52,408 nucleotides of DNA from NCBI GenBank assembly GCA_030589895.1, contig JAUUZQ010000012.1, positions 1-52,408 of the forward strand, written 5' to 3'. This DNA is from Bacteroidales bacterium (lineage in GTDB: Bacteria; Bacteroidota; Bacteroidia; Bacteroidales; GCA-2748055). Shown here one piece after another: positions 1 through 52,408 of this stretch. Position 1 is the first letter of the stretch; the number at the start of each line of letters is the position of its first letter. Below the pieces are notes generated by a model. That model saw nothing but the letters and a program-made list of their open reading frames with translations, did no database searches and was not told the DNA's origin. The position numbers were made by a program, and so were the translations under genes.

Positions 1-1455
1 AATCCTGGTATAGGAAATGCCCAGATTCGTCCCCTGTACAAACGAAATCATTCTGTCAATAAATTACTTAACGAAGTAGTCTCTTCACCAAATTTCAAAA
101 CTGCAGGATTTGCATTTTATGCCATTGACATGAAATCCGGGGAGCTTATTGCATCCGTGAACCCTCACCTGGCTCTTCGCCCGGCATCCACGTTAAAATT
201 GTTAACTACCGCTACTGCATTGGAACTTTATGGTCCGGACCACAGATTTGAGACCAAGCTGCTGTATACCGAAAGAATGAACCCGGCAGGGAACAAGGAA
301 ATTGAGAATATTATTATCAAGGGAGGAGGGGATCCCAGCCTTGGCTCCAGGTACTTCAAAAAAAATACAGGTAAAAACTTTATTGATGAATGGTCTGAAG
401 CAATAAAAATGCTTGCGATTGATTCACTTCATGGACAAATCATTGGAGATGCCAGCGTTTTTAGTTATGACATGGTTCCTCCTTCTTGGTCCTGGATGAA
501 CATGGGACAATACTATGGGGCAGGACCCTGTGGCTTAAGTATATATGACAATTTTTATACTCTCTATTTCAATACTTCTGATTCTGTGGGAGCGCTTGCT
601 CAAATCGTTGAAGTATATCCTGAGCTCTCTCTGAATTTTGACAATACTGTTACATCTGATTCCATTACCTGGGATAATTCTTATATCTATGGTGCACCTT
701 ATAGCTATGAACGCACAATTCGGGGTAGCTTACCGCTAAACCGCAAGAGGTTTGGTATTAAGGGGTCAATGCCCGACCCGGCATATACAGCAACTGTTCA
801 ACTGGATTCTATAGTGAAGTCTCTGTTAGTGGTAACGGCAGGACCTCCAACCACCATGCGCCTCCTGAAAAAGGAAGATCCTGATTTATCCCGGGATGGA
901 GTTGTTTTTCACACAAGCTATTCTCCTGCTCTGTTCGATATTATTAAAGAAACAAACACTGAAAGTGTAAATCTTTTTGCAGAGCACTGCCTGATTCATT
1001 CAGGCATCAAGCTTGGTGCTGCTCCTGAAACCACTATCGCTGCCGATTCTTTAATTTCTTTTTGGAAGAAGAAAGGAATGGACACGCAGGGAATTGCTAT
1101 GTATGATGGCAGTGGTCTGTCGCAGTACAATGCCATCACTCCTTATCAAATGGTATGGCTTCTGCGATACATGAAACAACAAAGTCCATACCATGAAGAA
1201 TTCTACAACTCCATGGCAGTTGCAGGAAATAGCGGGACCCTGGAATCTTTGTTCAAGAAAAGTGTTGCAGAAGGACAACTGCGGGCAAAAAGTGGAACCA
1301 TCAACCATGTAAAAGCATACGCCGGTTATGTCAAATCCATATCAGGACGGGATATAGCATTTTCCATGGCAGTCAACGGTTTCAGTGGCACGTCTCGCGA
1401 AGCAAGAGCAAAGCTTGAACAACTGATGATTGCATTGGCAGAATTTAATAAATAA
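1..1455 (+). CDS. dacB: D-alanyl-D-alanine carboxypeptidase/endopeptidase, PBP4 (S13) family, 5'-truncated by window edge
   Basis: The frame is open from base 1, so the true start lies outside the window; 484 codons are visible. PBP4-type enzymes trim or cleave D-Ala-D-Ala and D-Ala-mDAP peptide bonds of periplasmic peptidoglycan. The three penicillin-binding motifs appear in order. SxxK is in RPASTLK (Ser at about visible residue 63). SxN is in ESVNLFAEH. KTG is represented by KSGT in RAKSGTINHVKAYAGY. The long insert between SxxK and SxN is typical of the S13 family. The signal peptide is not visible. A structured, T-rich element follows the stop. Family assignment is firm; the choice between carboxypeptidase and endopeptidase activity is not decided by sequence. 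Confidence 0.9.
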   Translation, partial: NPGIGNAQIRPLYKRNHSVNKLLNEVVSSPNFKTAGFAFYAIDMKSGELIASVNPHLALRPASTLKLLTTATALELYGPDHRFETKLLYTERMNPAGNKEIENIIIKGGGDPSLGSRYFKKNTGKNFIDEWSEAIKMLAIDSLHGQIIGDASVFSYDMVPPSWSWMNMGQYYGAGPCGLSIYDNFYTLYFNTSDSVGALAQIVEVYPELSLNFDNTVTSDSITWDNSYIYGAPYSYERTIRGSLPLNRKRFGIKGSMPDPAYTATVQLDSIVKSLLVVTAGPPTTMRLLKKEDPDLSRDGVVFHTSYSPALFDIIKETNTESVNLFAEHCLIHSGIKLGAAPETTIAADSLISFWKKKGMDTQGIAMYDGSGLSQYNAITPYQMVWLLRYMKQQSPYHEEFYNSMAVAGNSGTLESLFKKSVAEGQLRAKSGTINHVKAYAGYVKSISGRDIAFSMAVNGFSGTSREARAKLEQLMIALAEFNK

Positions 1456-1530
1456 AAAAACCGGGTGAAACCCTCGTGCACTACTGTTCACAACAGTCTA
1501 TTATCATAAGGTAAGGATTCCTCGGTTTTT
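1456..1530 (+). terminator. Possible structured terminator or small RNA element after dacB
   Basis: AAAAACCGGG (1456-1465) can pair with CTCGGTTTTT (1521-1530) as a 10-bp stem with one G-T wobble. It encloses a perfect inner hairpin, ACTGTT-CAC-AACAGT (1483-1497). The 3' arm ends in five T residues, as a rho-independent terminator would, but the enclosed loop of about 55 nt is unusually large. It could be a terminator or a structured leader or RNA before the next gene. I do not recognise a known RNA family. Confidence 0.3.
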
Positions 1531-1600
1531 GAAATTAATTATATAAATTTGTCGACTTATTTTCTATTGAAATACAAGTGTATAACTCAATTTTATTCTG

Positions 1601-3550
1601 GTGAAAACTATTATTCTCTACATGCTCTCATTCTTGTTTCTCTTCGGAAAAATTTCCGGACAAGAGGGAGAAAAATGTGATCTCTGTTCCGGAACTAAAG
1701 GCATGATGTATACAGCGCTTGCCGGTAATCCTTTAATGGATCAATATGATATCACCTTTACAAAGCTGGATTTGAAAAGTGATAATAAGTCCACTTTCAT
1801 CAGTGGTTTTGCGGAAATTGAGGCCAAAATTATAGATGGCCCCCTTGATACATTTTGTATCAGCCTTTTTGATGATATGCAGGTAGATTCGGTTTTTATT
1901 AATGACATACAAAGCTCATTCGACCATTCAGGAAACGAAATCAAAGCAATCCCAAGCAGTCCGGTTCCTGCCGGAGAAGACATAAATGTTGTCATTTACT
2001 ACCAGGGGTATGCTTATGATAATAATAATTATGCCGGTGGATTGCGCAATACTACCATCAGCAACGAAGCACTTACTTATACTTTTACACAACCATTCGG
2101 AGCCTCTGTGTGGTTTCCCTGTAAGCAGGTGCTTGAAGACAAAATTGACTCCCTCCATATTTTCATAAGCATTCCTTCAGCATATAAGGCTGCTTCCAAT
2201 GGCCTGTTGACAGCAACGGTTGACATTGGAAATGGTTATACGCGGTATGAATGGAAGACCAGGTACCCGACGGCTTACTATCTGGTAGTCCTCAATATCT
2301 TTGACTATGAAGAGTATAATTTCTATACTCATCCCGATGGTTGGGAAGATTCCATTCTTATCCAGAACTTCATGACAAGCGAAGAGCATATCAGTTTAAT
2401 GAAAAATGAACTGGACAAAACAAACGGAGTGATGAACCTCTATTGCAAGCTTCTCGGACCCTATCCTTTTAAGGAAGAGAAATATGGGCATGCCATATGG
2501 GGGAAAGGATTTGGAATGGAGCATCAAACGCTCACATCCATGCCATATACAATCGATTTTCGCAGATTATCACATGAGCTTTCCCATCAGTGGTTTGGAA
2601 ACCTGGTTACTTGTGGCTCGTGGCAGGATATATGGTTAAATGAAGGCTTTGCTACCTATTTTGATTATCTCGCCCTGAAACTGCTTGATTCAGAATGGGC
2701 CGGAAGAAACAGGATAGATTACTATCATAACAAAGCTCTTGAAGACGGATATGGAAGTGTTTATGTGCCAGAGGAAGATGCGGAAAATGCCAGCAGAATT
2801 TTTGACTATTCCCTCTCCTATTGCAAAGGAGCTGCAGTATTACAGATGCTTCGGTGGGAAATGGATAATGATGAACTGTTCTGGCAGACGCTTCAAAACT
2901 ATCTCCGGGAATTTAGCAACAAAACAGCCCTGACAACAGATTTTATCAGGATAGTTAATGAAACAAGTGGTGAAAATTACGATTGGTTTTTCGACCAATG
3001 GATCTATGGAAATGGCTACCCGACCTATTCCGGAACCTGGTATCAGGAAAATGACACCCTTGTTATAACAGTAAACCAGACAGCTTCAAGACCGGCATAC
3101 ACTCCTTTTTTCAAAATGCGAATGCCTTTTAAAATTTATTATGCCGGCGGTTCAATAATTATAGATCTGCAGCAAACGCAAAGTAATGAAGTATTTCATA
3201 TTCCTTTCAGCCACGATGTTTACTATCTAAAAATCGATCCAAATAATGAAGTATTGAATAGAAAACAGGGGATGACCTACCAGGGACTTGATGTCCATAA
3301 TAAGAATGCTTCTGTCAGGATGAATACCTTCCCGAATCCCTTTACGGACCACCTAAACATCTCAACTGATCTGGCTCAGGGTGCACACAGTTTTATCGAA
3401 ATATATAATTTAACCGGAATAAGGGTATTGGCAAGAGAGAGTACTTCAAAAGAAACAGTGCTTAACACCTCTTCCCTGAAACCTGGGATCTATCTGATTT
3501 CCGTTACAAGTGACACAGGAATAAATCAAGTCAAAGCAATTAAGCGATAA
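1601..3550 (+). CDS. Secreted M1-family metallopeptidase (aminopeptidase N-like) with T9SS sorting domain
   Basis: This is a 649-residue zinc peptidase. The zinc motif HELSHQWFGN has H325, E326 and H329, and the third ligand is E348 in WLNEGFATYF. The M1 substrate motif GxMEN is present as GFGMEH (305-308). A signal peptide covers residues 1 to about 20. The start is GTG at 1601. I prefer it to the internal ATG at 1622 because it supplies a Lys at position 2 ahead of the hydrophobic core. The last 75 or so residues carry the T9SS type A signature (NTFPNPFTDHLNIST, then GIYLISV), so the enzyme is probably secreted across the outer membrane. The usual M1 C-terminal helical domain is replaced by the sorting domain. 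The likely role is extracellular protein or peptide breakdown. The -7-like TAAATTTG at 1544-1551 lacks a well-spaced -33 element. Confidence 0.88.
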   Translation: MKTIILYMLSFLFLFGKISGQEGEKCDLCSGTKGMMYTALAGNPLMDQYDITFTKLDLKSDNKSTFISGFAEIEAKIIDGPLDTFCISLFDDMQVDSVFINDIQSSFDHSGNEIKAIPSSPVPAGEDINVVIYYQGYAYDNNNYAGGLRNTTISNEALTYTFTQPFGASVWFPCKQVLEDKIDSLHIFISIPSAYKAASNGLLTATVDIGNGYTRYEWKTRYPTAYYLVVLNIFDYEEYNFYTHPDGWEDSILIQNFMTSEEHISLMKNELDKTNGVMNLYCKLLGPYPFKEEKYGHAIWGKGFGMEHQTLTSMPYTIDFRRLSHELSHQWFGNLVTCGSWQDIWLNEGFATYFDYLALKLLDSEWAGRNRIDYYHNKALEDGYGSVYVPEEDAENASRIFDYSLSYCKGAAVLQMLRWEMDNDELFWQTLQNYLREFSNKTALTTDFIRIVNETSGENYDWFFDQWIYGNGYPTYSGTWYQENDTLVITVNQTASRPAYTPFFKMRMPFKIYYAGGSIIIDLQQTQSNEVFHIPFSHDVYYLKIDPNNEVLNRKQGMTYQGLDVHNKNASVRMNTFPNPFTDHLNISTDLAQGAHSFIEIYNLTGIRVLARESTSKETVLNTSSLKPGIYLISVTSDTGINQVKAIKR

Positions 3551-3764
3551 TTTCAGTCTTCCTGCATACCTTCTGACAATTCCTCTACTCAATACAGCCT
3601 ACTCATAAATCATATACCAGATATTAAAAATGAGGTCGGATCGTGATTCCAATAAACTGTAATTTCATGTACGAAATACAGAATATGAAAATTTGTATGA
3701 TATCTTTTTTTAAGGGATTTAGCATTGGAATCATTTGTTTTACAGCATTTTTCCAATATGGATT

Positions 3765-3794
3765 TTTGTTTTTTTCAAATTTGTATTACCTTTG
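3765..3794 (+). promoter_or_regulatory. Bacteroidetes-type promoter upstream of the 3832 gene
   Basis: TTTG (3765-3768) is followed by an 18-nt spacer and TACCTTTG (3787-3794). This matches the Bacteroidetes primary sigma consensus TTTG/TAnnTTTG. The -7 box ends 37 nt before the ATG at 3832, giving a short leader. The element is seen in sequence; its activity is inferred. Confidence 0.6.
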
Positions 3795-3831
3795 GTTTAA
3801 CTATATTCATTATTAATTAAAATTATAGACT

Positions 3832-4878
3832 ATGAAAAGATTTACTACTATTTTTATTCTTGCTCTTATGACCATGGGACTTTCTGCTCAAACATGGAGT
3901 GATTTGTTTACTGAAGATTTTGATGATGGAGCAGCAGATGTACGCTGGACCGTTGTAGATGATGCAGGACCAAACTCTTCCGATTTTGCTTATGATTATA
4001 TTGCAGGCGGAATTGCTGCAGCTCCTGGTGGAGGTGGATTAGGTCTTAAGTTTGAAGCAAACCTTGGTGAAGGTGATCCCCTTGTTGGTGTTGGTAGTTC
4101 AATTTATGCTTTCCCTCTTGGCCAGTCATTTACTGGTGAGTACAAAGTTTCATTTGATTTATATATGAGTTTTGAAGGGGAGACAGGATCAACAGAATTT
4201 GGTCTGTTTGGTGTAATGCATACTGATGAGGTCCTTCCAAGTGCAAATGGAATTGACTATGCTGTTACGTGTGACAATGGTTCTGCCAGAGATATCAGGG
4301 TTTATGAAGATGGTGTTGAATTATCAGCTTTAGATTTTGAAGGTGGTTATCTGTTAGACGGCGATGGTATACCAACGCAAAATAATAATACAGAGGATCC
4401 TTATAATGTTTTACTTGGCACCGACAACCCTGGAAATCAGTGGTTAAGCGTTAGTATCGAAGTTAAGGCAGATAGTGTTCTCTGGTTGGTAAACGGTTAT
4501 GTTTGGTCTGCAATTGAAAAAACACCAGTAGATGGTAACATAGCTATAGCATATGCTGACTGGTTTTCTTCATTATCAGAATCATTTAATTTTGCGATTT
4601 ATGACAATGTAAAAGTTCAAAAAGACATTACAGGAATTGAAGAAATGAGTATTAGTAAAATTTCATTGTACCCAAATCCTGTGTCAGATTTACTTAATGT
4701 TGTTGTTAAAGAGCGTTCAACTCTTGAACTTATCAATTCTATCGGACAAACTGTATACAGAAGTACAGTTGAAGGAACATCAACAGTTGAGCTTTCTGAT
4801 GTGAAATCAGGAATCTATTTTGCAAAAATCACTTCTGAAAGTGGCAAAGTAGAAGTTCAGAAAATTATGGTGAAGTAA
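3832..4878 (+). CDS. Secreted protein of unknown function with T9SS sorting domain
   Basis: This 348-residue protein has a clear signal peptide (residues 1-20, ending LSAQ). A central region of about 240 residues, rich in Gly, Asp and aromatics, resembles beta-sandwich (concanavalin-like) surface proteins; phrases such as EDFDDGAADVRW and YKVSFDLYMSF fit that fold. A type A T9SS domain starts near SLYPNPVSDLLNVVV and ends GIYFAKITSESGK, so secretion or cell-surface anchoring is likely. No catalytic motif is recognisable. It stands alone, between its own promoter and a strong terminator. A carbohydrate-binding or adhesive role is possible but is only inference from the general fold impression. 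Confidence 0.75.
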   Translation: MKRFTTIFILALMTMGLSAQTWSDLFTEDFDDGAADVRWTVVDDAGPNSSDFAYDYIAGGIAAAPGGGGLGLKFEANLGEGDPLVGVGSSIYAFPLGQSFTGEYKVSFDLYMSFEGETGSTEFGLFGVMHTDEVLPSANGIDYAVTCDNGSARDIRVYEDGVELSALDFEGGYLLDGDGIPTQNNNTEDPYNVLLGTDNPGNQWLSVSIEVKADSVLWLVNGYVWSAIEKTPVDGNIAIAYADWFSSLSESFNFAIYDNVKVQKDITGIEEMSISKISLYPNPVSDLLNVVVKERSTLELINSIGQTVYRSTVEGTSTVELSDVKSGIYFAKITSESGKVEVQKIMVK

Positions 4879-4901
4879 GAAAATCAGATATTGATTATAA
4901 T

Positions 4902-4931
4902 AAAAAAGGCGGGAAAATTCCCGCCTTTTTT
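4902..4931 (+). terminator. Bidirectional rho-independent terminator
   Basis: AAAAAAGGCGGG pairs perfectly with CCCGCCTTTTTT across a 6-nt loop (AAAATT). It lies between two convergent genes (stops at 4878 and 4950). It has A-runs upstream and T-runs downstream, so it can end transcripts from both sides. Confidence 0.9.
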
Positions 4932-4949
4932 ATTGCAAAAAATTTTCTT

Positions 4950-6005
4950 TTATATTACTGCTGCCTCCAATAATTCCAGCCTGCACTTATCTGCATCAAA
5001 TGCTGCCCGGATTCCTGTAGGAATTGTTATCATTCTACTTATATGTCCAAATGAGAGGCCATAAGCAACTGGTATCCCCAGCGGTTTCAAAAGATCGTCA
5101 AGTGCCGTCTTCAGGGAGAGTCGTGGTTCATCATTAATGTTGCAATCACCCATTGCTCCCATGACAATTCCTGCCGCCTCCTTCATGTTGGTGCCTGACA
5201 AGAGATGAAATACCATTTTATCAACACGGTAGGTCTTCTCTTCTATATCTTCAAGATAAACAAGCTTATCCTTAAAATCAGGTTCAAACCTGCTGCCGAT
5301 CATAGAATCCAATACACTGATATTCCCTCCTGTAAGAATACCTTCAGCCAAACCTCCTGTAATGGTATAACGATCAAATTCCGGATTATCCTTCGTCTTC
5401 TTTTCACGCCTATAAGGATAGCTGTAAGTGGTTTTCGGATCCATTAGCACCTTTTCAATTGACTTAATACTGAACTTGCTAAAACTGGATATCCCCACCG
5501 GTCCGTGGAAAGTAACCAATCCGGTCTCTTCATAAATAGCCGTAATAATTGCTGTGATATCACTGTATCCGATAAAAACCTTTGGGTTTTTTCTGATTAA
5601 GTCATAATCAAGTAGTTCCAGTATTCTGATTGATCCATATCCTCCCCTGACACACCAGATACCATCAATATCCTTCCTGGTAAACATTTCCATCAGTTCA
5701 TCAGCACGCTCCTGATCCCTGCCGGCAAAATATCCATATTCCGACAAAACTGACTCATTGTAAGTAGTTCTGAAACCAAGCGCTTGTAGTTTATTTACCG
5801 CGCCTTCAAGCTGCTCTTTAGAAACGGAGCTGCCTGGAGTAACCAGGCCAATCAGGTCTCCCTTTTTTAGCTTTTTTGGAAGGATCCTGGGTTGCGTTTC
5901 TCCGGAATCATACTCCCATTGCATCCCTTTTGCAATCCCTGGTGAGACAACAGTAAGCGCAGCTATAATTCCCGATCTCTTTAGAAAATCTCTCCTTGAA
6001 TTCAT
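4950..6005 (-). CDS. Exported S66-family L,D-carboxypeptidase (LdcA/YkfA-like)
   Basis: S66 enzymes remove the terminal D-Ala from murein tetrapeptides at the L-mDAP-D-Ala bond. The expected Ser-Glu-His triad is visible: S148 in FIGYSDIT, E252 in VYLEDIEE and H321 in LSFGHISR. The family glycine-rich segment GGLAEGILTGGN (217-228) is also present. At 351 residues it is the usual length plus an export signal. The N-terminus has a near-perfect twin-arginine motif (SRRDFLKR, residues 3-10) followed by a hydrophobic stretch, which predicts folded export to the periplasm. E. coli LdcA and Bacillus YkfA act in the cytoplasm. It is the last gene of the operon with the NlpC/P60 protein, epimerase, SusC and SusD, 68 nt after susD. 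The enzyme class is sure; murein peptides as substrate follow from family and context. Confidence 0.88.
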   Translation of the reverse strand: MNSRRDFLKRSGIIAALTVVSPGIAKGMQWEYDSGETQPRILPKKLKKGDLIGLVTPGSSVSKEQLEGAVNKLQALGFRTTYNESVLSEYGYFAGRDQERADELMEMFTRKDIDGIWCVRGGYGSIRILELLDYDLIRKNPKVFIGYSDITAIITAIYEETGLVTFHGPVGISSFSKFSIKSIEKVLMDPKTTYSYPYRREKKTKDNPEFDRYTITGGLAEGILTGGNISVLDSMIGSRFEPDFKDKLVYLEDIEEKTYRVDKMVFHLLSGTNMKEAAGIVMGAMGDCNINDEPRLSLKTALDDLLKPLGIPVAYGLSFGHISRMITIPTGIRAAFDADKCRLELLEAAVI

Positions 6006-6073
6006 CTATCTACATTTTTCAAACCTTGAACCAGAGCCATGCTTAAACCCATACTCTAACTCAATCTGGCACT

Positions 6074-7513
6074 TTAGTTTACTCCAGTCCTGGTATCCCA
6101 CCAAACCTGGTATCCCCAATAGTTATCAACTTCAGTCACATCACCCGGAATATTTTCTGAGTTCAGGTTTTGCTCACTGGTTGGGTAAGGGAACCTGAAA
6201 GGTGTCCTGTTGTGTCCTGTAAGATTCGAATCACTGGCTGGAGGAAGTGCGGGTATATCTGTCCTTCTCATCTCAGCCCATGCTTCCCAGCTTTGTCTGA
6301 ACAATGCAATCCATTTTTGAATATATATCCGATCAAGATCATCGTTCCATACTACCTGGGGTTCCAATAGATAAGTACCAATAAGAGCAGGTTCAATCCC
6401 ATACTCCTCACAAGATGCGGTGATCCCAGCCTCATAAGCAGCTTCTGCATCAGCCATAACAAAACCACGGGCTGCAGCTTCAGCTTTAATAAACTCTATT
6501 TCGGCATATTTCATGAAATATACCGACCCGGCAGGGTTGTTTACGAATAATGCTCCTACATTCGAATTGGCATTTTTTGATGAATATTTTTGCCCTACCT
6601 CAAGGCCAATATATTCTCCTGTTGTTATGGTATCAGCATATATGGGTAACCTCGGGTCGTTATAGTCAATAAGAATATCTGCAATTGGCTTTGCAATTTT
6701 ATCATCACCAATTGAACTATGTCTTGCAGTCCATGGTTCAAACCACTCCCCTTCACCCGGATATGCAATATATGCATTGTCCTCATTACTCTCAAAAACC
6801 GGATAGGTATCCGGGTCGTTGAGTATCTTTGAAATTACTGCTGTTGCTGTTGAAGGGTCAACATTGGAAATCCTTATGGCCATACGTAAATGGAGTGAAT
6901 TACAGAATTTTCTCCATTTTACAATATCGCCGGCATAGAGCAAGTCACCATCCGGAACGAATCCACTTGCAGCTCCTCCTGAAAAAATTTCATTTGCATC
7001 CTCCAGTTGAAGCATCAAATCTTCATATATTACTTTCTCATCATCATACGCCGGATGAATCACTCCGTCAGTCAGTTTCCCGGCATCAAAATACGGAGCC
7101 TTCCCGTGCGCATCAACCACCATCTGCATCGCATAGGATTTCATTACTATCATTACTGCCTCCAGTATTTGATTTTCTTGTTCTCGTGCCGTTTCAATTA
7201 CAAAATTTGCATTTGTAAGCGTATAAACATAAGTTCCTGACCAAATAGAAGTTGGTACACTACCCCGATAATTGGTAACATCAGTATAACTTCCTTTTGT
7301 AACATGGCCAACAAAAGCTGCGGGATATTCCATCTCAGTAGTCCCAAATCTGGATGACAAACCCTGTATAACATATGCCATCACATTTTCCGCCGGTGCA
7401 TTAGGCGGATTATTAGGATTGGTATTGATCTCCTCAAAGTTTCCGGTACAGGAAAACATAAAGAGGATTGTCAGGCTTATGGCCGTAATTTTCATTTTAT
7501 TTATTGTCTTCAT
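6074..7513 (-). CDS. SusD/RagB-family outer-membrane lipoprotein (SusD-like_2 type), probable murein-peptide binder
   Basis: This is a surface lipoprotein that caps the adjacent SusC channel and binds its cargo. I place the start at ATG 7513, not the upstream in-frame codon at 7540, because AAAGGAGG sits 7 nt before it. The resulting N-terminus has a signal peptide ending FMFSC, with lipid Cys at residue 22. Acidic residues (NFEE) follow soon after, as in Bacteroidetes surface-export signals. Features of the SusD-like_2 subgroup are NTNPNNPP near the start, the TPR-like helical body, and a C-terminus with FRFPYPTSEQNLN. The 5' end lies just beyond the susC stop. The cargo is not shown by the sequence. 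Its neighbours are all murein-peptide enzymes, so I infer murein peptides rather than a glycan. Confidence 0.87.
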   Translation of the reverse strand: MKTINKMKITAISLTILFMFSCTGNFEEINTNPNNPPNAPAENVMAYVIQGLSSRFGTTEMEYPAAFVGHVTKGSYTDVTNYRGSVPTSIWSGTYVYTLTNANFVIETAREQENQILEAVMIVMKSYAMQMVVDAHGKAPYFDAGKLTDGVIHPAYDDEKVIYEDLMLQLEDANEIFSGGAASGFVPDGDLLYAGDIVKWRKFCNSLHLRMAIRISNVDPSTATAVISKILNDPDTYPVFESNEDNAYIAYPGEGEWFEPWTARHSSIGDDKIAKPIADILIDYNDPRLPIYADTITTGEYIGLEVGQKYSSKNANSNVGALFVNNPAGSVYFMKYAEIEFIKAEAAARGFVMADAEAAYEAGITASCEEYGIEPALIGTYLLEPQVVWNDDLDRIYIQKWIALFRQSWEAWAEMRRTDIPALPPASDSNLTGHNRTPFRFPYPTSEQNLNSENIPGDVTEVDNYWGYQVWWDTRTGVN

Positions 7514-7520
7514 GATCATT

Positions 7521-7528
7521 CCTCCTTT
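7521..7528 (-). promoter_or_regulatory. Strong Shine-Dalgarno sequence that sets the susD start
   Basis: On the minus strand AAAGGAGG lies 7 nt before ATG 7513 and overlaps the end of susC. Such a full Shine-Dalgarno match is uncommon in Bacteroidetes. It favours the internal start and suggests strong translation of the lipoprotein relative to its channel partner. Confidence 0.6.
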
Positions 7529-10500
7529 AAAATTTAACATTTAGCTTAACCCCAAGCGTCCTGGTGGGTGGCAGTTGATACGTCTCCAATCCTGTTCCGC
7601 CCAAAGTACCCCCGGTTGATACCTCCGGATCAATATGAACATCGTTGCTCTCATGTGTGTAAAGCAAGGCAAGATTTCTTCCAAAGAACGACAAAGAAGC
7701 ATTTTGAATACCCAGCTTACTTACCAAAGAATGTGGCAAATTACAGTTCAGGACCACCTCACGCAGTTTAATAAAACTACCGTCAATGATTGACAATTCA
7801 CTCCAGGACCTCGAATCCGCCCAGTAACGATATGGGTCAACAGCTGTCACGTTAGCTTGTCCGCTCACATCTTCTTTGGTTCCGTCTCCATCAAGATCCA
7901 AAGAAGTCCCTTCATCGTAAACTCCAGGAACAATCAATCCGGTTTCACGAACACCTCCCTCAACTGTCGATTGTAATATTCCTGTCTTTTGGCCAACTGC
8001 TTTTGTATAACTGAAAACATCTCCGCCTTTCCTGAAATCAATCAGCACGGATAATGATATACCCTTGTATGAAAAGCTATTTCTTACTCCTCCTATCCAA
8101 TCAGGATTCACATATCCCAGTACTTCAGGATCAGCTGATTCATAAGGCATTCCCTTATTATTTACAAGAATATCACCATTTTCATTTTTTGCAAAAGTAG
8201 TCCCATAAATCGCTCCCCACTCCTGCTCTGGAAATGCCATCAAGGTATTTCCATACATGCCAAAGGTGCCTATCTGAAGCTCATTCATGCCATCTGCCAA
8301 TTCCATTATCATGTTATTGTTTTTCGACCAGTTCAGGTTAACATTCCAACCGAAATCTCCTGCTTCAATAATAGATCCGTAGGCTTCTAATTCAACTCCA
8401 TAATTGCGAATACTCCCGGCATTCTTCAACCATGCAGAATATCCGGTAGACGAGGCTATATCAACTCGCAACAATTGGTTTTTTGTTGTTGCATCATAAT
8501 AAGTGACATCAAAGCCTAACCTGTTTCCAAAAAACTTGAATTCTCCTCCGGTTTCATAACTATAAGTCATTTCAGGCTTTAAATCCGGAGATGACATAAT
8601 CGTTGCTCCTCTGAACATATCAACACCATTAAAGGGTGTTCCATAAGGGCTAAAATATCCGGAAGTTTGATATGGACCAACATTATCGTCTCCGACCACG
8701 GCGTATCCGGCCCTTAACTTACCATAAGTAAATATGTCAGATTTGATCTTCAATGCGTCCGTAAATATAAATCCAAGGTTTGCTGAAGGATATGTGTACC
8801 TCCCGTTTTCTATTGGAAGTACAGAACTCCAATCGGTGCGCAGTGTTAAATCGAGAAAAAGGTATTTCTTAAAACCAAAATTTGCAGAACCAAACACGCT
8901 ATTAGTCACTCTCCTATACTTAGAAAAATCTACATAATAGTCGCCTGCATAATTAGATGTAGAGAAGAAATCCGGAACGACAAGGTCAAAACCATGTGTA
9001 GTGGCATACTGATCATATGATTGGCGGTAATTTCCTCCAAATGTTGCAAACAGTGATATGTCATCTGTTAAATTCCTGTCGACCTTCAACATCAGGTCTG
9101 CATTGCTTTCACTTTCAAGTCGCATCTGCTGCCATAAATTACCATTGGCAGCATTTTCATACATGTCTGTCCAATCACGTGAATACTGATGATAAATATA
9201 TCTTCTGCTCTCATTAAAAAAATCTGTACCAACTCTTGCTACAATATCTACCCCCTGAAACAAGTTATAGGTAATTGCTACATTCCCAAAAACCCTGTCT
9301 CTTTCGCGTGACATAGTGTTCTTATATGCATTCCAGTATGGATTCGGATGCTGGGAAGCATATCCCATCATCCAGTTGTATGCCATGGGCTCTCCTTCAT
9401 ACATAATGATATCATTATAATGCTCCTTCATATGTTCAAGGTTTACCTGTCTGCCAAACCATGAATTAAATTCCAAAAGTGGATTCCTCATTGAATTTCC
9501 CATCTGAGGAAGATTATCATTATTCAGGTTGGTGTAATTAATATTCACATCCAGCTTTAATTTTTCTGATAATTTCATTGATGAGTTAAGCCCCAGGTTT
9601 ATTTTTTCCTGATCAGTATTTGGAGAAACTCCCTTTTGCTTTGTATAGCCTATAGAAAATCTTCCGCTTGATCTTTCAGTCTGATTTGTCATGGAAATAT
9701 TATTTACAGAAGATAAGCCTGTTTCATAAAAATTCCTCACATTGTCAGGACGGGAGATCCAGGGTGTGGCAGTCGGATTCCCATCAACATCCAGTGGAGA
9801 ATCAAATTGCGGTACCATTAATCCTACATCAAGCCGCGAACCCCAGCTCTCATCAGCCCCTGCATGTTTTCCTGTGCCATCAGTGGCCCAACGATATCCC
9901 CTCATATCATGATATTCCTGGTAGGTCAGATCGGGACGATTCAAATTTGTTTTAAAGCTTTCATACGAAAACTCACTACCATCAAATCCCTGTCCGTACT
10001 CATTCTGGTAATTCGGCAAAATATAAACTTCATCAAACCCAATCGAGGATGAAAATTGAATTCCCAGTCCTTTTTGTGAACTTCCTTTCTTGGTCGTAAT
10101 CAAGACCACGCCATTTGCACCACGACTTCCATAAAGGGCAGTAGCACTGGCTCCTTTCAAAACCGAAACACTTTCAATATTCGAAGGGTCAATGTCCATG
10201 GCAGCATTACCGAAGTCTGTATAAGTTGTAGAGCTACGGGCTGAAGACGTACTGTTCATTATAGGTGTTCCGTCAACCACAAACAGTGGTGATGAAGCTC
10301 CTCCAAATGATTTGTTACCACGGATTTTAATTGTGGTTGAAGCTCCTAGCTGTCCGGATGAAGTAGTAATCTGGGCTCCCGCAATCCTTCCTGAAAGGGC
10401 AGAAATAAAATTCTGGGGGTCGGATTGAGACATTTCATCCCCACTAACTTCCTGTACCGCATATCCCAGGGATTTCTTTTCCCGTTTAATACCCAGGGCA

Positions 10501-10817
10501 GTCACCACCACCTCCTCCAGCTCTTCAGTATCCACATTCAATATGATGTTAATTTCTGTCCGGTCTCCAACAACAATTCGTTGTGTTTCATAACCAATAT
10601 AACTGACCACTAACACATCTGTTTCACTCAAAACAGAAATTGAATAGTGCCCGTTTACATCAGTAATTGTACCAGTCATTGTTCCTTCTGTACTCACGGT
10701 AGCTCCTGGTAACGATTCTCCGTTAGCACCGTCAGTAACAGTACCTGAAATCGTTATCTGTGAAAACAACTGCAGTTGAAACAAGAGCAGTGTTGCAATC
10801 AGTGTAAAATGCTTCAT
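7527..10817 (-). CDS. SusC/RagA-family TonB-dependent outer-membrane transporter, probable murein-peptide importer
   Basis: This 1096-residue protein has the usual SusC length. In order it shows a signal peptide (1-20, ending LFSQ), a CarboxypepD_reg-like domain (ISGTVTDGANGESLPGATV), the family motif around ELEEVVVTALGIKREK, a plug domain (FISALSGRIAGAQI, KIRGNKSFGGA, LFVVDGTPI, LYGSRGANGVVLITTKKG) and a long beta-barrel ending in LGVKLNVKF with a terminal aromatic. It starts 13 nt after the epimerase gene and is followed directly by susD, the standard SusCD order. SusC proteins import bulky oligomers with energy from TonB. Because the other three operon genes act on stem peptides of peptidoglycan, I infer murein peptides or muropeptides as cargo; the sequence itself does not prove it. 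Confidence 0.9.
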   Translation of the reverse strand: MKHFTLIATLLLFQLQLFSQITISGTVTDGANGESLPGATVSTEGTMTGTITDVNGHYSISVLSETDVLVVSYIGYETQRIVVGDRTEINIILNVDTEELEEVVVTALGIKREKKSLGYAVQEVSGDEMSQSDPQNFISALSGRIAGAQITTSSGQLGASTTIKIRGNKSFGGASSPLFVVDGTPIMNSTSSARSSTTYTDFGNAAMDIDPSNIESVSVLKGASATALYGSRGANGVVLITTKKGSSQKGLGIQFSSSIGFDEVYILPNYQNEYGQGFDGSEFSYESFKTNLNRPDLTYQEYHDMRGYRWATDGTGKHAGADESWGSRLDVGLMVPQFDSPLDVDGNPTATPWISRPDNVRNFYETGLSSVNNISMTNQTERSSGRFSIGYTKQKGVSPNTDQEKINLGLNSSMKLSEKLKLDVNINYTNLNNDNLPQMGNSMRNPLLEFNSWFGRQVNLEHMKEHYNDIIMYEGEPMAYNWMMGYASQHPNPYWNAYKNTMSRERDRVFGNVAITYNLFQGVDIVARVGTDFFNESRRYIYHQYSRDWTDMYENAANGNLWQQMRLESESNADLMLKVDRNLTDDISLFATFGGNYRQSYDQYATTHGFDLVVPDFFSTSNYAGDYYVDFSKYRRVTNSVFGSANFGFKKYLFLDLTLRTDWSSVLPIENGRYTYPSANLGFIFTDALKIKSDIFTYGKLRAGYAVVGDDNVGPYQTSGYFSPYGTPFNGVDMFRGATIMSSPDLKPEMTYSYETGGEFKFFGNRLGFDVTYYDATTKNQLLRVDIASSTGYSAWLKNAGSIRNYGVELEAYGSIIEAGDFGWNVNLNWSKNNNMIMELADGMNELQIGTFGMYGNTLMAFPEQEWGAIYGTTFAKNENGDILVNNKGMPYESADPEVLGYVNPDWIGGVRNSFSYKGISLSVLIDFRKGGDVFSYTKAVGQKTGILQSTVEGGVRETGLIVPGVYDEGTSLDLDGDGTKEDVSGQANVTAVDPYRYWADSRSWSELSIIDGSFIKLREVVLNCNLPHSLVSKLGIQNASLSFFGRNLALLYTHESNDVHIDPEVSTGGTLGGTGLETYQLPPTRTLGVKLNVKF

Positions 10818-10830
10818 AGTCGTTATAGTT

Positions 10831-11967
10831 TTAGGTGTTAATTTTTTTAATTCCTATTCCGGGCCAGGTATTTAGTGTCACCTTGCCATCCACAACTTTC
10901 ACTCCTTCAAATATATCATTGTCGATTAACAGGTTCCCATCCAGATCAGCCCAATCTACCAGGGGAGAGAGCTGGGAAGCAGCTGATACCGCGCATGAAG
11001 TCTCAGTCATGCAGCCGATCATCACTTTCATATCAAGTGCCCTGGCTACTGTGATCATTTTATGCGCCTCCCGCAAGCCTGTACTCTTCATTAGTTTGAT
11101 GTTGATTCCTGAATAGATTCCTTTAAAAGAAGCTATGTCATCAAGCCGCTGAAAAGCTTCATCAGCAATGATGGGTAAGGGACTGTTTTCCGTAAGCCAG
11201 GCAATGTCATCAACAGCAGTCTTGTGCAATGGTTGTTCAATAAACACAATACCCTGCTCTTTCAGCCAGTGAATCATGTCCAGTGCCTCGTGCTTGTCCT
11301 TCCATCCCTGATTCACATCAATATAGATAGGTACATCTGTTACCGATCGTACCGTATTGATCATCTCCTTATCATTGCCTCCTCCAAGCTTAACTTTCAG
11401 CACCTTAAATCTGCTCGCTTCTTCAGTTTTTATTTTTACCACCTCCGGGGTATCGATTCCGATAGTAAATGATGTCTCGGGAGTATTTTGCGGATTGATG
11501 CCCCATAACTTATAGAGCGGCTGATCAAGCAGTTTTCCAATAAGATCATGCAATGCAATATCGATACATGCCTTAGCTGCCCTGTTGCCTTCATCAAGAG
11601 AATCCACATATGATAGAATATCATCAAGCATGAAGGGATCTTTGAACTGTCCAAGATCCACTTTCTGAAGGAATCTAATCACAGATTCCTGCGATTCACC
11701 CAGGTAAGGAGGCATTGAGGCTTCTCCATAAGCAATGATGCCTTCATATTCTATCTCAGTCAGAATCACCGGAGTGGTATTCCTGGAATGGCCTGCAACG
11801 GTAAATGTGTGACTCAATTGCAAATCATATGGCCTGAAGCTTAATTTCATCTTTCCGTTTCCTGTTATTGCCGGGGCTTTATTGCTATTACATGATATAA
11901 CAGGTATTACTGCCGCTGCAGAAACTGCTCCAACACTCTTTATAAATGTTCTTCTTCCAAAACTCAT
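10831..11967 (-). CDS. Exported dipeptide epimerase (L-Ala-D/L-Glu epimerase, YkfB-like; enolase superfamily)
   Basis: This enzyme epimerises L-Ala-D-Glu from murein to L-Ala-L-Glu. It has the muconate-lactonising subgroup signature. KxK is at K191/K193 (LKVKLGG). The metal ligands are D217 (YIDVNQG), E244 (FIEQPL) and D269 (IIADEA). The second catalytic Lys is K291 (INIKLMKS). D341-L-D343 (WADLDGN) matches the DxD motif that holds the dipeptide amino group in Ala-Glu epimerases. Unusually, the N-terminus has a twin-arginine motif (FGRRTFIKS) followed by a lipobox-like PVISC with Cys at residue 26. It therefore looks like a Tat-exported lipoprotein, whereas YkfB and E. coli YcjG lack such a leader. 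The gap to the NlpC/P60 gene upstream is 8 nt. The dipeptide class is well supported; exact dipeptide preference is not. Confidence 0.9.
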   Translation of the reverse strand: MSFGRRTFIKSVGAVSAAAVIPVISCNSNKAPAITGNGKMKLSFRPYDLQLSHTFTVAGHSRNTTPVILTEIEYEGIIAYGEASMPPYLGESQESVIRFLQKVDLGQFKDPFMLDDILSYVDSLDEGNRAAKACIDIALHDLIGKLLDQPLYKLWGINPQNTPETSFTIGIDTPEVVKIKTEEASRFKVLKVKLGGGNDKEMINTVRSVTDVPIYIDVNQGWKDKHEALDMIHWLKEQGIVFIEQPLHKTAVDDIAWLTENSPLPIIADEAFQRLDDIASFKGIYSGINIKLMKSTGLREAHKMITVARALDMKVMIGCMTETSCAVSAASQLSPLVDWADLDGNLLIDNDIFEGVKVVDGKVTLNTWPGIGIKKINT

Positions 11968-11975
11968 TGGCTAAA

Positions 11976-13178
11976 CTATATTATTTCTTTATAAAACTTA
12001 TTCTCACGTATAGGATGATATCCTTCATCCTCAATACCAATAATCCTCATCGCCCTGATAAACCTCTTCGGGTATGCGGGTATAAAATTCTCCCGCGCAG
12101 GGTCCATGCTGTTAATCCTGACCCTTTTTGATGCGTGGATAAACTCAGAGTCACCAATATATATAGCAACATGCGTTACTTTCTCCGATTGAGTTTCATT
12201 TGCCCGCCTTCCAAAAAACAAAAGATCGCCCACTTCCAGCTCATCATATTCATATTCTGAAGTTATCGGTTTACCACAATAAACTTGTTGGCTTGCGTCA
12301 CGCATCAACTGTAGCCCGTTCATAAAATAGACCATAGAAGAAAACCCACTACAATCTATCGCCTTAGATGATGTCCCCCCCCAAAGATAGGGAACACCCT
12401 TAAACTTCAGGGCAGTTTCAATCAATGCTCCCTGTTCCGGGATCCTGTCTAAAACCTCATCCAGATCGATCACTTCAGCTCTTTTCACCCAGGCTAATCT
12501 CCCATCCGGATACTCAACCTGGTAAAAACCATCCTGAACAAGACGAACATTGAGTATACATCCAATCACCAGATCTGATATTGGCACAGACATGTCATTA
12601 GGATCAGAATATGAAAAGCCATATTGCTTGTTATAGATAACCTTCTTTGCGTCTTTAAGCTGCTTCAGTTTTTCCGGATCAATAGACTCTATAGCTCCGT
12701 CATCAATCCATCCCAGGTAAAGATTTGGGGTCTGCACCAGGTACCAGTCCTCTTTCTTTTTGAGTATTCTAACAGGAGTCCCAAGCAGCGACTGTGAAAC
12801 AATATCAGCCATATGGCGAGGTTCTGATCGCATATAAGCAACTGAATTATTAATCAAACCATTTACGATTTGTCCTACACCTTCCCCGGGAAGTAATATC
12901 AATGTATTTATTACACCGCTGAATTGCTCATCTATTGCTTTTGAAATGATCAGAAAAGCATCTTCATTTGCTATTTCACCACTTAATTCAATAATACTAT
13001 TCTCCTCAGATACAGACAATTTCCACAATTCAATACGGGTATCCGGTGCTAAATTTGTTTTCAGTGAATCGAGTAGGATGTTAATCTCTGATATAATCCT
13101 TTCATTTTTTGACGTACATGATACCGATAACAAGGTGACAAGCAGAATTGCCAGAGTAATGTGCTGTAATTTTCTCAT
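11976..13178 (-). CDS. NlpC/P60 lipoprotein, gamma-D-glutamyl-L-diamino acid endopeptidase (YkfC-like)
   Basis: This 400-residue protein is predicted to cut the D-iGlu to mDAP bond of murein stem peptides, releasing L-Ala-D-Glu for the epimerase encoded next. A signal peptide ends LLSVSC with lipid Cys at residue 21. The residues after it (TSKNER) lack the acidic surface-export pattern, so a periplasm-facing location is more likely. The C-terminal NlpC/P60 domain (about 250-370) has the triad C276 (AIDCSGF), H336 (THVAIYIG) and H348 (EFIHAS). Two SH3b-like domains precede it, at about 110-165 (SVAYMRSEP, YLVQTP, LGWID) and 180-235 (FYQVEYPDGRLAWV). Residues 30-100 form an extra domain I do not recognise. 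It is the first gene of the five-gene operon, behind a consensus promoter. Confidence 0.88.
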   Translation of the reverse strand: MRKLQHITLAILLVTLLSVSCTSKNERIISEINILLDSLKTNLAPDTRIELWKLSVSEENSIIELSGEIANEDAFLIISKAIDEQFSGVINTLILLPGEGVGQIVNGLINNSVAYMRSEPRHMADIVSQSLLGTPVRILKKKEDWYLVQTPNLYLGWIDDGAIESIDPEKLKQLKDAKKVIYNKQYGFSYSDPNDMSVPISDLVIGCILNVRLVQDGFYQVEYPDGRLAWVKRAEVIDLDEVLDRIPEQGALIETALKFKGVPYLWGGTSSKAIDCSGFSSMVYFMNGLQLMRDASQQVYCGKPITSEYEYDELEVGDLLFFGRRANETQSEKVTHVAIYIGDSEFIHASKRVRINSMDPARENFIPAYPKRFIRAMRIIGIEDEGYHPIRENKFYKEII

Positions 13179-13224
13179 TTATAATTCTTTATACATGAAT
13201 ATCAGCATATTTAATTACTATATT

Positions 13225-13255
13225 CAAATGTATAATAAATTATTTGTATGACAAA
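13225..13255 (-). promoter_or_regulatory. Consensus Bacteroidetes promoter of the murein-peptide operon
   Basis: Reading the minus strand, TTTG (13255-13252) is followed by exactly 19 nt and TACATTTG (13232-13225). This is an exact match to TTTG-N19-TAnnTTTG. The -7 box lies 46 nt before the NlpC/P60 start codon. The five downstream genes have gaps of at most 68 nt and no internal terminator, so one transcript to 4950 is likely. Confidence 0.72.
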
Positions 13256-13372
13256 TTAAATTGTACAACAATTAAAAAGAAAAACACATGGGTATATAAC
13301 AAGGGAAAGCTTGCTTAAAAATATTAAAAGGAAATAGACTTCTGACCTGTCATATTTTAAGAAACTCAGGAT

Positions 13373-15688
13373 TTAATTTTCAATATTTTGTAAAAAAGAA
13401 CTCTTCTCCTCAATAATAACATTTTTTCCTTTCAACATTATTTCTAAGCGTGGTCCCTTTTCATTCTCAATTACCACTTTTGAGCCGTTGATATGAATTC
13501 TGATTTCGTTCTTCCTGAAAACAATCCTGAATGAAAGAGATTTCCACTGATCCGGAAGATGTGGATTAAGATGAATCATATCATCTTTTACACGAAAACC
13601 GCCAAATCCGTAAACCACCGACATCCAGGTACCTCCCATGCTTGTAATATGTAAACCCTCTTTAACTTCATGGTTATAATCATCTATGTCAAGCCGTGAA
13701 GTTCTCAGGTAAAGCTCATATGCCTTCTTATCATATCCCAGTCTGTTGGCCAGAATCGAATGAACACAAGGAGACAATGATGATTCATGTAAGGTCCGGG
13801 GTTCATAAAAATCATAATTTGCTTTTATGGTTTCAAGGTCATAGTCTTCTTCAAAAAAATAGATTCCCTGGAGAACATCAGCTTGCTTGATATAACAAGA
13901 ACGCAGAATACGATCCCACGACCAATGTTGATTTATAGGTGATTCTGATGGATCCAGATCTGAAGCAAACCTTTGTTCTTTATCAAGGTATCCATCCTGT
14001 TGTAAGAAGATATTCTTCTCTTCAGAATGAGGGAAGCACATATTCTCAACAATATCACTCCAGTTGTCTATCTCTTTCTTTTCATTAAAATTGTTCCTGG
14101 AAAGAATCTCCTTAAATCTGAAAGCATCATTATTTTTTGCATACTCCAAAGACTCCATGGTGTATTTCAGGGTCCATTGAGCCATCAGGTTGGTATACCA
14201 GTTGTTATTTACATTGTTCTCATATTCATTGGGCCCTGTAACGCCCAAAATAACATATTTACCCTTTACATCAGACCAATTCACCCGTTGCTTCCAAAAC
14301 CTGGAAATAGCAATTAATACATCCAGACCATAATCCAACAAATAATCCTTGTTTCCGGTATACCTTATATAATTGTAAATAGCATATGCTATAGCGCCAT
14401 TCCTGTGAATCTCTTCAAAAGTTATTTCCCATTCATTATGACACTCCTGTCCGTCCATTGTAACCATAGGATAAAGCGCAGCTCCATCTTTAAATCCTAA
14501 TTTTTCAGCATTTTCAATGGCTCTTTGCAAGTGTTTATGGCGATAAATAAGTAAATTTCGAGCTACATCTTCATTTGCAGTACTGAGATAGAAAGAAACG
14601 AGGTAAGCTTCTGTATCCCAATAAGTACTACCCCCATATTTTTCGCCTGTGAATCCTTTTGGCCCGATATTCAATCGCTCATCTCTTCCTGAATAAGTCT
14701 GGTTCAGGTGAAAAATATTAAACCGGATTCCCTGTTGAGCCAGGGGATCACCATCAATAATGATATCTGAACGAGACCAGTTCTCCTCCCAATGCTCCTG
14801 GTGATTTTTAAATAATGTATCAAATTTTAAATTAAATGCGCGCTCAAGAGATTTTTTGCCTGATTCAAGCAAGTCCTTTTCCGGATAGTTCATAGAAGAA
14901 ACAACAGAAACATATTTATAGATTATGACCTCCTTGCCCTTTAGAACTCTGCCCTTTACCTTATTCCCAACAAATCCCTGATTATGAATTAACTCCACGG
15001 GCCAATCGCTCTGCTCTCCATCAATACTTACTTCATATTTCATCGCAAATGAAGCGGAAAATTCCGATTTTCTTGTTTTAGAGATAAGAAAGGCACTTCC
15101 TTCTTTTGCTCCGGAGTCAATCACATCCCAAAAATGCTCATCATAATTCGAATCCATGTTTTTTACATTTCCATCGATATATGGAGTGAAAGCAATTTCA
15201 GCATCAAAATTTATAGGTTTTACACTATAACTTATAGCGCCAATCTCATCATCTGCAATACTTAAAAACCTCATCACATTTACCTCAAGCATCTTCCCCT
15301 CTTCACAGCTAACTGTAAACGATCTCGAAAGGAATCCATGCTTCATATTCAATTCTCTTCTGAAACTATGTAATGTACAAGTATGTAAATCCAGTTTATG
15401 ACCATCAATTTCCACACAAATACCAATCCAGTTAGGCGAGTTCAATACCTTGGCAAAAAATTCAGGATATCCATTCTTCCACCAACCAACCCTGGTTTTA
15501 TCGGGATAATAAATACCGGCAATATAACTACCCTGTAGAGAAGCTCCTGAATAGGCTTCTTCAAAATTAGCCCTCTGACCCATTCTGCCATTCCCCAGAC
15601 TAAAAATACTTTCAGAAGCCTCTTGCATTTCAGGGTGAAAAGCCTCCTCAATTACACTCCATTCATTAACTTTATAATGATTATTCAT
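13373..15688 (-). CDS. GH65 glycoside phosphorylase, probable maltose phosphorylase
   Basis: GH65 phosphorylases split an alpha-glucoside with phosphate; maltose phosphorylase yields beta-glucose 1-phosphate and glucose in the cytoplasm. I start at ATG 15688 because AAAGGAG lies 6 nt before it; the frame stays open upstream inside the transporter gene. The 771-residue product has no signal peptide. Family marks include an N-terminal beta-sandwich (IFSLGNGRMGQR), the (alpha/alpha)6 segment GFTGEKYGGSTYWDTEA, and HNEWEITFEEIHRNGAIAYA, where E421 is the expected catalytic acid. The last stretch closely resembles known maltose phosphorylases, but kojibiose or trehalose specificity is not excluded. 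It lies 13 nt after the MFS transporter gene. No beta-phosphoglucomutase, the usual partner, is seen in the window. Confidence 0.87.
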   Translation of the reverse strand: MNNHYKVNEWSVIEEAFHPEMQEASESIFSLGNGRMGQRANFEEAYSGASLQGSYIAGIYYPDKTRVGWWKNGYPEFFAKVLNSPNWIGICVEIDGHKLDLHTCTLHSFRRELNMKHGFLSRSFTVSCEEGKMLEVNVMRFLSIADDEIGAISYSVKPINFDAEIAFTPYIDGNVKNMDSNYDEHFWDVIDSGAKEGSAFLISKTRKSEFSASFAMKYEVSIDGEQSDWPVELIHNQGFVGNKVKGRVLKGKEVIIYKYVSVVSSMNYPEKDLLESGKKSLERAFNLKFDTLFKNHQEHWEENWSRSDIIIDGDPLAQQGIRFNIFHLNQTYSGRDERLNIGPKGFTGEKYGGSTYWDTEAYLVSFYLSTANEDVARNLLIYRHKHLQRAIENAEKLGFKDGAALYPMVTMDGQECHNEWEITFEEIHRNGAIAYAIYNYIRYTGNKDYLLDYGLDVLIAISRFWKQRVNWSDVKGKYVILGVTGPNEYENNVNNNWYTNLMAQWTLKYTMESLEYAKNNDAFRFKEILSRNNFNEKKEIDNWSDIVENMCFPHSEEKNIFLQQDGYLDKEQRFASDLDPSESPINQHWSWDRILRSCYIKQADVLQGIYFFEEDYDLETIKANYDFYEPRTLHESSLSPCVHSILANRLGYDKKAYELYLRTSRLDIDDYNHEVKEGLHITSMGGTWMSVVYGFGGFRVKDDMIHLNPHLPDQWKSLSFRIVFRKNEIRIHINGSKVVIENEKGPRLEIMLKGKNVIIEEKSSFLQNIEN

Positions 15689-15694
15689 CTTTTT

Positions 15695-15701
15695 CTCCTT
15701 T
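15695..15701 (-). promoter_or_regulatory. Shine-Dalgarno sequence setting the GH65 start
   Basis: On the minus strand AAAGGAG follows directly after the TAG stop of the transporter gene and lies 6 nt before ATG 15688. This decides between the internal start and the longer upstream reading frame, and suggests coupled translation of the two genes. Confidence 0.55.
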
Positions 15702-17249
15702 CTATGAAAGCCGACGCTCCATTTCATTATCATCATTTACAAAAAGTACTAATACAGCAGCAATCAACAAGGATATTCCTCCCACAAGCAATGCATACAT
15801 ACTATCACCACCGAAAAGTGATTTTACCATAAAACCCAATATTGTTGCAGCAAGTATTTGGGGGATAACAATGAAAAAGTTGAATATCCCCATATAAACA
15901 CCCATTTTTTTCTGAGGCAATGCTCCTGTTAATATTGCATAAGGCATCGACAGAATACTTGCCCAGCCTAATCCTATCCCAATCATTGAAAAAATCATGT
16001 GTTCCGGTTCTTTCAGAAAAAAGATGGATGCCAGTCCAATACCCCCAACAATCAATGAGATCATATGGGTTGTTTTCCTATTCGTCAACTTAGAAAGAAA
16101 GGGCAGAAGCAATAGTCCAAATCCTGCCGCAAACAAATTGTACCATCCAAACATGCCGCTTACAAGATTGGCTCCTTCATTATATAATACTGATGTAGTA
16201 TCATCAGTTCCATATAGATGGTGCGTAACTGCTGAAGTGGTATAGATCCACATTGAGAACAATGCAAACCAGGAAAAAAACTGCACAATAGCAAGCTGTC
16301 CCATGGTTTTAGGCATCCTGTAAAGATCTGTGATAATGCTTACGAGTCCGTTTTTTGTTCGTCCTGCAGTAACCAGAATTGCCGTAATAATCTGAAGAAC
16401 TCCAAAGGCAAACAGAGCAATTACAAGTACATATAACTCTTTTTCCAGTTTAAGAAAGAATATAGGCAGAGCCAACAAAATACCCACTGCAGTCCAGATG
16501 ATTCCCCTGGTCATGTATTTTTGAAAACGCTCATGATCCGCTTCCCTCTCAACTATCTCTTCTTCACCCTCCTGATAGCTATCGGGACCCATTTCCTCAT
16601 TTCCCTTTTCAAATTCTTCAAGCTCCTCCGGAGAGTACTCTTTTGACCTGAAGACAGTCCAGCCCACTGCCAATATAAACAAAGCACCACCCAGATAAAA
16701 TGAGAATTTTACCGTATCGGGAATCTCACCTTCTGGCGCTGTATTTGCAACATTGAACCAATTGGATAATATATATGGGAGCCATGATGCAACAAAAGCA
16801 CCAATACCAATAAAAAAACTCTGCATGGTAAATCCCAGGGTTCGTTGTTCATCCGGCATCATATCACCTACAAATGCCCTGAAAGGTTCCATTGAAATAT
16901 TTATCGATGCGTCCATGATCCAGAGCATTCCTGCTGCCATCCATAAAACAGGAGAATTTGGCATAAAAACAAGAGCAATAGATGCCATAATGGCTCCTGC
17001 CAGGAAAAATGGCCGACGACGACCCAGGCGTGTCCATGTTTTATCACTTAAATACCCAACAATTGGTTGAATAATAAGTCCGGTTACCGGTGCGGCGATC
17101 CACAATAGCGGAATCTGATCAATTTCCGCACCCAGTGTTTGAAATATCCGGCTAACATTTCCATTTTGAAGGGCAAACCCAAATTGGATACCCAAAAACC
17201 CAAAACTCATATTCCAAATTTGCCAGAAACTCAATTTAGGCTTTTGCAT
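15702..17249 (-). CDS. MFS sugar transporter, GPH/SLC45-like, probable maltose/maltodextrin importer
   Basis: This 515-residue inner-membrane protein has about 12 hydrophobic segments. The N-terminal half carries the GPH/SLC45-type signature (FGFALQNGNVSRIFQ, PIVGYLSDKTWTRLGRRRPF), and the segment MEPFRAFVGDMMPDEQR is typical of Bacteroidetes maltose transporters. A long acidic, hydrophilic loop at about residues 195-240 separates the two halves. It forms a transcription unit with the GH65 gene (13 nt apart): the transporter brings the disaccharide into the cytoplasm and the phosphorylase cleaves it. The upstream region holds a candidate promoter and a LacI operator. A 15-nt palindrome-like repeat found again near the lacI stop lies inside the loop-coding part (16574-16588). 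Confidence 0.87.
   Translation of the reverse strand: MQKPKLSFWQIWNMSFGFLGIQFGFALQNGNVSRIFQTLGAEIDQIPLLWIAAPVTGLIIQPIVGYLSDKTWTRLGRRRPFFLAGAIMASIALVFMPNSPVLWMAAGMLWIMDASINISMEPFRAFVGDMMPDEQRTLGFTMQSFFIGIGAFVASWLPYILSNWFNVANTAPEGEIPDTVKFSFYLGGALFILAVGWTVFRSKEYSPEELEEFEKGNEEMGPDSYQEGEEEIVEREADHERFQKYMTRGIIWTAVGILLALPIFFLKLEKELYVLVIALFAFGVLQIITAILVTAGRTKNGLVSIITDLYRMPKTMGQLAIVQFFSWFALFSMWIYTTSAVTHHLYGTDDTTSVLYNEGANLVSGMFGWYNLFAAGFGLLLLPFLSKLTNRKTTHMISLIVGGIGLASIFFLKEPEHMIFSMIGIGLGWASILSMPYAILTGALPQKKMGVYMGIFNFFIVIPQILAATILGFMVKSLFGGDSMYALLVGGISLLIAAVLVLFVNDDNEMERRLS
16574..16588. repeat. Dispersed palindromic repeat, copy 1 (inside MFS gene)
   Basis: GATAGCTATCGGGAC is identical to 17607-17621. 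The core GATAGCTATC is self-complementary. Here it is translated as part of the acidic loop of the transporter. Confidence 0.5.
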
Positions 17250-17449
17250 AATTACATTTTCTTTACTTAAAGATTCAAATAATCCCTTCTAAAATATATA
17301 GATACTTAACGAGCCCGGTAAGAGATCATTTATTAAAATAATTAAGGGAAATTTTCAGATATAAATAAAAAAATCCCTGACCATAAAAATTATGATATCA
17401 GAGATCTAAATACAATGAAACTTGTCGGACGAAACTTTTAATTCCGTTT

Positions 17450-17482
17450 CAAAAATACTACAAAAAACATGTATAAAGCAAA
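17450..17482 (-). promoter_or_regulatory. Candidate promoter of the MFS-GH65 unit
   Basis: On the minus strand TTTG (17482-17479) is followed by 21 nt and TATTTTTG (17457-17450). The spacer is slightly longer than the usual 19 nt. The -7 box would lie 200 nt before the MFS start, leaving a long leader. The LacI operator lies 54 bp upstream of the -33 box. Confidence 0.38.
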
Positions 17483-17536
17483 TTTTTGGGAAAGAAAAAA
17501 ACAATCAAAAGACCTGAAATCGCTGTGTACCCTATT

Positions 17537-17548
17537 GCAAACGTTTGC
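17537..17548. promoter_or_regulatory. LacI-type operator 1 (upstream of MFS-GH65)
   Basis: GCAAACGTTTGC is a perfect 12-bp palindrome with the central CG typical of LacI-family operators. It shares CAAACGTTTGCGGAGA with operator 2. It lies 288 bp before the MFS start codon and 63 bp beyond the lacI stop. Binding by the adjacent LacI protein is inferred. Confidence 0.72.
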
Positions 17549-17604
17549 GGAGATAAAAGAAAATTTAATGGATAAAGAGGAAGCCTTTTAATTCTCTCTC
17601 CCTT

Positions 17605-17621
17605 CCGATAGCTATCGGGAC
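17605..17621. repeat. Dispersed palindromic repeat, copy 2 (over the lacI stop codon)
   Basis: CCGATAGCTATCGG (17605-17618) is a perfect 14-bp palindrome, and GATAGCTATCGGGAC (17607-17621) matches copy 1 at 16574 exactly. It contains the TAG stop of the regulator gene. The resulting hairpin could slow decay or help end the lacI transcript; there is no T-run for a classic terminator. Confidence 0.5.
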
Positions 17622-18637
17622 TCCATCTCCCTCGTCGTCCCCCTCAAAATCAACTCCGTTTTAATCACTTCCGTAACAGGCTTAAATGACTCATCCGGAT
17701 TGTCGATTCGTTTAAGAAGAAGCTCAGCCGATTTTCTGCCAATTTCAAAACCATGCTGACTTATGGTTGTCAGGGGTGGATCAGTAACAGTAGATATTAA
17801 TCCATCAGTAAAACCAATGACAGATACATCATCAGGAATTTTATATCCTAATTTCTTTAGGGTATTTACAGCACCGGCAGCCGTCATATCATTAACTGCG
17901 AAGATAGCATCTGGCGGATTCTTCTGCTTCATAAACTTTGGAGTGAGCTCAATTGCCTCTTCAATAGTGTCGCATTTCATGATCAGGTTATCATCCAGCT
18001 TTATTCCATTCTTTTCCAAAGCGCTTATATATCCTCTCTGTCTTTGATAACCAATAAGTAAATGCTGTGGTGCAGCAAAATGGGCTATCCTCTTACACCC
18101 TGTTTTTATCAAATACTCCACTGCATTCAAAGCCCCGGAAAAATCATCAACAATTACCTTATCCGTTTCCAATGCGTCAACCACCCTGTCAAAAAACACA
18201 ATGGGAAAATCATTGTCCATTAACTCCTTAAAATGACCGAAATTTCTCGAAGTTTTCGACACTGAAACCAATACTCCTTCTGCTCTGTTTGACTGAAGTG
18301 CCTGAGTTATGGCTACTTCACGCTCATATATTTCACTCGATTGAAATATCATTACATTATATCCGGCATTTTGTGCTACATCTTCAATTCCTGATATAAC
18401 AGATGAGAAAAAATGGTGCACCAACTGAGGTACAATTACACTAATGACATTGGTTTTTTGGCTTCGCAGACTCAAGGCAATTGCATTTGGTGTGTATTTT
18501 AGCTTTTCAACAAGCTCCTTCACCAATTTTTTAGTTGTCTCACTTATATCAGGATGATCCTTCAAGGCTCTTGAAACGGTAGAGGGCGAAACCCCCAATT
18601 CTCTGGCAATATCTTTTATGGTAACCTGGTGGCTCAT
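17612..18637 (-). CDS. LacI-family transcriptional regulator of the alpha-glucan locus
   Basis: This 341-residue protein has the standard LacI layout. An N-terminal helix-turn-helix (TIKDIARELGVSPSTVSRAL) and hinge helix (NAIALSLRSQKTN) precede a periplasmic-binding-protein-like effector domain (VISVIVPQLVHHFFSSVISG, VIGFTDGLISTVTDPPLTT). It sits between the MFS-GH65 unit and the divergent SusCD-amylase genes, and both flanking intergenic regions carry the same palindrome. A maltodextrin or related sugar is the likely effector. The operators lie well upstream of the likely core promoters, which leaves open an activating role, unlike classic LacI repression. The operator at 18779 is 142 bp before its own start, so autoregulation is possible. 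Confidence 0.9.
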   Translation of the reverse strand: MSHQVTIKDIARELGVSPSTVSRALKDHPDISETTKKLVKELVEKLKYTPNAIALSLRSQKTNVISVIVPQLVHHFFSSVISGIEDVAQNAGYNVMIFQSSEIYEREVAITQALQSNRAEGVLVSVSKTSRNFGHFKELMDNDFPIVFFDRVVDALETDKVIVDDFSGALNAVEYLIKTGCKRIAHFAAPQHLLIGYQRQRGYISALEKNGIKLDDNLIMKCDTIEEAIELTPKFMKQKNPPDAIFAVNDMTAAGAVNTLKKLGYKIPDDVSVIGFTDGLISTVTDPPLTTISQHGFEIGRKSAELLLKRIDNPDESFKPVTEVIKTELILRGTTREMESR

Positions 18638-18778
18638 TTAGATAAATCTAATCGATAAATATAACAAAAAATAATACTCAGAGACCTCTTTTTCGTTCAA
18701 TTCCACGGGCCTAAAATGTCTGTAAATGAGCAAAATTTGATTTTTCTGTTCAGAAACATACCACTAAAACCCCAATTA

Positions 18779-18788
18779 CAAACGTTTG
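18779..18788. promoter_or_regulatory. LacI-type operator 2 (between lacI and susC)
   Basis: CAAACGTTTG is a perfect palindrome within ACAAACGTTTGCGGAGA and is near-identical to operator 1. It lies in the 326-bp divergent region, 175 bp before the susC start. A weak -7-like AAAATTTG (18891-18898) is the best susC promoter candidate seen; no convincing -33 was found. Elsewhere in this region I see only the short repeat GATATCAGAGATC (18918-18930). Confidence 0.7.
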
Positions 18789-18963
18789 CGGAGACGATTG
18801 CGGTGATTTTCAGCATTTATGGCATATAAGGATAAGCACACTGCTTTATGATTTAATATCTTGTCACGACTTTAAAAAGCTACATCGTATAAAATTTGTC
18901 GGAATTTTATCGGAACAGATATCAGAGATCCTTGATGATTAAATTACACTTAAACTATTATTT

Positions 18964-21927
18964 ATGAAGCAGAGAAAATTTTCTATCTGGAAGCTTCTAA
19001 TACTTGCCTTGCTGACAACATCAATAAATTTATCGGCACAAGTTAGTACCATTACAGGAACAGTTCTTGATGAAGTTACAGGTGCAGCTCTTCCGGGAGT
19101 TACAATAATGGCAAAGGGGACCACCCTGGGAGCGGTAACAGATTTTGATGGAAATTATACTATCAAGGTTATGCCGGGTTCTACCTTACTCTTTTCATAT
19201 ATCGGATATTCATCCTATGAAATTCAGGTCAACGGACAAACAATTATTGATGTTGCGCTATCAGAAGAAACACAATCACTCGATGAGGTGGTCGTGATCG
19301 GATATGGTACGCAAAAAAAGAATGATAAAACCGGAGCTGTTTCAAGTATTACATCAGATGAATTATCAACTGGCGTTCTTACTGATCCAATCCAGGGAAT
19401 GCAGGGAAAAATTGCAGGTGTCAGTATTACCAAAAAAGGGGGAGATCCAAATGGCGGATATTCTGTAAAAATACGTGGCTCATCCGGTTTTGACTCTAAT
19501 ACAAACCCACTATATGTGGTTGATGGCGTTCCCGGTGTGGATCCAACAACCATCGCACCTGAGGATATAGAATCTTTCAACATTCTAAAGGATGCCTCCT
19601 CAACTGCCATATACGGAGCAAGAGGTGCAAATGGCGTAATCATTATTCAAACCAAGAAAGGGAGCCAAAGTGAAACTGCTAACATTGATTTTAGCAGCTA
19701 TATCTCCTATGATCAAGTGGCCAACAGACTCGACATGCTTAATGGAGATGAAATGCGACAGTACGTTATCGATAATGGATTGAATTTTCAGGATGGAGGT
19801 GCAAATACTGACTGGCAGGATGAAATTTACCAAACAGGTAAATCACAATCTTACAATTTAGCTGCATCCGGGGGAAGTGAATCTGGTACATACAGAGTTT
19901 CCCTGTCTCATTCTGACTGGGAAGGTGTGGTCAAAGGAACTTCGAAAACCAGGACTATTGGTAGAATCAATATGATGCAAAAGGGAATCAATGATCGACT
20001 TACATTGTCTGCATCTCTGGCAGGAACAATCGAAGCAAACGATTATATAGGTTACGGAGCAAGCGGAGCAAATGATGTGCTATACCAGGCTTTCCAGCGT
20101 AATCCAACAGATCCTGTATATAATGATGATGGATCATTCTATGAATTACAACGTGATTTTAATTACTACAACCCTGTAGCCTTAATAGAACAGATCCAGA
20201 ATACAAGGGATGCCAAAAGATTCCTTGGGAATCTGAAAGCTGATTTCGAAATTGCTGACGGTCTTGTTGCCGGAGTAAATCTTGGATATATCCGCGATGA
20301 TTCAGAAAGCTACTATTTTGAACCCTCAACATTACGCGGAGGCACTACATCTGGATATGGAAGCAGGTCTTATGGTAATAGCGAATCTAAAATACTGGAA
20401 TCTACTCTTTCCTATAATAAAAGTATGGGGAATGGACATAGTATAAGTTCTGTGGTAGGATATTCATTTCAGGAAGATACACGAGATGGATTAGGTGCAG
20501 CAGGAAGAGAACCTTTGTCTGACTATGTAATGTCTTATAATATAAAAACACTGAATGATGTTACTGTTGGCGATATATATTCATACTATGAAAACAACCG
20601 GCTCATCTCGTTCTTTGGAAGAGCAATTTATAACTTCAATTCAAAATACTATGCAACAGCTACCTTGAGAAGAGATGGTTCATCAAGGTTTGGTGCAAAC
20701 CAAAAATGGGGTTGGTTTCCATCCGGATCAGTTGCGTGGAACATGAAACAAGAAGATTTCTTATCAGGCGTTTCGTTTCTAAGTATGTTAAAACTCAGGG
20801 CTGGTTTTGGTCTTTCAGGAAACCAGGAAATTGGAAACTATCATAGCATTAGTGTAGTAAATATTGATGGTACAACTGTCAATTTTGAAACAGGAGAATC
20901 GGCGGTTAAATTCAGTCAACCCTATAATGACAATCCTGATCTGAAATGGGAAGAAAATTCGGAGATAAATGTGGGTGTGGACTTTGGATTCCTGAAGAAT
21001 AAAATTGCAGGTTCCATTGAATACTATCACAAATCAACATATGACCTCCTGGCTTCTTATGCTGTTCCTGTTCCTCCAAATATTAATCAAAGAACATGGG
21101 CCAATGCAGGAGAAATACTCAATCAGGGAATAGAATTCAATATTGATTACTTTGCTGTAAACAATAGTAATTTTTCCTGGAAAACAGCCCTGGTATTTGC
21201 AAAAAATAATCAAACGATAAAATCCTTATCAGGTCCTGGATATGACTGGACAGATGCTGATAAGAAAACTGGATGGCTGTCGGGACGAGGACTGGTTGGT
21301 GACCAAAACTGGACACAGTTAATTGAAGAGGACTATGAATTGGGAACCTTCTATATGCCAGAATATGCAGGTCTCTCTGAAGATGGAAAATTTCTGTTTT
21401 GGACCGCTGCAGGCGGAGTAACCAGAAATGTGGAAGATGCCGAACGAAGAGTGGTGGGCTCTGCGCTTCCTGATTTTGAGATGGGATGGTCCAACTACTT
21501 TACTTTCTTCAAAAACTTTGATGCAAGTATCACTATTCGCGGAGTATATGGCAATGATGTCCTCAATGTAACCAGAATGGTTTTTGAAAACCCAACTATT
21601 CTTCCAACACTGAACACCTTAAGCAGTGTAATTGACGAAATAGATCGTGGACTTACAGACGCTCCAAAGGTAAACAGCTATTATCTGGAAGATGGTTCGT
21701 TTCTGAGAATTGACAACCTGGTTATTGGATACAAGCTCGATATAAATGAAAACGACTGGGTAAAGAAACTTCGTGTATACTTCTCTTCAAACAACCTTTA
21801 TACACTTACGGGGTATACAGGAATCGATCCTGAAACATCTTATGATGGAAAATCCTTTGGATTGGATATGTACAACGTATATCCAAAGACCAGGACATTT
21901 ACACTTGGATTACAGGTCACATTTTAA
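18964..21927 (+). CDS. SusC-family TonB-dependent transporter for alpha-glucan oligosaccharides
   Basis: This 987-residue outer-membrane channel has a signal peptide (1 to about 25, ending NLSAQ), a CarboxypepD_reg-like domain (ITGTVLDEVTGAALPGVTI), the SusC-specific segment SLDEVVVIGYGTQKK, a plug domain (GKIAGVSITKKGGDPNGGYS, NPLYVVDGVPGVDP, AIYGARGANGVIIIQTKKGS) and a barrel ending RTFTLGLQVTF. It is first in the susC-susD-susE unit, 11 nt before susD. The LacI regulator, GH65 and amylase genes around it make maltodextrins the likely cargo. It is about 100 residues shorter than the SusC of the murein operon, which is within the family range. Confidence 0.92.
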   Translation: MKQRKFSIWKLLILALLTTSINLSAQVSTITGTVLDEVTGAALPGVTIMAKGTTLGAVTDFDGNYTIKVMPGSTLLFSYIGYSSYEIQVNGQTIIDVALSEETQSLDEVVVIGYGTQKKNDKTGAVSSITSDELSTGVLTDPIQGMQGKIAGVSITKKGGDPNGGYSVKIRGSSGFDSNTNPLYVVDGVPGVDPTTIAPEDIESFNILKDASSTAIYGARGANGVIIIQTKKGSQSETANIDFSSYISYDQVANRLDMLNGDEMRQYVIDNGLNFQDGGANTDWQDEIYQTGKSQSYNLAASGGSESGTYRVSLSHSDWEGVVKGTSKTRTIGRINMMQKGINDRLTLSASLAGTIEANDYIGYGASGANDVLYQAFQRNPTDPVYNDDGSFYELQRDFNYYNPVALIEQIQNTRDAKRFLGNLKADFEIADGLVAGVNLGYIRDDSESYYFEPSTLRGGTTSGYGSRSYGNSESKILESTLSYNKSMGNGHSISSVVGYSFQEDTRDGLGAAGREPLSDYVMSYNIKTLNDVTVGDIYSYYENNRLISFFGRAIYNFNSKYYATATLRRDGSSRFGANQKWGWFPSGSVAWNMKQEDFLSGVSFLSMLKLRAGFGLSGNQEIGNYHSISVVNIDGTTVNFETGESAVKFSQPYNDNPDLKWEENSEINVGVDFGFLKNKIAGSIEYYHKSTYDLLASYAVPVPPNINQRTWANAGEILNQGIEFNIDYFAVNNSNFSWKTALVFAKNNQTIKSLSGPGYDWTDADKKTGWLSGRGLVGDQNWTQLIEEDYELGTFYMPEYAGLSEDGKFLFWTAAGGVTRNVEDAERRVVGSALPDFEMGWSNYFTFFKNFDASITIRGVYGNDVLNVTRMVFENPTILPTLNTLSSVIDEIDRGLTDAPKVNSYYLEDGSFLRIDNLVIGYKLDINENDWVKKLRVYFSSNNLYTLTGYTGIDPETSYDGKSFGLDMYNVYPKTRTFTLGLQVTF

Positions 21928-21938
21928 ACAGGACAAAC

Positions 21939-23429
21939 ATGAAAAAAATATATAGTTTAATTATTATCGCAATCACTCTTTCCGGATGTGTTGACCTGGA
22001 AGAAGAGCTGTATGACCGATTACCCGGTGATATATATCCTGAAAATGAAATACAGGGAGCCCTTATTACCGGTCCGATTTATGAACCCATGCAAGATATG
22101 CTGGACTGGTCCGGATGGTGGTTTGCACAAGAAGTACCTTCTGATGAGGTCACTTTTCCTACCAGGCATACTGACTGGGACGATGGTGGAAAATGGCGCG
22201 TATTGCACCAACACACATGGACCAATACAACGGAGGCAATAAATAGCATGTGGAGTCGGTTCTATAGAGGCATTGGTGAAGCAAACCAATTGTTGGAGTT
22301 GTTGGGAGACAGTAGTGAAGACCCCGCTGCTGCTGCAACAATTGCAAAAGTTAAAATAATGAGAGCATACTATTACTACCTCCTCATTGACAATTATGGT
22401 GATGTGCCATATGTTACAAGTTTTTCAGATGCCGAGGAGCAACCGGGAAAAGACGACCGTGCTATAATATGGCAGGGAATTGTAAATGATGTTGAGGAAA
22501 GTGCTCTTAACCTGGGAACATCACGGCCCAAAAATGCTGTGACAAAAGGAATGGCATATACCCTTCTGGCAAAGCTCTATCTTAATGCTGAAGTATATAC
22601 AGGAACCGCCTATTGGGCAGAGGCTGAAGCGGCTTGCGATAGTGTTATTGCCCTGGGATATACACTGGAAGCAGATCCACTGGCTCCTTTTATTACAGAA
22701 AACCAGGATTCTCCTGAAAACATCTTCACAATTCCTTATGATGAAGATACATACAAGGGATTCAACCTGCATATGCGTACACTGCATTACAATAGTAATC
22801 TCACATACAACATGACTGCCGGTCCCTGGAATGGTTGTGCGGTAATGTATGATCATTACAATAGCTATGAAGATGGCGACATCAGAAAAGAAGATGGATT
22901 TCTGGTGGGACAACAATATACTTCTGATGGTGTGAAAATTACTGACGCATCAGCTGAAGGTTCAAATCTGATTTTTGATCCATATATTCCGGCTCTGCAA
23001 ATGGACCTCACTTATACCTTAGTGGAGATCAGAATGTCAGGAGCTCGTGTGGTCAAATTTGAAGTTAAAAAAGGCGCGAAAGACAACCTTTCAAACGATT
23101 TCCCTGTCTTTAGATATGCAGATGTACTGTTAATGAAAGCTGAAGCCAACTTCAGACAAAACGGAGCTACAGCTGAAGCTGCAGGTTTAATAAACGAAAT
23201 TAGAGACAGAACAAATGTCTCTTCATGGTCAGCAAGTGACCTTACGCTGGAATCTATTCTTGCTGAAAGAGGCAGAGAGATGTTTTTTGAAGGACATCGC
23301 CGTCAGGATCTGATTCGTTTTGGTGAGTTTAACAAAGCATGGTGGGAGAAAGATGCTTCTACCCCCGATAGAAATGTATTCCCTATACCGCAATGGGTTA
23401 TTGATACAAACCCAAATCTTGCTAATTAA
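21939..23429 (+). CDS. SusD-family glycan-binding lipoprotein
   Basis: This 496-residue surface lipoprotein pairs with the SusC encoded 11 nt upstream. The signal peptide ends ITLSGC, with lipid Cys at residue 17. The acidic residues that follow (VDLEEE) fit a surface-export signal. The helical TPR body (ANQLLELLGDSSEDPAAAAT, RAYYYYLLIDNYGDVPYV) and the C-terminal FRYADVLLMKAEANFRQNG, ERGREMFFEGHRRQDLIRFG and VFPIPQWVIDTNPNL are classic SusD/RagB marks. It is expected to bind maltodextrin at the cell surface and act as the lid of the channel. Confidence 0.93.
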   Translation: MKKIYSLIIIAITLSGCVDLEEELYDRLPGDIYPENEIQGALITGPIYEPMQDMLDWSGWWFAQEVPSDEVTFPTRHTDWDDGGKWRVLHQHTWTNTTEAINSMWSRFYRGIGEANQLLELLGDSSEDPAAAATIAKVKIMRAYYYYLLIDNYGDVPYVTSFSDAEEQPGKDDRAIIWQGIVNDVEESALNLGTSRPKNAVTKGMAYTLLAKLYLNAEVYTGTAYWAEAEAACDSVIALGYTLEADPLAPFITENQDSPENIFTIPYDEDTYKGFNLHMRTLHYNSNLTYNMTAGPWNGCAVMYDHYNSYEDGDIRKEDGFLVGQQYTSDGVKITDASAEGSNLIFDPYIPALQMDLTYTLVEIRMSGARVVKFEVKKGAKDNLSNDFPVFRYADVLLMKAEANFRQNGATAEAAGLINEIRDRTNVSSWSASDLTLESILAERGREMFFEGHRRQDLIRFGEFNKAWWEKDASTPDRNVFPIPQWVIDTNPNLAN

Positions 23430-23472
23430 AATAAATATTAACATTAATTACTGATTTTTAAATTTAACAATT

Positions 23473-24954
23473 ATGAAAAATTACTTTTTTAAAGGAACTA
23501 GTTTCCTTATGCTGGCATTGGTCGCAATGATTTCGTTTACATCCTGCGACAATGATGATCCGGATGATGATCCGGTTCTCGTAGAAGATGGTCTTTATAT
23601 TCAGGGTCTTGGTACTGCTCTTGATAGCTTAAGCGGAAATGGCTTAATGTCGAAAGCTAACAACGAAGTTACTCAAGCTTCACGCTCTTCTCTCTACGAA
23701 ATGTATATCGCTGTAAAAGGTGGATCTGAAGGTTTCAACCTTGTTAATGTAGTAGGTGGCGTTGCTGAAAATTGGGGTCCTGCAGCAGATTTTGCACTTG
23801 TTGCTGAAGGTGACCTTGATAATGAAGAACCTAAAAGTGGTCTTTGGCGTGGTTCATATGAAATCTCTGAAGCGTCATTTACTGTAACTGCAGATGGTTT
23901 ATATCACGTAATGCTTGACACAGAAATAGGTGTTGTTGCTATTGCAAAAGTTGAGTGGGGTCTGATTGGTGGTGCTACTCCTGGTGGATGGAGTGATGAC
24001 ACTGAACTTACAGAGTCCGCATTCGATCCAAACACAATTTCATTTAACATTGCTGAAGTAACTATTCTGGAAAACGAATACAAATTCCGCTATTCAGGTG
24101 GATGGAAAGTTATCCTGGATACTATCGTTGATAACGGAGAAGGTAAATTAGGCGTAAAAGTGAATACAAACTTTGGTGGCGCTTTAAATAACCTTACTGC
24201 CGGTGGAGACAATATCGCAAACGCAGAATATGCTATTTATGCATTTGACATGACATGGACACTGGACGGTGGACATATTGCAACACAAACTTATGTGAAA
24301 GACGGTGAGCCTCTTGCTGTCTATCCTGAAGAGCTATATATGATTGGAGCCTCTATCGGAGGTTGGGACTGGGCTGCTAATGGAATCCAGATGGTTCCTG
24401 CACACAGTAATCCACACGTATTCTGGCAAGTTGTATTTATCGAATCTGGTGTTGCTGATGCAGGTTTTAAATTTTCCCCTGTAAAAGATTGGATAGGTGA
24501 TTTTGGTGTTAACTCAGGTGACGGAGCAACTGATGGTGTATGGAATAAAGGTTCTGATAACGTTCCGGATATTGCAACTTCAGGATACTACATGGTAGTT
24601 GTTAACCTGCTGGATGAAACTGTTGAAGTTAACGCTCCTATGATATATGGTCTCGGTGATGCATATGGTAACTGGGATGCTGCTCAGGCTGCTACATTGT
24701 TTACAGTAGATAATACTGCTAAAGTAATAACTTCCACTGCTACTACTGCTGATGGAAACTTCCGCATGCATGTTGCTGCTGCTACTCTGACAAACGGAGA
24801 TGGCAATGCAATTGACTGGTGGCAAGCTGAGCTTGCTGTTATTGGTGGTGCTATTGAATACCGCGGAACTGGAGGCGATCAGGCTGCAGTACCAACAACA
24901 ACAGGTCAGGTTGTTACATTAGACTTTGTTGCCGGAACAGGAACAATTCAATAA
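23473..24954 (+). CDS. SusE/SusF-like outer-membrane starch-binding lipoprotein
   Basis: This 493-residue protein follows susD by 43 nt. The signal peptide ends SFTSC, and the strongly acidic stretch after the Cys (DNDDPDDD) fits export to the cell surface. The body looks like tandem beta-sandwich units rich in Trp and Gly. Similar phrases recur, such as LYIQGLGTAL, WGLIGGATPGGWSDDTE, LYMIGASIGGWDWA and IYGLGDAYGNWDAA, each matching the start of a SusE/F-type starch-binding (CBM) domain. Three to four units are likely. The function, holding alpha-glucan at the surface, follows from this pattern and from position in the locus. A strong terminator follows. Confidence 0.82.
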   Translation: MKNYFFKGTSFLMLALVAMISFTSCDNDDPDDDPVLVEDGLYIQGLGTALDSLSGNGLMSKANNEVTQASRSSLYEMYIAVKGGSEGFNLVNVVGGVAENWGPAADFALVAEGDLDNEEPKSGLWRGSYEISEASFTVTADGLYHVMLDTEIGVVAIAKVEWGLIGGATPGGWSDDTELTESAFDPNTISFNIAEVTILENEYKFRYSGGWKVILDTIVDNGEGKLGVKVNTNFGGALNNLTAGGDNIANAEYAIYAFDMTWTLDGGHIATQTYVKDGEPLAVYPEELYMIGASIGGWDWAANGIQMVPAHSNPHVFWQVVFIESGVADAGFKFSPVKDWIGDFGVNSGDGATDGVWNKGSDNVPDIATSGYYMVVVNLLDETVEVNAPMIYGLGDAYGNWDAAQAATLFTVDNTAKVITSTATTADGNFRMHVAAATLTNGDGNAIDWWQAELAVIGGAIEYRGTGGDQAAVPTTTGQVVTLDFVAGTGTIQ

Positions 24955-24970
24955 TTAGAAATCTCTTATT

Positions 24971-25003
24971 AAAAGAGCATGCAAATTTGCATGCTCTTTT
25001 TTT
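24971..25003 (+). terminator. Rho-independent terminator of the susC-susD-susE unit
   Basis: A perfect 30-bp palindrome (24971-25000) has 15-nt arms AAAAGAGCATGCAAA and TTTGCATGCTCTTTT, and the T-run continues to 25003. It separates the SusCDE genes from the amylase gene, which therefore probably has its own promoter; a -7-like TATATTTG lies at 25032-25039. Confidence 0.88.
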
Positions 25004-25086
25004 CCTTATACCCTTTTGATTGCTTGTAGAATATATTTGTGATTATAATTCCAGATATTGATATACATCTTGTCTAATACTTACTT

Positions 25087-27861
25087 ATGAAACACATCGC
25101 CAGGAATACTATAATTGCTTTTCTTCTACTGCTTTCTATTGCATTAGAAGCTCAGATTATTACTTCTGATCCGGCCATTCCTTTCTCCTCGCAAGCAGTA
25201 ACTATATATTTTGATGCCAGCCTTGGAACGACAGGTTTAAAAGACTTTACCGGTGATGTATACGCCCATACCGGCGTCATTACTAATTTAAGTAACGATG
25301 GCACCGACTGGAAATATGTTAAAACCAACTGGGGAGAGAATACCGCCGAAACAAAACTAAGCAGAATCTCCACAAATTTGTACTCACTTGAAATTACCCC
25401 GTCCATTAGAAATTATTATGGTGTAACTGAAGGGGAAACAATCACACATATGACATTTGTCTTTAGAAGCGATGCCGAATATAATGGATCCTACCTTGAA
25501 GGAAAAGATACAGGGGGAGCAGATATTTTTGCTGAAGTATTTGAAGAGGGCTTAAACGTGAGCATTGTCAATCCGGATAAAAATCAAATTACAAATGTAA
25601 ACACTGACATTGCCTTCAGTGCTTCATCATCAGAAGAAGCTTTACTTAGCCTGTTTCTAAATAACAACCTGGTTAAATCGCTTACTTCCACTACACTAAC
25701 ACATAATTTTAACTTCGATACGCCAGGCGATTACTGGCTAAAAATCATTGCTGTTGCCGCAGAAGAAGAAGTGGCTGATTCTGTTTTTGTTCATGTAATG
25801 ACAAATCAAATTCTGGATCCATTGCCGGAAGGATCGCAAGATGGAATAAACTATATTGATGACAATACTGTACGACTGGTGTTATATGCCCCGGGAAAAG
25901 AATCTGTATTTGTAATTGGAGATTTCAACAACTGGATTCCCCAGGCTGCCGCACGAATGTTTAAAGATAACAATCGTTTCTGGCTCAACATAAACGGTCT
26001 GAATCCGGGCGAAGAATATGCTTACCAATATCTGGTGGATGGTGAGCTCTACATTGCTGATCCATACACCGTAAAAGTTCTTGATCCATGGAACGACAAG
26101 TGGATCAGTTCAGCAACATACCCCGATTTGAAACCTTATCCCTCAGGATTAACATCCGGCATCGTAAGTGTTATACAACCCGGTCTGTCTCCATATGAAT
26201 GGAAAAGCACAAACTATACTCCTCCTGATAAAGAAAACCTGATTATATATGAGCTATTGGTAAGGGATTTTATTGCTGCCCATGATTGGCTTACCTTAAT
26301 TGACACGCTGGATTATTTTAGCACCTTGGGTATCAATGCTATTGAATTGTTACCTGTCAACGAATTTGAAGGAAATGAAAGCTGGGGATACAATCCCTCT
26401 TTTTACCTTGCTCCGGATAAATATTACGGTCCTGCCAATGACCTGAAAGCGTTTATTGATTCATGTCATTCACGTGATATAGCTGTGATTATTGACATTG
26501 CCATGAACCACTCATTCTCACAATCTCCATTGGTTCAACTATATTACAATGGTTCTACAGGAAAGGTAAGTTCAGATAATCCCTGGTATAATATAGATTC
26601 TCCAAACTCTGTATACTCATGGGGCTTCGATTTTGACCATGAAAGTAGTGCAACACAATATTTTGTCGATCGGGTAAATTCACACTGGCTGACAGAATTC
26701 AATGTGGATGGTTTCCGTTTCGATTTTACCAAAGGCTTTACAAATACACCTGGCGACGGAAGTGCATATGATGCATCCCGGATTGCAATATTAAAAAGAA
26801 TGGCTGATGAGATTTGGACAGTTAAACCTGATGCTTATGTTATCCTGGAACATTTTGCTCCAAACAACGAAGAAGAAGAATTGTCGAACCATGGAATGAT
26901 GGTCTGGGGAAACATCAATTATAACTACAACGAAGCCACAATGGCTTATCACGAAAATGGTAAATCTAATTTCAATTGGATATCCTATAAAAACAGGGGG
27001 TGGAGCGATCCGCATGTTGTTGGCTATATGGAAAGTCACGATGAGGAAAGGCTGATGTTTAAAAATCTGGCATTTGGCAACTCAGATGGTAATTACAATA
27101 TTACCAATCTAAATACAGCCCTGGAAAGGATGGAATTGGCCGGGGCCTTTTTCTTTACAATTCCAGGACCAAAAATGATCTGGCAATTCGGTGAATTAGG
27201 ATATGATTATAGCATCGATTTTAACGGAAGGGTTGGCAATAAACCCATTCGCTGGGACTATTACGATGTTGGAAAACGTCTCAAACTCTATCAAATTTAT
27301 TCCAGTCTGATACACCTCAAAACCTCAGAGCCGGCTTTTTCAAGCAACGATTTTATACTCAATGTCTCTTATGCCATAAAACGAATTGAACTTAATCATG
27401 CTGACATGGATGTGCGCATCATTGGTAACTTTGATGTCGTAGCGAATGAAATAGATCCAAATTTCAGTAAAACAGGACTTTGGTATGATTTTTTTACCGG
27501 CGACAGCATAAATGTTACAAATACCAATGACCTTATCTCGCTTTATCCGGGTGAATATCGAATCTATACCACTAAATATCTAAAAACACCTGAAATCACA
27601 GCAGCCATTGAAAATTACTCACTCTCTGAATCAAGTACAATTATTTATCCTGTTCCTTCAACGGAAATATTATATGTTTCAACAGTAAACAACACCAGAA
27701 GCATTACAGTCTTCGATCTGAATGGTCGAATGATGACACAATTCAATAGCCGGGGAACACAACACACCCTTAATATCTCGAAATTAAATAGCGGAGTTTA
27801 TTTTCTTCAGATTGAATTTGAAGAAATACAAGCTGAATATTTAAGGTTTTTGAAGGAATAA
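25087..27861 (+). CDS. Secreted GH13 alpha-amylase family enzyme with T9SS sorting domain
   Basis: This 924-residue multidomain enzyme has a signal peptide (1-23, ending LEAQ), an N-terminal beta-domain (about 25-240), a CBM48/E-set-like domain (about 255-350: VRLVLYAPGKESVFVIGDFNN) and the GH13 barrel from about 380. Catalytic residues are D546 (DGFRFDFTKG), E588 (YVILEHF) and D652 (YMESHDEER); conserved region I is IIDIAMNHSF. The last 75 residues are a T9SS type A sorting domain (IIYPVPSTEILYVST to SGVYFLQIEFEE). It should cut starch or related alpha-glucan outside the cell, feeding the SusCD system. It takes the place of the SusG lipoprotein amylase of Bacteroides. Exact bond specificity (amylase or pullulanase-like) is open. 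Confidence 0.9.
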   Translation: MKHIARNTIIAFLLLLSIALEAQIITSDPAIPFSSQAVTIYFDASLGTTGLKDFTGDVYAHTGVITNLSNDGTDWKYVKTNWGENTAETKLSRISTNLYSLEITPSIRNYYGVTEGETITHMTFVFRSDAEYNGSYLEGKDTGGADIFAEVFEEGLNVSIVNPDKNQITNVNTDIAFSASSSEEALLSLFLNNNLVKSLTSTTLTHNFNFDTPGDYWLKIIAVAAEEEVADSVFVHVMTNQILDPLPEGSQDGINYIDDNTVRLVLYAPGKESVFVIGDFNNWIPQAAARMFKDNNRFWLNINGLNPGEEYAYQYLVDGELYIADPYTVKVLDPWNDKWISSATYPDLKPYPSGLTSGIVSVIQPGLSPYEWKSTNYTPPDKENLIIYELLVRDFIAAHDWLTLIDTLDYFSTLGINAIELLPVNEFEGNESWGYNPSFYLAPDKYYGPANDLKAFIDSCHSRDIAVIIDIAMNHSFSQSPLVQLYYNGSTGKVSSDNPWYNIDSPNSVYSWGFDFDHESSATQYFVDRVNSHWLTEFNVDGFRFDFTKGFTNTPGDGSAYDASRIAILKRMADEIWTVKPDAYVILEHFAPNNEEEELSNHGMMVWGNINYNYNEATMAYHENGKSNFNWISYKNRGWSDPHVVGYMESHDEERLMFKNLAFGNSDGNYNITNLNTALERMELAGAFFFTIPGPKMIWQFGELGYDYSIDFNGRVGNKPIRWDYYDVGKRLKLYQIYSSLIHLKTSEPAFSSNDFILNVSYAIKRIELNHADMDVRIIGNFDVVANEIDPNFSKTGLWYDFFTGDSINVTNTNDLISLYPGEYRIYTTKYLKTPEITAAIENYSLSESSTIIYPVPSTEILYVSTVNNTRSITVFDLNGRMMTQFNSRGTQHTLNISKLNSGVYFLQIEFEEIQAEYLRFLKE

Positions 27862-27929
27862 TTATTTAAAAACCCTTTTTTCTCCAAAGCCTCAAATTGT
27901 CAATCCCTCAACAGTTCACCTTTATTTCC

Positions 27930-27960
27930 TTGCAAATTAACTCACACTCGTATATCTTTG
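27930..27960 (+). promoter_or_regulatory. Bacteroidetes-type promoter of ileS
   Basis: TTG (27930-27932) is followed by 20 nt and TATCTTTG (27953-27960), matching the TTG/TAnnTTTG consensus. The -7 box lies 83 nt before the ileS ATG. No T-box leader or other tRNA-sensing structure is recognisable in between. Confidence 0.58.
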
Positions 27961-28043
27961 TCCGTTTCATTGAAACTGAAGTTATTAATATATTAATTAC
28001 ATGCAATTAGCATGCCTGACAAAGGTGTAAAAGGATAGAGTGA

Positions 28044-31000
28044 ATGGCTAAGAAATTTCCAGAATACAAGAAGTTTAATCTTTCAGATATCAACAAGGAG
28101 ATAAATGATCTATGGAAAAAGGATAAGACCTTTGAAAGAAGTCTGAGTTCAAGAGAGGAAAAGCCTTCTTTTGTATTTTATGAAGGACCTCCGTCTGCCA
28201 ATGGTATACCGGGTATTCATCATGTAATGGCACGGACTATAAAAGATGCTTTCTGTCGATATAAGACCCAGGCTGGATTTCATGTAAAAAGAAAAGCCGG
28301 TTGGGATACCCATGGTCTTCCTGTTGAATTGGGCGTTGAAAAATCGCTGAATATCACCAAAGAAGATGTCGGTAAAAAGATCTCTATTGAAGAGTACAAT
28401 AAGGCTTGTCGTACCGATGTAATGAAATATACCGATCAGTGGGAAAATCTTACCGAACAGATGGGGTATTGGATTGATATGTCTGATCCGTATGTAACTT
28501 ACGATAACAAATACATTGAAACCCTGTGGTACCTGCTGAAAGAGATGATGAAAAAAAATCTTCTTTATAAAGGATATACCATTCAACCTTATTCTCCTGC
28601 GGCCGGAACCGGACTTAGCACACATGAACTTAATCAGCCCGGGTGCTACCGCGATGTAAAAGATACCACTTGCGTTGCCCAGTTTAACATAACACGGGAT
28701 GAGAAATCGGAATTTCTTTTTAAGGATACAGACACCAATGTATATATTCTTGCATGGACAACCACCCCCTGGACACTGCCCTCCAATACTGCACTTTCCA
28801 TTGGGAAAAACATAAAATATTCCCGCATAAAAACATATAATCAGTACACAGGCGAAATGATCACTGTTGTATTGGCAAGCGACCTGGTGAATAATTACTT
28901 CCCGGAAAAAAACAGTGAGCTTCCTTTTGAAGAATATGAAGCTGGAGGAAAACTAATCCCCTTTAAAATACTGAATACATTCAAAGGAAAAGAAATGCTT
29001 GGGGCCTCTTATGAGCCATTACTCGACTGGGTAAGCCCCGAGGGCAAAGCATTTAAAGTAATCGCCGGCGATTTTGTAAGCACCGAAGAAGGAACAGGGG
29101 TGGTACACACATCTCCAACATTTGGTGCTGACGACTACCGTGTTGCAATGCAAAATGGAATTGCATCATTGACAGTTCTGGACAAAGAGGATGTTGTTCA
29201 GCCCCTGGTTGATAAAAAAGGCCGCTTCTTCCCTATTGATGAGCTAAATGCTGATTTCGTTTCAAAATATGTCAACACAGACAGCTATGGCGAATTTGCC
29301 GGAAAATATGTGAAAAACGAATACGATAGCACAAAAGCAGAGGGTGATACAACAACAGATATCGATATTGTTGTATTCCTCAAACAGAACAACAAGGCCT
29401 TTCGTATTGAGAAACATGTCCATAATTATCCGCATTGCTGGAGAACAGATAAGCCAATTCTATATTATCCTCTTGATTCCTGGTTTATTAAATCGACAGC
29501 CATGAAAGACAGGATGATTGAACTTAATCATACCATCAACTGGAAACCTGCAGTAACAGGAACCGGAAGATTTGGAAAGTGGTTGGAAAACCTTGTAGAC
29601 TGGAACCTTTCTCGTTCCCGTTACTGGGGAACTCCGCTTCCTATCTGGGTAACTGAGGACCGAAAAGAACAGATCTGCATCGGCTCCGTCGCCGAGTTAA
29701 AGGCAGAAATTGAAAAGTCTGTAAATGCCGGTTTTATGAAGGAGAATCCATTACAAGACTTTGTGGAAGGTGACTTTTCTAAAGAAAATTATGAAAAATT
29801 CGACCTTCACCGTCCATTTGTTGACAAGATCATCCTTTGCAGCGACTCTGGTCAGAAGATGGTTCGGGAGCTTGACCTTATCGATGTATGGTTCGATTCG
29901 GGAGCCATGCCTTATGCGCAACTTCACTATCCTTTTGAGCATAAAGATGACTTTGATCAGTACTTCCCGGCTCACTTTATCGCCGAAGGAGTTGACCAGA
30001 CGCGCGGTTGGTTCTTCACGCTACATGCCATCTCTACCATGCTCTTCGATTCTGTAGCTTTCAAAAACATCATCTCAAATGGTTTGGTGCTGGATAAGAA
30101 AGGAAACAAAATGTCGAAACGACTGGGAAATGCCGTTGATCCGTTCATAACAATTGATGAATATGGTTCCGATCCGCTGCGTTGGTATATGATTACCAAT
30201 GCACAACCATGGGACAATATTAAATTTGATATTTCAGGTGTCGATGAAGTAAAAAGGAAATTCTTCGGAACCCTATATAATACCTACTCATTTTTTACAT
30301 TATATGCCAATGTAGACGGTTTCAGGTACGAAAAAGAGGAGGTTCCGGTAAACGAGCGTCCTGAAATCGATCAATGGATCATCTCTTTGCTTAACTCATT
30401 GGTGAAAAATGTGAGGAAGCAATATGACAATTATGAGCCAACCCGCGCAGCACGATTGATACAGGAGTTCGTGCTCGAATATCTCAGTAACTGGTATGTT
30501 CGTCTGAACAGAAAACGTTTCTGGGGAGGAGCATTCGATACCGATAAACTCGCTGCTTATCAAACACTCTACACTTGTCTTGAAACAGTTGCAAGGCTTG
30601 CTGCACCGGTTGCTCCGTTCTATATGGAAAAGCTGTTTCGCGATCTCACATCAGTTACTGGAAAATACGATGAAGCCTCTGTACACCTGGTTGATTTTCC
30701 CGGTTTTGATGAGGCGTTAATCAATGAAACCCTGGAAGAGCGAATGGATATAGCACAGCGAATTACATCAATGATTCTTGGTCTCAGAAGAAAAGTAAGC
30801 ATAAAAGTTCGTCAACCTCTGAACAAAATCATGGTCCCTGTATTGGAAAAGGGGTTTCAGCTTAAACTGGATGCTGTTAAGTCTTTGGTTTTAAATGAAG
30901 TGAATGTAAAAGAGATTGAATACATCTTCGAAACAGAAGGTATACTGGTGAAAAAAATCAAACCTGATTTTAAAGTCCTGGGGCCAAAATATGGTAAATA

Positions 31001-31478
31001 TATGAAGCTGATTTCTGCTGCAGTGGCTCAGATAGACCAGGCTGGTATCAGTCAGTTTGAAAAAAAGAGGAAATTTACTATTATGGCTGGCGATAAAGAG
31101 ATTGTATTAGATCTGGATGATGTCGAAATCGCTTCTGAAGATATTCCGGGATGGCTTGTTACCAATGACGGGGATATTACTGTAGCGCTGGATATAACAA
31201 TCACACCAGATCTTCGTTCTGAAGGTATTGCAAGAGAACTGGTGAACAGGATTCAGAATATCAGAAAGGAGAGCGACTTCGATGTAACCGATAAAGTTGA
31301 TGTTATTATTGAAAAGCACCCTGTAATTGTTGATGCCGTTGAAAAATTTGGAGATTATATCAGCACACAAACCCTGGCTGAAGAAATCAGGATTCAAGAT
31401 GAGTTAACAAATAACGGAAGTAAAAAGATTGATATTAATGAAGAAATTAAGGTGAATATCAAAGTAACAAGAAAATAG
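28044..31478 (+). CDS. ileS: Isoleucyl-tRNA synthetase
   Basis: This class I synthetase charges tRNA-Ile. At 1144 residues it is the long form common in Bacteroidetes. The HIGH-type motif is GIHH (57-60, in GIPGIHHVMAR), and KMSKR is at 689-693. The WTTTPWTLPSN segment of the editing domain and the WFDSGAMPYAQ and HFIAEGVDQTRGWFF blocks are present. The C-terminus (FKVLGPKYGKYMK, then a domain ending near IDINEEIKVNIKV) follows the pattern of this form and lacks the CxxC zinc end of E. coli IleS. The dksA-like and lspA genes follow, an order I know from other Bacteroidetes. Confidence 0.97.
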   Translation: MAKKFPEYKKFNLSDINKEINDLWKKDKTFERSLSSREEKPSFVFYEGPPSANGIPGIHHVMARTIKDAFCRYKTQAGFHVKRKAGWDTHGLPVELGVEKSLNITKEDVGKKISIEEYNKACRTDVMKYTDQWENLTEQMGYWIDMSDPYVTYDNKYIETLWYLLKEMMKKNLLYKGYTIQPYSPAAGTGLSTHELNQPGCYRDVKDTTCVAQFNITRDEKSEFLFKDTDTNVYILAWTTTPWTLPSNTALSIGKNIKYSRIKTYNQYTGEMITVVLASDLVNNYFPEKNSELPFEEYEAGGKLIPFKILNTFKGKEMLGASYEPLLDWVSPEGKAFKVIAGDFVSTEEGTGVVHTSPTFGADDYRVAMQNGIASLTVLDKEDVVQPLVDKKGRFFPIDELNADFVSKYVNTDSYGEFAGKYVKNEYDSTKAEGDTTTDIDIVVFLKQNNKAFRIEKHVHNYPHCWRTDKPILYYPLDSWFIKSTAMKDRMIELNHTINWKPAVTGTGRFGKWLENLVDWNLSRSRYWGTPLPIWVTEDRKEQICIGSVAELKAEIEKSVNAGFMKENPLQDFVEGDFSKENYEKFDLHRPFVDKIILCSDSGQKMVRELDLIDVWFDSGAMPYAQLHYPFEHKDDFDQYFPAHFIAEGVDQTRGWFFTLHAISTMLFDSVAFKNIISNGLVLDKKGNKMSKRLGNAVDPFITIDEYGSDPLRWYMITNAQPWDNIKFDISGVDEVKRKFFGTLYNTYSFFTLYANVDGFRYEKEEVPVNERPEIDQWIISLLNSLVKNVRKQYDNYEPTRAARLIQEFVLEYLSNWYVRLNRKRFWGGAFDTDKLAAYQTLYTCLETVARLAAPVAPFYMEKLFRDLTSVTGKYDEASVHLVDFPGFDEALINETLEERMDIAQRITSMILGLRRKVSIKVRQPLNKIMVPVLEKGFQLKLDAVKSLVLNEVNVKEIEYIFETEGILVKKIKPDFKVLGPKYGKYMKLISAAVAQIDQAGISQFEKKRKFTIMAGDKEIVLDLDDVEIASEDIPGWLVTNDGDITVALDITITPDLRSEGIARELVNRIQNIRKESDFDVTDKVDVIIEKHPVIVDAVEKFGDYISTQTLAEEIRIQDELTNNGSKKIDINEEIKVNIKVTRK

Positions 31479-31553
31479 ACTTGTTGTACATCATAAAACG
31501 TATATTAACAACAAATAATTTACTATATTTAAGCACATTAAAATTAAAACACC

Positions 31554-31928
31554 ATGGCTGAGAAAACAAGATATAACGACGAGGAGCTCATGGAATTCAA
31601 AGAGTTAATTCTGAAGAAGCTTGATAAAGCAAGGGAAGATTATGAGCTATTGAAATCGACCATTACGCAAAGCGAAAGTAACGATACTCAAGATACCTCT
31701 CCCACTTTTAAAGTTCTTGAAGAGGGAGCTGCTACACTCTCGAAAGAAGAGGCTGGCAGGCTGGCTCAACGACAACATAAGTTTATACAACACCTGCAGG
31801 GTGCGCTCATCAGAATTGAGAACAAAACTTATGGTATTTGCCGTGAAACCGGAAAGCTCATCTCCAAGGAACGTCTGAAGATTGTGCCTCATGCTACATT
31901 GAGCATAGAAGCCAAGTCGAAACAATAA
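31554..31928 (+). CDS. TraR/DksA-family protein with degenerate zinc finger
   Basis: This 124-residue protein has an N-terminal coiled-coil-like region (LILKKLDKAREDYELLKST) and a C-terminal DksA/TraR-like segment (IENKTYGICRETGKLISKER, VPHATLSIEAK). DksA proteins bind RNA polymerase through the secondary channel with help from ppGpp. Only one Cys (GICRETG) of the usual four zinc ligands is present, a pattern I associate with Bacteroidetes members, so zinc binding is doubtful. It lies 75 nt after ileS and 94 nt before lspA. Its role in transcription control is inferred from family membership only. Confidence 0.85.
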   Translation: MAEKTRYNDEELMEFKELILKKLDKAREDYELLKSTITQSESNDTQDTSPTFKVLEEGAATLSKEEAGRLAQRQHKFIQHLQGALIRIENKTYGICRETGKLISKERLKIVPHATLSIEAKSKQ

Positions 31929-32022
31929 TTGTTCGGCAACAACAGAATAATTTCAAATTGTTAAGTATTAATAATTTTGTAACATTGTGGGAATAAGCGC
32001 TATTACAGCCTTCTAAATATAT

Positions 32023-32679
32023 ATGTCCTCCACGCTAAAATCCATACTCATTATTCTTATTATCCTGATCATTGATCAGATAGTAAAAATTATTGTGAAG
32101 ACAAATATGTCTCTATACGAACAAAACCCGGTTTTTGGAAACTGGTTCATCATTCATTTCGTAGAAAACAAAGGCATGGCTTTTGGTCTGAACCTGCCCG
32201 GTGATTATGGAAAAATGATTCTAAGTCTTTTTCGCTTAGTGGCTATTGGAGCTATTGGATTTTATCTCAGGCATCTGATTAAATTAAAAGCACACCAGGG
32301 ATTGTTAATCACCCTTTCTTTGATCATGGCCGGAGCAATCGGCAATATGATCGATTCAGCATTTTATGGGCTAATCTTTAATGAAAGTACGCCATACCAA
32401 GCGGCAACAATGTTCCCTGAGGGAGGTGGATATGGCACATTCCTCAATGGAAAAGTTGTCGATATGTTCTATTTTCCTCTGATTAGCGGGGTTTATCCTG
32501 AATGGATCCCTCGTGTTGGAGGTCAATCGTTTGTCTTTTTTCGTCCTGTGTTTAATATCGCAGATGCCAGCATTTCAGTTGCTGTGGTAATTCTATTGAT
32601 CTTTCAAAAAAGGTTTTTTAAGCATCTTGATGAAATAAAAAAGGGCGGAGAATCTATCACCTCAAACGAAGAGGCCTAA
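32023..32679 (+). CDS. lspA: Lipoprotein signal peptidase (signal peptidase II)
   Basis: This inner-membrane aspartyl protease removes signal peptides from diacylated prolipoproteins. The catalytic aspartates are D111 (GNMIDSAF) and D181 (FNIADASIS). The VENKGMAFG motif (47-55) and four hydrophobic segments are present. At 218 residues it is longer than the E. coli enzyme (164) because of an insert between the two Asp motifs (about 115-175), usual in Bacteroidetes. The lipoproteins coded in this window are its expected substrates. The 3' end overlaps the convergent DUF502 gene by 4 nt. Confidence 0.95.
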   Translation: MSSTLKSILIILIILIIDQIVKIIVKTNMSLYEQNPVFGNWFIIHFVENKGMAFGLNLPGDYGKMILSLFRLVAIGAIGFYLRHLIKLKAHQGLLITLSLIMAGAIGNMIDSAFYGLIFNESTPYQAATMFPEGGGYGTFLNGKVVDMFYFPLISGVYPEWIPRVGGQSFVFFRPVFNIADASISVAVVILLIFQKRFFKHLDEIKKGGESITSNEEA

Positions 32680-33296
32680 TCTTTTCCTCCCTTCATCGAC
32701 TGAAAAACCTCCGCTGATCCTGCTCCACAGCTGATAATCGATTTCATCCCCGCATCCACATTAGCATTCGTTTTTTTAACTTTTTCTGCAGGAACATGGT
32801 AGATATTCCCTGATGTTGGATTCGGTCCTGTTGGTACAAACACCGTTATAATCTCACCCTGATCATCTGTAATAAAACCGGTCATCAATGTGCCCGAATT
32901 GAACAGGTCAACCAGCACAACTTCACTGAAAAAGGAGCGGTTTTTTCCAAAAAATTGCTTAACAGTTTCACTGGCAAGCTTATACCCGGGAATCTTCATC
33001 AGATACTTTTGCTCCAGTACATTGTTAAGAAATCTTCCCCAGCTGGTTTTAATAATCAATCCAATCAGGAAGAAAAGAAAAAATATAGCAACCAATGCTA
33101 AAAGGTAGAGTCCAAGTTTATAGAGCTGCGATTCAGTATTTACCAATCCCACTAATGGTCCAAGGTATTTCTCTACTATGCCAATAATCCAGCGAAACAG
33201 TATCACGACAAGTGATAAAGGCAACAGGGCAACCAATCCTCCAATAAATGTCGTTCTGAAAAAATTCTTAAGTCGCTTAAACAGATTAAATTTCAT
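32676..33296 (-). CDS. DUF502-family membrane protein
   Basis: This 206-residue protein has two N-terminal transmembrane helices (about 15-38 and 62-85), followed by a soluble domain with DUF502 features: IPGYKLASETVKQF, GTLMTGFITDDQGEIITVFV, PTGPNPTSGNIYHVP. The family is widespread in bacteria; no biochemical role can be read from the sequence. Its stop overlaps the lspA stop region (4 nt, convergent). A -7-like TATATTTG (33342-33335, minus strand) lies upstream without a clear -33. Confidence 0.85.
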   Translation of the reverse strand: MKFNLFKRLKNFFRTTFIGGLVALLPLSLVVILFRWIIGIVEKYLGPLVGLVNTESQLYKLGLYLLALVAIFFLFFLIGLIIKTSWGRFLNNVLEQKYLMKIPGYKLASETVKQFFGKNRSFFSEVVLVDLFNSGTLMTGFITDDQGEIITVFVPTGPNPTSGNIYHVPAEKVKKTNANVDAGMKSIISCGAGSAEVFQSMKGGKD

Positions 33297-33451
33297 GATC
33301 TATAATTTATATAATTTTTCTTCTTTCAAGAATACAAATATAAGACATATTGAAAGTTAAATCTAAATGGTAGAATTGAATTCGGTGTATTTTCGGTAAA
33401 TGATTTTTGTACCTTCACCAAAACAATCAATTATAAACAGATGAAACGAAC

Positions 33452-34231
33452 ATGAAAAAGATAATACTCATTCTTTTGGCAATTACAAGTATCACTCAGT
33501 TAAGCGCACAACAGAACCTTACATTTGTAGGACACCGGGGTGCTTCATATCTCGCTCCTGAAAATACATTGGCATCCATTAATTTAGCCTGGGAATTGGG
33601 TGTCGTTGCTGTAGAATGTGATATAATGCTTAGCAAAGATAATCAAGTGATCATTTTTCATGATAAAAAGGGAAAACGGCTTACCGGTCAGGATTTTGTT
33701 GTTAAAGAAATTGAATACGATGCGATAAAAGACTATCCAATTGAATTGAGAGAAAGCAATCTTGAAAAGTATGCCGGGCAGACAATTCCCCTCTTGAGTG
33801 ATTTTCTACAAACAATTCCCGATGAACATACCCTGGTTATAGAGATAAAAACAGGGGTTGAAATCTTGCCCCATATGGAGAAAGTTATTAATGAATACTG
33901 GAAAACGGGAAACATTGCATTTATTGCTTTTGATTATGAAACGATTATTGCTACAAAAAAAATCTATCCTGATATCCCCTGTTATTACCTGTCTGCATTT
34001 GGTTTTGATATTAAAAAAAGATTTAATGAGATAGTCGAAAGTGATCTTGACGGCGTGAATCTGCGTCATAAGATCATCAATAAGAAATTGGTTGAAAGAT
34101 TTAATGAGGCAGATAAGGGAGTGTGGTGCTGGACAGTTAATGATCCTGAGGATGCAAAAAAGATGATGAATTATGGGGTAACTGCCATTACTACAGATCG
34201 CCCAAAGTGGTTGATGGAGGCGACAAAATAA
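33452..34231 (+). CDS. Secreted glycerophosphodiester phosphodiesterase
   Basis: This 259-residue GDPD-family TIM-barrel enzyme hydrolyses glycerophosphodiesters to glycerol 3-phosphate and an alcohol. The signal peptide (1-20, ending QLSAQ) places it in the periplasm or outside. Catalytic and metal residues are H28-R29 (VGHRGAS), E37 (APENT), E55 and D57 (VECDIML) and H70-D71 (IIFHDKKG). The C-terminal WTVNDPEDAKKMMNYGV and ITTDRP are also typical. It stands alone, converging on the TetR gene with a gap of 16 nt. The likely role is phospholipid head-group scavenging. Confidence 0.93.
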   Translation: MKKIILILLAITSITQLSAQQNLTFVGHRGASYLAPENTLASINLAWELGVVAVECDIMLSKDNQVIIFHDKKGKRLTGQDFVVKEIEYDAIKDYPIELRESNLEKYAGQTIPLLSDFLQTIPDEHTLVIEIKTGVEILPHMEKVINEYWKTGNIAFIAFDYETIIATKKIYPDIPCYYLSAFGFDIKKRFNEIVESDLDGVNLRHKIINKKLVERFNEADKGVWCWTVNDPEDAKKMMNYGVTAITTDRPKWLMEATK

Positions 34232-34247
34232 AGAAGAGACCGTGAGC

Positions 34248-34835
34248 TTACCTTTTTATAAGTCCGTAGAAAATTACCTGCATCAGACCGTCTAATAATT
34301 CCTCTTTTTCTGCCCTGGTGTATTTATTAAGAAATAGTGGGAGTTCCAGTCCTTTCAGCATGGTAGTAATGGCAATAGAGCCTATTCGGGAATCGTTGAT
34401 CTTGAAAGCTCCCTCTTTAATTCCTGTATCAAGAATATCACAAACCGTCTGATATTCCTGTTCCTCAAATTTCTTCCGTACATCTTCCACAAAACGCATC
34501 TGATCCAGCGAATCTTCCTTTAGTGCTGCATAAAAATTAGATACTGTTTTTACATGGTAAAGACGGAACATGATGTAAGCTTTTAACCGCCCCATTGGAT
34601 CATTTCCGGCCTGGATAACTTTTTCCAGTGCAGACCTCAGCTCGTCTGCCTCCTTTTCAACAACCGCTTCAAAAATCTCCTCCTTACTTTTAAAATAGTA
34701 ATAGATTGAACTCTTCCCCTTTCCTGCACCATGGGCAATATTTTCCATAGTGGTTTTTTTGAAACCCTGTCTGGTAAATGTCTTACGGGCTACACTCACT
34801 ATTTCAGCCCTTACATGATCTTTTACAACTACCAT
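34248..34835 (-). CDS. TetR-family transcriptional regulator
   Basis: The N-terminal helix-turn-helix (KTFTRQGFKKTTMENIAHGA, GKGKSSIYYYFKSKEEIF) is followed by a helical ligand domain without recognisable ligand residues. I start at ATG 34835 (195 residues). The frame stays open to a TTG at 34886, which would add 17 residues ahead of the DNA-binding domain with no ribosome site. It lies downstream of rnr in the same direction and probably shares its transcript. A perfect inverted repeat upstream of rnr (37122-37139) is a possible binding site. The effector is unknown. Confidence 0.87.
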   Translation of the reverse strand: MVVVKDHVRAEIVSVARKTFTRQGFKKTTMENIAHGAGKGKSSIYYYFKSKEEIFEAVVEKEADELRSALEKVIQAGNDPMGRLKAYIMFRLYHVKTVSNFYAALKEDSLDQMRFVEDVRKKFEEQEYQTVCDILDTGIKEGAFKINDSRIGSIAITTMLKGLELPLFLNKYTRAEKEELLDGLMQVIFYGLIKR

Positions 34836-34894
34836 GGCTTTATAGTTAATATCTGAATAAATCTGATCTAAGGATCGGTGAGCCAAAAAATAGC

Positions 34895-37093
34895 TTACTC
34901 CTCGACCAGCTTAAAATCTAATTGTCGTCTGGAAAGATTTGCAGTAACAACTTCTATCTTAATAGGATCTCCAATTTCAAATTCGCGCCTTGAATGTCGT
35001 CCAACAATTTTATAATTATCCTCATCAAACTCATAGAAATCATCCACCAATCCTTTTACCGAGATCATTCCCTCACACTTATTCTCCACAATCTCCGTGT
35101 AAATTCCCCAGACGGTAAGGCCTGATACCACAGCATCAAAAACCTGGCCAACTTTATCCTGCATAAACTCTACCTGCTTATACTTAATGGAGGCTCTCTC
35201 TGCCTCCACAGCCTTTCTCTCCATTTCGGAAGCATGATCACATCTCTTTTCATAGCGAGAAGCATTCTTCGACTCTCCTTGCTCCAGATAATGAGCTAAC
35301 AATCTGTGTACCATTAAATCAGGATATCTCCGTATGGGAGAAGTGAAGTGTGCATAATCTTTAAATGCCAAGCCATAATGCCCTACATTTTTCGTTGAAT
35401 ACCTCGCTTTTGCCATGGCGCGTAAGGCCATGTTCTCAATTACTGTTTGTTCTTTCTTCCCCTGAATTTGACCCAATAAACGGTTCATGGAAACAGCCAT
35501 TTGATGTCCTGACTTTATCGCCATCTCGTACCCAAACTTGCGAATAAAAAAGGTGAAAGACTCCAGCTTCTCTGCATTGGGAAGATCGTGAATACGATAA
35601 ACAAAAGTCTTTCCTTTCTTTTTTGATCTTATCTTATCTGCCTCTGTTATTTCTTTAAGATACTTTCCTCCTCTGCTGGCATATTCAGCCACACGACGAT
35701 TGGCCAAAAGCATAAACTCCTCCACCAGATGATTCGACTCCTTCTGTATTTTAAAATATACACCCAGGGGCTTTCCGTCTTCATCGAGATTAAATTTCAC
35801 CTCTGCACGATCGAAATTAATTGAGCCCTCCTTAAAGCGTTTGGCCCGAAGTTTCGTAGCCAGGTCATGCATTAACAAAACCTCCTCCTTCATTTCTTCG
35901 CCTTCTCCGGTTTCAATAATCTGCTGTGCCCCTTCGTAATCAAATCGCTTGTCGGAATGAATTACAGTTCTTCCAAACCACTCATCAACAATGGCAACAT
36001 CCGGTGTTAACTCCACTACGGCAGAAAAACACAGTTTGTCTTCATGAGGACGAAGAGAACAAACGTTATTTGAAAGCTTTTCGGGCAACATGGGCACAAC
36101 CCTGTCGACCAGATACACAGAGGTAGCTCTGTCATAAGCCTCCTGGTCCAGAATAGATTCTTTTCGAACATAATGGGAAACATCTGCGATATGAATTCCT
36201 ACTTCCCAATTCCCATTTTTTAATTTCTTAACTGATAAGGCATCATCAAAATCCTTGGCATCAGCCGGATCAATAGTAAATGTGGGTGTCCCCCGCATAT
36301 CCCTGCGTTTTTTAATCTCCGCCTCGCTAATCTTATCCGGAATATTCTCAGCAGCAGCCTCAACCTCCTCCGTAAAATGAATTGGCAACTCAAACTCAGC
36401 AAGAATTGAGTGCATCTCTGTCTCATTTTCTCCGGGATAACCCAATACCTCGAGAACTTCTCCAAAAGGATTCTTCACTTTCTTCGGCCAATCTGTGATT
36501 TTAGCAATGGCCTTTTGTCCATGCTCTGCTCCATTAAGCTTATCAAGCGGAATGAATATATCAAATGGCATTTTTCGGCTATCGGGAAGCAGAAAAGCAT
36601 AACTTTTAGAGATCTCAATAACACCAACAAAAGTTTCCCTTGCCCTCTCTACAATTTCTACTACCTGACCTTCCAGTCTCGTGCTATTCCTTTTCTTTGG
36701 ATAAATATGCACCTTCACCAAATCGCTGTCAAGAGCTGTAGCCAGATTATTGCGCGCTATAAACACATCCTGTTCAATCTCTTCCGATATAAGAAAAGCA
36801 TAACCATGTTGGGTCATATCTATGGAGCCATTCACATATCCTGCACGAGGCTTAAGTTTGAATTTTCCCCTGTCTGCCAACACAAGCATTCCCTCTTTTT
36901 CCAAACTGTGCAAGGCGTTGTTAATTTGCTCCTTCCCCAACTGGTCTTTGATCAGCAGTTGTGTGGATATCTGCTTATAGTTAAAAACCTTCTTCGGGTT
37001 ACGGGTAAAGATTCCCATAGCCAGAGTAGCGGCCTTCTCCCTGGTAAGTTTTCCCGATCGACGCCGGTTTGATGATTTGTTTGACATATACAT
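34895..37093 (-). CDS. rnr: Ribonuclease R (RNase II/RNB family)
   Basis: This 3'-to-5' exoribonuclease degrades structured RNA. At up to 732 residues it has an N-terminal winged-helix-like region, cold-shock domains (GYVNGSIDMTQHGYAFLI), the RNB catalytic domain with metal-binding aspartates in DPADAKDFDDALSV, HIADVSHYV and SNNVCSLRPHEDKLCFS, and a C-terminal S1 domain (FDAVVSGLTVWGIYTEIV). ATG 37087 (two codons in) is an equally good start. The Lys/Arg-rich tail of E. coli RNase R is missing, as is common in Bacteroidetes. The tetR gene follows. Confidence 0.95.
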   Translation of the reverse strand: MYMSNKSSNRRRSGKLTREKAATLAMGIFTRNPKKVFNYKQISTQLLIKDQLGKEQINNALHSLEKEGMLVLADRGKFKLKPRAGYVNGSIDMTQHGYAFLISEEIEQDVFIARNNLATALDSDLVKVHIYPKKRNSTRLEGQVVEIVERARETFVGVIEISKSYAFLLPDSRKMPFDIFIPLDKLNGAEHGQKAIAKITDWPKKVKNPFGEVLEVLGYPGENETEMHSILAEFELPIHFTEEVEAAAENIPDKISEAEIKKRRDMRGTPTFTIDPADAKDFDDALSVKKLKNGNWEVGIHIADVSHYVRKESILDQEAYDRATSVYLVDRVVPMLPEKLSNNVCSLRPHEDKLCFSAVVELTPDVAIVDEWFGRTVIHSDKRFDYEGAQQIIETGEGEEMKEEVLLMHDLATKLRAKRFKEGSINFDRAEVKFNLDEDGKPLGVYFKIQKESNHLVEEFMLLANRRVAEYASRGGKYLKEITEADKIRSKKKGKTFVYRIHDLPNAEKLESFTFFIRKFGYEMAIKSGHQMAVSMNRLLGQIQGKKEQTVIENMALRAMAKARYSTKNVGHYGLAFKDYAHFTSPIRRYPDLMVHRLLAHYLEQGESKNASRYEKRCDHASEMERKAVEAERASIKYKQVEFMQDKVGQVFDAVVSGLTVWGIYTEIVENKCEGMISVKGLVDDFYEFDEDNYKIVGRHSRREFEIGDPIKIEVVTANLSRRQLDFKLVEE

Positions 37094-37121
37094 GCTTTAA
37101 TAAACACCTAAGTTACGAATG

Positions 37122-37139
37122 AATCATTACATAATGATT
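37122..37139. promoter_or_regulatory. Perfect inverted repeat between rnr and the DUF438 gene, candidate operator
   Basis: AATCATTA-CA-TAATGATT has 8-bp arms and a 2-nt spacer. It lies 28 nt before the rnr ATG at 37093 and 63 bp upstream of the divergent promoter at 37202. Its size suits a TetR-type dimer, and a TetR gene follows rnr. Binding is inferred only. Confidence 0.42.
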
Positions 37140-37201
37140 ACACTACTTGAAATTAATTTTATATAAAAACTCGTGATACTATTTTGATAAGTGCTATTCC
37201 T

Positions 37202-37229
37202 TTGAGCATTCTTAAAAAGAGTACCTTTG
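37202..37229 (+). promoter_or_regulatory. Bacteroidetes-type promoter of the DUF438-U32 unit
   Basis: TTG (37202-37204, within TTTG) is followed by 17 nt and TACCTTTG (37222-37229). The -7 box is an exact TAnnTTTG match and lies 47 nt before the ATG at 37277. Confidence 0.52.
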
Positions 37230-37276
37230 AATAATAATTATCAAATTCCGGCAATAGCTGGAAAAATACAACTATT

Positions 37277-38506
37277 ATGTCCGAATACATTAACAATAAC
37301 GAAAAAAGAGTAGAGGATTTACTCGCTTTGTCTCTGGGAATGATGAGTGGTGAAAATGGAAGAATGCTTCTTGATAAATATAAAGAAGCGATAGATCATG
37401 TTACACCTCATGATATGCTAATTCTCGAAGACAAACAGATGCAAATGGGAATTAAACCTGATGCAATTAAGAAGGATGTAGAAAAGGTAATAAATCTCTT
37501 TTTTAACAGTCTGAAAAAGTACAGTTGGGAAAAACCAAAAGAGGATAGCTTTCTATATCATCTAATGCTTGAAAATCAGGCTTATACTTTTAAGCTTAAT
37601 CAGGTTAAGAAAATTATAAAAAGCTATAAAGGACGGGAAGCAGAAGATATCAATCAATTTAAAAGGGACTTACTTACGCCTTTTGAAGAGTTCCTGGAAT
37701 TTGAATCTCACTATGTTAAAAAAGAGAATATCCTCTTCCCTTTTCTTGAAAAAATATGGCGCTACTATCGTCCAATAACTGTAATGTGGTCTCTGCACGA
37801 TGATATTCGAAAAAAATTAAAGAAAATAATTCAGGTTCTTAAAACCGAAAGCTCAGCCTGGCTGGATCTTAATAAAGAAATTGGTTCCTTCTATTTTCTG
37901 GTATTTGGAATGATCCAAAAGGAAGACCTGATCATTTATCCGGTTGCATCAGAAACGGTCTCTGAGGAAGAATGGAAAGAGATGTACAATCAGAGTTTTG
38001 AATATCCTTTTCCCTTCATAGAACAGCCCGAAAAACCTGAAAATATATCACAGACTACTATTAATAAAGAGCCTGAAAATTTCCAAATCGACGGTGAACT
38101 AAAACTGAAATCAGAAACGGGAGAGCTCAATTTTGAACAGATCTTACTCCTCATAAATAACTTACCTGTTGACATCACTTTTGTTGACGAGAATGACACG
38201 GTAAAATTCTTCTCCAGACCAAAAGATCGGTTTTTTCCCCGTTCCCCCGCAATAATCGGCAGGGCGGTTCAAAACTGTCATCCCCCTGAAAGTGTTCATA
38301 TCATTGAGAAAATTGTAAGTGCTTTTAGAAATGGTGAAAAAGACAGTGCAGAGTTCTGGTTGGAATTAGGCGGAAAATTTATTCTGATTCAATATTTCGC
38401 CCTGAGAAATGAAAAAAACGAATACAAAGGCGTACTGGAAGTAAGTCAGGATGCAACAAATACCAGAGCGCTCAAAGGAGAACAAAGATTGCTTGATTGG
38501 GTGTAG
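37277..38506 (+). CDS. DUF438, hemerythrin-like and PAS domain protein
   Basis: This 409-residue cytoplasmic protein has three parts. An N-terminal DUF438-like region (about 10-90) contains MGIKPDAIKKDVEKVINLF. A helical hemerythrin-like region (about 95-235) has FESHYVKKENILFPFLEK, MWSLHDDIRKKLK and GMIQKEDLIIYPVA; its His and Glu residues could hold a di-iron site. A C-terminal PAS-like domain (about 285-400) has INNLPVDITFVDENDTVKFF, FPRSPAIIGRAVQNCHPPES and GVLEVSQDAT. I know this architecture from anaerobe proteins proposed to sense oxygen, nitric oxide or redox state; no output domain is present. The U32 gene starts 4 nt after its stop, implying coupled translation. Confidence 0.83.
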   Translation: MSEYINNNEKRVEDLLALSLGMMSGENGRMLLDKYKEAIDHVTPHDMLILEDKQMQMGIKPDAIKKDVEKVINLFFNSLKKYSWEKPKEDSFLYHLMLENQAYTFKLNQVKKIIKSYKGREAEDINQFKRDLLTPFEEFLEFESHYVKKENILFPFLEKIWRYYRPITVMWSLHDDIRKKLKKIIQVLKTESSAWLDLNKEIGSFYFLVFGMIQKEDLIIYPVASETVSEEEWKEMYNQSFEYPFPFIEQPEKPENISQTTINKEPENFQIDGELKLKSETGELNFEQILLLINNLPVDITFVDENDTVKFFSRPKDRFFPRSPAIIGRAVQNCHPPESVHIIEKIVSAFRNGEKDSAEFWLELGGKFILIQYFALRNEKNEYKGVLEVSQDATNTRALKGEQRLLDWV

Positions 38507-38510
38507 AAAA

Positions 38511-40739
38511 ATGGAATTACTGGCCCCGGGGGGAGATATAAATTCCATAAAAGCAGCAATTGTTGCCGGAGCAGATGCCGTATACTGTGGTCTGAACAGG
38601 TTCAATGCCAGAAACCGCGCTGCAAATATTAGCCTCGATGATCTGCAAGGTATTTTAAGACTTGCACATAAAAATGATTGTCAGGTTTTTCTAACCCTGA
38701 ATATCCTGATCCTGGAAAGTGAAATTCCAGCCCTGATTCGCCTCCTTAACAAATTAGTAAATACTTCGATCGACGGCATAATTGTTCAGGACTTAGGTGT
38801 GTTTTATCTCTTATCCAGGCATTTTAAGGATCTTAAAATACACGCTTCTACCCAGCTTACCACACATAATAAGGGACAAATTCTATTTTTAAATAAGCTA
38901 AATGCGACAAGGATTAACCTGTCCAGGGAACTAAGTCTTCCAGAGATAAAAGCACTGTCCTCTACAGCATCTGAAAATAACATCTTAAGCGAAGTATTTG
39001 TCCATGGATCCTTCTGTATTTCCTTTTCTGGCATTTGTTATATAAGCTCTCTCCATGGTGGGAACTCCGGAAATCGTGGCAGGTGTAGTCAGCCGTGCAG
39101 AGACAGGTATCTAACTACCCCTGCAGGTAAAAATTATCCGCTGAATCTTAAAGATAACTCTGCCTGGTTCAATATAAAGGAACTGTATGATGCCGGCGTT
39201 GATTCCCTGAAAATTGAAGGAAGAATTAAGGAATTTGAATATGTATACACTGTAGTAAATACCTGGAAAAAACAGATTCAGGATTATTTGGAAAATGGCA
39301 GTCTCGTCAATGACAATAGTGATCTGTATAAAGTGTTTAACCGTGATTTCACGAACGGCTATTTAAAGGGAGAGATCAGTAAAGAAATGTTCATTGACAA
39401 CCCCATGAGTCATTCTACAAATCACCATTCTGAAATCCACAAGTATACTACAGAGGAAAAGAAGATCTTAGGCAGATTAGAATTATACGATGAGAAAGAA
39501 GTGATCAGAAAACGTATCAAAGAGGAAATTGATCTACTGAGCATTGAAAAAGCACCCTTGCTCATTAATATTTCGGGGGAAAATGGCTCTCCCTTAAAAA
39601 TTGCTGTAAAAACACCCGACAGTTCTTTCATTGTGCTTTCAGCTTTTGATTTGGTGAATGAAGGAACTGAGTCTTTGAATCAAAAGATGGTGTTAAAAAG
39701 ACTGAAGGCATTGGATGAAACAGAATACTATATCGATCAATTAGAATTAAATCTTGAAAGTGATCTTTTTCTGCCATTCAAGGAACTTACTGCAATTAAA
39801 AAGAGACTTCTGTACATCCTGAACGGCTCAAAAGACTTTGTTGACCCCATTAATATTCCCATCCTTAAAAGACAAAATAAGTCAAAATTCAAACCCTCTC
39901 TTTCGGTGTTGATTTCTCAAAAGAGCGATGTATTTTTATCTGAAGAAACTTCCGCAAATATATATTTTCGACTTCCGGACGGGTTAAAAAATAAGCTTTC
40001 TGATTTTATAGATTTGTTTAAGAAAAACAAAAAACTAATCCCCTGGTTCCCTTCAATTCTAATAGCTGAGGACTATACTGCTGCATTGGAGTTTCTTCAG
40101 CAGGTAAAACCAAAATTTATTGTTACAAATAATACCGGAGTAGCATACGAAGCCTATAAAACGGGGATATCATGGATAGCCGGACCTTATCTTAATACGG
40201 TTAATTCCTATAGCCTGCTTACATTAAAAGAGAATTTTAACTGCTCAGGATCATTTATATCAAATGAAATAAACAAACATCAGATACACAGAATTATTGC
40301 TCCGGAAAATTTTGACCTATACTATAGTATCTACCATCCTATCGTACTTCTAAGCAGCAGGCAATGTCTATTTCACCAGGTAACAGGTTGTGAAAAAATT
40401 AAACTTGATGACGAATGCATTTCCCATTGCGAAAAATCTTCATCCATCACTAATTTAAAAAATGAAACCTTCTTTATTGAAAAAACCTTAGGAAACTACC
40501 ATACGCTCTTCAACGAGACAAACTTCCTGAATACAGAAATTGTCAAGGATATGCCAGATCACTTTTCCAGATTTTTTATTGATTTAACAGAGGTGAAAAC
40601 GAAAACCAATATAAAGCTGGATAAGCCGGAAATTATTACTCTTTTTGAAAATCTTCTAAAGAATATTCCTGGTTCAGAAAAAGAGTTGAAAAAAGTTATT
40701 TATCCAACTACGAGTATTCAATATAAAAAGGGGATATGA
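38511..40739 (+). CDS. U32-family protein (RlhA/TrhP/YegQ-like), probable RNA-modification related
   Basis: I start at ATG 38511, which opens directly on the family N-terminus MELLAPGGDINSIKAAI; the longer frame runs back into the DUF438 gene. The 742-residue product has the U32 core (ADAVYCGL, HASTQLTTHN) and a Cys cluster (C169, C176, C192, C196 in HGSFCISFSGICY and GNRGRCSQPC). A second half of about 350 residues is more divergent. E. coli relatives RlhA and TrhP hydroxylate a 23S rRNA cytidine and tRNA uridines. The Cys usually found in a KDLC motif is replaced here (LKDNSAW). The gene follows the DUF438 protein by 4 nt. Older peptidase or collagenase labels for this family are probably misleading. 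Confidence 0.83.
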   Translation: MELLAPGGDINSIKAAIVAGADAVYCGLNRFNARNRAANISLDDLQGILRLAHKNDCQVFLTLNILILESEIPALIRLLNKLVNTSIDGIIVQDLGVFYLLSRHFKDLKIHASTQLTTHNKGQILFLNKLNATRINLSRELSLPEIKALSSTASENNILSEVFVHGSFCISFSGICYISSLHGGNSGNRGRCSQPCRDRYLTTPAGKNYPLNLKDNSAWFNIKELYDAGVDSLKIEGRIKEFEYVYTVVNTWKKQIQDYLENGSLVNDNSDLYKVFNRDFTNGYLKGEISKEMFIDNPMSHSTNHHSEIHKYTTEEKKILGRLELYDEKEVIRKRIKEEIDLLSIEKAPLLINISGENGSPLKIAVKTPDSSFIVLSAFDLVNEGTESLNQKMVLKRLKALDETEYYIDQLELNLESDLFLPFKELTAIKKRLLYILNGSKDFVDPINIPILKRQNKSKFKPSLSVLISQKSDVFLSEETSANIYFRLPDGLKNKLSDFIDLFKKNKKLIPWFPSILIAEDYTAALEFLQQVKPKFIVTNNTGVAYEAYKTGISWIAGPYLNTVNSYSLLTLKENFNCSGSFISNEINKHQIHRIIAPENFDLYYSIYHPIVLLSSRQCLFHQVTGCEKIKLDDECISHCEKSSSITNLKNETFFIEKTLGNYHTLFNETNFLNTEIVKDMPDHFSRFFIDLTEVKTKTNIKLDKPEIITLFENLLKNIPGSEKELKKVIYPTTSIQYKKGI

Positions 40740-40872
40740 TTCATACAATTTTGATGAATATAATTGCGAACTTGTACCCTGCAATTTTGCAAGGATATCA
40801 CAGGATAAGAATCGAAAAAATATCATAGATACTTCCTGGATATCATAATATTACATCACTTACGCTATTTTC

Positions 40873-41826
40873 ATGGTTCAAGAAAAGAAAGAACATCCAA
40901 AAGTAAAAACAAGCTTACACCCCAGGAGCAAGCATCGTGAACGCTACGATTTCAAAAAACTTATTGAATGCTATCCAGACCTGGCTCAATTTGTTAAATT
41001 AAATGATTACGAGGACGAATCCATAGATTTCTTTAATCCGAGAGCTGTGAAAATGCTGAACACGGCATTGCTAAAGTACTATTACGATATTGATGTGTGG
41101 GATGTTCCTAAAAACTACCTGATTCCACCTATTCCCGGCAGAGCAGATTACATCCATTACATGGCCGATCTGTTGAACGAAAGCAATAAAGGAGAAATTC
41201 CTACAGGGGAAAAAATCCGGTGTCTGGATATTGGAACAGGTGCAAACCTTATCTATCCCATCATTGGTACCAAAGAATATAAGTGGTCATTTACCGGCTC
41301 CGATACCGATCCCGAAGCAATAAAATCTGCTCATAAAATTATTGTATCAAATCCTCATTTGAAGGACCTTGTTGAAGTGAGATTACAAAAAAATCCCAAC
41401 CATACCTTTCATGGAATCATACAAAAGCAGGAGCGCTACGCTCTTTCGGTGTGTAATCCGCCATTTCATGCCTCAGAAGAAGATGCAAATGCTGCAACTC
41501 AGCTGAAAATGAATAATTTAACCCGAAAAAAAGACTGGAAACCAATCTTGAATTTTGGTGGACAAAGTAGTGAATTATGGTGCGAAGGAGGTGAAAAAAG
41601 ATTTGTCAGAGCCATGATTCGCCAAAGCAAACAATACGCAAATTCATGCTTATGGTACTCCTCCCTGGTCTCAAAAAAATCAAATCTCAAGAGCATCTAT
41701 GAGGCACTAAAAAAGGTGGAGGCAGCTGAAGTTAAGACCATTTCCATGGGACAGGGAAATAAAGTGAGCAGGATCGTGGCGTGGACCTTTCTTGAAAAAG
41801 AGCAAAGAATTGGCTGGTTTAAATAA
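40873..41826 (+). CDS. rlmF: 23S rRNA (adenine(1618)-N(6))-methyltransferase
   Basis: This 317-residue protein matches RlmF throughout. The N-terminal LHPRSKHRERYDFKKLI is the family hallmark. The SAM-binding motif is CLDIGTGANLIYPI (117-130), and the N6-adenine catalytic motif is NPPF (195-198, in SVCNPPFHAS). KNYLIPPIPGRADYIHYMAD and the C-terminal TISMGQGNKVSRIVAWTF are also conserved. It methylates A1618 (E. coli numbering) of 23S rRNA. It is a separate unit, 133 nt after the U32 gene. Confidence 0.95.
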   Translation: MVQEKKEHPKVKTSLHPRSKHRERYDFKKLIECYPDLAQFVKLNDYEDESIDFFNPRAVKMLNTALLKYYYDIDVWDVPKNYLIPPIPGRADYIHYMADLLNESNKGEIPTGEKIRCLDIGTGANLIYPIIGTKEYKWSFTGSDTDPEAIKSAHKIIVSNPHLKDLVEVRLQKNPNHTFHGIIQKQERYALSVCNPPFHASEEDANAATQLKMNNLTRKKDWKPILNFGGQSSELWCEGGEKRFVRAMIRQSKQYANSCLWYSSLVSKKSNLKSIYEALKKVEAAEVKTISMGQGNKVSRIVAWTFLEKEQRIGWFK

Positions 41827-42019
41827 ATCATAGCTTTCGCTGTCAGTTATGATAGAGCTAAACCTGGTAACCCTGAATCTAAAACCCTGGGTAATTACAG
41901 TAATTAATTTATAATTCACCTTTCCATCTGACAATTTTTCCATAGCTTTATCCAAATCATGAACGTGGGGTGAAAATAGAGTACTACTCCTTATCTCCAT
42001 CCTTTAAAAAACGAATCTT

Positions 42020-42376
42020 ATGAAAAAAACAGCTCTTGTATTCATCATGTTTCTGGCTACATTATCAATCTATGGTCAGGATATTATCGGCACCTGGAAT
42101 GGTGTGTTGAGTGTACAGGGAACAACACTCAGGGTTGACTTCAATATAAGTTCTACTGATGATGGCTATACTTCAACAATGGATAGTCCGGACCAGAGTG
42201 CTTATGGTATACCGGTTACCTCAACTAAATTTAAAGAAAAAGAATTAACCATTACAGTAACTGATCTTGGAATTGTATATAAAGGAAAACTCAACAAAGA
42301 CAATATTATTGAAGGAACCTTTACCCAAATGGGACAGGCTTTTGAGATGAATTTAACCAAGAAAAAAGAGGAATAG
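42020..42376 (+). CDS. Small secreted protein: stand-alone version of a hydrolase-associated beta domain
   Basis: This 118-residue protein has a signal peptide (1-19, ending SIYGQ). The rest (DIIGTWNGVLSVQGTTLRVD, then DGYTSTMDSPDQSAYGIPV and GIVYKGKLNKDNIIEGTFTQ) closely resembles the N-terminal domain that I know from many secreted alpha/beta-hydrolases of Bacteroidetes. Here it ends in KKKEE and no hydrolase follows; the next 241 bp hold no gene and no hydrolase remnant I can recognise. It is either an independent lipocalin-like binding domain or what remains of a split gene. A separate secreted hydrolase is coded 3.5 kb downstream but shows no clear link. Confidence 0.78.
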   Translation: MKKTALVFIMFLATLSIYGQDIIGTWNGVLSVQGTTLRVDFNISSTDDGYTSTMDSPDQSAYGIPVTSTKFKEKELTITVTDLGIVYKGKLNKDNIIEGTFTQMGQAFEMNLTKKKEE

Positions 42377-42617
42377 CAGGCCTTAAGCTAATCAGCGAAG
42401 AAACAAAAATTTACATACTATTTGCATATGGCAACAGCGATAAGCTCATGCTCTATGCTACAACCCTATCCCTACTACAAAACAATAATTCCCCTGTCAA
42501 GGCCTCACTTCAAACATCCAATGATTCGAACACAATTCCCCCTTTCATGTTAATACACTTATACCTAAGGCTCATATTCTGCGTTAGTGTAGGGGAAAGA
42601 GGATTTACAGATAGAGA

Positions 42618-44933
42618 ATGAGAAGATTATTATTTTTATTAGCCATATATCCAACACTGCTTTGGGGCCAGCAAAATTATACTTTGAGTGGTAGTGTAAC
42701 TGATGCTGAAACGGGTGAAGATCTGATTGGTGTAACAGTGGTGGCCATTGACATCGGTAAAGGAACAATTTCAAATAATTACGGATTCTACTCTCTTTCC
42801 TTACAGGAAGGAAAATATACTATTCAATATAGCTACCTGGGATATGAAACTATTAGCAAAGATCTGAATTTTAATAAGAAACAGACTTTCAATATAGAAT
42901 TATCCCCCGTAAGTATTGAACTAAATGAAGTAGTGATCTCTGCCGAAAGGAGAGATAAAAACATCACCTCAGCTGAAATGGGCGTTGAGAAATTGAACCT
43001 GAAAAGAATTGCGGTTATACCTGTCTTATTGGGTGAAAAGGATGTACTAAAAACCATTCAACTCCTTCCCGGCATCAGTAGCTCCGGAGAAGGAAGTACC
43101 GGTTTTAATGTACGGGGTGGCTCGATGGACCAAAATCTGATCTTACTCGATGAAGCGCCCCTGTATAGCGCTTCTCATTTAATGGGATTCTTTTCTGTGT
43201 TCAATGCTGATGCGCTTAAAGATGTTACAATTTACAAAGGTGGTATTCCGGCATATTACGGTGGAAGAGCATCCTCTGTACTTGATATTACAATGAACAA
43301 TGGCAATAGAAAAAGATTTAGTGCCACAGGGGGAATTGGATTAATTTCAACAAGGCTAACGGTAGAGGGACCAATTTTAAAAGATAAATTATCATTTATC
43401 GTTTCGGGACGCAGAACCTATGCTGATATCGTTGCCAAAACAGCGCTTCCGGAAGATCGATTACCGGACGATGTCTCCTTATACTTCTACGACCTCAACG
43501 CAAAACTCAGTTACTCCATTAATGATAAAAACAGGCTTATTCTATCGGGCTATTTCGGAAAAGATGTATTTGGGTTTAGTGACCAGATTGGAACCGATTG
43601 GGGAAACAGTACCGGAACATTGCGTTGGAACCACCTCTTTAGTGATAAGCTGTTTTCAAATACCTCTGCGATCTATAGCACATATAATTATGGGTTTAAT
43701 ATTGGACAAGGAGATATAAGCATGAGGTTAACTTCCGGTATTGAGAATCATAATTTCAAAGAGGATTTCACCTGGTTTTTAAATCCGAACAACACGATTA
43801 AGTTTGGAGGTGGGGCAACGTATCACCAATTCATGCCCGGGGAGCTTACAACTGACAGCACGCTCAATTTTGAAATTATCCTGGAAAAGAAAAGAGCTAT
43901 TGAAAGTGGTATTTACCTGCAAAATGAACAGAAGGTCTCTTCAAGGTTTAGTGCCAATTATGGTATCCGATTGTCTATGTTCAATCAAATAGGTCCGGGC
44001 TGGGTGTATGAATATGGAGAAGATAACACCCCGATAGATTCAAGCTACTACGAATCAAATGAAACCGTACAGGCCTACTATGGGATCGAGCCCCGGCTGT
44101 CCTTTAATTATATACTAGGGTCAAGAAGTTCGGTAAAAGTTTCATACAACAGGATGGCTCAGTATCTTCATTTATTATCCAACAGTACTTCAGGATCGCC
44201 AACAGACGTCTGGATGCCCAGTAGCAACAACTTAAAACCCCTGTATGTTGACCAGCTTGCGCTTGGATACTTTAGAAATTTTCTGGACAACAATATTGAA
44301 ACCTCTGTCGAAGTCTACTATAAAAACCTCCAAAATGTAGCTGACTATGAAAATGGAGCAAACATATTTCTTAATGAATTTGTTGAGGCAACCATCCTTT
44401 CGGGAACTGGCAGAAGCTACGGACTCGAATTATATGTAAAGAAAAAATATGGTGATTTTACAGGGTGGATAAGCTATACCCTCTCAAGAACTGAGAATAA
44501 AATTGAGGGTATCAATAGTTTCAGCTGGTATCCGGTGAAGTACGATAAAACTCATGATATTTCCATTGTCGGTACCTATCAATTTACACCAAGAATATCA
44601 ATATCGGCAGTATGGATATACGCTACAGGAAATGCAGTTACTTTCCCAAGTGGAAAATATGTGCTTGATGGTCTCCCGATTCCTTATTATACAGAACGGA
44701 ATGGGTACAGAATGCCACACTATCACAGGGTGGATGCCAGTATTAACCTTAAAGGAAAGAAACGCAAGAAGTTTGAGTCAAGCTGGGACCTTTCAGTTTA
44801 TAATGCCTACAACAGACACAATGCTTATATGATCAATTTTCAGGAAAGTGAAACCATTCCGGGTGCTACGGAAGCAGTCAAATTAAGTCTTTTTGGTATC
44901 GTTCCTTCGATCAGTTATAATTTCAAATTTTAA
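42618..44933 (+). CDS. TonB-dependent receptor with CarboxypepD_reg-like domain
   Basis: This 771-residue outer-membrane receptor has a signal peptide (1-18, ending LLWGQ), a CarboxypepD_reg-like domain (LSGSVTDAETGEDLIGVTVV), a plug (GSTGFNVRGGSMDQNLILLD, IYKGGIPAYYGGRASSVLDI) and a beta-barrel ending GIVPSISYNFKF. It is shorter than SusC proteins and lacks a SusD partner. Instead it is followed within 4 nt by a DUF4249 lipoprotein gene, a pairing common in Bacteroidetes. The cargo is unknown; no haem, cobalamin or siderophore gene lies nearby. Confidence 0.9.
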   Translation: MRRLLFLLAIYPTLLWGQQNYTLSGSVTDAETGEDLIGVTVVAIDIGKGTISNNYGFYSLSLQEGKYTIQYSYLGYETISKDLNFNKKQTFNIELSPVSIELNEVVISAERRDKNITSAEMGVEKLNLKRIAVIPVLLGEKDVLKTIQLLPGISSSGEGSTGFNVRGGSMDQNLILLDEAPLYSASHLMGFFSVFNADALKDVTIYKGGIPAYYGGRASSVLDITMNNGNRKRFSATGGIGLISTRLTVEGPILKDKLSFIVSGRRTYADIVAKTALPEDRLPDDVSLYFYDLNAKLSYSINDKNRLILSGYFGKDVFGFSDQIGTDWGNSTGTLRWNHLFSDKLFSNTSAIYSTYNYGFNIGQGDISMRLTSGIENHNFKEDFTWFLNPNNTIKFGGGATYHQFMPGELTTDSTLNFEIILEKKRAIESGIYLQNEQKVSSRFSANYGIRLSMFNQIGPGWVYEYGEDNTPIDSSYYESNETVQAYYGIEPRLSFNYILGSRSSVKVSYNRMAQYLHLLSNSTSGSPTDVWMPSSNNLKPLYVDQLALGYFRNFLDNNIETSVEVYYKNLQNVADYENGANIFLNEFVEATILSGTGRSYGLELYVKKKYGDFTGWISYTLSRTENKIEGINSFSWYPVKYDKTHDISIVGTYQFTPRISISAVWIYATGNAVTFPSGKYVLDGLPIPYYTERNGYRMPHYHRVDASINLKGKKRKKFESSWDLSVYNAYNRHNAYMINFQESETIPGATEAVKLSLFGIVPSISYNFKF

Positions 44934-44937
44934 AAAG

Positions 44938-45729
44938 ATGGCATTAAATAAATATATAGCAGTAGCAATATCGGTGCTTATCACAATGAGTTCTTGCGAA
45001 GAAATTATTGAGATCGATCTTAATTCATCAGATCCCGCATTGGTTATTGAAGCCAGCCTTTACAAAGATTCTGTAAGTGTGGTTCACCTTACGAAAACAG
45101 CAAATTACTTTTCAATTGATGAGCCTGCTCCCATTGAAAATGCTTCAGTAACAATCACTACCGGGAATATCTCAGAAGAGTTGAGTTATATTGGAAATGG
45201 TAATTATATCGGACAATCCATCATTGGAAAAGAGGACATAAACTACAATGTTGAAATAGTATGGAATGAAACGGAATATACCGGAAGTGCATACCTGCCA
45301 AAACAGACTGAAATAATATCGCTCGAAGTGGTAGAATTTCAACCTCCTTCCCCTCATGCTCCCCTCTTCTTGCAAATTGAAAGTACATTTCTGGACGATC
45401 CTGAAAGGGAAAATTTCTACTTACTACGATATATCCAAAACGACACTATTTTGACAGGTCAATATTTTGCATTCTCTGATTTAATGGCTTTTAATGATAC
45501 CATTTCATTTACCAATCCAATGATGTCTTTTGATCCTGGTGATGAGGTTGTACTTAAAGTATTTTCCATAGATGAGCCCTTATATAACTTCTTTGTTCAG
45601 CTGAATGATGCGCTTAGCGGCGGAATGGCAATGTCTTCAACTCCCTACAATCCAACTTCAAACATTGAGGGTGCCATGGGTTATTTTGCTGCATGGTCTT
45701 ATGATGCAGATACAATAACTATTCAATAA
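44938..45729 (+). CDS. DUF4249-family lipoprotein, partner of the TonB receptor
   Basis: I start at ATG 44938, 4 nt after the receptor stop. The longer in-frame version would begin inside the receptor gene and displace the signal peptide. The 263-residue product has a lipobox ending TMSSC with acidic residues after it (EEIIEIDL), which suggests the cell surface. Family features are ALVIEASLYKDSVSVVHLTK, PIENASVTITTGN and DPERENFYLLRYI. The role is unknown; the tight link to the receptor suggests a surface accessory for uptake, analogous to SusD. Confidence 0.87.
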   Translation: MALNKYIAVAISVLITMSSCEEIIEIDLNSSDPALVIEASLYKDSVSVVHLTKTANYFSIDEPAPIENASVTITTGNISEELSYIGNGNYIGQSIIGKEDINYNVEIVWNETEYTGSAYLPKQTEIISLEVVEFQPPSPHAPLFLQIESTFLDDPERENFYLLRYIQNDTILTGQYFAFSDLMAFNDTISFTNPMMSFDPGDEVVLKVFSIDEPLYNFFVQLNDALSGGMAMSSTPYNPTSNIEGAMGYFAAWSYDADTITIQ

Positions 45730-45871
45730 GAACCCCTTTTTATCCTAAAAAAATTTACTGAATCTTTCCTTTTCCTCCGTCTAATCCTTATACATAAGTA
45801 TTCCAACAGCAACCTTTTTCCAAAAAATTGATACTTTTATTGCATGCAATAATAAATTATCTTCAATTATC

Positions 45872-46708
45872 ATGAAAAACAAACAATTATTAATACTGGT
45901 ACCTCTTTTATTTACACTTATTTCCGGGTATTCCCAATCTTCTAAAACTGTAATTTACAAGCACATAGATTCCGTTTCTTTATATATGGATGTCTTACCC
46001 GCGGAAACATTAAATAGCGAAGCGAACCCGGCCATGATTTTCTTTTTTGGAGGTGGTTTTATCAGTGGAAATACAGAACAATTCAATCAACATGCAATAC
46101 ATTATTCGAAAAAGGGAATCACATGCTTTCTTGTCGATTACAGGGTGAAAAAAAGACAGGGAACAAGTCCCTTTGAATCGCTAAAAGATGCTAAATCAGC
46201 CATACGATATATCAGGGCTCATGCTAATGAGTTTAATATTGATCCAAACCGAATCATAGCGTCTGGTGGATCTGCAGGAGGACATCTTGCCGCCGCAACA
46301 GCTCTTGTTGAAAAATTTAATGAATCCACAGACGATCTGACTATAAGTTGTGTCCCAAATGCCCTGATATTATTTAATCCTGTAATTGATGCTGGTCCCG
46401 GAGGTTATGCCTACGACCGGATAGGGGGAAAATACAAAGACTTTTCTCCAATTCACAACATCAAAAAAGGAGCCCCGCCCACTATTTTCTTTTTAGGAAC
46501 AGAAGATAAATTAATCCCTGTAGAAACTGCAAAATATTACAAAGTTGTGATGGAAAAAGTGGGAAGCAGATGCGATCTGGAGCTGTTTGAAGGAGAAGGT
46601 CATAGTTTTTTCAACTATAAAAATATTGAAAACTATAAGAAGACAATAACATTAACTGACCAGTTTCTTATTTCTCTTGGATACTTTTCCGAAGACAATG
46701 AACATTAA
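45872..46708 (+). CDS. Secreted alpha/beta-hydrolase (esterase/lipase-like)
   Basis: This 278-residue protein has a signal peptide (1-22, ending SGYSQ). The catalytic triad is S134 (ASGGSAGGH), D212 (GTEDKLIP) and H244 (GEGHSFFN), with an oxyanion-hole motif FFGGGF (58-63) in place of HGGG. It belongs to the BD-FAE/acetyl-xylan-esterase-like group of periplasmic or secreted esterases that remove acyl groups from carbohydrates. The substrate is not identifiable. A 12-bp palindrome (ATTGCATGCAAT, 45839-45850) lies 21 nt before the start. The lactonase-like gene follows by 30 nt, so they probably share a transcript. Confidence 0.88.
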   Translation: MKNKQLLILVPLLFTLISGYSQSSKTVIYKHIDSVSLYMDVLPAETLNSEANPAMIFFFGGGFISGNTEQFNQHAIHYSKKGITCFLVDYRVKKRQGTSPFESLKDAKSAIRYIRAHANEFNIDPNRIIASGGSAGGHLAAATALVEKFNESTDDLTISCVPNALILFNPVIDAGPGGYAYDRIGGKYKDFSPIHNIKKGAPPTIFFLGTEDKLIPVETAKYYKVVMEKVGSRCDLELFEGEGHSFFNYKNIENYKKTITLTDQFLISLGYFSEDNEH

Positions 46709-46738
46709 AATAAGAACATCCCCTCTAAACATCTCAAT

Positions 46739-47857
46739 ATGAAAAATTACATTTTCCTGATTTTAATTGTGGTCTTCCCTGGATGTCAGATGAACAAACA
46801 AGAACAAGCCAAACAAGCTGGTGAACAACACTTTTTTGTTGGGACATATACCGGGCCGGAGAGTGAGGGTATCTATAAATACGCATTAAATAAAGACGGG
46901 GCTCTACAGCTTATTGGTTTGGCTGCAAAAACCAATAATCCCTCATTTTTGGCCTGGAGTCCTGACAAGAAATACATCGTTGCTGTAAGTGAGATAGATC
47001 GAAAAGGTGGTGAAAGCGCCATTAAATCGTTTTCTATTCAGGGAGACACTCTTGTGGCAATCAGCGAAAGTCCATCGGGAGGTGCACATCCTTGCTTTGT
47101 TGCTGTAAATAAGGAAGGCTATGTACTCGCGGCAAATTATACCGGGGGTAATGTGGGTTTGCTTAAGTTAAATGATAAAGGAGAATTATCGGGTCTTCTT
47201 AATCTTCAACAACATCAGGGAAGTGGAATAACAAAACGACAACAAGCACCACATGCACATTCAGCATGGTTCAATCCTGCTGGAAATGATATTATTTCGG
47301 TTGACCTTGGAAGCAATGAGCTTTGGTTTTCACAATTGGATACAACAGACAAAAAATTAACTCCTTCAGATCCCTATAAACTAAGAATGGCACCGGGTGC
47401 GGGTCCGCGACATCTTACTTTTCATCCCAATAACCTTTGGATCTATGTGCTGAATGAACTCGATTGTACCATAACGCTTGTACAAAAAAATGAGCTTGGT
47501 AATTATGAAGCAAAGGTCTCCATTTCTACATTACCGGAGAACTATACAGAACCCAATACTTGCGCTGATATTCATCACTCTTCTGATGGAAAATTTATCT
47601 ATGCATCTAACCGGGGACACAATAGCATTGTAATTTTTGAAGTGGATTTTGCAGATGGGTCTCTTTCACCTGTTAGTTACGAATCTACTCATGGTGAAAC
47701 TCCACGTAATTTCTCGCTTACTCCTGACAATAAGTATCTGCTTGTGGCAAATCAAAACAGCGATAACATTACATCCTTCAAAAGAAATACAGAAACGGGT
47801 TTGTTAACATATCTTGCTCAGATTGAAGCACCAAATCCGGTTTGTATACTATTTTGA
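46739..47857 (+). CDS. Lactonase-family seven-bladed beta-propeller lipoprotein (Pgl-like)
   Basis: This 372-residue protein has a lipobox ending VVFPGC (Cys at residue 16). The body shows the YbhE/Pgl-type propeller: FFVGTYTGPESEGIYKYAL at the start, GAHPCFVAVNKEGYVLAANY, QQAPHAHSAWFNP, GPRHLTFHP, IHHSSDGKFIYASNRGHNS and TPRNFSLTPDNKYLLVANQ. Cytoplasmic relatives hydrolyse 6-phosphogluconolactone, but an exported lipoprotein cannot serve the pentose-phosphate pathway. An extracytoplasmic sugar lactone is more likely. It is co-directional with the esterase and convergent with the helicase gene (10 nt gap). Confidence 0.87.
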   Translation: MKNYIFLILIVVFPGCQMNKQEQAKQAGEQHFFVGTYTGPESEGIYKYALNKDGALQLIGLAAKTNNPSFLAWSPDKKYIVAVSEIDRKGGESAIKSFSIQGDTLVAISESPSGGAHPCFVAVNKEGYVLAANYTGGNVGLLKLNDKGELSGLLNLQQHQGSGITKRQQAPHAHSAWFNPAGNDIISVDLGSNELWFSQLDTTDKKLTPSDPYKLRMAPGAGPRHLTFHPNNLWIYVLNELDCTITLVQKNELGNYEAKVSISTLPENYTEPNTCADIHHSSDGKFIYASNRGHNSIVIFEVDFADGSLSPVSYESTHGETPRNFSLTPDNKYLLVANQNSDNITSFKRNTETGLLTYLAQIEAPNPVCILF

Positions 47858-47867
47858 AACCCTGCTA

Positions 47868-49616
47868 TTACCTTCTTCTGTTTTCTTTTTTATAATCCGA
47901 CTTGGGACTTTTATTATCTGAAGGGGCAATAGTAAAAGTTTTTCCTTCATAAGTACCTTCAGAAATCTTTGGTAAGATCTTATCTGATACTGCGGCATCA
48001 ACTTCGAAAAAGGCAAATGAACGTTGCACATCAATTCTTCCAATCTGGTTACTTGAAATACCTGTTCCTGTACAAATCAATCTCAAAAGTGCCCCTTTGT
48101 TCATGTTCATCTTCTCGCCCAGGTTAATGAAGTACTTTTCTTTTGGCCCCGATAAATTCCTGTTTTGGCCTCCACCCTCTCTGTCTCTGCCTCTTCTGTC
48201 TCCACGATCACGATCCCTGCCACCGCGGTCTCGTCCTCCACGGTCACGCCCTCCTCGGTCACCACGGTCACGTCCACCTTTTTCTTCACCCTCTTTGGCG
48301 TTCAGATTCCCGGCATTCTTATAATAGTCCAGAAAAGTATTCAGCTCAGTAGAAATAAACTTCATAACGATTTCATCTGATGTAAACCGCTGTAGTTTCT
48401 CATAGATAACCGGCCAATAACGTTCAATTGCCTCATCATCTACTTGTGTCTTAACCACATTATCCATCATCGCATACATCCTCTTCTCACAAATATCTTC
48501 CGCCTCTGGAATTCTGGTATAGTTAATTTTAACCTTTACAACTCTTTCAATCTGGTTTATCTTATATATTTCCCGTGTGTTGATCAAGGCAAGAGAAAGC
48601 CCTGATTTTCCGGCCCTGGCAGTCCTTCCGCTTCTATGCGTATAATTTTCAGCTTCATCGGGGAGATTATAATGAATAACATGTGTTATCTCATCTACAT
48701 CCAGTCCCCTGGCTGCAACATCAGTTGCCACAAGTATTTTAGCTGTCCTGTCCCTGAATTTCCTCATGGCTGCATCTCGTTGCGGCTGTGAAAGGTCTCC
48801 ATGCAATGAGACAACATTGTACCCGTCCTTTTCAAGCTTCTCGGATACCGATCCTGTTTCTCGTCTTGTGCGACAAAAAATCAATCCAAATATATCCGGA
48901 TAGTGATCTATGATTCTCTTCAGTGCATAATAGCGATCCTTCTCCTTCATCATAAAATACTGGTGCTCTATATTTGCCGCCAGACTATTCTGTACTCCAA
49001 TTGTAATTTCAACTGGATCGCTCATATAATTTTTAGCAATCCTGCGCACTTCTTTTGGCATGGTTGCCGAAAAAAGCCAAACCTTTTTAGTAGTCGGGGT
49101 TTGCTCCAGAATTGCATCAATATCTTCCTTAAATCCCATGTTGAGCATCTCATCCGCTTCATCCAGCACCACCCTTTGAACTGTTCTTAATTTTATTGCA
49201 TTTCTATTGATAAGATCCAGCAAACGACCCGGTGTTGCCACAACAATATGTGCTCCTTTTTTGATTCTCCGAATTTGTTCGTCAATTCTTGCTCCACCAT
49301 AAACAGGCACTATATTAGCCTTGCTCTCAAATTTGGCAAATCCCTCAAGATCCTTTGTAATTTGCATACACAACTCTCTCGTTGGACAAACCACCAACGA
49401 TTGAGTATGATTTATACTGAAATCTGCATGTTGTATTAACGGCAATCCATAAGCAGCGGTTTTTCCTGTTCCTGTCTGTGCTAAACCAACAAAATCCTGC
49501 TCTCCTTTAAGCAATACTGGTATCGCCTTATCTTGTATCTCTGATGGGGTTTCATACCCAAGTTTTTCGACCGCTTTCAAAACACTTGAATTCAGCCCTA
49601 AGTCCTTAAATTTCAT
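47868..49616 (-). CDS. DEAD-box ATP-dependent RNA helicase with RGG-like linker and DbpA-type RNA-binding domain
   Basis: This 582-residue protein has the helicase motifs in order: Q motif region, motif I AQTGTGKTAAYG, PTRELC, motif II DEAD, motif III SAT, and motif VI HRSGRTARAG. After the core comes a low-complexity linker of tandem GGRDRGDR-type repeats (about 455-495). A C-terminal DbpA-like RNA-binding domain (about 505-570: KEKYFINLGEKMNMNKGALL, IDVQRSFAFFEV) and a basic tail follow. It resembles DeaD/CsdA, which acts in ribosome assembly and RNA decay, especially in the cold. A weak TACCTTCG (49641-49634, minus strand) lies just upstream. Confidence 0.93.
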   Translation of the reverse strand: MKFKDLGLNSSVLKAVEKLGYETPSEIQDKAIPVLLKGEQDFVGLAQTGTGKTAAYGLPLIQHADFSINHTQSLVVCPTRELCMQITKDLEGFAKFESKANIVPVYGGARIDEQIRRIKKGAHIVVATPGRLLDLINRNAIKLRTVQRVVLDEADEMLNMGFKEDIDAILEQTPTTKKVWLFSATMPKEVRRIAKNYMSDPVEITIGVQNSLAANIEHQYFMMKEKDRYYALKRIIDHYPDIFGLIFCRTRRETGSVSEKLEKDGYNVVSLHGDLSQPQRDAAMRKFRDRTAKILVATDVAARGLDVDEITHVIHYNLPDEAENYTHRSGRTARAGKSGLSLALINTREIYKINQIERVVKVKINYTRIPEAEDICEKRMYAMMDNVVKTQVDDEAIERYWPVIYEKLQRFTSDEIVMKFISTELNTFLDYYKNAGNLNAKEGEEKGGRDRGDRGGRDRGGRDRGGRDRDRGDRRGRDREGGGQNRNLSGPKEKYFINLGEKMNMNKGALLRLICTGTGISSNQIGRIDVQRSFAFFEVDAAVSDKILPKISEGTYEGKTFTIAPSDNKSPKSDYKKENRRR

Positions 49617-49750
49617 AAATTTGTATTAAGCCGCGAAGGTACGGAAATTAAGTGGGAAGTATCGAACAAGCTGAGAATAAATGTGTACGGAAGATATTAG
49701 ACGTTGACAGATAAGTACGAGCCTCAGCTTACTCCACGGGTTTATCTCTT

Positions 49751-49847
49751 TACTCCAATTAACCCTCCCTTCCGTATTGCAGTATAAAAACTCTATATTA
49801 CTCCAACTAAAACTCCCTACCTATATTGCAGTATAAAAACTCTGCGG
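49751..49847. repeat. Tandem repeat of about 48 bp, two copies
   Basis: Unit 1 (49751-49798) and unit 2 (49799-49847) each begin TACTCCAA(T/C)TAA, continue through CTCCCT, and share the exact 20-mer TATTGCAGTATAAAAACTCT (49775-49794 and 49824-49843). They differ by a few substitutions and one indel. No reading frame covers them. They lie in the 350-bp gap after the helicase gene, which otherwise holds only the AACTCTGCG repeats next to this block. Confidence 0.8.
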
Positions 49848-49903
49848 AACTCTGCGAATAAGCGCAGCAACTCAACATGCCGCAGGCACCCTTAACTCTG
49901 CGG
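49838..49903. repeat. AACTCTGCG(G/A) repeat cluster
   Basis: AACTCTGCGG occurs at 49838-49847 and 49894-49903, and AACTCTGCGA at 49848-49857. CTGCG/CGCAG inverted pairs lie in between (49852-49866). The motif resembles dispersed CTCTGCG-type intergenic repeats that I know from many bacterial genomes. It is probably a worn copy of such an element. Confidence 0.55.
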
Positions 49904-49966
49904 TAAAAAAACCCTCCCTTAACCGTAAGGAATCCCAATCTCTACGTCTTATCTATAAATATCAAA

Positions 49967-50767
49967 ATGCAAAACTACAACAAAGCCGATCAACAACTTC
50001 ACCTCTTAGCACAGTTCATTGCAAAAACAAACAGAGCTTTTGTACCAACAAAGCAGGATGACAGCCATACAAACATGGCTTTCGATTCCCTGTCGAACAG
50101 AGTTGTCGGTAGATGGATAGATTCTCCAAAGGGAAGCATCATGTTATCTTTGAACTTGCTCACCCTTGATTTTGAATGGCTTGACGCCTCTTATAATGTA
50201 TTGCAAACAACTCCTTCCGTCTGTAAAACAATTTTGGAAATTCAGGAGGAACTGTCTAAAGAATTGCAAAAATTAGGACTGAATTCTGAAGCCTTTTTAG
50301 AAAAACTTCACTATGAAATTCCGGAATATCCATTTGCAAAGGAAGTTATTCAGTCTATTGGCCTTGAAGGGCTTAATGATTGGCTATATTTCCGTAAACT
50401 CGCAAATGATACTTGCGATATTGCACTGAAGCTTGTGAATAAAGAGGATGATATTAGAATCTGGCCACACCACTTCGATACAGGAATCTATGCAATCGCT
50501 GATAACAAAGTAGGTATTGGATTTGGACTCGCAATGAGAGATTCAATGACAAATGCTCCCTATTTCTATATTTCAGAATATACCAGTGGAAAAACAATTG
50601 ACTACAGTGATGTGCCGGATCTTCAATTTGGAAGATGGGAGATTGGTGAAAATTGGAAGGGGGCAGTTCTTCTTCTGTCGGATATTGACAAAGAAAATGA
50701 GGCCAATGCAAAAAGTAGTATTTTTAAGTTTCTGGAAGAAACTGTTGGCTGGTATCAAAAACAATAA
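49967..50767 (+). CDS. Conserved hypothetical cytoplasmic protein
   Basis: This 266-residue protein has no signal peptide or membrane segment. I do not recognise the family with confidence. Visible features are a mixed alpha/beta sequence, NRVVGRWIDSPKGSIMLSLN near residue 50, an acidic helical middle, the segment DDIRIWPHHFDTGIYAIADN (about 165-185) with two adjacent His, and a Gly-rich IGFGLAMRDS after it. WPHHFD could bind a metal, but that is a guess. Composition and codon use resemble its neighbours, so recent transfer is not indicated. It stands between the repeat region and cysS. Confidence 0.72.
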   Translation: MQNYNKADQQLHLLAQFIAKTNRAFVPTKQDDSHTNMAFDSLSNRVVGRWIDSPKGSIMLSLNLLTLDFEWLDASYNVLQTTPSVCKTILEIQEELSKELQKLGLNSEAFLEKLHYEIPEYPFAKEVIQSIGLEGLNDWLYFRKLANDTCDIALKLVNKEDDIRIWPHHFDTGIYAIADNKVGIGFGLAMRDSMTNAPYFYISEYTSGKTIDYSDVPDLQFGRWEIGENWKGAVLLLSDIDKENEANAKSSIFKFLEETVGWYQKQ

Positions 50768-50994
50768 AGTTTATTACTGTTATCAGTGTAAAATACAAGA
50801 TGCCCATCAAAACCATTATTATTAACAACAATGAATTAGGAAAAATCACAATTATTAACCGCATTCACACAACTATTCGAACATGACGGCCCCGGATTGG
50901 TTGAAATTACTACAGATGTTGCCTTAATTTGATAGCCCTCATCAATTAAATTTGCTAATTTTGCATCATAACGCAGAATAAGACTTCGGGCATA

Positions 50995-52408
50995 ATGAAT
51001 AATAAATTTCAGGTTTACAATACCTTACATCGAAAAAAAGAAATATTTGAACCGCTAAATCCTCCTTTTGTTGGTCTGTATTCGTGTGGCCCTACAGTAT
51101 ATGGAGATGCTCACCTGGGTCATGCACGTCAGGCCATTACATTTGATGTCTTGTACAGGTATCTGAAATTCATAGATTATAAGGTCAGGTATGTTAGAAA
51201 CATTACCGACGTTGGACACCTTGAAAACGATGCAGATGAAGGAGAAGACAAGATTCTGAAAAAGGCACGACTCGAAAAAATTGAGCCCATGGAAGTGGTA
51301 CAGCGTTACATGAACGATTACCACAGAAACATGCGGGAACTTAATACCCTCAGTCCCGATATCGAACCAAGAGCCAGCGGACACATCATTGAACAGCAAG
51401 AGCTTATAAAGTTAATCCTGGCTTCCGGGTTTGCTTATGAGGTAAATGGCTCCGTCTATTTCAACGTTGAGAAATATAACAAGTCTCACCCATATGGTAA
51501 ACTGTCGGGGAGAAAAATTGAAGACCTCCTTAGCAATACCCGTCAGCTGGATGGTCAATCTGAAAAGAATTCCCCACTTGATTTTGCCCTATGGAAAAAA
51601 GCCGATCCCACTCATATTATGCAATGGCCTTCTAAATGGGGTGCCGGTTATCCGGGTTGGCATCTCGAATGTTCAGCCATGAGTATCAAGTACCTTGGTG
51701 AAACATTCGATATACATGGTGGTGGAATGGATCTTCTTTTTCCTCATCATGAATGTGAAATTGCGCAAAACGTAGCGGGCTTTGGTCATGAAGCAGTAAA
51801 ATACTGGATGCACAACAACATGATTACCATCAATGGACAAAAAATGGGTCGCTCGCTTGGTAATTTTATTACACTGGATGAATTATTTTCCGGAGAACAT
51901 GAAAAACTGGAAAAGGCATATGATCCTATGTCTATTAAATTCTTCATTCTCCAGGCACATTACAGAAGCACGCTTGATTTTTCAAACGAAGCCTTGCAAT
52001 CTTCAGAAAAAGGACTGCTGCGCCTATTTACTGCTATTGCATTGCTGGATAAAATAAGCCCTTCAGATGATGGAGATTTCATTGCTGCAGACTTAAACAA
52101 AAAGTGTTCTGCTGCAATGAACGATGATCTGAATACTCCGATTCTTATTGCTCACCTATTCGATGGGGTAAAGATGATCAACTCTGTTCATGATGGTAAA
52201 CTGAAAATCAACAAGAAAAACCTTCAGGAACTGAAAAAACTTTACTCCGATTATGTTTTTGATGTACTGGGTCTTCAATCGCCCGAAAGCCAGACAAGTT
52301 CTGATGCGCTAACGGGTAATTTGATAGAAAGTGTTCTTAAAATACGACAGTCTGCTAAAGAAAGAAAAGATTGGAATACTGCCGATGAGGTTCGGGATGC
52401 ATTGCAGT
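50995..52408 (+). CDS. cysS: Cysteinyl-tRNA synthetase, 3'-truncated by window edge
   Basis: The frame opens at ATG 50995 and runs to the end of the window (471 codons visible), so the stop is outside. The HIGH-type motif is HLGHAR (in [16 protein letters not shown]). A zinc-ligand Cys is in [11 protein letters not shown], and further ligands are in WHLECSAMS and HHECEIAQ. The KMSKS motif appears as KMGRS ([12 protein letters not shown]), a variant usual in this phylum. -7-like boxes TAAATTTG (50947-50954) and TAATTTTG (50956-50963) precede it, with TTTG at 50928 at non-ideal spacing. The 227 bp before the gene hold no other feature I can support. Confidence 0.95.

What the first reader, a model, noticed from the sequence alone, without database searches (positions are those of the whole stretch)
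4950..13178. A SusCD-type importer wired to a complete murein-peptide degradation set
Five minus-strand genes with gaps of at most 68 nt code for an NlpC/P60 gamma-D-Glu-diamino acid endopeptidase, an Ala-Glu epimerase, SusC, SusD and an S66 L,D-carboxypeptidase. The three enzymes match Bacillus YkfC, YkfB and YkfA, and all their key residues are visible. SusCD systems are mostly described for glycans and some for peptides. A SusCD locus dedicated to peptidoglycan stem peptides would be a nutrient-scavenging or wall-recycling system of its own kind. Related clusters may exist in other Bacteroidetes; I cannot check whether this one is described.
Basis: partly seen in the sequence, partly recalled or inferred. 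Interest (0 to 1): 0.85.

Follow-up and report, generated by a model that had tools for sequence, protein, structure and literature searches.

The report
Outer-membrane importer for cell-wall peptides
Five adjacent genes in an apparently Bacteroidota genome encode a SusCD outer-membrane transporter pair and three relatives of enzymes that degrade bacterial cell-wall peptides, and together they are predicted to take up short wall peptides and break them down just outside the inner membrane, which would show how such bacteria get these peptides through their outer membrane.

Summary
In detail: NlpC/P60 (YkfC type), epimerase (YkfB type), SusC, SusD and S66 carboxypeptidase genes lie in one direction, gaps -14 to 68 nt. 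For it: the five-gene order recurs in two other genomes; SusCDs from at least six separate SusC groups sit beside NlpC-epimerase genes; between two Labilibaculum strains the two enzymes and three downstream genes are 76-98% identical while the SusCD between them is unrelated; SusC is closest to peptide-binding BT_2264; the genome's closest SusC paralogue lies with an amidase, a MurNAc-kinase relative and MurQ. Correction: all three enzymes carry export motifs, unlike Bacillus subtilis YkfABC, so digestion is likely periplasmic. Against: nine close relatives have NlpC-epimerase-S66 without SusCD between; direct SusCD adjacency is rare in evenly drawn genomes (1 of 26, 2 of 58); SusD homologues near 40% identity lie beside other genes; the fold does not separate peptide from glycan binders; the substrate is unmeasured. 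Prior art: ykfBC adjacency (2010), a murein-related SusCD locus in one symbiont (2023), BT_1314 activity (2025). A new variant of a known kind.

The parts
11976..13178 (-). NlpC/P60 gamma-D-Glu-diamino acid endopeptidase (YkfC subfamily), predicted lipoprotein (LLSVSC); 400 aa with SH3b domains
   Evidence: NLPC_P60 E 1e-21, SH3_3, SH3_16; 3NPF E 4e-62, 3PVQ/4R0K E 1e-57, 3H41 E 5e-22; residues against PMC2954226 (passages). The B. thetaiotaomicron relative BT_1314 cleaves Tri-DAP (PMC12071298, passages)
10831..11967 (-). Dipeptide (L-Ala-D/L-Glu type) epimerase of the enolase superfamily with Tat motif (GRRTFIK) and a possible lipobox (VISC)
   Evidence: MR_MLE_C, MR_MLE_N; 3IJI/3IJL/3IJQ E 8e-156; no NCBIfam equivalog reaches its cut-off: DgcA 202 of 400 bits, L-Ala-D/L-Glu epimerase 148 of 343; Tat motif; TatC in the genome
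7527..10817 (-). SusC/RagA TonB-linked outer-membrane transporter, 1096 aa
   Evidence: TIGR04056 627 bits, cut-off 368; best solved relative BT_2264 chain of 5FQ6, E 1e-122; next 4e-55
6074..7540 (-). SusD-like lipoprotein, 488 aa, overlaps SusC by 14 nt; Cys31 invariant in a 30-row alignment
   Evidence: SusD-like_2 E 7e-95; fold model pLDDT 87, nearest folds BT2259, Fjoh_4561, BT2263
4950..6005 (-). S66 family L,D-carboxypeptidase (LdcA/YkfA/MccF type) with Tat motif (SRRDFLK)
   Evidence: Peptidase_S66 E 3e-42, S66C E 2e-28; TIGR01409 Tat signal 19.6 bits over cut-off 16.7; PRK11253 156 of 378 bits, below cut-off; MccF-like and LdcA structures score alike
13225..13255 (-). Bacteroidetes-type promoter match TTTG-N19-TANNTTTG, ending 46 nt before the NlpC start codon
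   Evidence: 5 matches in the window, 2.17 expected by chance; sequence; consensus recalled
130..1455 (+). PBP4-type D,D-carboxypeptidase/endopeptidase (S13), convergent with the operon; neighbour of S66 in several relatives
   Evidence: TIGR00666 175 bits over 108; next to S66 in L009, L021, L023, L145, L215

Best explanation
Five co-directional genes (NlpC/P60, epimerase, SusC, SusD, S66) form what is likely one operon whose SusCD pair is predicted to import murein stem peptides, or muropeptides carrying them, into the periplasm, where the three enzymes would take them apart. Inferred steps: SusD captures the fragment and SusC, powered by TonB, moves it across the outer membrane; S66 removes the terminal D-Ala of tetrapeptides; NlpC/P60, a lipoprotein of the YkfC subfamily that needs a free N-terminal L-Ala, cuts L-Ala-gamma-D-Glu from meso-diaminopimelate; the Tat-exported epimerase turns L-Ala-D-Glu into L-Ala-L-Glu, an ordinary dipeptide that general transporters or dipeptidases can use. 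Fragments still bound to MurNAc would first need an amidase, and the genome's closest SusC paralogue sits beside an amidase gene (G000:C84). Shown directly: gene order and families, key residues, export motifs, recurrence of the order, replacement of SusCD in the slot. Not shown: the substrate, transport, co-transcription, compartment.
For: Gene set and residues. Same five genes in the same order in L010 (SusC 60%, SusD 58%) and L023 (51%, 51%). SusCD directly beside NlpC-epimerase (or epimerase) on the same strand in 14 of 62 usable named loci, against 38 of 626 for other genes of the same loci (binomial p 2e-5, no correction for kinship; the 14 include three Labilibaculum and two Maribellus). 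SusCs in this place fall in at least six separate groups of an 87-sequence tree. Transporter replaced, enzymes kept: Labilibaculum L040 against L073: NlpC 76%, epimerase 94%, three downstream genes 91-98%, but SusC 26% and SusD no hit; DNA homology stops about 190 nt into susC and resumes at or just after the end of susD; also L021 against L023 and L245 against L254. A Tat-type start on the epimerase goes with an adjacent NlpC: Fisher p 2e-4 (order set), 4e-4 (phylum set), 0.03 (named set). TatC present. SusC nearest to BT_2264, whose complex bound oligopeptide (PMC7782687 passages). Closest own-genome SusC paralogue beside Amidase_3, GHL10, a MurNAc/GlcNAc kinase relative and MurQ. NamZ muramidase relatives within four genes of the epimerase in 16 of 62, and MurQ or kinase relatives in 11 of 62, named loci. 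DAP decarboxylase gene beside the locus in L010, L021 and L023.
Against: Nine close relatives have NlpC-epimerase-S66 with no SusCD between. In evenly drawn genomes direct SusCD adjacency is rare: 1 of 26 (order) and 2 of 58 (phylum). L010 and L023 were found through the epimerase; searches from SusD found no further orthologue. SusD homologues at 39-43% identity with readable context (3 of 7) sit beside SSF, dehydrogenase or formyltransferase genes. In L023, L245 and L254, which have SusCD in the slot, no Tat motif is seen on the epimerase. Upstream neighbours differ between L040 and L073. The SusD model is as close to chitin-binding as to peptide-binding SusDs, and Foldseek puts a chitin-binding one first. 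No NCBIfam equivalog for the epimerase or S66 reaches its cut-off, and S66 also includes MccF-type enzymes. Free tri- and tetrapeptides may be small enough for porins (general knowledge). Tat and lipobox calls rest on motifs.
Confidence: 0.62

Rival explanations
1. SusCD imports ordinary oligopeptides or a glycan, and its place beside the murein-peptide enzymes is incidental; the enzymes serve turnover of the cell's own wall.
For: Nine close relatives keep NlpC-epimerase-S66 without SusCD between. SusD homologues near 40% identity lie beside unrelated genes. SusC is nearest to BT_2264, an ordinary-oligopeptide case (PMC7782687 passages). The fold does not discriminate.
Against: SusCD from at least six SusC groups in the same place, and three cases of non-orthologous SusCD beside closely related enzymes, are hard to get by incident.
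Confidence: 0.2
2. The system recaptures the cell's own shed wall fragments (recycling at the outer membrane) rather than scavenging the walls of other bacteria.
For: Periplasmic enzymes would meet both sources; PBP4-type enzymes that can make such fragments are neighbours.
Against: TonB-driven SusCD is typical of environmental nutrients (general knowledge); the Amidase_3-SusCD-GHL10-MurQ locus in the same genome, with a T9SS tail on GHL10, fits foreign wall material better. Sequence cannot separate the two.
Confidence: 0.13
3. The SusCD exchange in the slot reflects diversifying selection on surface proteins (phage or predator pressure) and says nothing about substrate.
For: Sharp borders of the exchanged block in L040 against L073, about 190 nt into susC and near the end of susD, look like recombination between surface-protein genes.
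Against: Even so a SusCD pair is kept in the slot in each compared pair, which implies that import there is useful; the two readings can both hold.
Confidence: 0.05

Closest known systems
Bacillus YkfABC murein-peptide pathway
   Same: The same three activities by homology (S66 LD-carboxypeptidase, Ala-Glu epimerase, gamma-D-Glu-diamino acid endopeptidase) and ykfB-ykfC adjacency; NlpC has the YkfC-subfamily residues.
   Different: In B. subtilis the reactions are placed in the cytosol and the genes lie beside a dipeptide ABC transporter operon; in B. cereus only YkfC has a signal (PMC2954226, passages). Here all three enzymes carry export motifs and the partner is SusCD.
BT2261-64 and RagAB, peptide-type SusCD importers
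   Different: Their structures held oligopeptides (PMC7782687, passages); no murein enzymes are reported beside them in what I read.
Urechidicola symbiont murein-related PUL (PMC10199937)
   Same: SusCD pairs with an L-Ala-D/L-Glu epimerase, a D-Ala-D-Ala carboxypeptidase and an NhaC gene in one locus; [quoted passage not shown]
   Different: That 27-kb locus is sugar-centred (murQ, nagB, ampG, GH3/18/171/10), and neither S66 nor NlpC/P60 is named; its text treats it as glycan degradation. The window locus is peptide-only; the sugar half sits on another contig (G000:C84).
B. thetaiotaomicron BT_1313-BT_1314 pair
   Same: Solved homologues of the epimerase (3IJI) and of NlpC (3PVQ/4R0K) (that these entries are BT_1313 and BT_1314 is recalled); BT_1314 has a predicted signal peptide, is found in extracellular vesicles and cleaves Tri-DAP (PMC12071298, passages).
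   Different: I did not read the BT_1313-1314 neighbourhood; whether SusCD lies beside it was not tested.

Membership tests
YkfC subfamily of NlpC/P60 | Cys-His-His triad, gamma-D-Glu pocket (Tyr226, Trp228, Asp237, Ser239) and the Tyr118-Asp256 pair that reads a free N-terminal L-Ala | tested here: met
   Window Cys276, His336, His348; Tyr264, Trp266, Asp275, Ser277; Tyr154 and Asp294 (residue list from PMC2954226 passages). Position 257 is Ala295, a residue the paper allows.
L-Ala-D/L-Glu epimerase | Enolase-superfamily fold with KxK, Asp-Glu-Asp, Lys and DxD motifs, and dipeptide specificity | tested here: inconclusive
   Motifs present and 3IJI at E 8e-156, but no NCBIfam equivalog reaches its cut-off and activity was not measured; motif roles are recalled.
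Muramoyltetrapeptide L,D-carboxypeptidase (S66) | S66 family with Ser-Glu-His triad | tested here: met
   Pfam S66 and S66C above cut-off; Ser148, Glu252, His321 (triad recalled).
Muramoyltetrapeptide L,D-carboxypeptidase (S66) | Specificity for murein tetrapeptide rather than MccF-type substrates | tested here: inconclusive
   MccF-like 4E5S E 5e-40 and muramoyltetrapeptide carboxypeptidase 6UUK E 1e-38 are close; PRK11253 below its cut-off.
Bacillus subtilis-type YkfABC pathway | Enzymes act in the cytosol after import by an inner-membrane transporter | tested here: not met
   Tat motif on epimerase and S66 (TIGR01409 over cut-off), lipobox on NlpC; predictions only.
SusCD system | SusC/RagA TonB-linked protein followed directly by a SusD-family lipoprotein | tested here: met
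   TIGR04056 627 bits over 368; SusD-like_2 319 bits; 14-nt overlap. Lipid attachment was read from the sequence only.
Peptide-type SusCD (BT2263-64, RagAB) | Binds and imports oligopeptides | not testable with these tools
   Sequence nearest to BT_2264, but the fold ranks chitin-binding and peptide-binding SusDs together.
Murein PUL as in PMC10199937 | SusCD with Ala-Glu epimerase in one locus | tested here: met
   description.
Murein PUL as in PMC10199937 | murQ, ampG and PG glycosidases in the same locus | tested here: not met
   None recognised in the window; MurQ, kinase relative, GHL10 and amidase are on contig C84 of the same genome.

The most novel reading that the evidence does not exclude
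Bacteroidota run murein-peptide catabolism in the periplasm, with a Tat-exported Ala-Glu epimerase and a lipoprotein YkfC, and feed it through an exchangeable SusCD cassette: unrelated outer-membrane receptors are swapped into one slot between fixed enzymes. This would be the first dedicated outer-membrane importer for wall stem peptides, and a modular PUL in which the receptor, not the enzyme set, evolves.
Probability: 0.45. Interest if true: 0.77.

Novelty: new variant of a known kind. Interest (0 to 1): 0.62.

Why it matters
How external wall peptides cross the outer membrane is open: papers on Tannerella forsythia, which depends on foreign MurNAc, name inner-membrane carriers, and my passage searches of three of them found no outer-membrane importer. 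The PUL survey PMC6499787 found peptidoglycan-directed GH families underrepresented in SusCD loci (passages); a peptide-side locus without CAZymes would be easy to miss in such CAZyme-based surveys. If true, it gives a testable gene pair for turnover of D-amino-acid-rich necromass, moves a route placed in the cytosol in B. subtilis into the periplasm, and offers natural receptor swaps with which to map SusD specificity.

Tried and rejected

Limits of the counts. Named, order and phylum sets share some genomes and were not pooled. Order set: 27 of 27 non-own epimerase matches at E<1e-100 fetched. Phylum set: 60 of 69 matches fetched; left out were own, G059 (already in the order set) and the seven weakest. 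SusD matches: 21 of 26 non-own matches read; five not fetched; six of the loci read are short contigs with little context. My ORF picker missed the epimerase of L144, which left that locus out; one search used its second, distant epimerase instead. L268 is counted as Tat but is a false positive on reading. The Tat test is a motif plus hydrophobicity rule. AmpG-like, NamZ, MurQ and kinase labels come from profiles I built from neighbour clusters; one member of each was checked by Pfam, NCBIfam or PDB, and the AmpG-like one is below its family cut-off.


Full report
What is there. The window is contig C5 of a 3.84-Mb, 200-contig genome (88.9% complete) whose nearest named epimerase relatives are Bacteroidales and Bacteroidota MAGs. 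Five minus-strand genes run NlpC/P60 (11976-13178), epimerase (10831-11967), SusC (7527-10817), SusD (6074-7540), S66 (4950-6005), with gaps of 8, 13, -14 and 68 nt. The main family of each is above its Pfam cut-off, and SusC is above the NCBIfam SusC/RagA cut-off. A Bacteroidetes-type promoter match ends 46 nt before the NlpC start codon, in the 194-nt gap to the upstream GH65 gene; the window has 5 such matches where 2.17 are expected by chance, so this is suggestive. Co-transcription is inferred.

Enzymes. NlpC/P60 is closest to the solved 'dipeptidyl-peptidase VI' proteins 3NPF and 3PVQ/4R0K (E 4e-62, 1e-57) and then to Bacillus YkfC 3H41. It carries the triad, the gamma-D-Glu pocket and the Tyr-Asp pair that PMC2954226 (passages) gives as the mark of enzymes needing a free N-terminal L-Ala (positions). 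A homologue in B. thetaiotaomicron, BT_1314, was shown to cleave Tri-DAP, has a predicted signal peptide and is found in extracellular vesicles (PMC12071298, passages). The epimerase matches 3IJI/3IJL/3IJQ at E 8e-156; that this protein is a B. thetaiotaomicron dipeptide epimerase is recalled, as the molecule is named muconate cycloisomerase there, and no NCBIfam equivalog reaches its cut-off. S66 has the Ser, Glu and His of the family (triad recalled), but MccF-type and LdcA-type structures score alike.

Compartment. The epimerase begins MSFGRRTFIK and has a possible lipobox (VISC), S66 begins MNSRRDFLK (Tat model over its cut-off), and NlpC has a lipobox. TatC is in the genome. In evenly drawn genomes a Tat-type start on the epimerase goes with an NlpC gene directly upstream: order set 11 both, 4 Tat only, 0 NlpC only, 11 neither (26 loci, p 2e-4); phylum set 24, 12, 4, 19 (59 loci, p 4e-4; one Tat call, L268, is false on reading); named set 61, 10, 4, 4 (79 loci, p 0.03). 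None of these is corrected for kinship. So in many of these bacteria the Ykf-type route is likely periplasmic. Exceptions matter: L023, L245 and L254 have SusCD in the slot but no Tat motif on the epimerase. PMC2954226 (passages) reports signals on some Bacteroidetes YkfC proteins and none on the two Bacillus YkfB epimerases it discusses. A search for twin-arginine with epimerase, murein peptide, Bacteroidetes and NlpC listed two papers; neither contains the term twin-arginine.

SusCD and its slot. Among the 80 named relatives kept, 62 have enough flank, and SusCD is directly beside NlpC-epimerase (or the epimerase alone) on the same strand in 14 (25 have SusC or SusD within four genes). For other genes of the same loci the direct rate is 38 of 626, p 2e-5 without correction for kinship. 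In evenly drawn sets the direct rate is low: 1 of 26 (order) and 2 of 58 (phylum). The full five-gene order is in the window, L010 and L023 (S66 frame split in L023); L021 has epimerase-SusC-SusD-S66 without NlpC in its 21-kb stretch. L010 and L023 were found through the epimerase, so they are no independent test of the SusCD; searches from SusD found nothing above 43% identity outside the window genome. S66 lies within four genes of the epimerase in 7 of 62, 2 of 26 and 0 of 58 loci, so it is a narrow-lineage part. Other wall genes are near: NamZ relatives within four genes in 16 of 62 named loci, MurQ or kinase relatives in 11 of 62.

Independent recruitment and replacement. In a tree of 87 SusC proteins those directly beside NlpC-epimerase fall in at least six groups: window with L010 and L023; L048 with L254; a clade with L053, L155, L073, L022 and L026 (possibly three groups, weakly resolved); L245; L076, L029, L040 and L078; L036 with L052. 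They are set apart by SusCs from other contexts or from the window genome itself; the place of L021 is poorly supported. Most sequences in the tree were drawn from epimerase loci, so this shows variety, not frequency. The clearest case is Labilibaculum euxinus A4 (L040) against Labilibaculum sp. K2S (L073): NlpC 76%, epimerase 94% and the next three genes after SusD 93, 91 and 98% identical, but SusC 26% and SusD without a hit; genes upstream of NlpC differ. DNA homology ends about 190 nt into susC and resumes at or just after the end of susD. L021 against L023 (epimerase 81%, S66 69%, PBP4 64%, NhaC 79%, SusC 28%, SusD 23-24%) and L254 against L245 (epimerase 82%, NlpC 62%, SusC 26%, SusD no hit) repeat the pattern. 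A slot refilled with different importers while the enzymes stay is the best evidence that the importer serves the enzymes, though diversifying selection on surface proteins could drive the swaps.

Same-genome support. The window SusC's closest own-genome paralogue (C84, 38% over the length) lies with Amidase_3 upstream and SusD, GHL10, a kinase whose solved relatives are named GlcNAc kinase and putative MurNAc kinase, and MurQ downstream. That reads as the sugar half of wall use, with an amidase that could free the peptides a YkfC-type enzyme requires. In L010, L021 and L023 a diaminopimelate decarboxylase gene lies beside the locus (TIGR01048 over its cut-off for L010 and L021), which would turn released DAP into lysine. 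In eight of 58 phylum-set loci an AmpG-like gene (by a profile whose checked member is below the AmpG cut-off) is directly upstream of NlpC-epimerase, which ties the enzyme pair to muropeptides without SusCD.

Against. Nine close relatives (L004-L009, L014, and genomes G007 and G125) have NlpC-epimerase-S66 with no SusCD between (the G125 epimerase). Of seven order-level SusD homologues at 39-43% identity only three contigs (L203, L204, L207) show context, and none has murein-peptide enzymes there. The SusD model (pLDDT 87) is as close to chitin-binding as to peptide-binding SusDs, and Foldseek ranks a chitin-binding one first. Free tri- and tetrapeptides may pass porins, in which case SusCD would be needed for larger or scarce fragments.

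Known and new. The YkfBC pair in Bacteroides and Gramella was noted in 2010 (PMC2954226, passages). [quoted passage not shown] Ten paper searches were run; in their capped listings and the passages I read, I found no paper proposing SusCD import of wall peptides or an exported Ala-Glu epimerase. The library lacks most subscription papers. Verdict: new variant of a known kind; mechanism likely, substrate untested.

Noticed in passing
L171 (G000:C84), 565-12627: Second SusCD locus of the same genome with Amidase_3, GHL10 (T9SS tail), MurNAc/GlcNAc-kinase relative and MurQ: a likely glycan-side murein utilisation locus.
   Followed up: partly
L040 8926-21137 against L073 8933-21090: Clean exchange of a susCD block between two Labilibaculum strains, with borders about 190 nt into susC and near the end of susD.
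   Followed up: partly
L235, L239, L241, L243, L247, L255-L257: AmpG-like gene directly upstream of NlpC-epimerase, an apparent inner-membrane counterpart in genomes where SusCD is not adjacent.
   Followed up: partly
L010 6142-7335, L021 8638-9843, L023 7455-8636: Diaminopimelate decarboxylase gene beside the murein-peptide locus in three relatives.
   Followed up: partly
L004 3696-5177, also L021, L023, L145: NhaC-family transporter gene conserved near S66/PBP4 in relatives; a candidate inner-membrane carrier. NhaC is also named in the Urechidicola locus. The window genome has only a weak match.
   Followed up: partly
window 13373-27861: GH65, MFS, LacI regulator, second SusCD, SusE/F-like protein and T9SS-tailed alpha-amylase: an ordinary-looking alpha-glucan utilisation locus next door.
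   Followed up: partly
window 1601-4878: M1-type aminopeptidase and a second protein, both with T9SS sorting tails, lie between PBP4 and the operon; several relatives have PBP4 directly beside S66.
   Followed up: no
window 11976-13178, residues about 25-105 of NlpC: N-terminal stretch of about 80 residues before the SH3b domains without a Pfam match.
   Followed up: no
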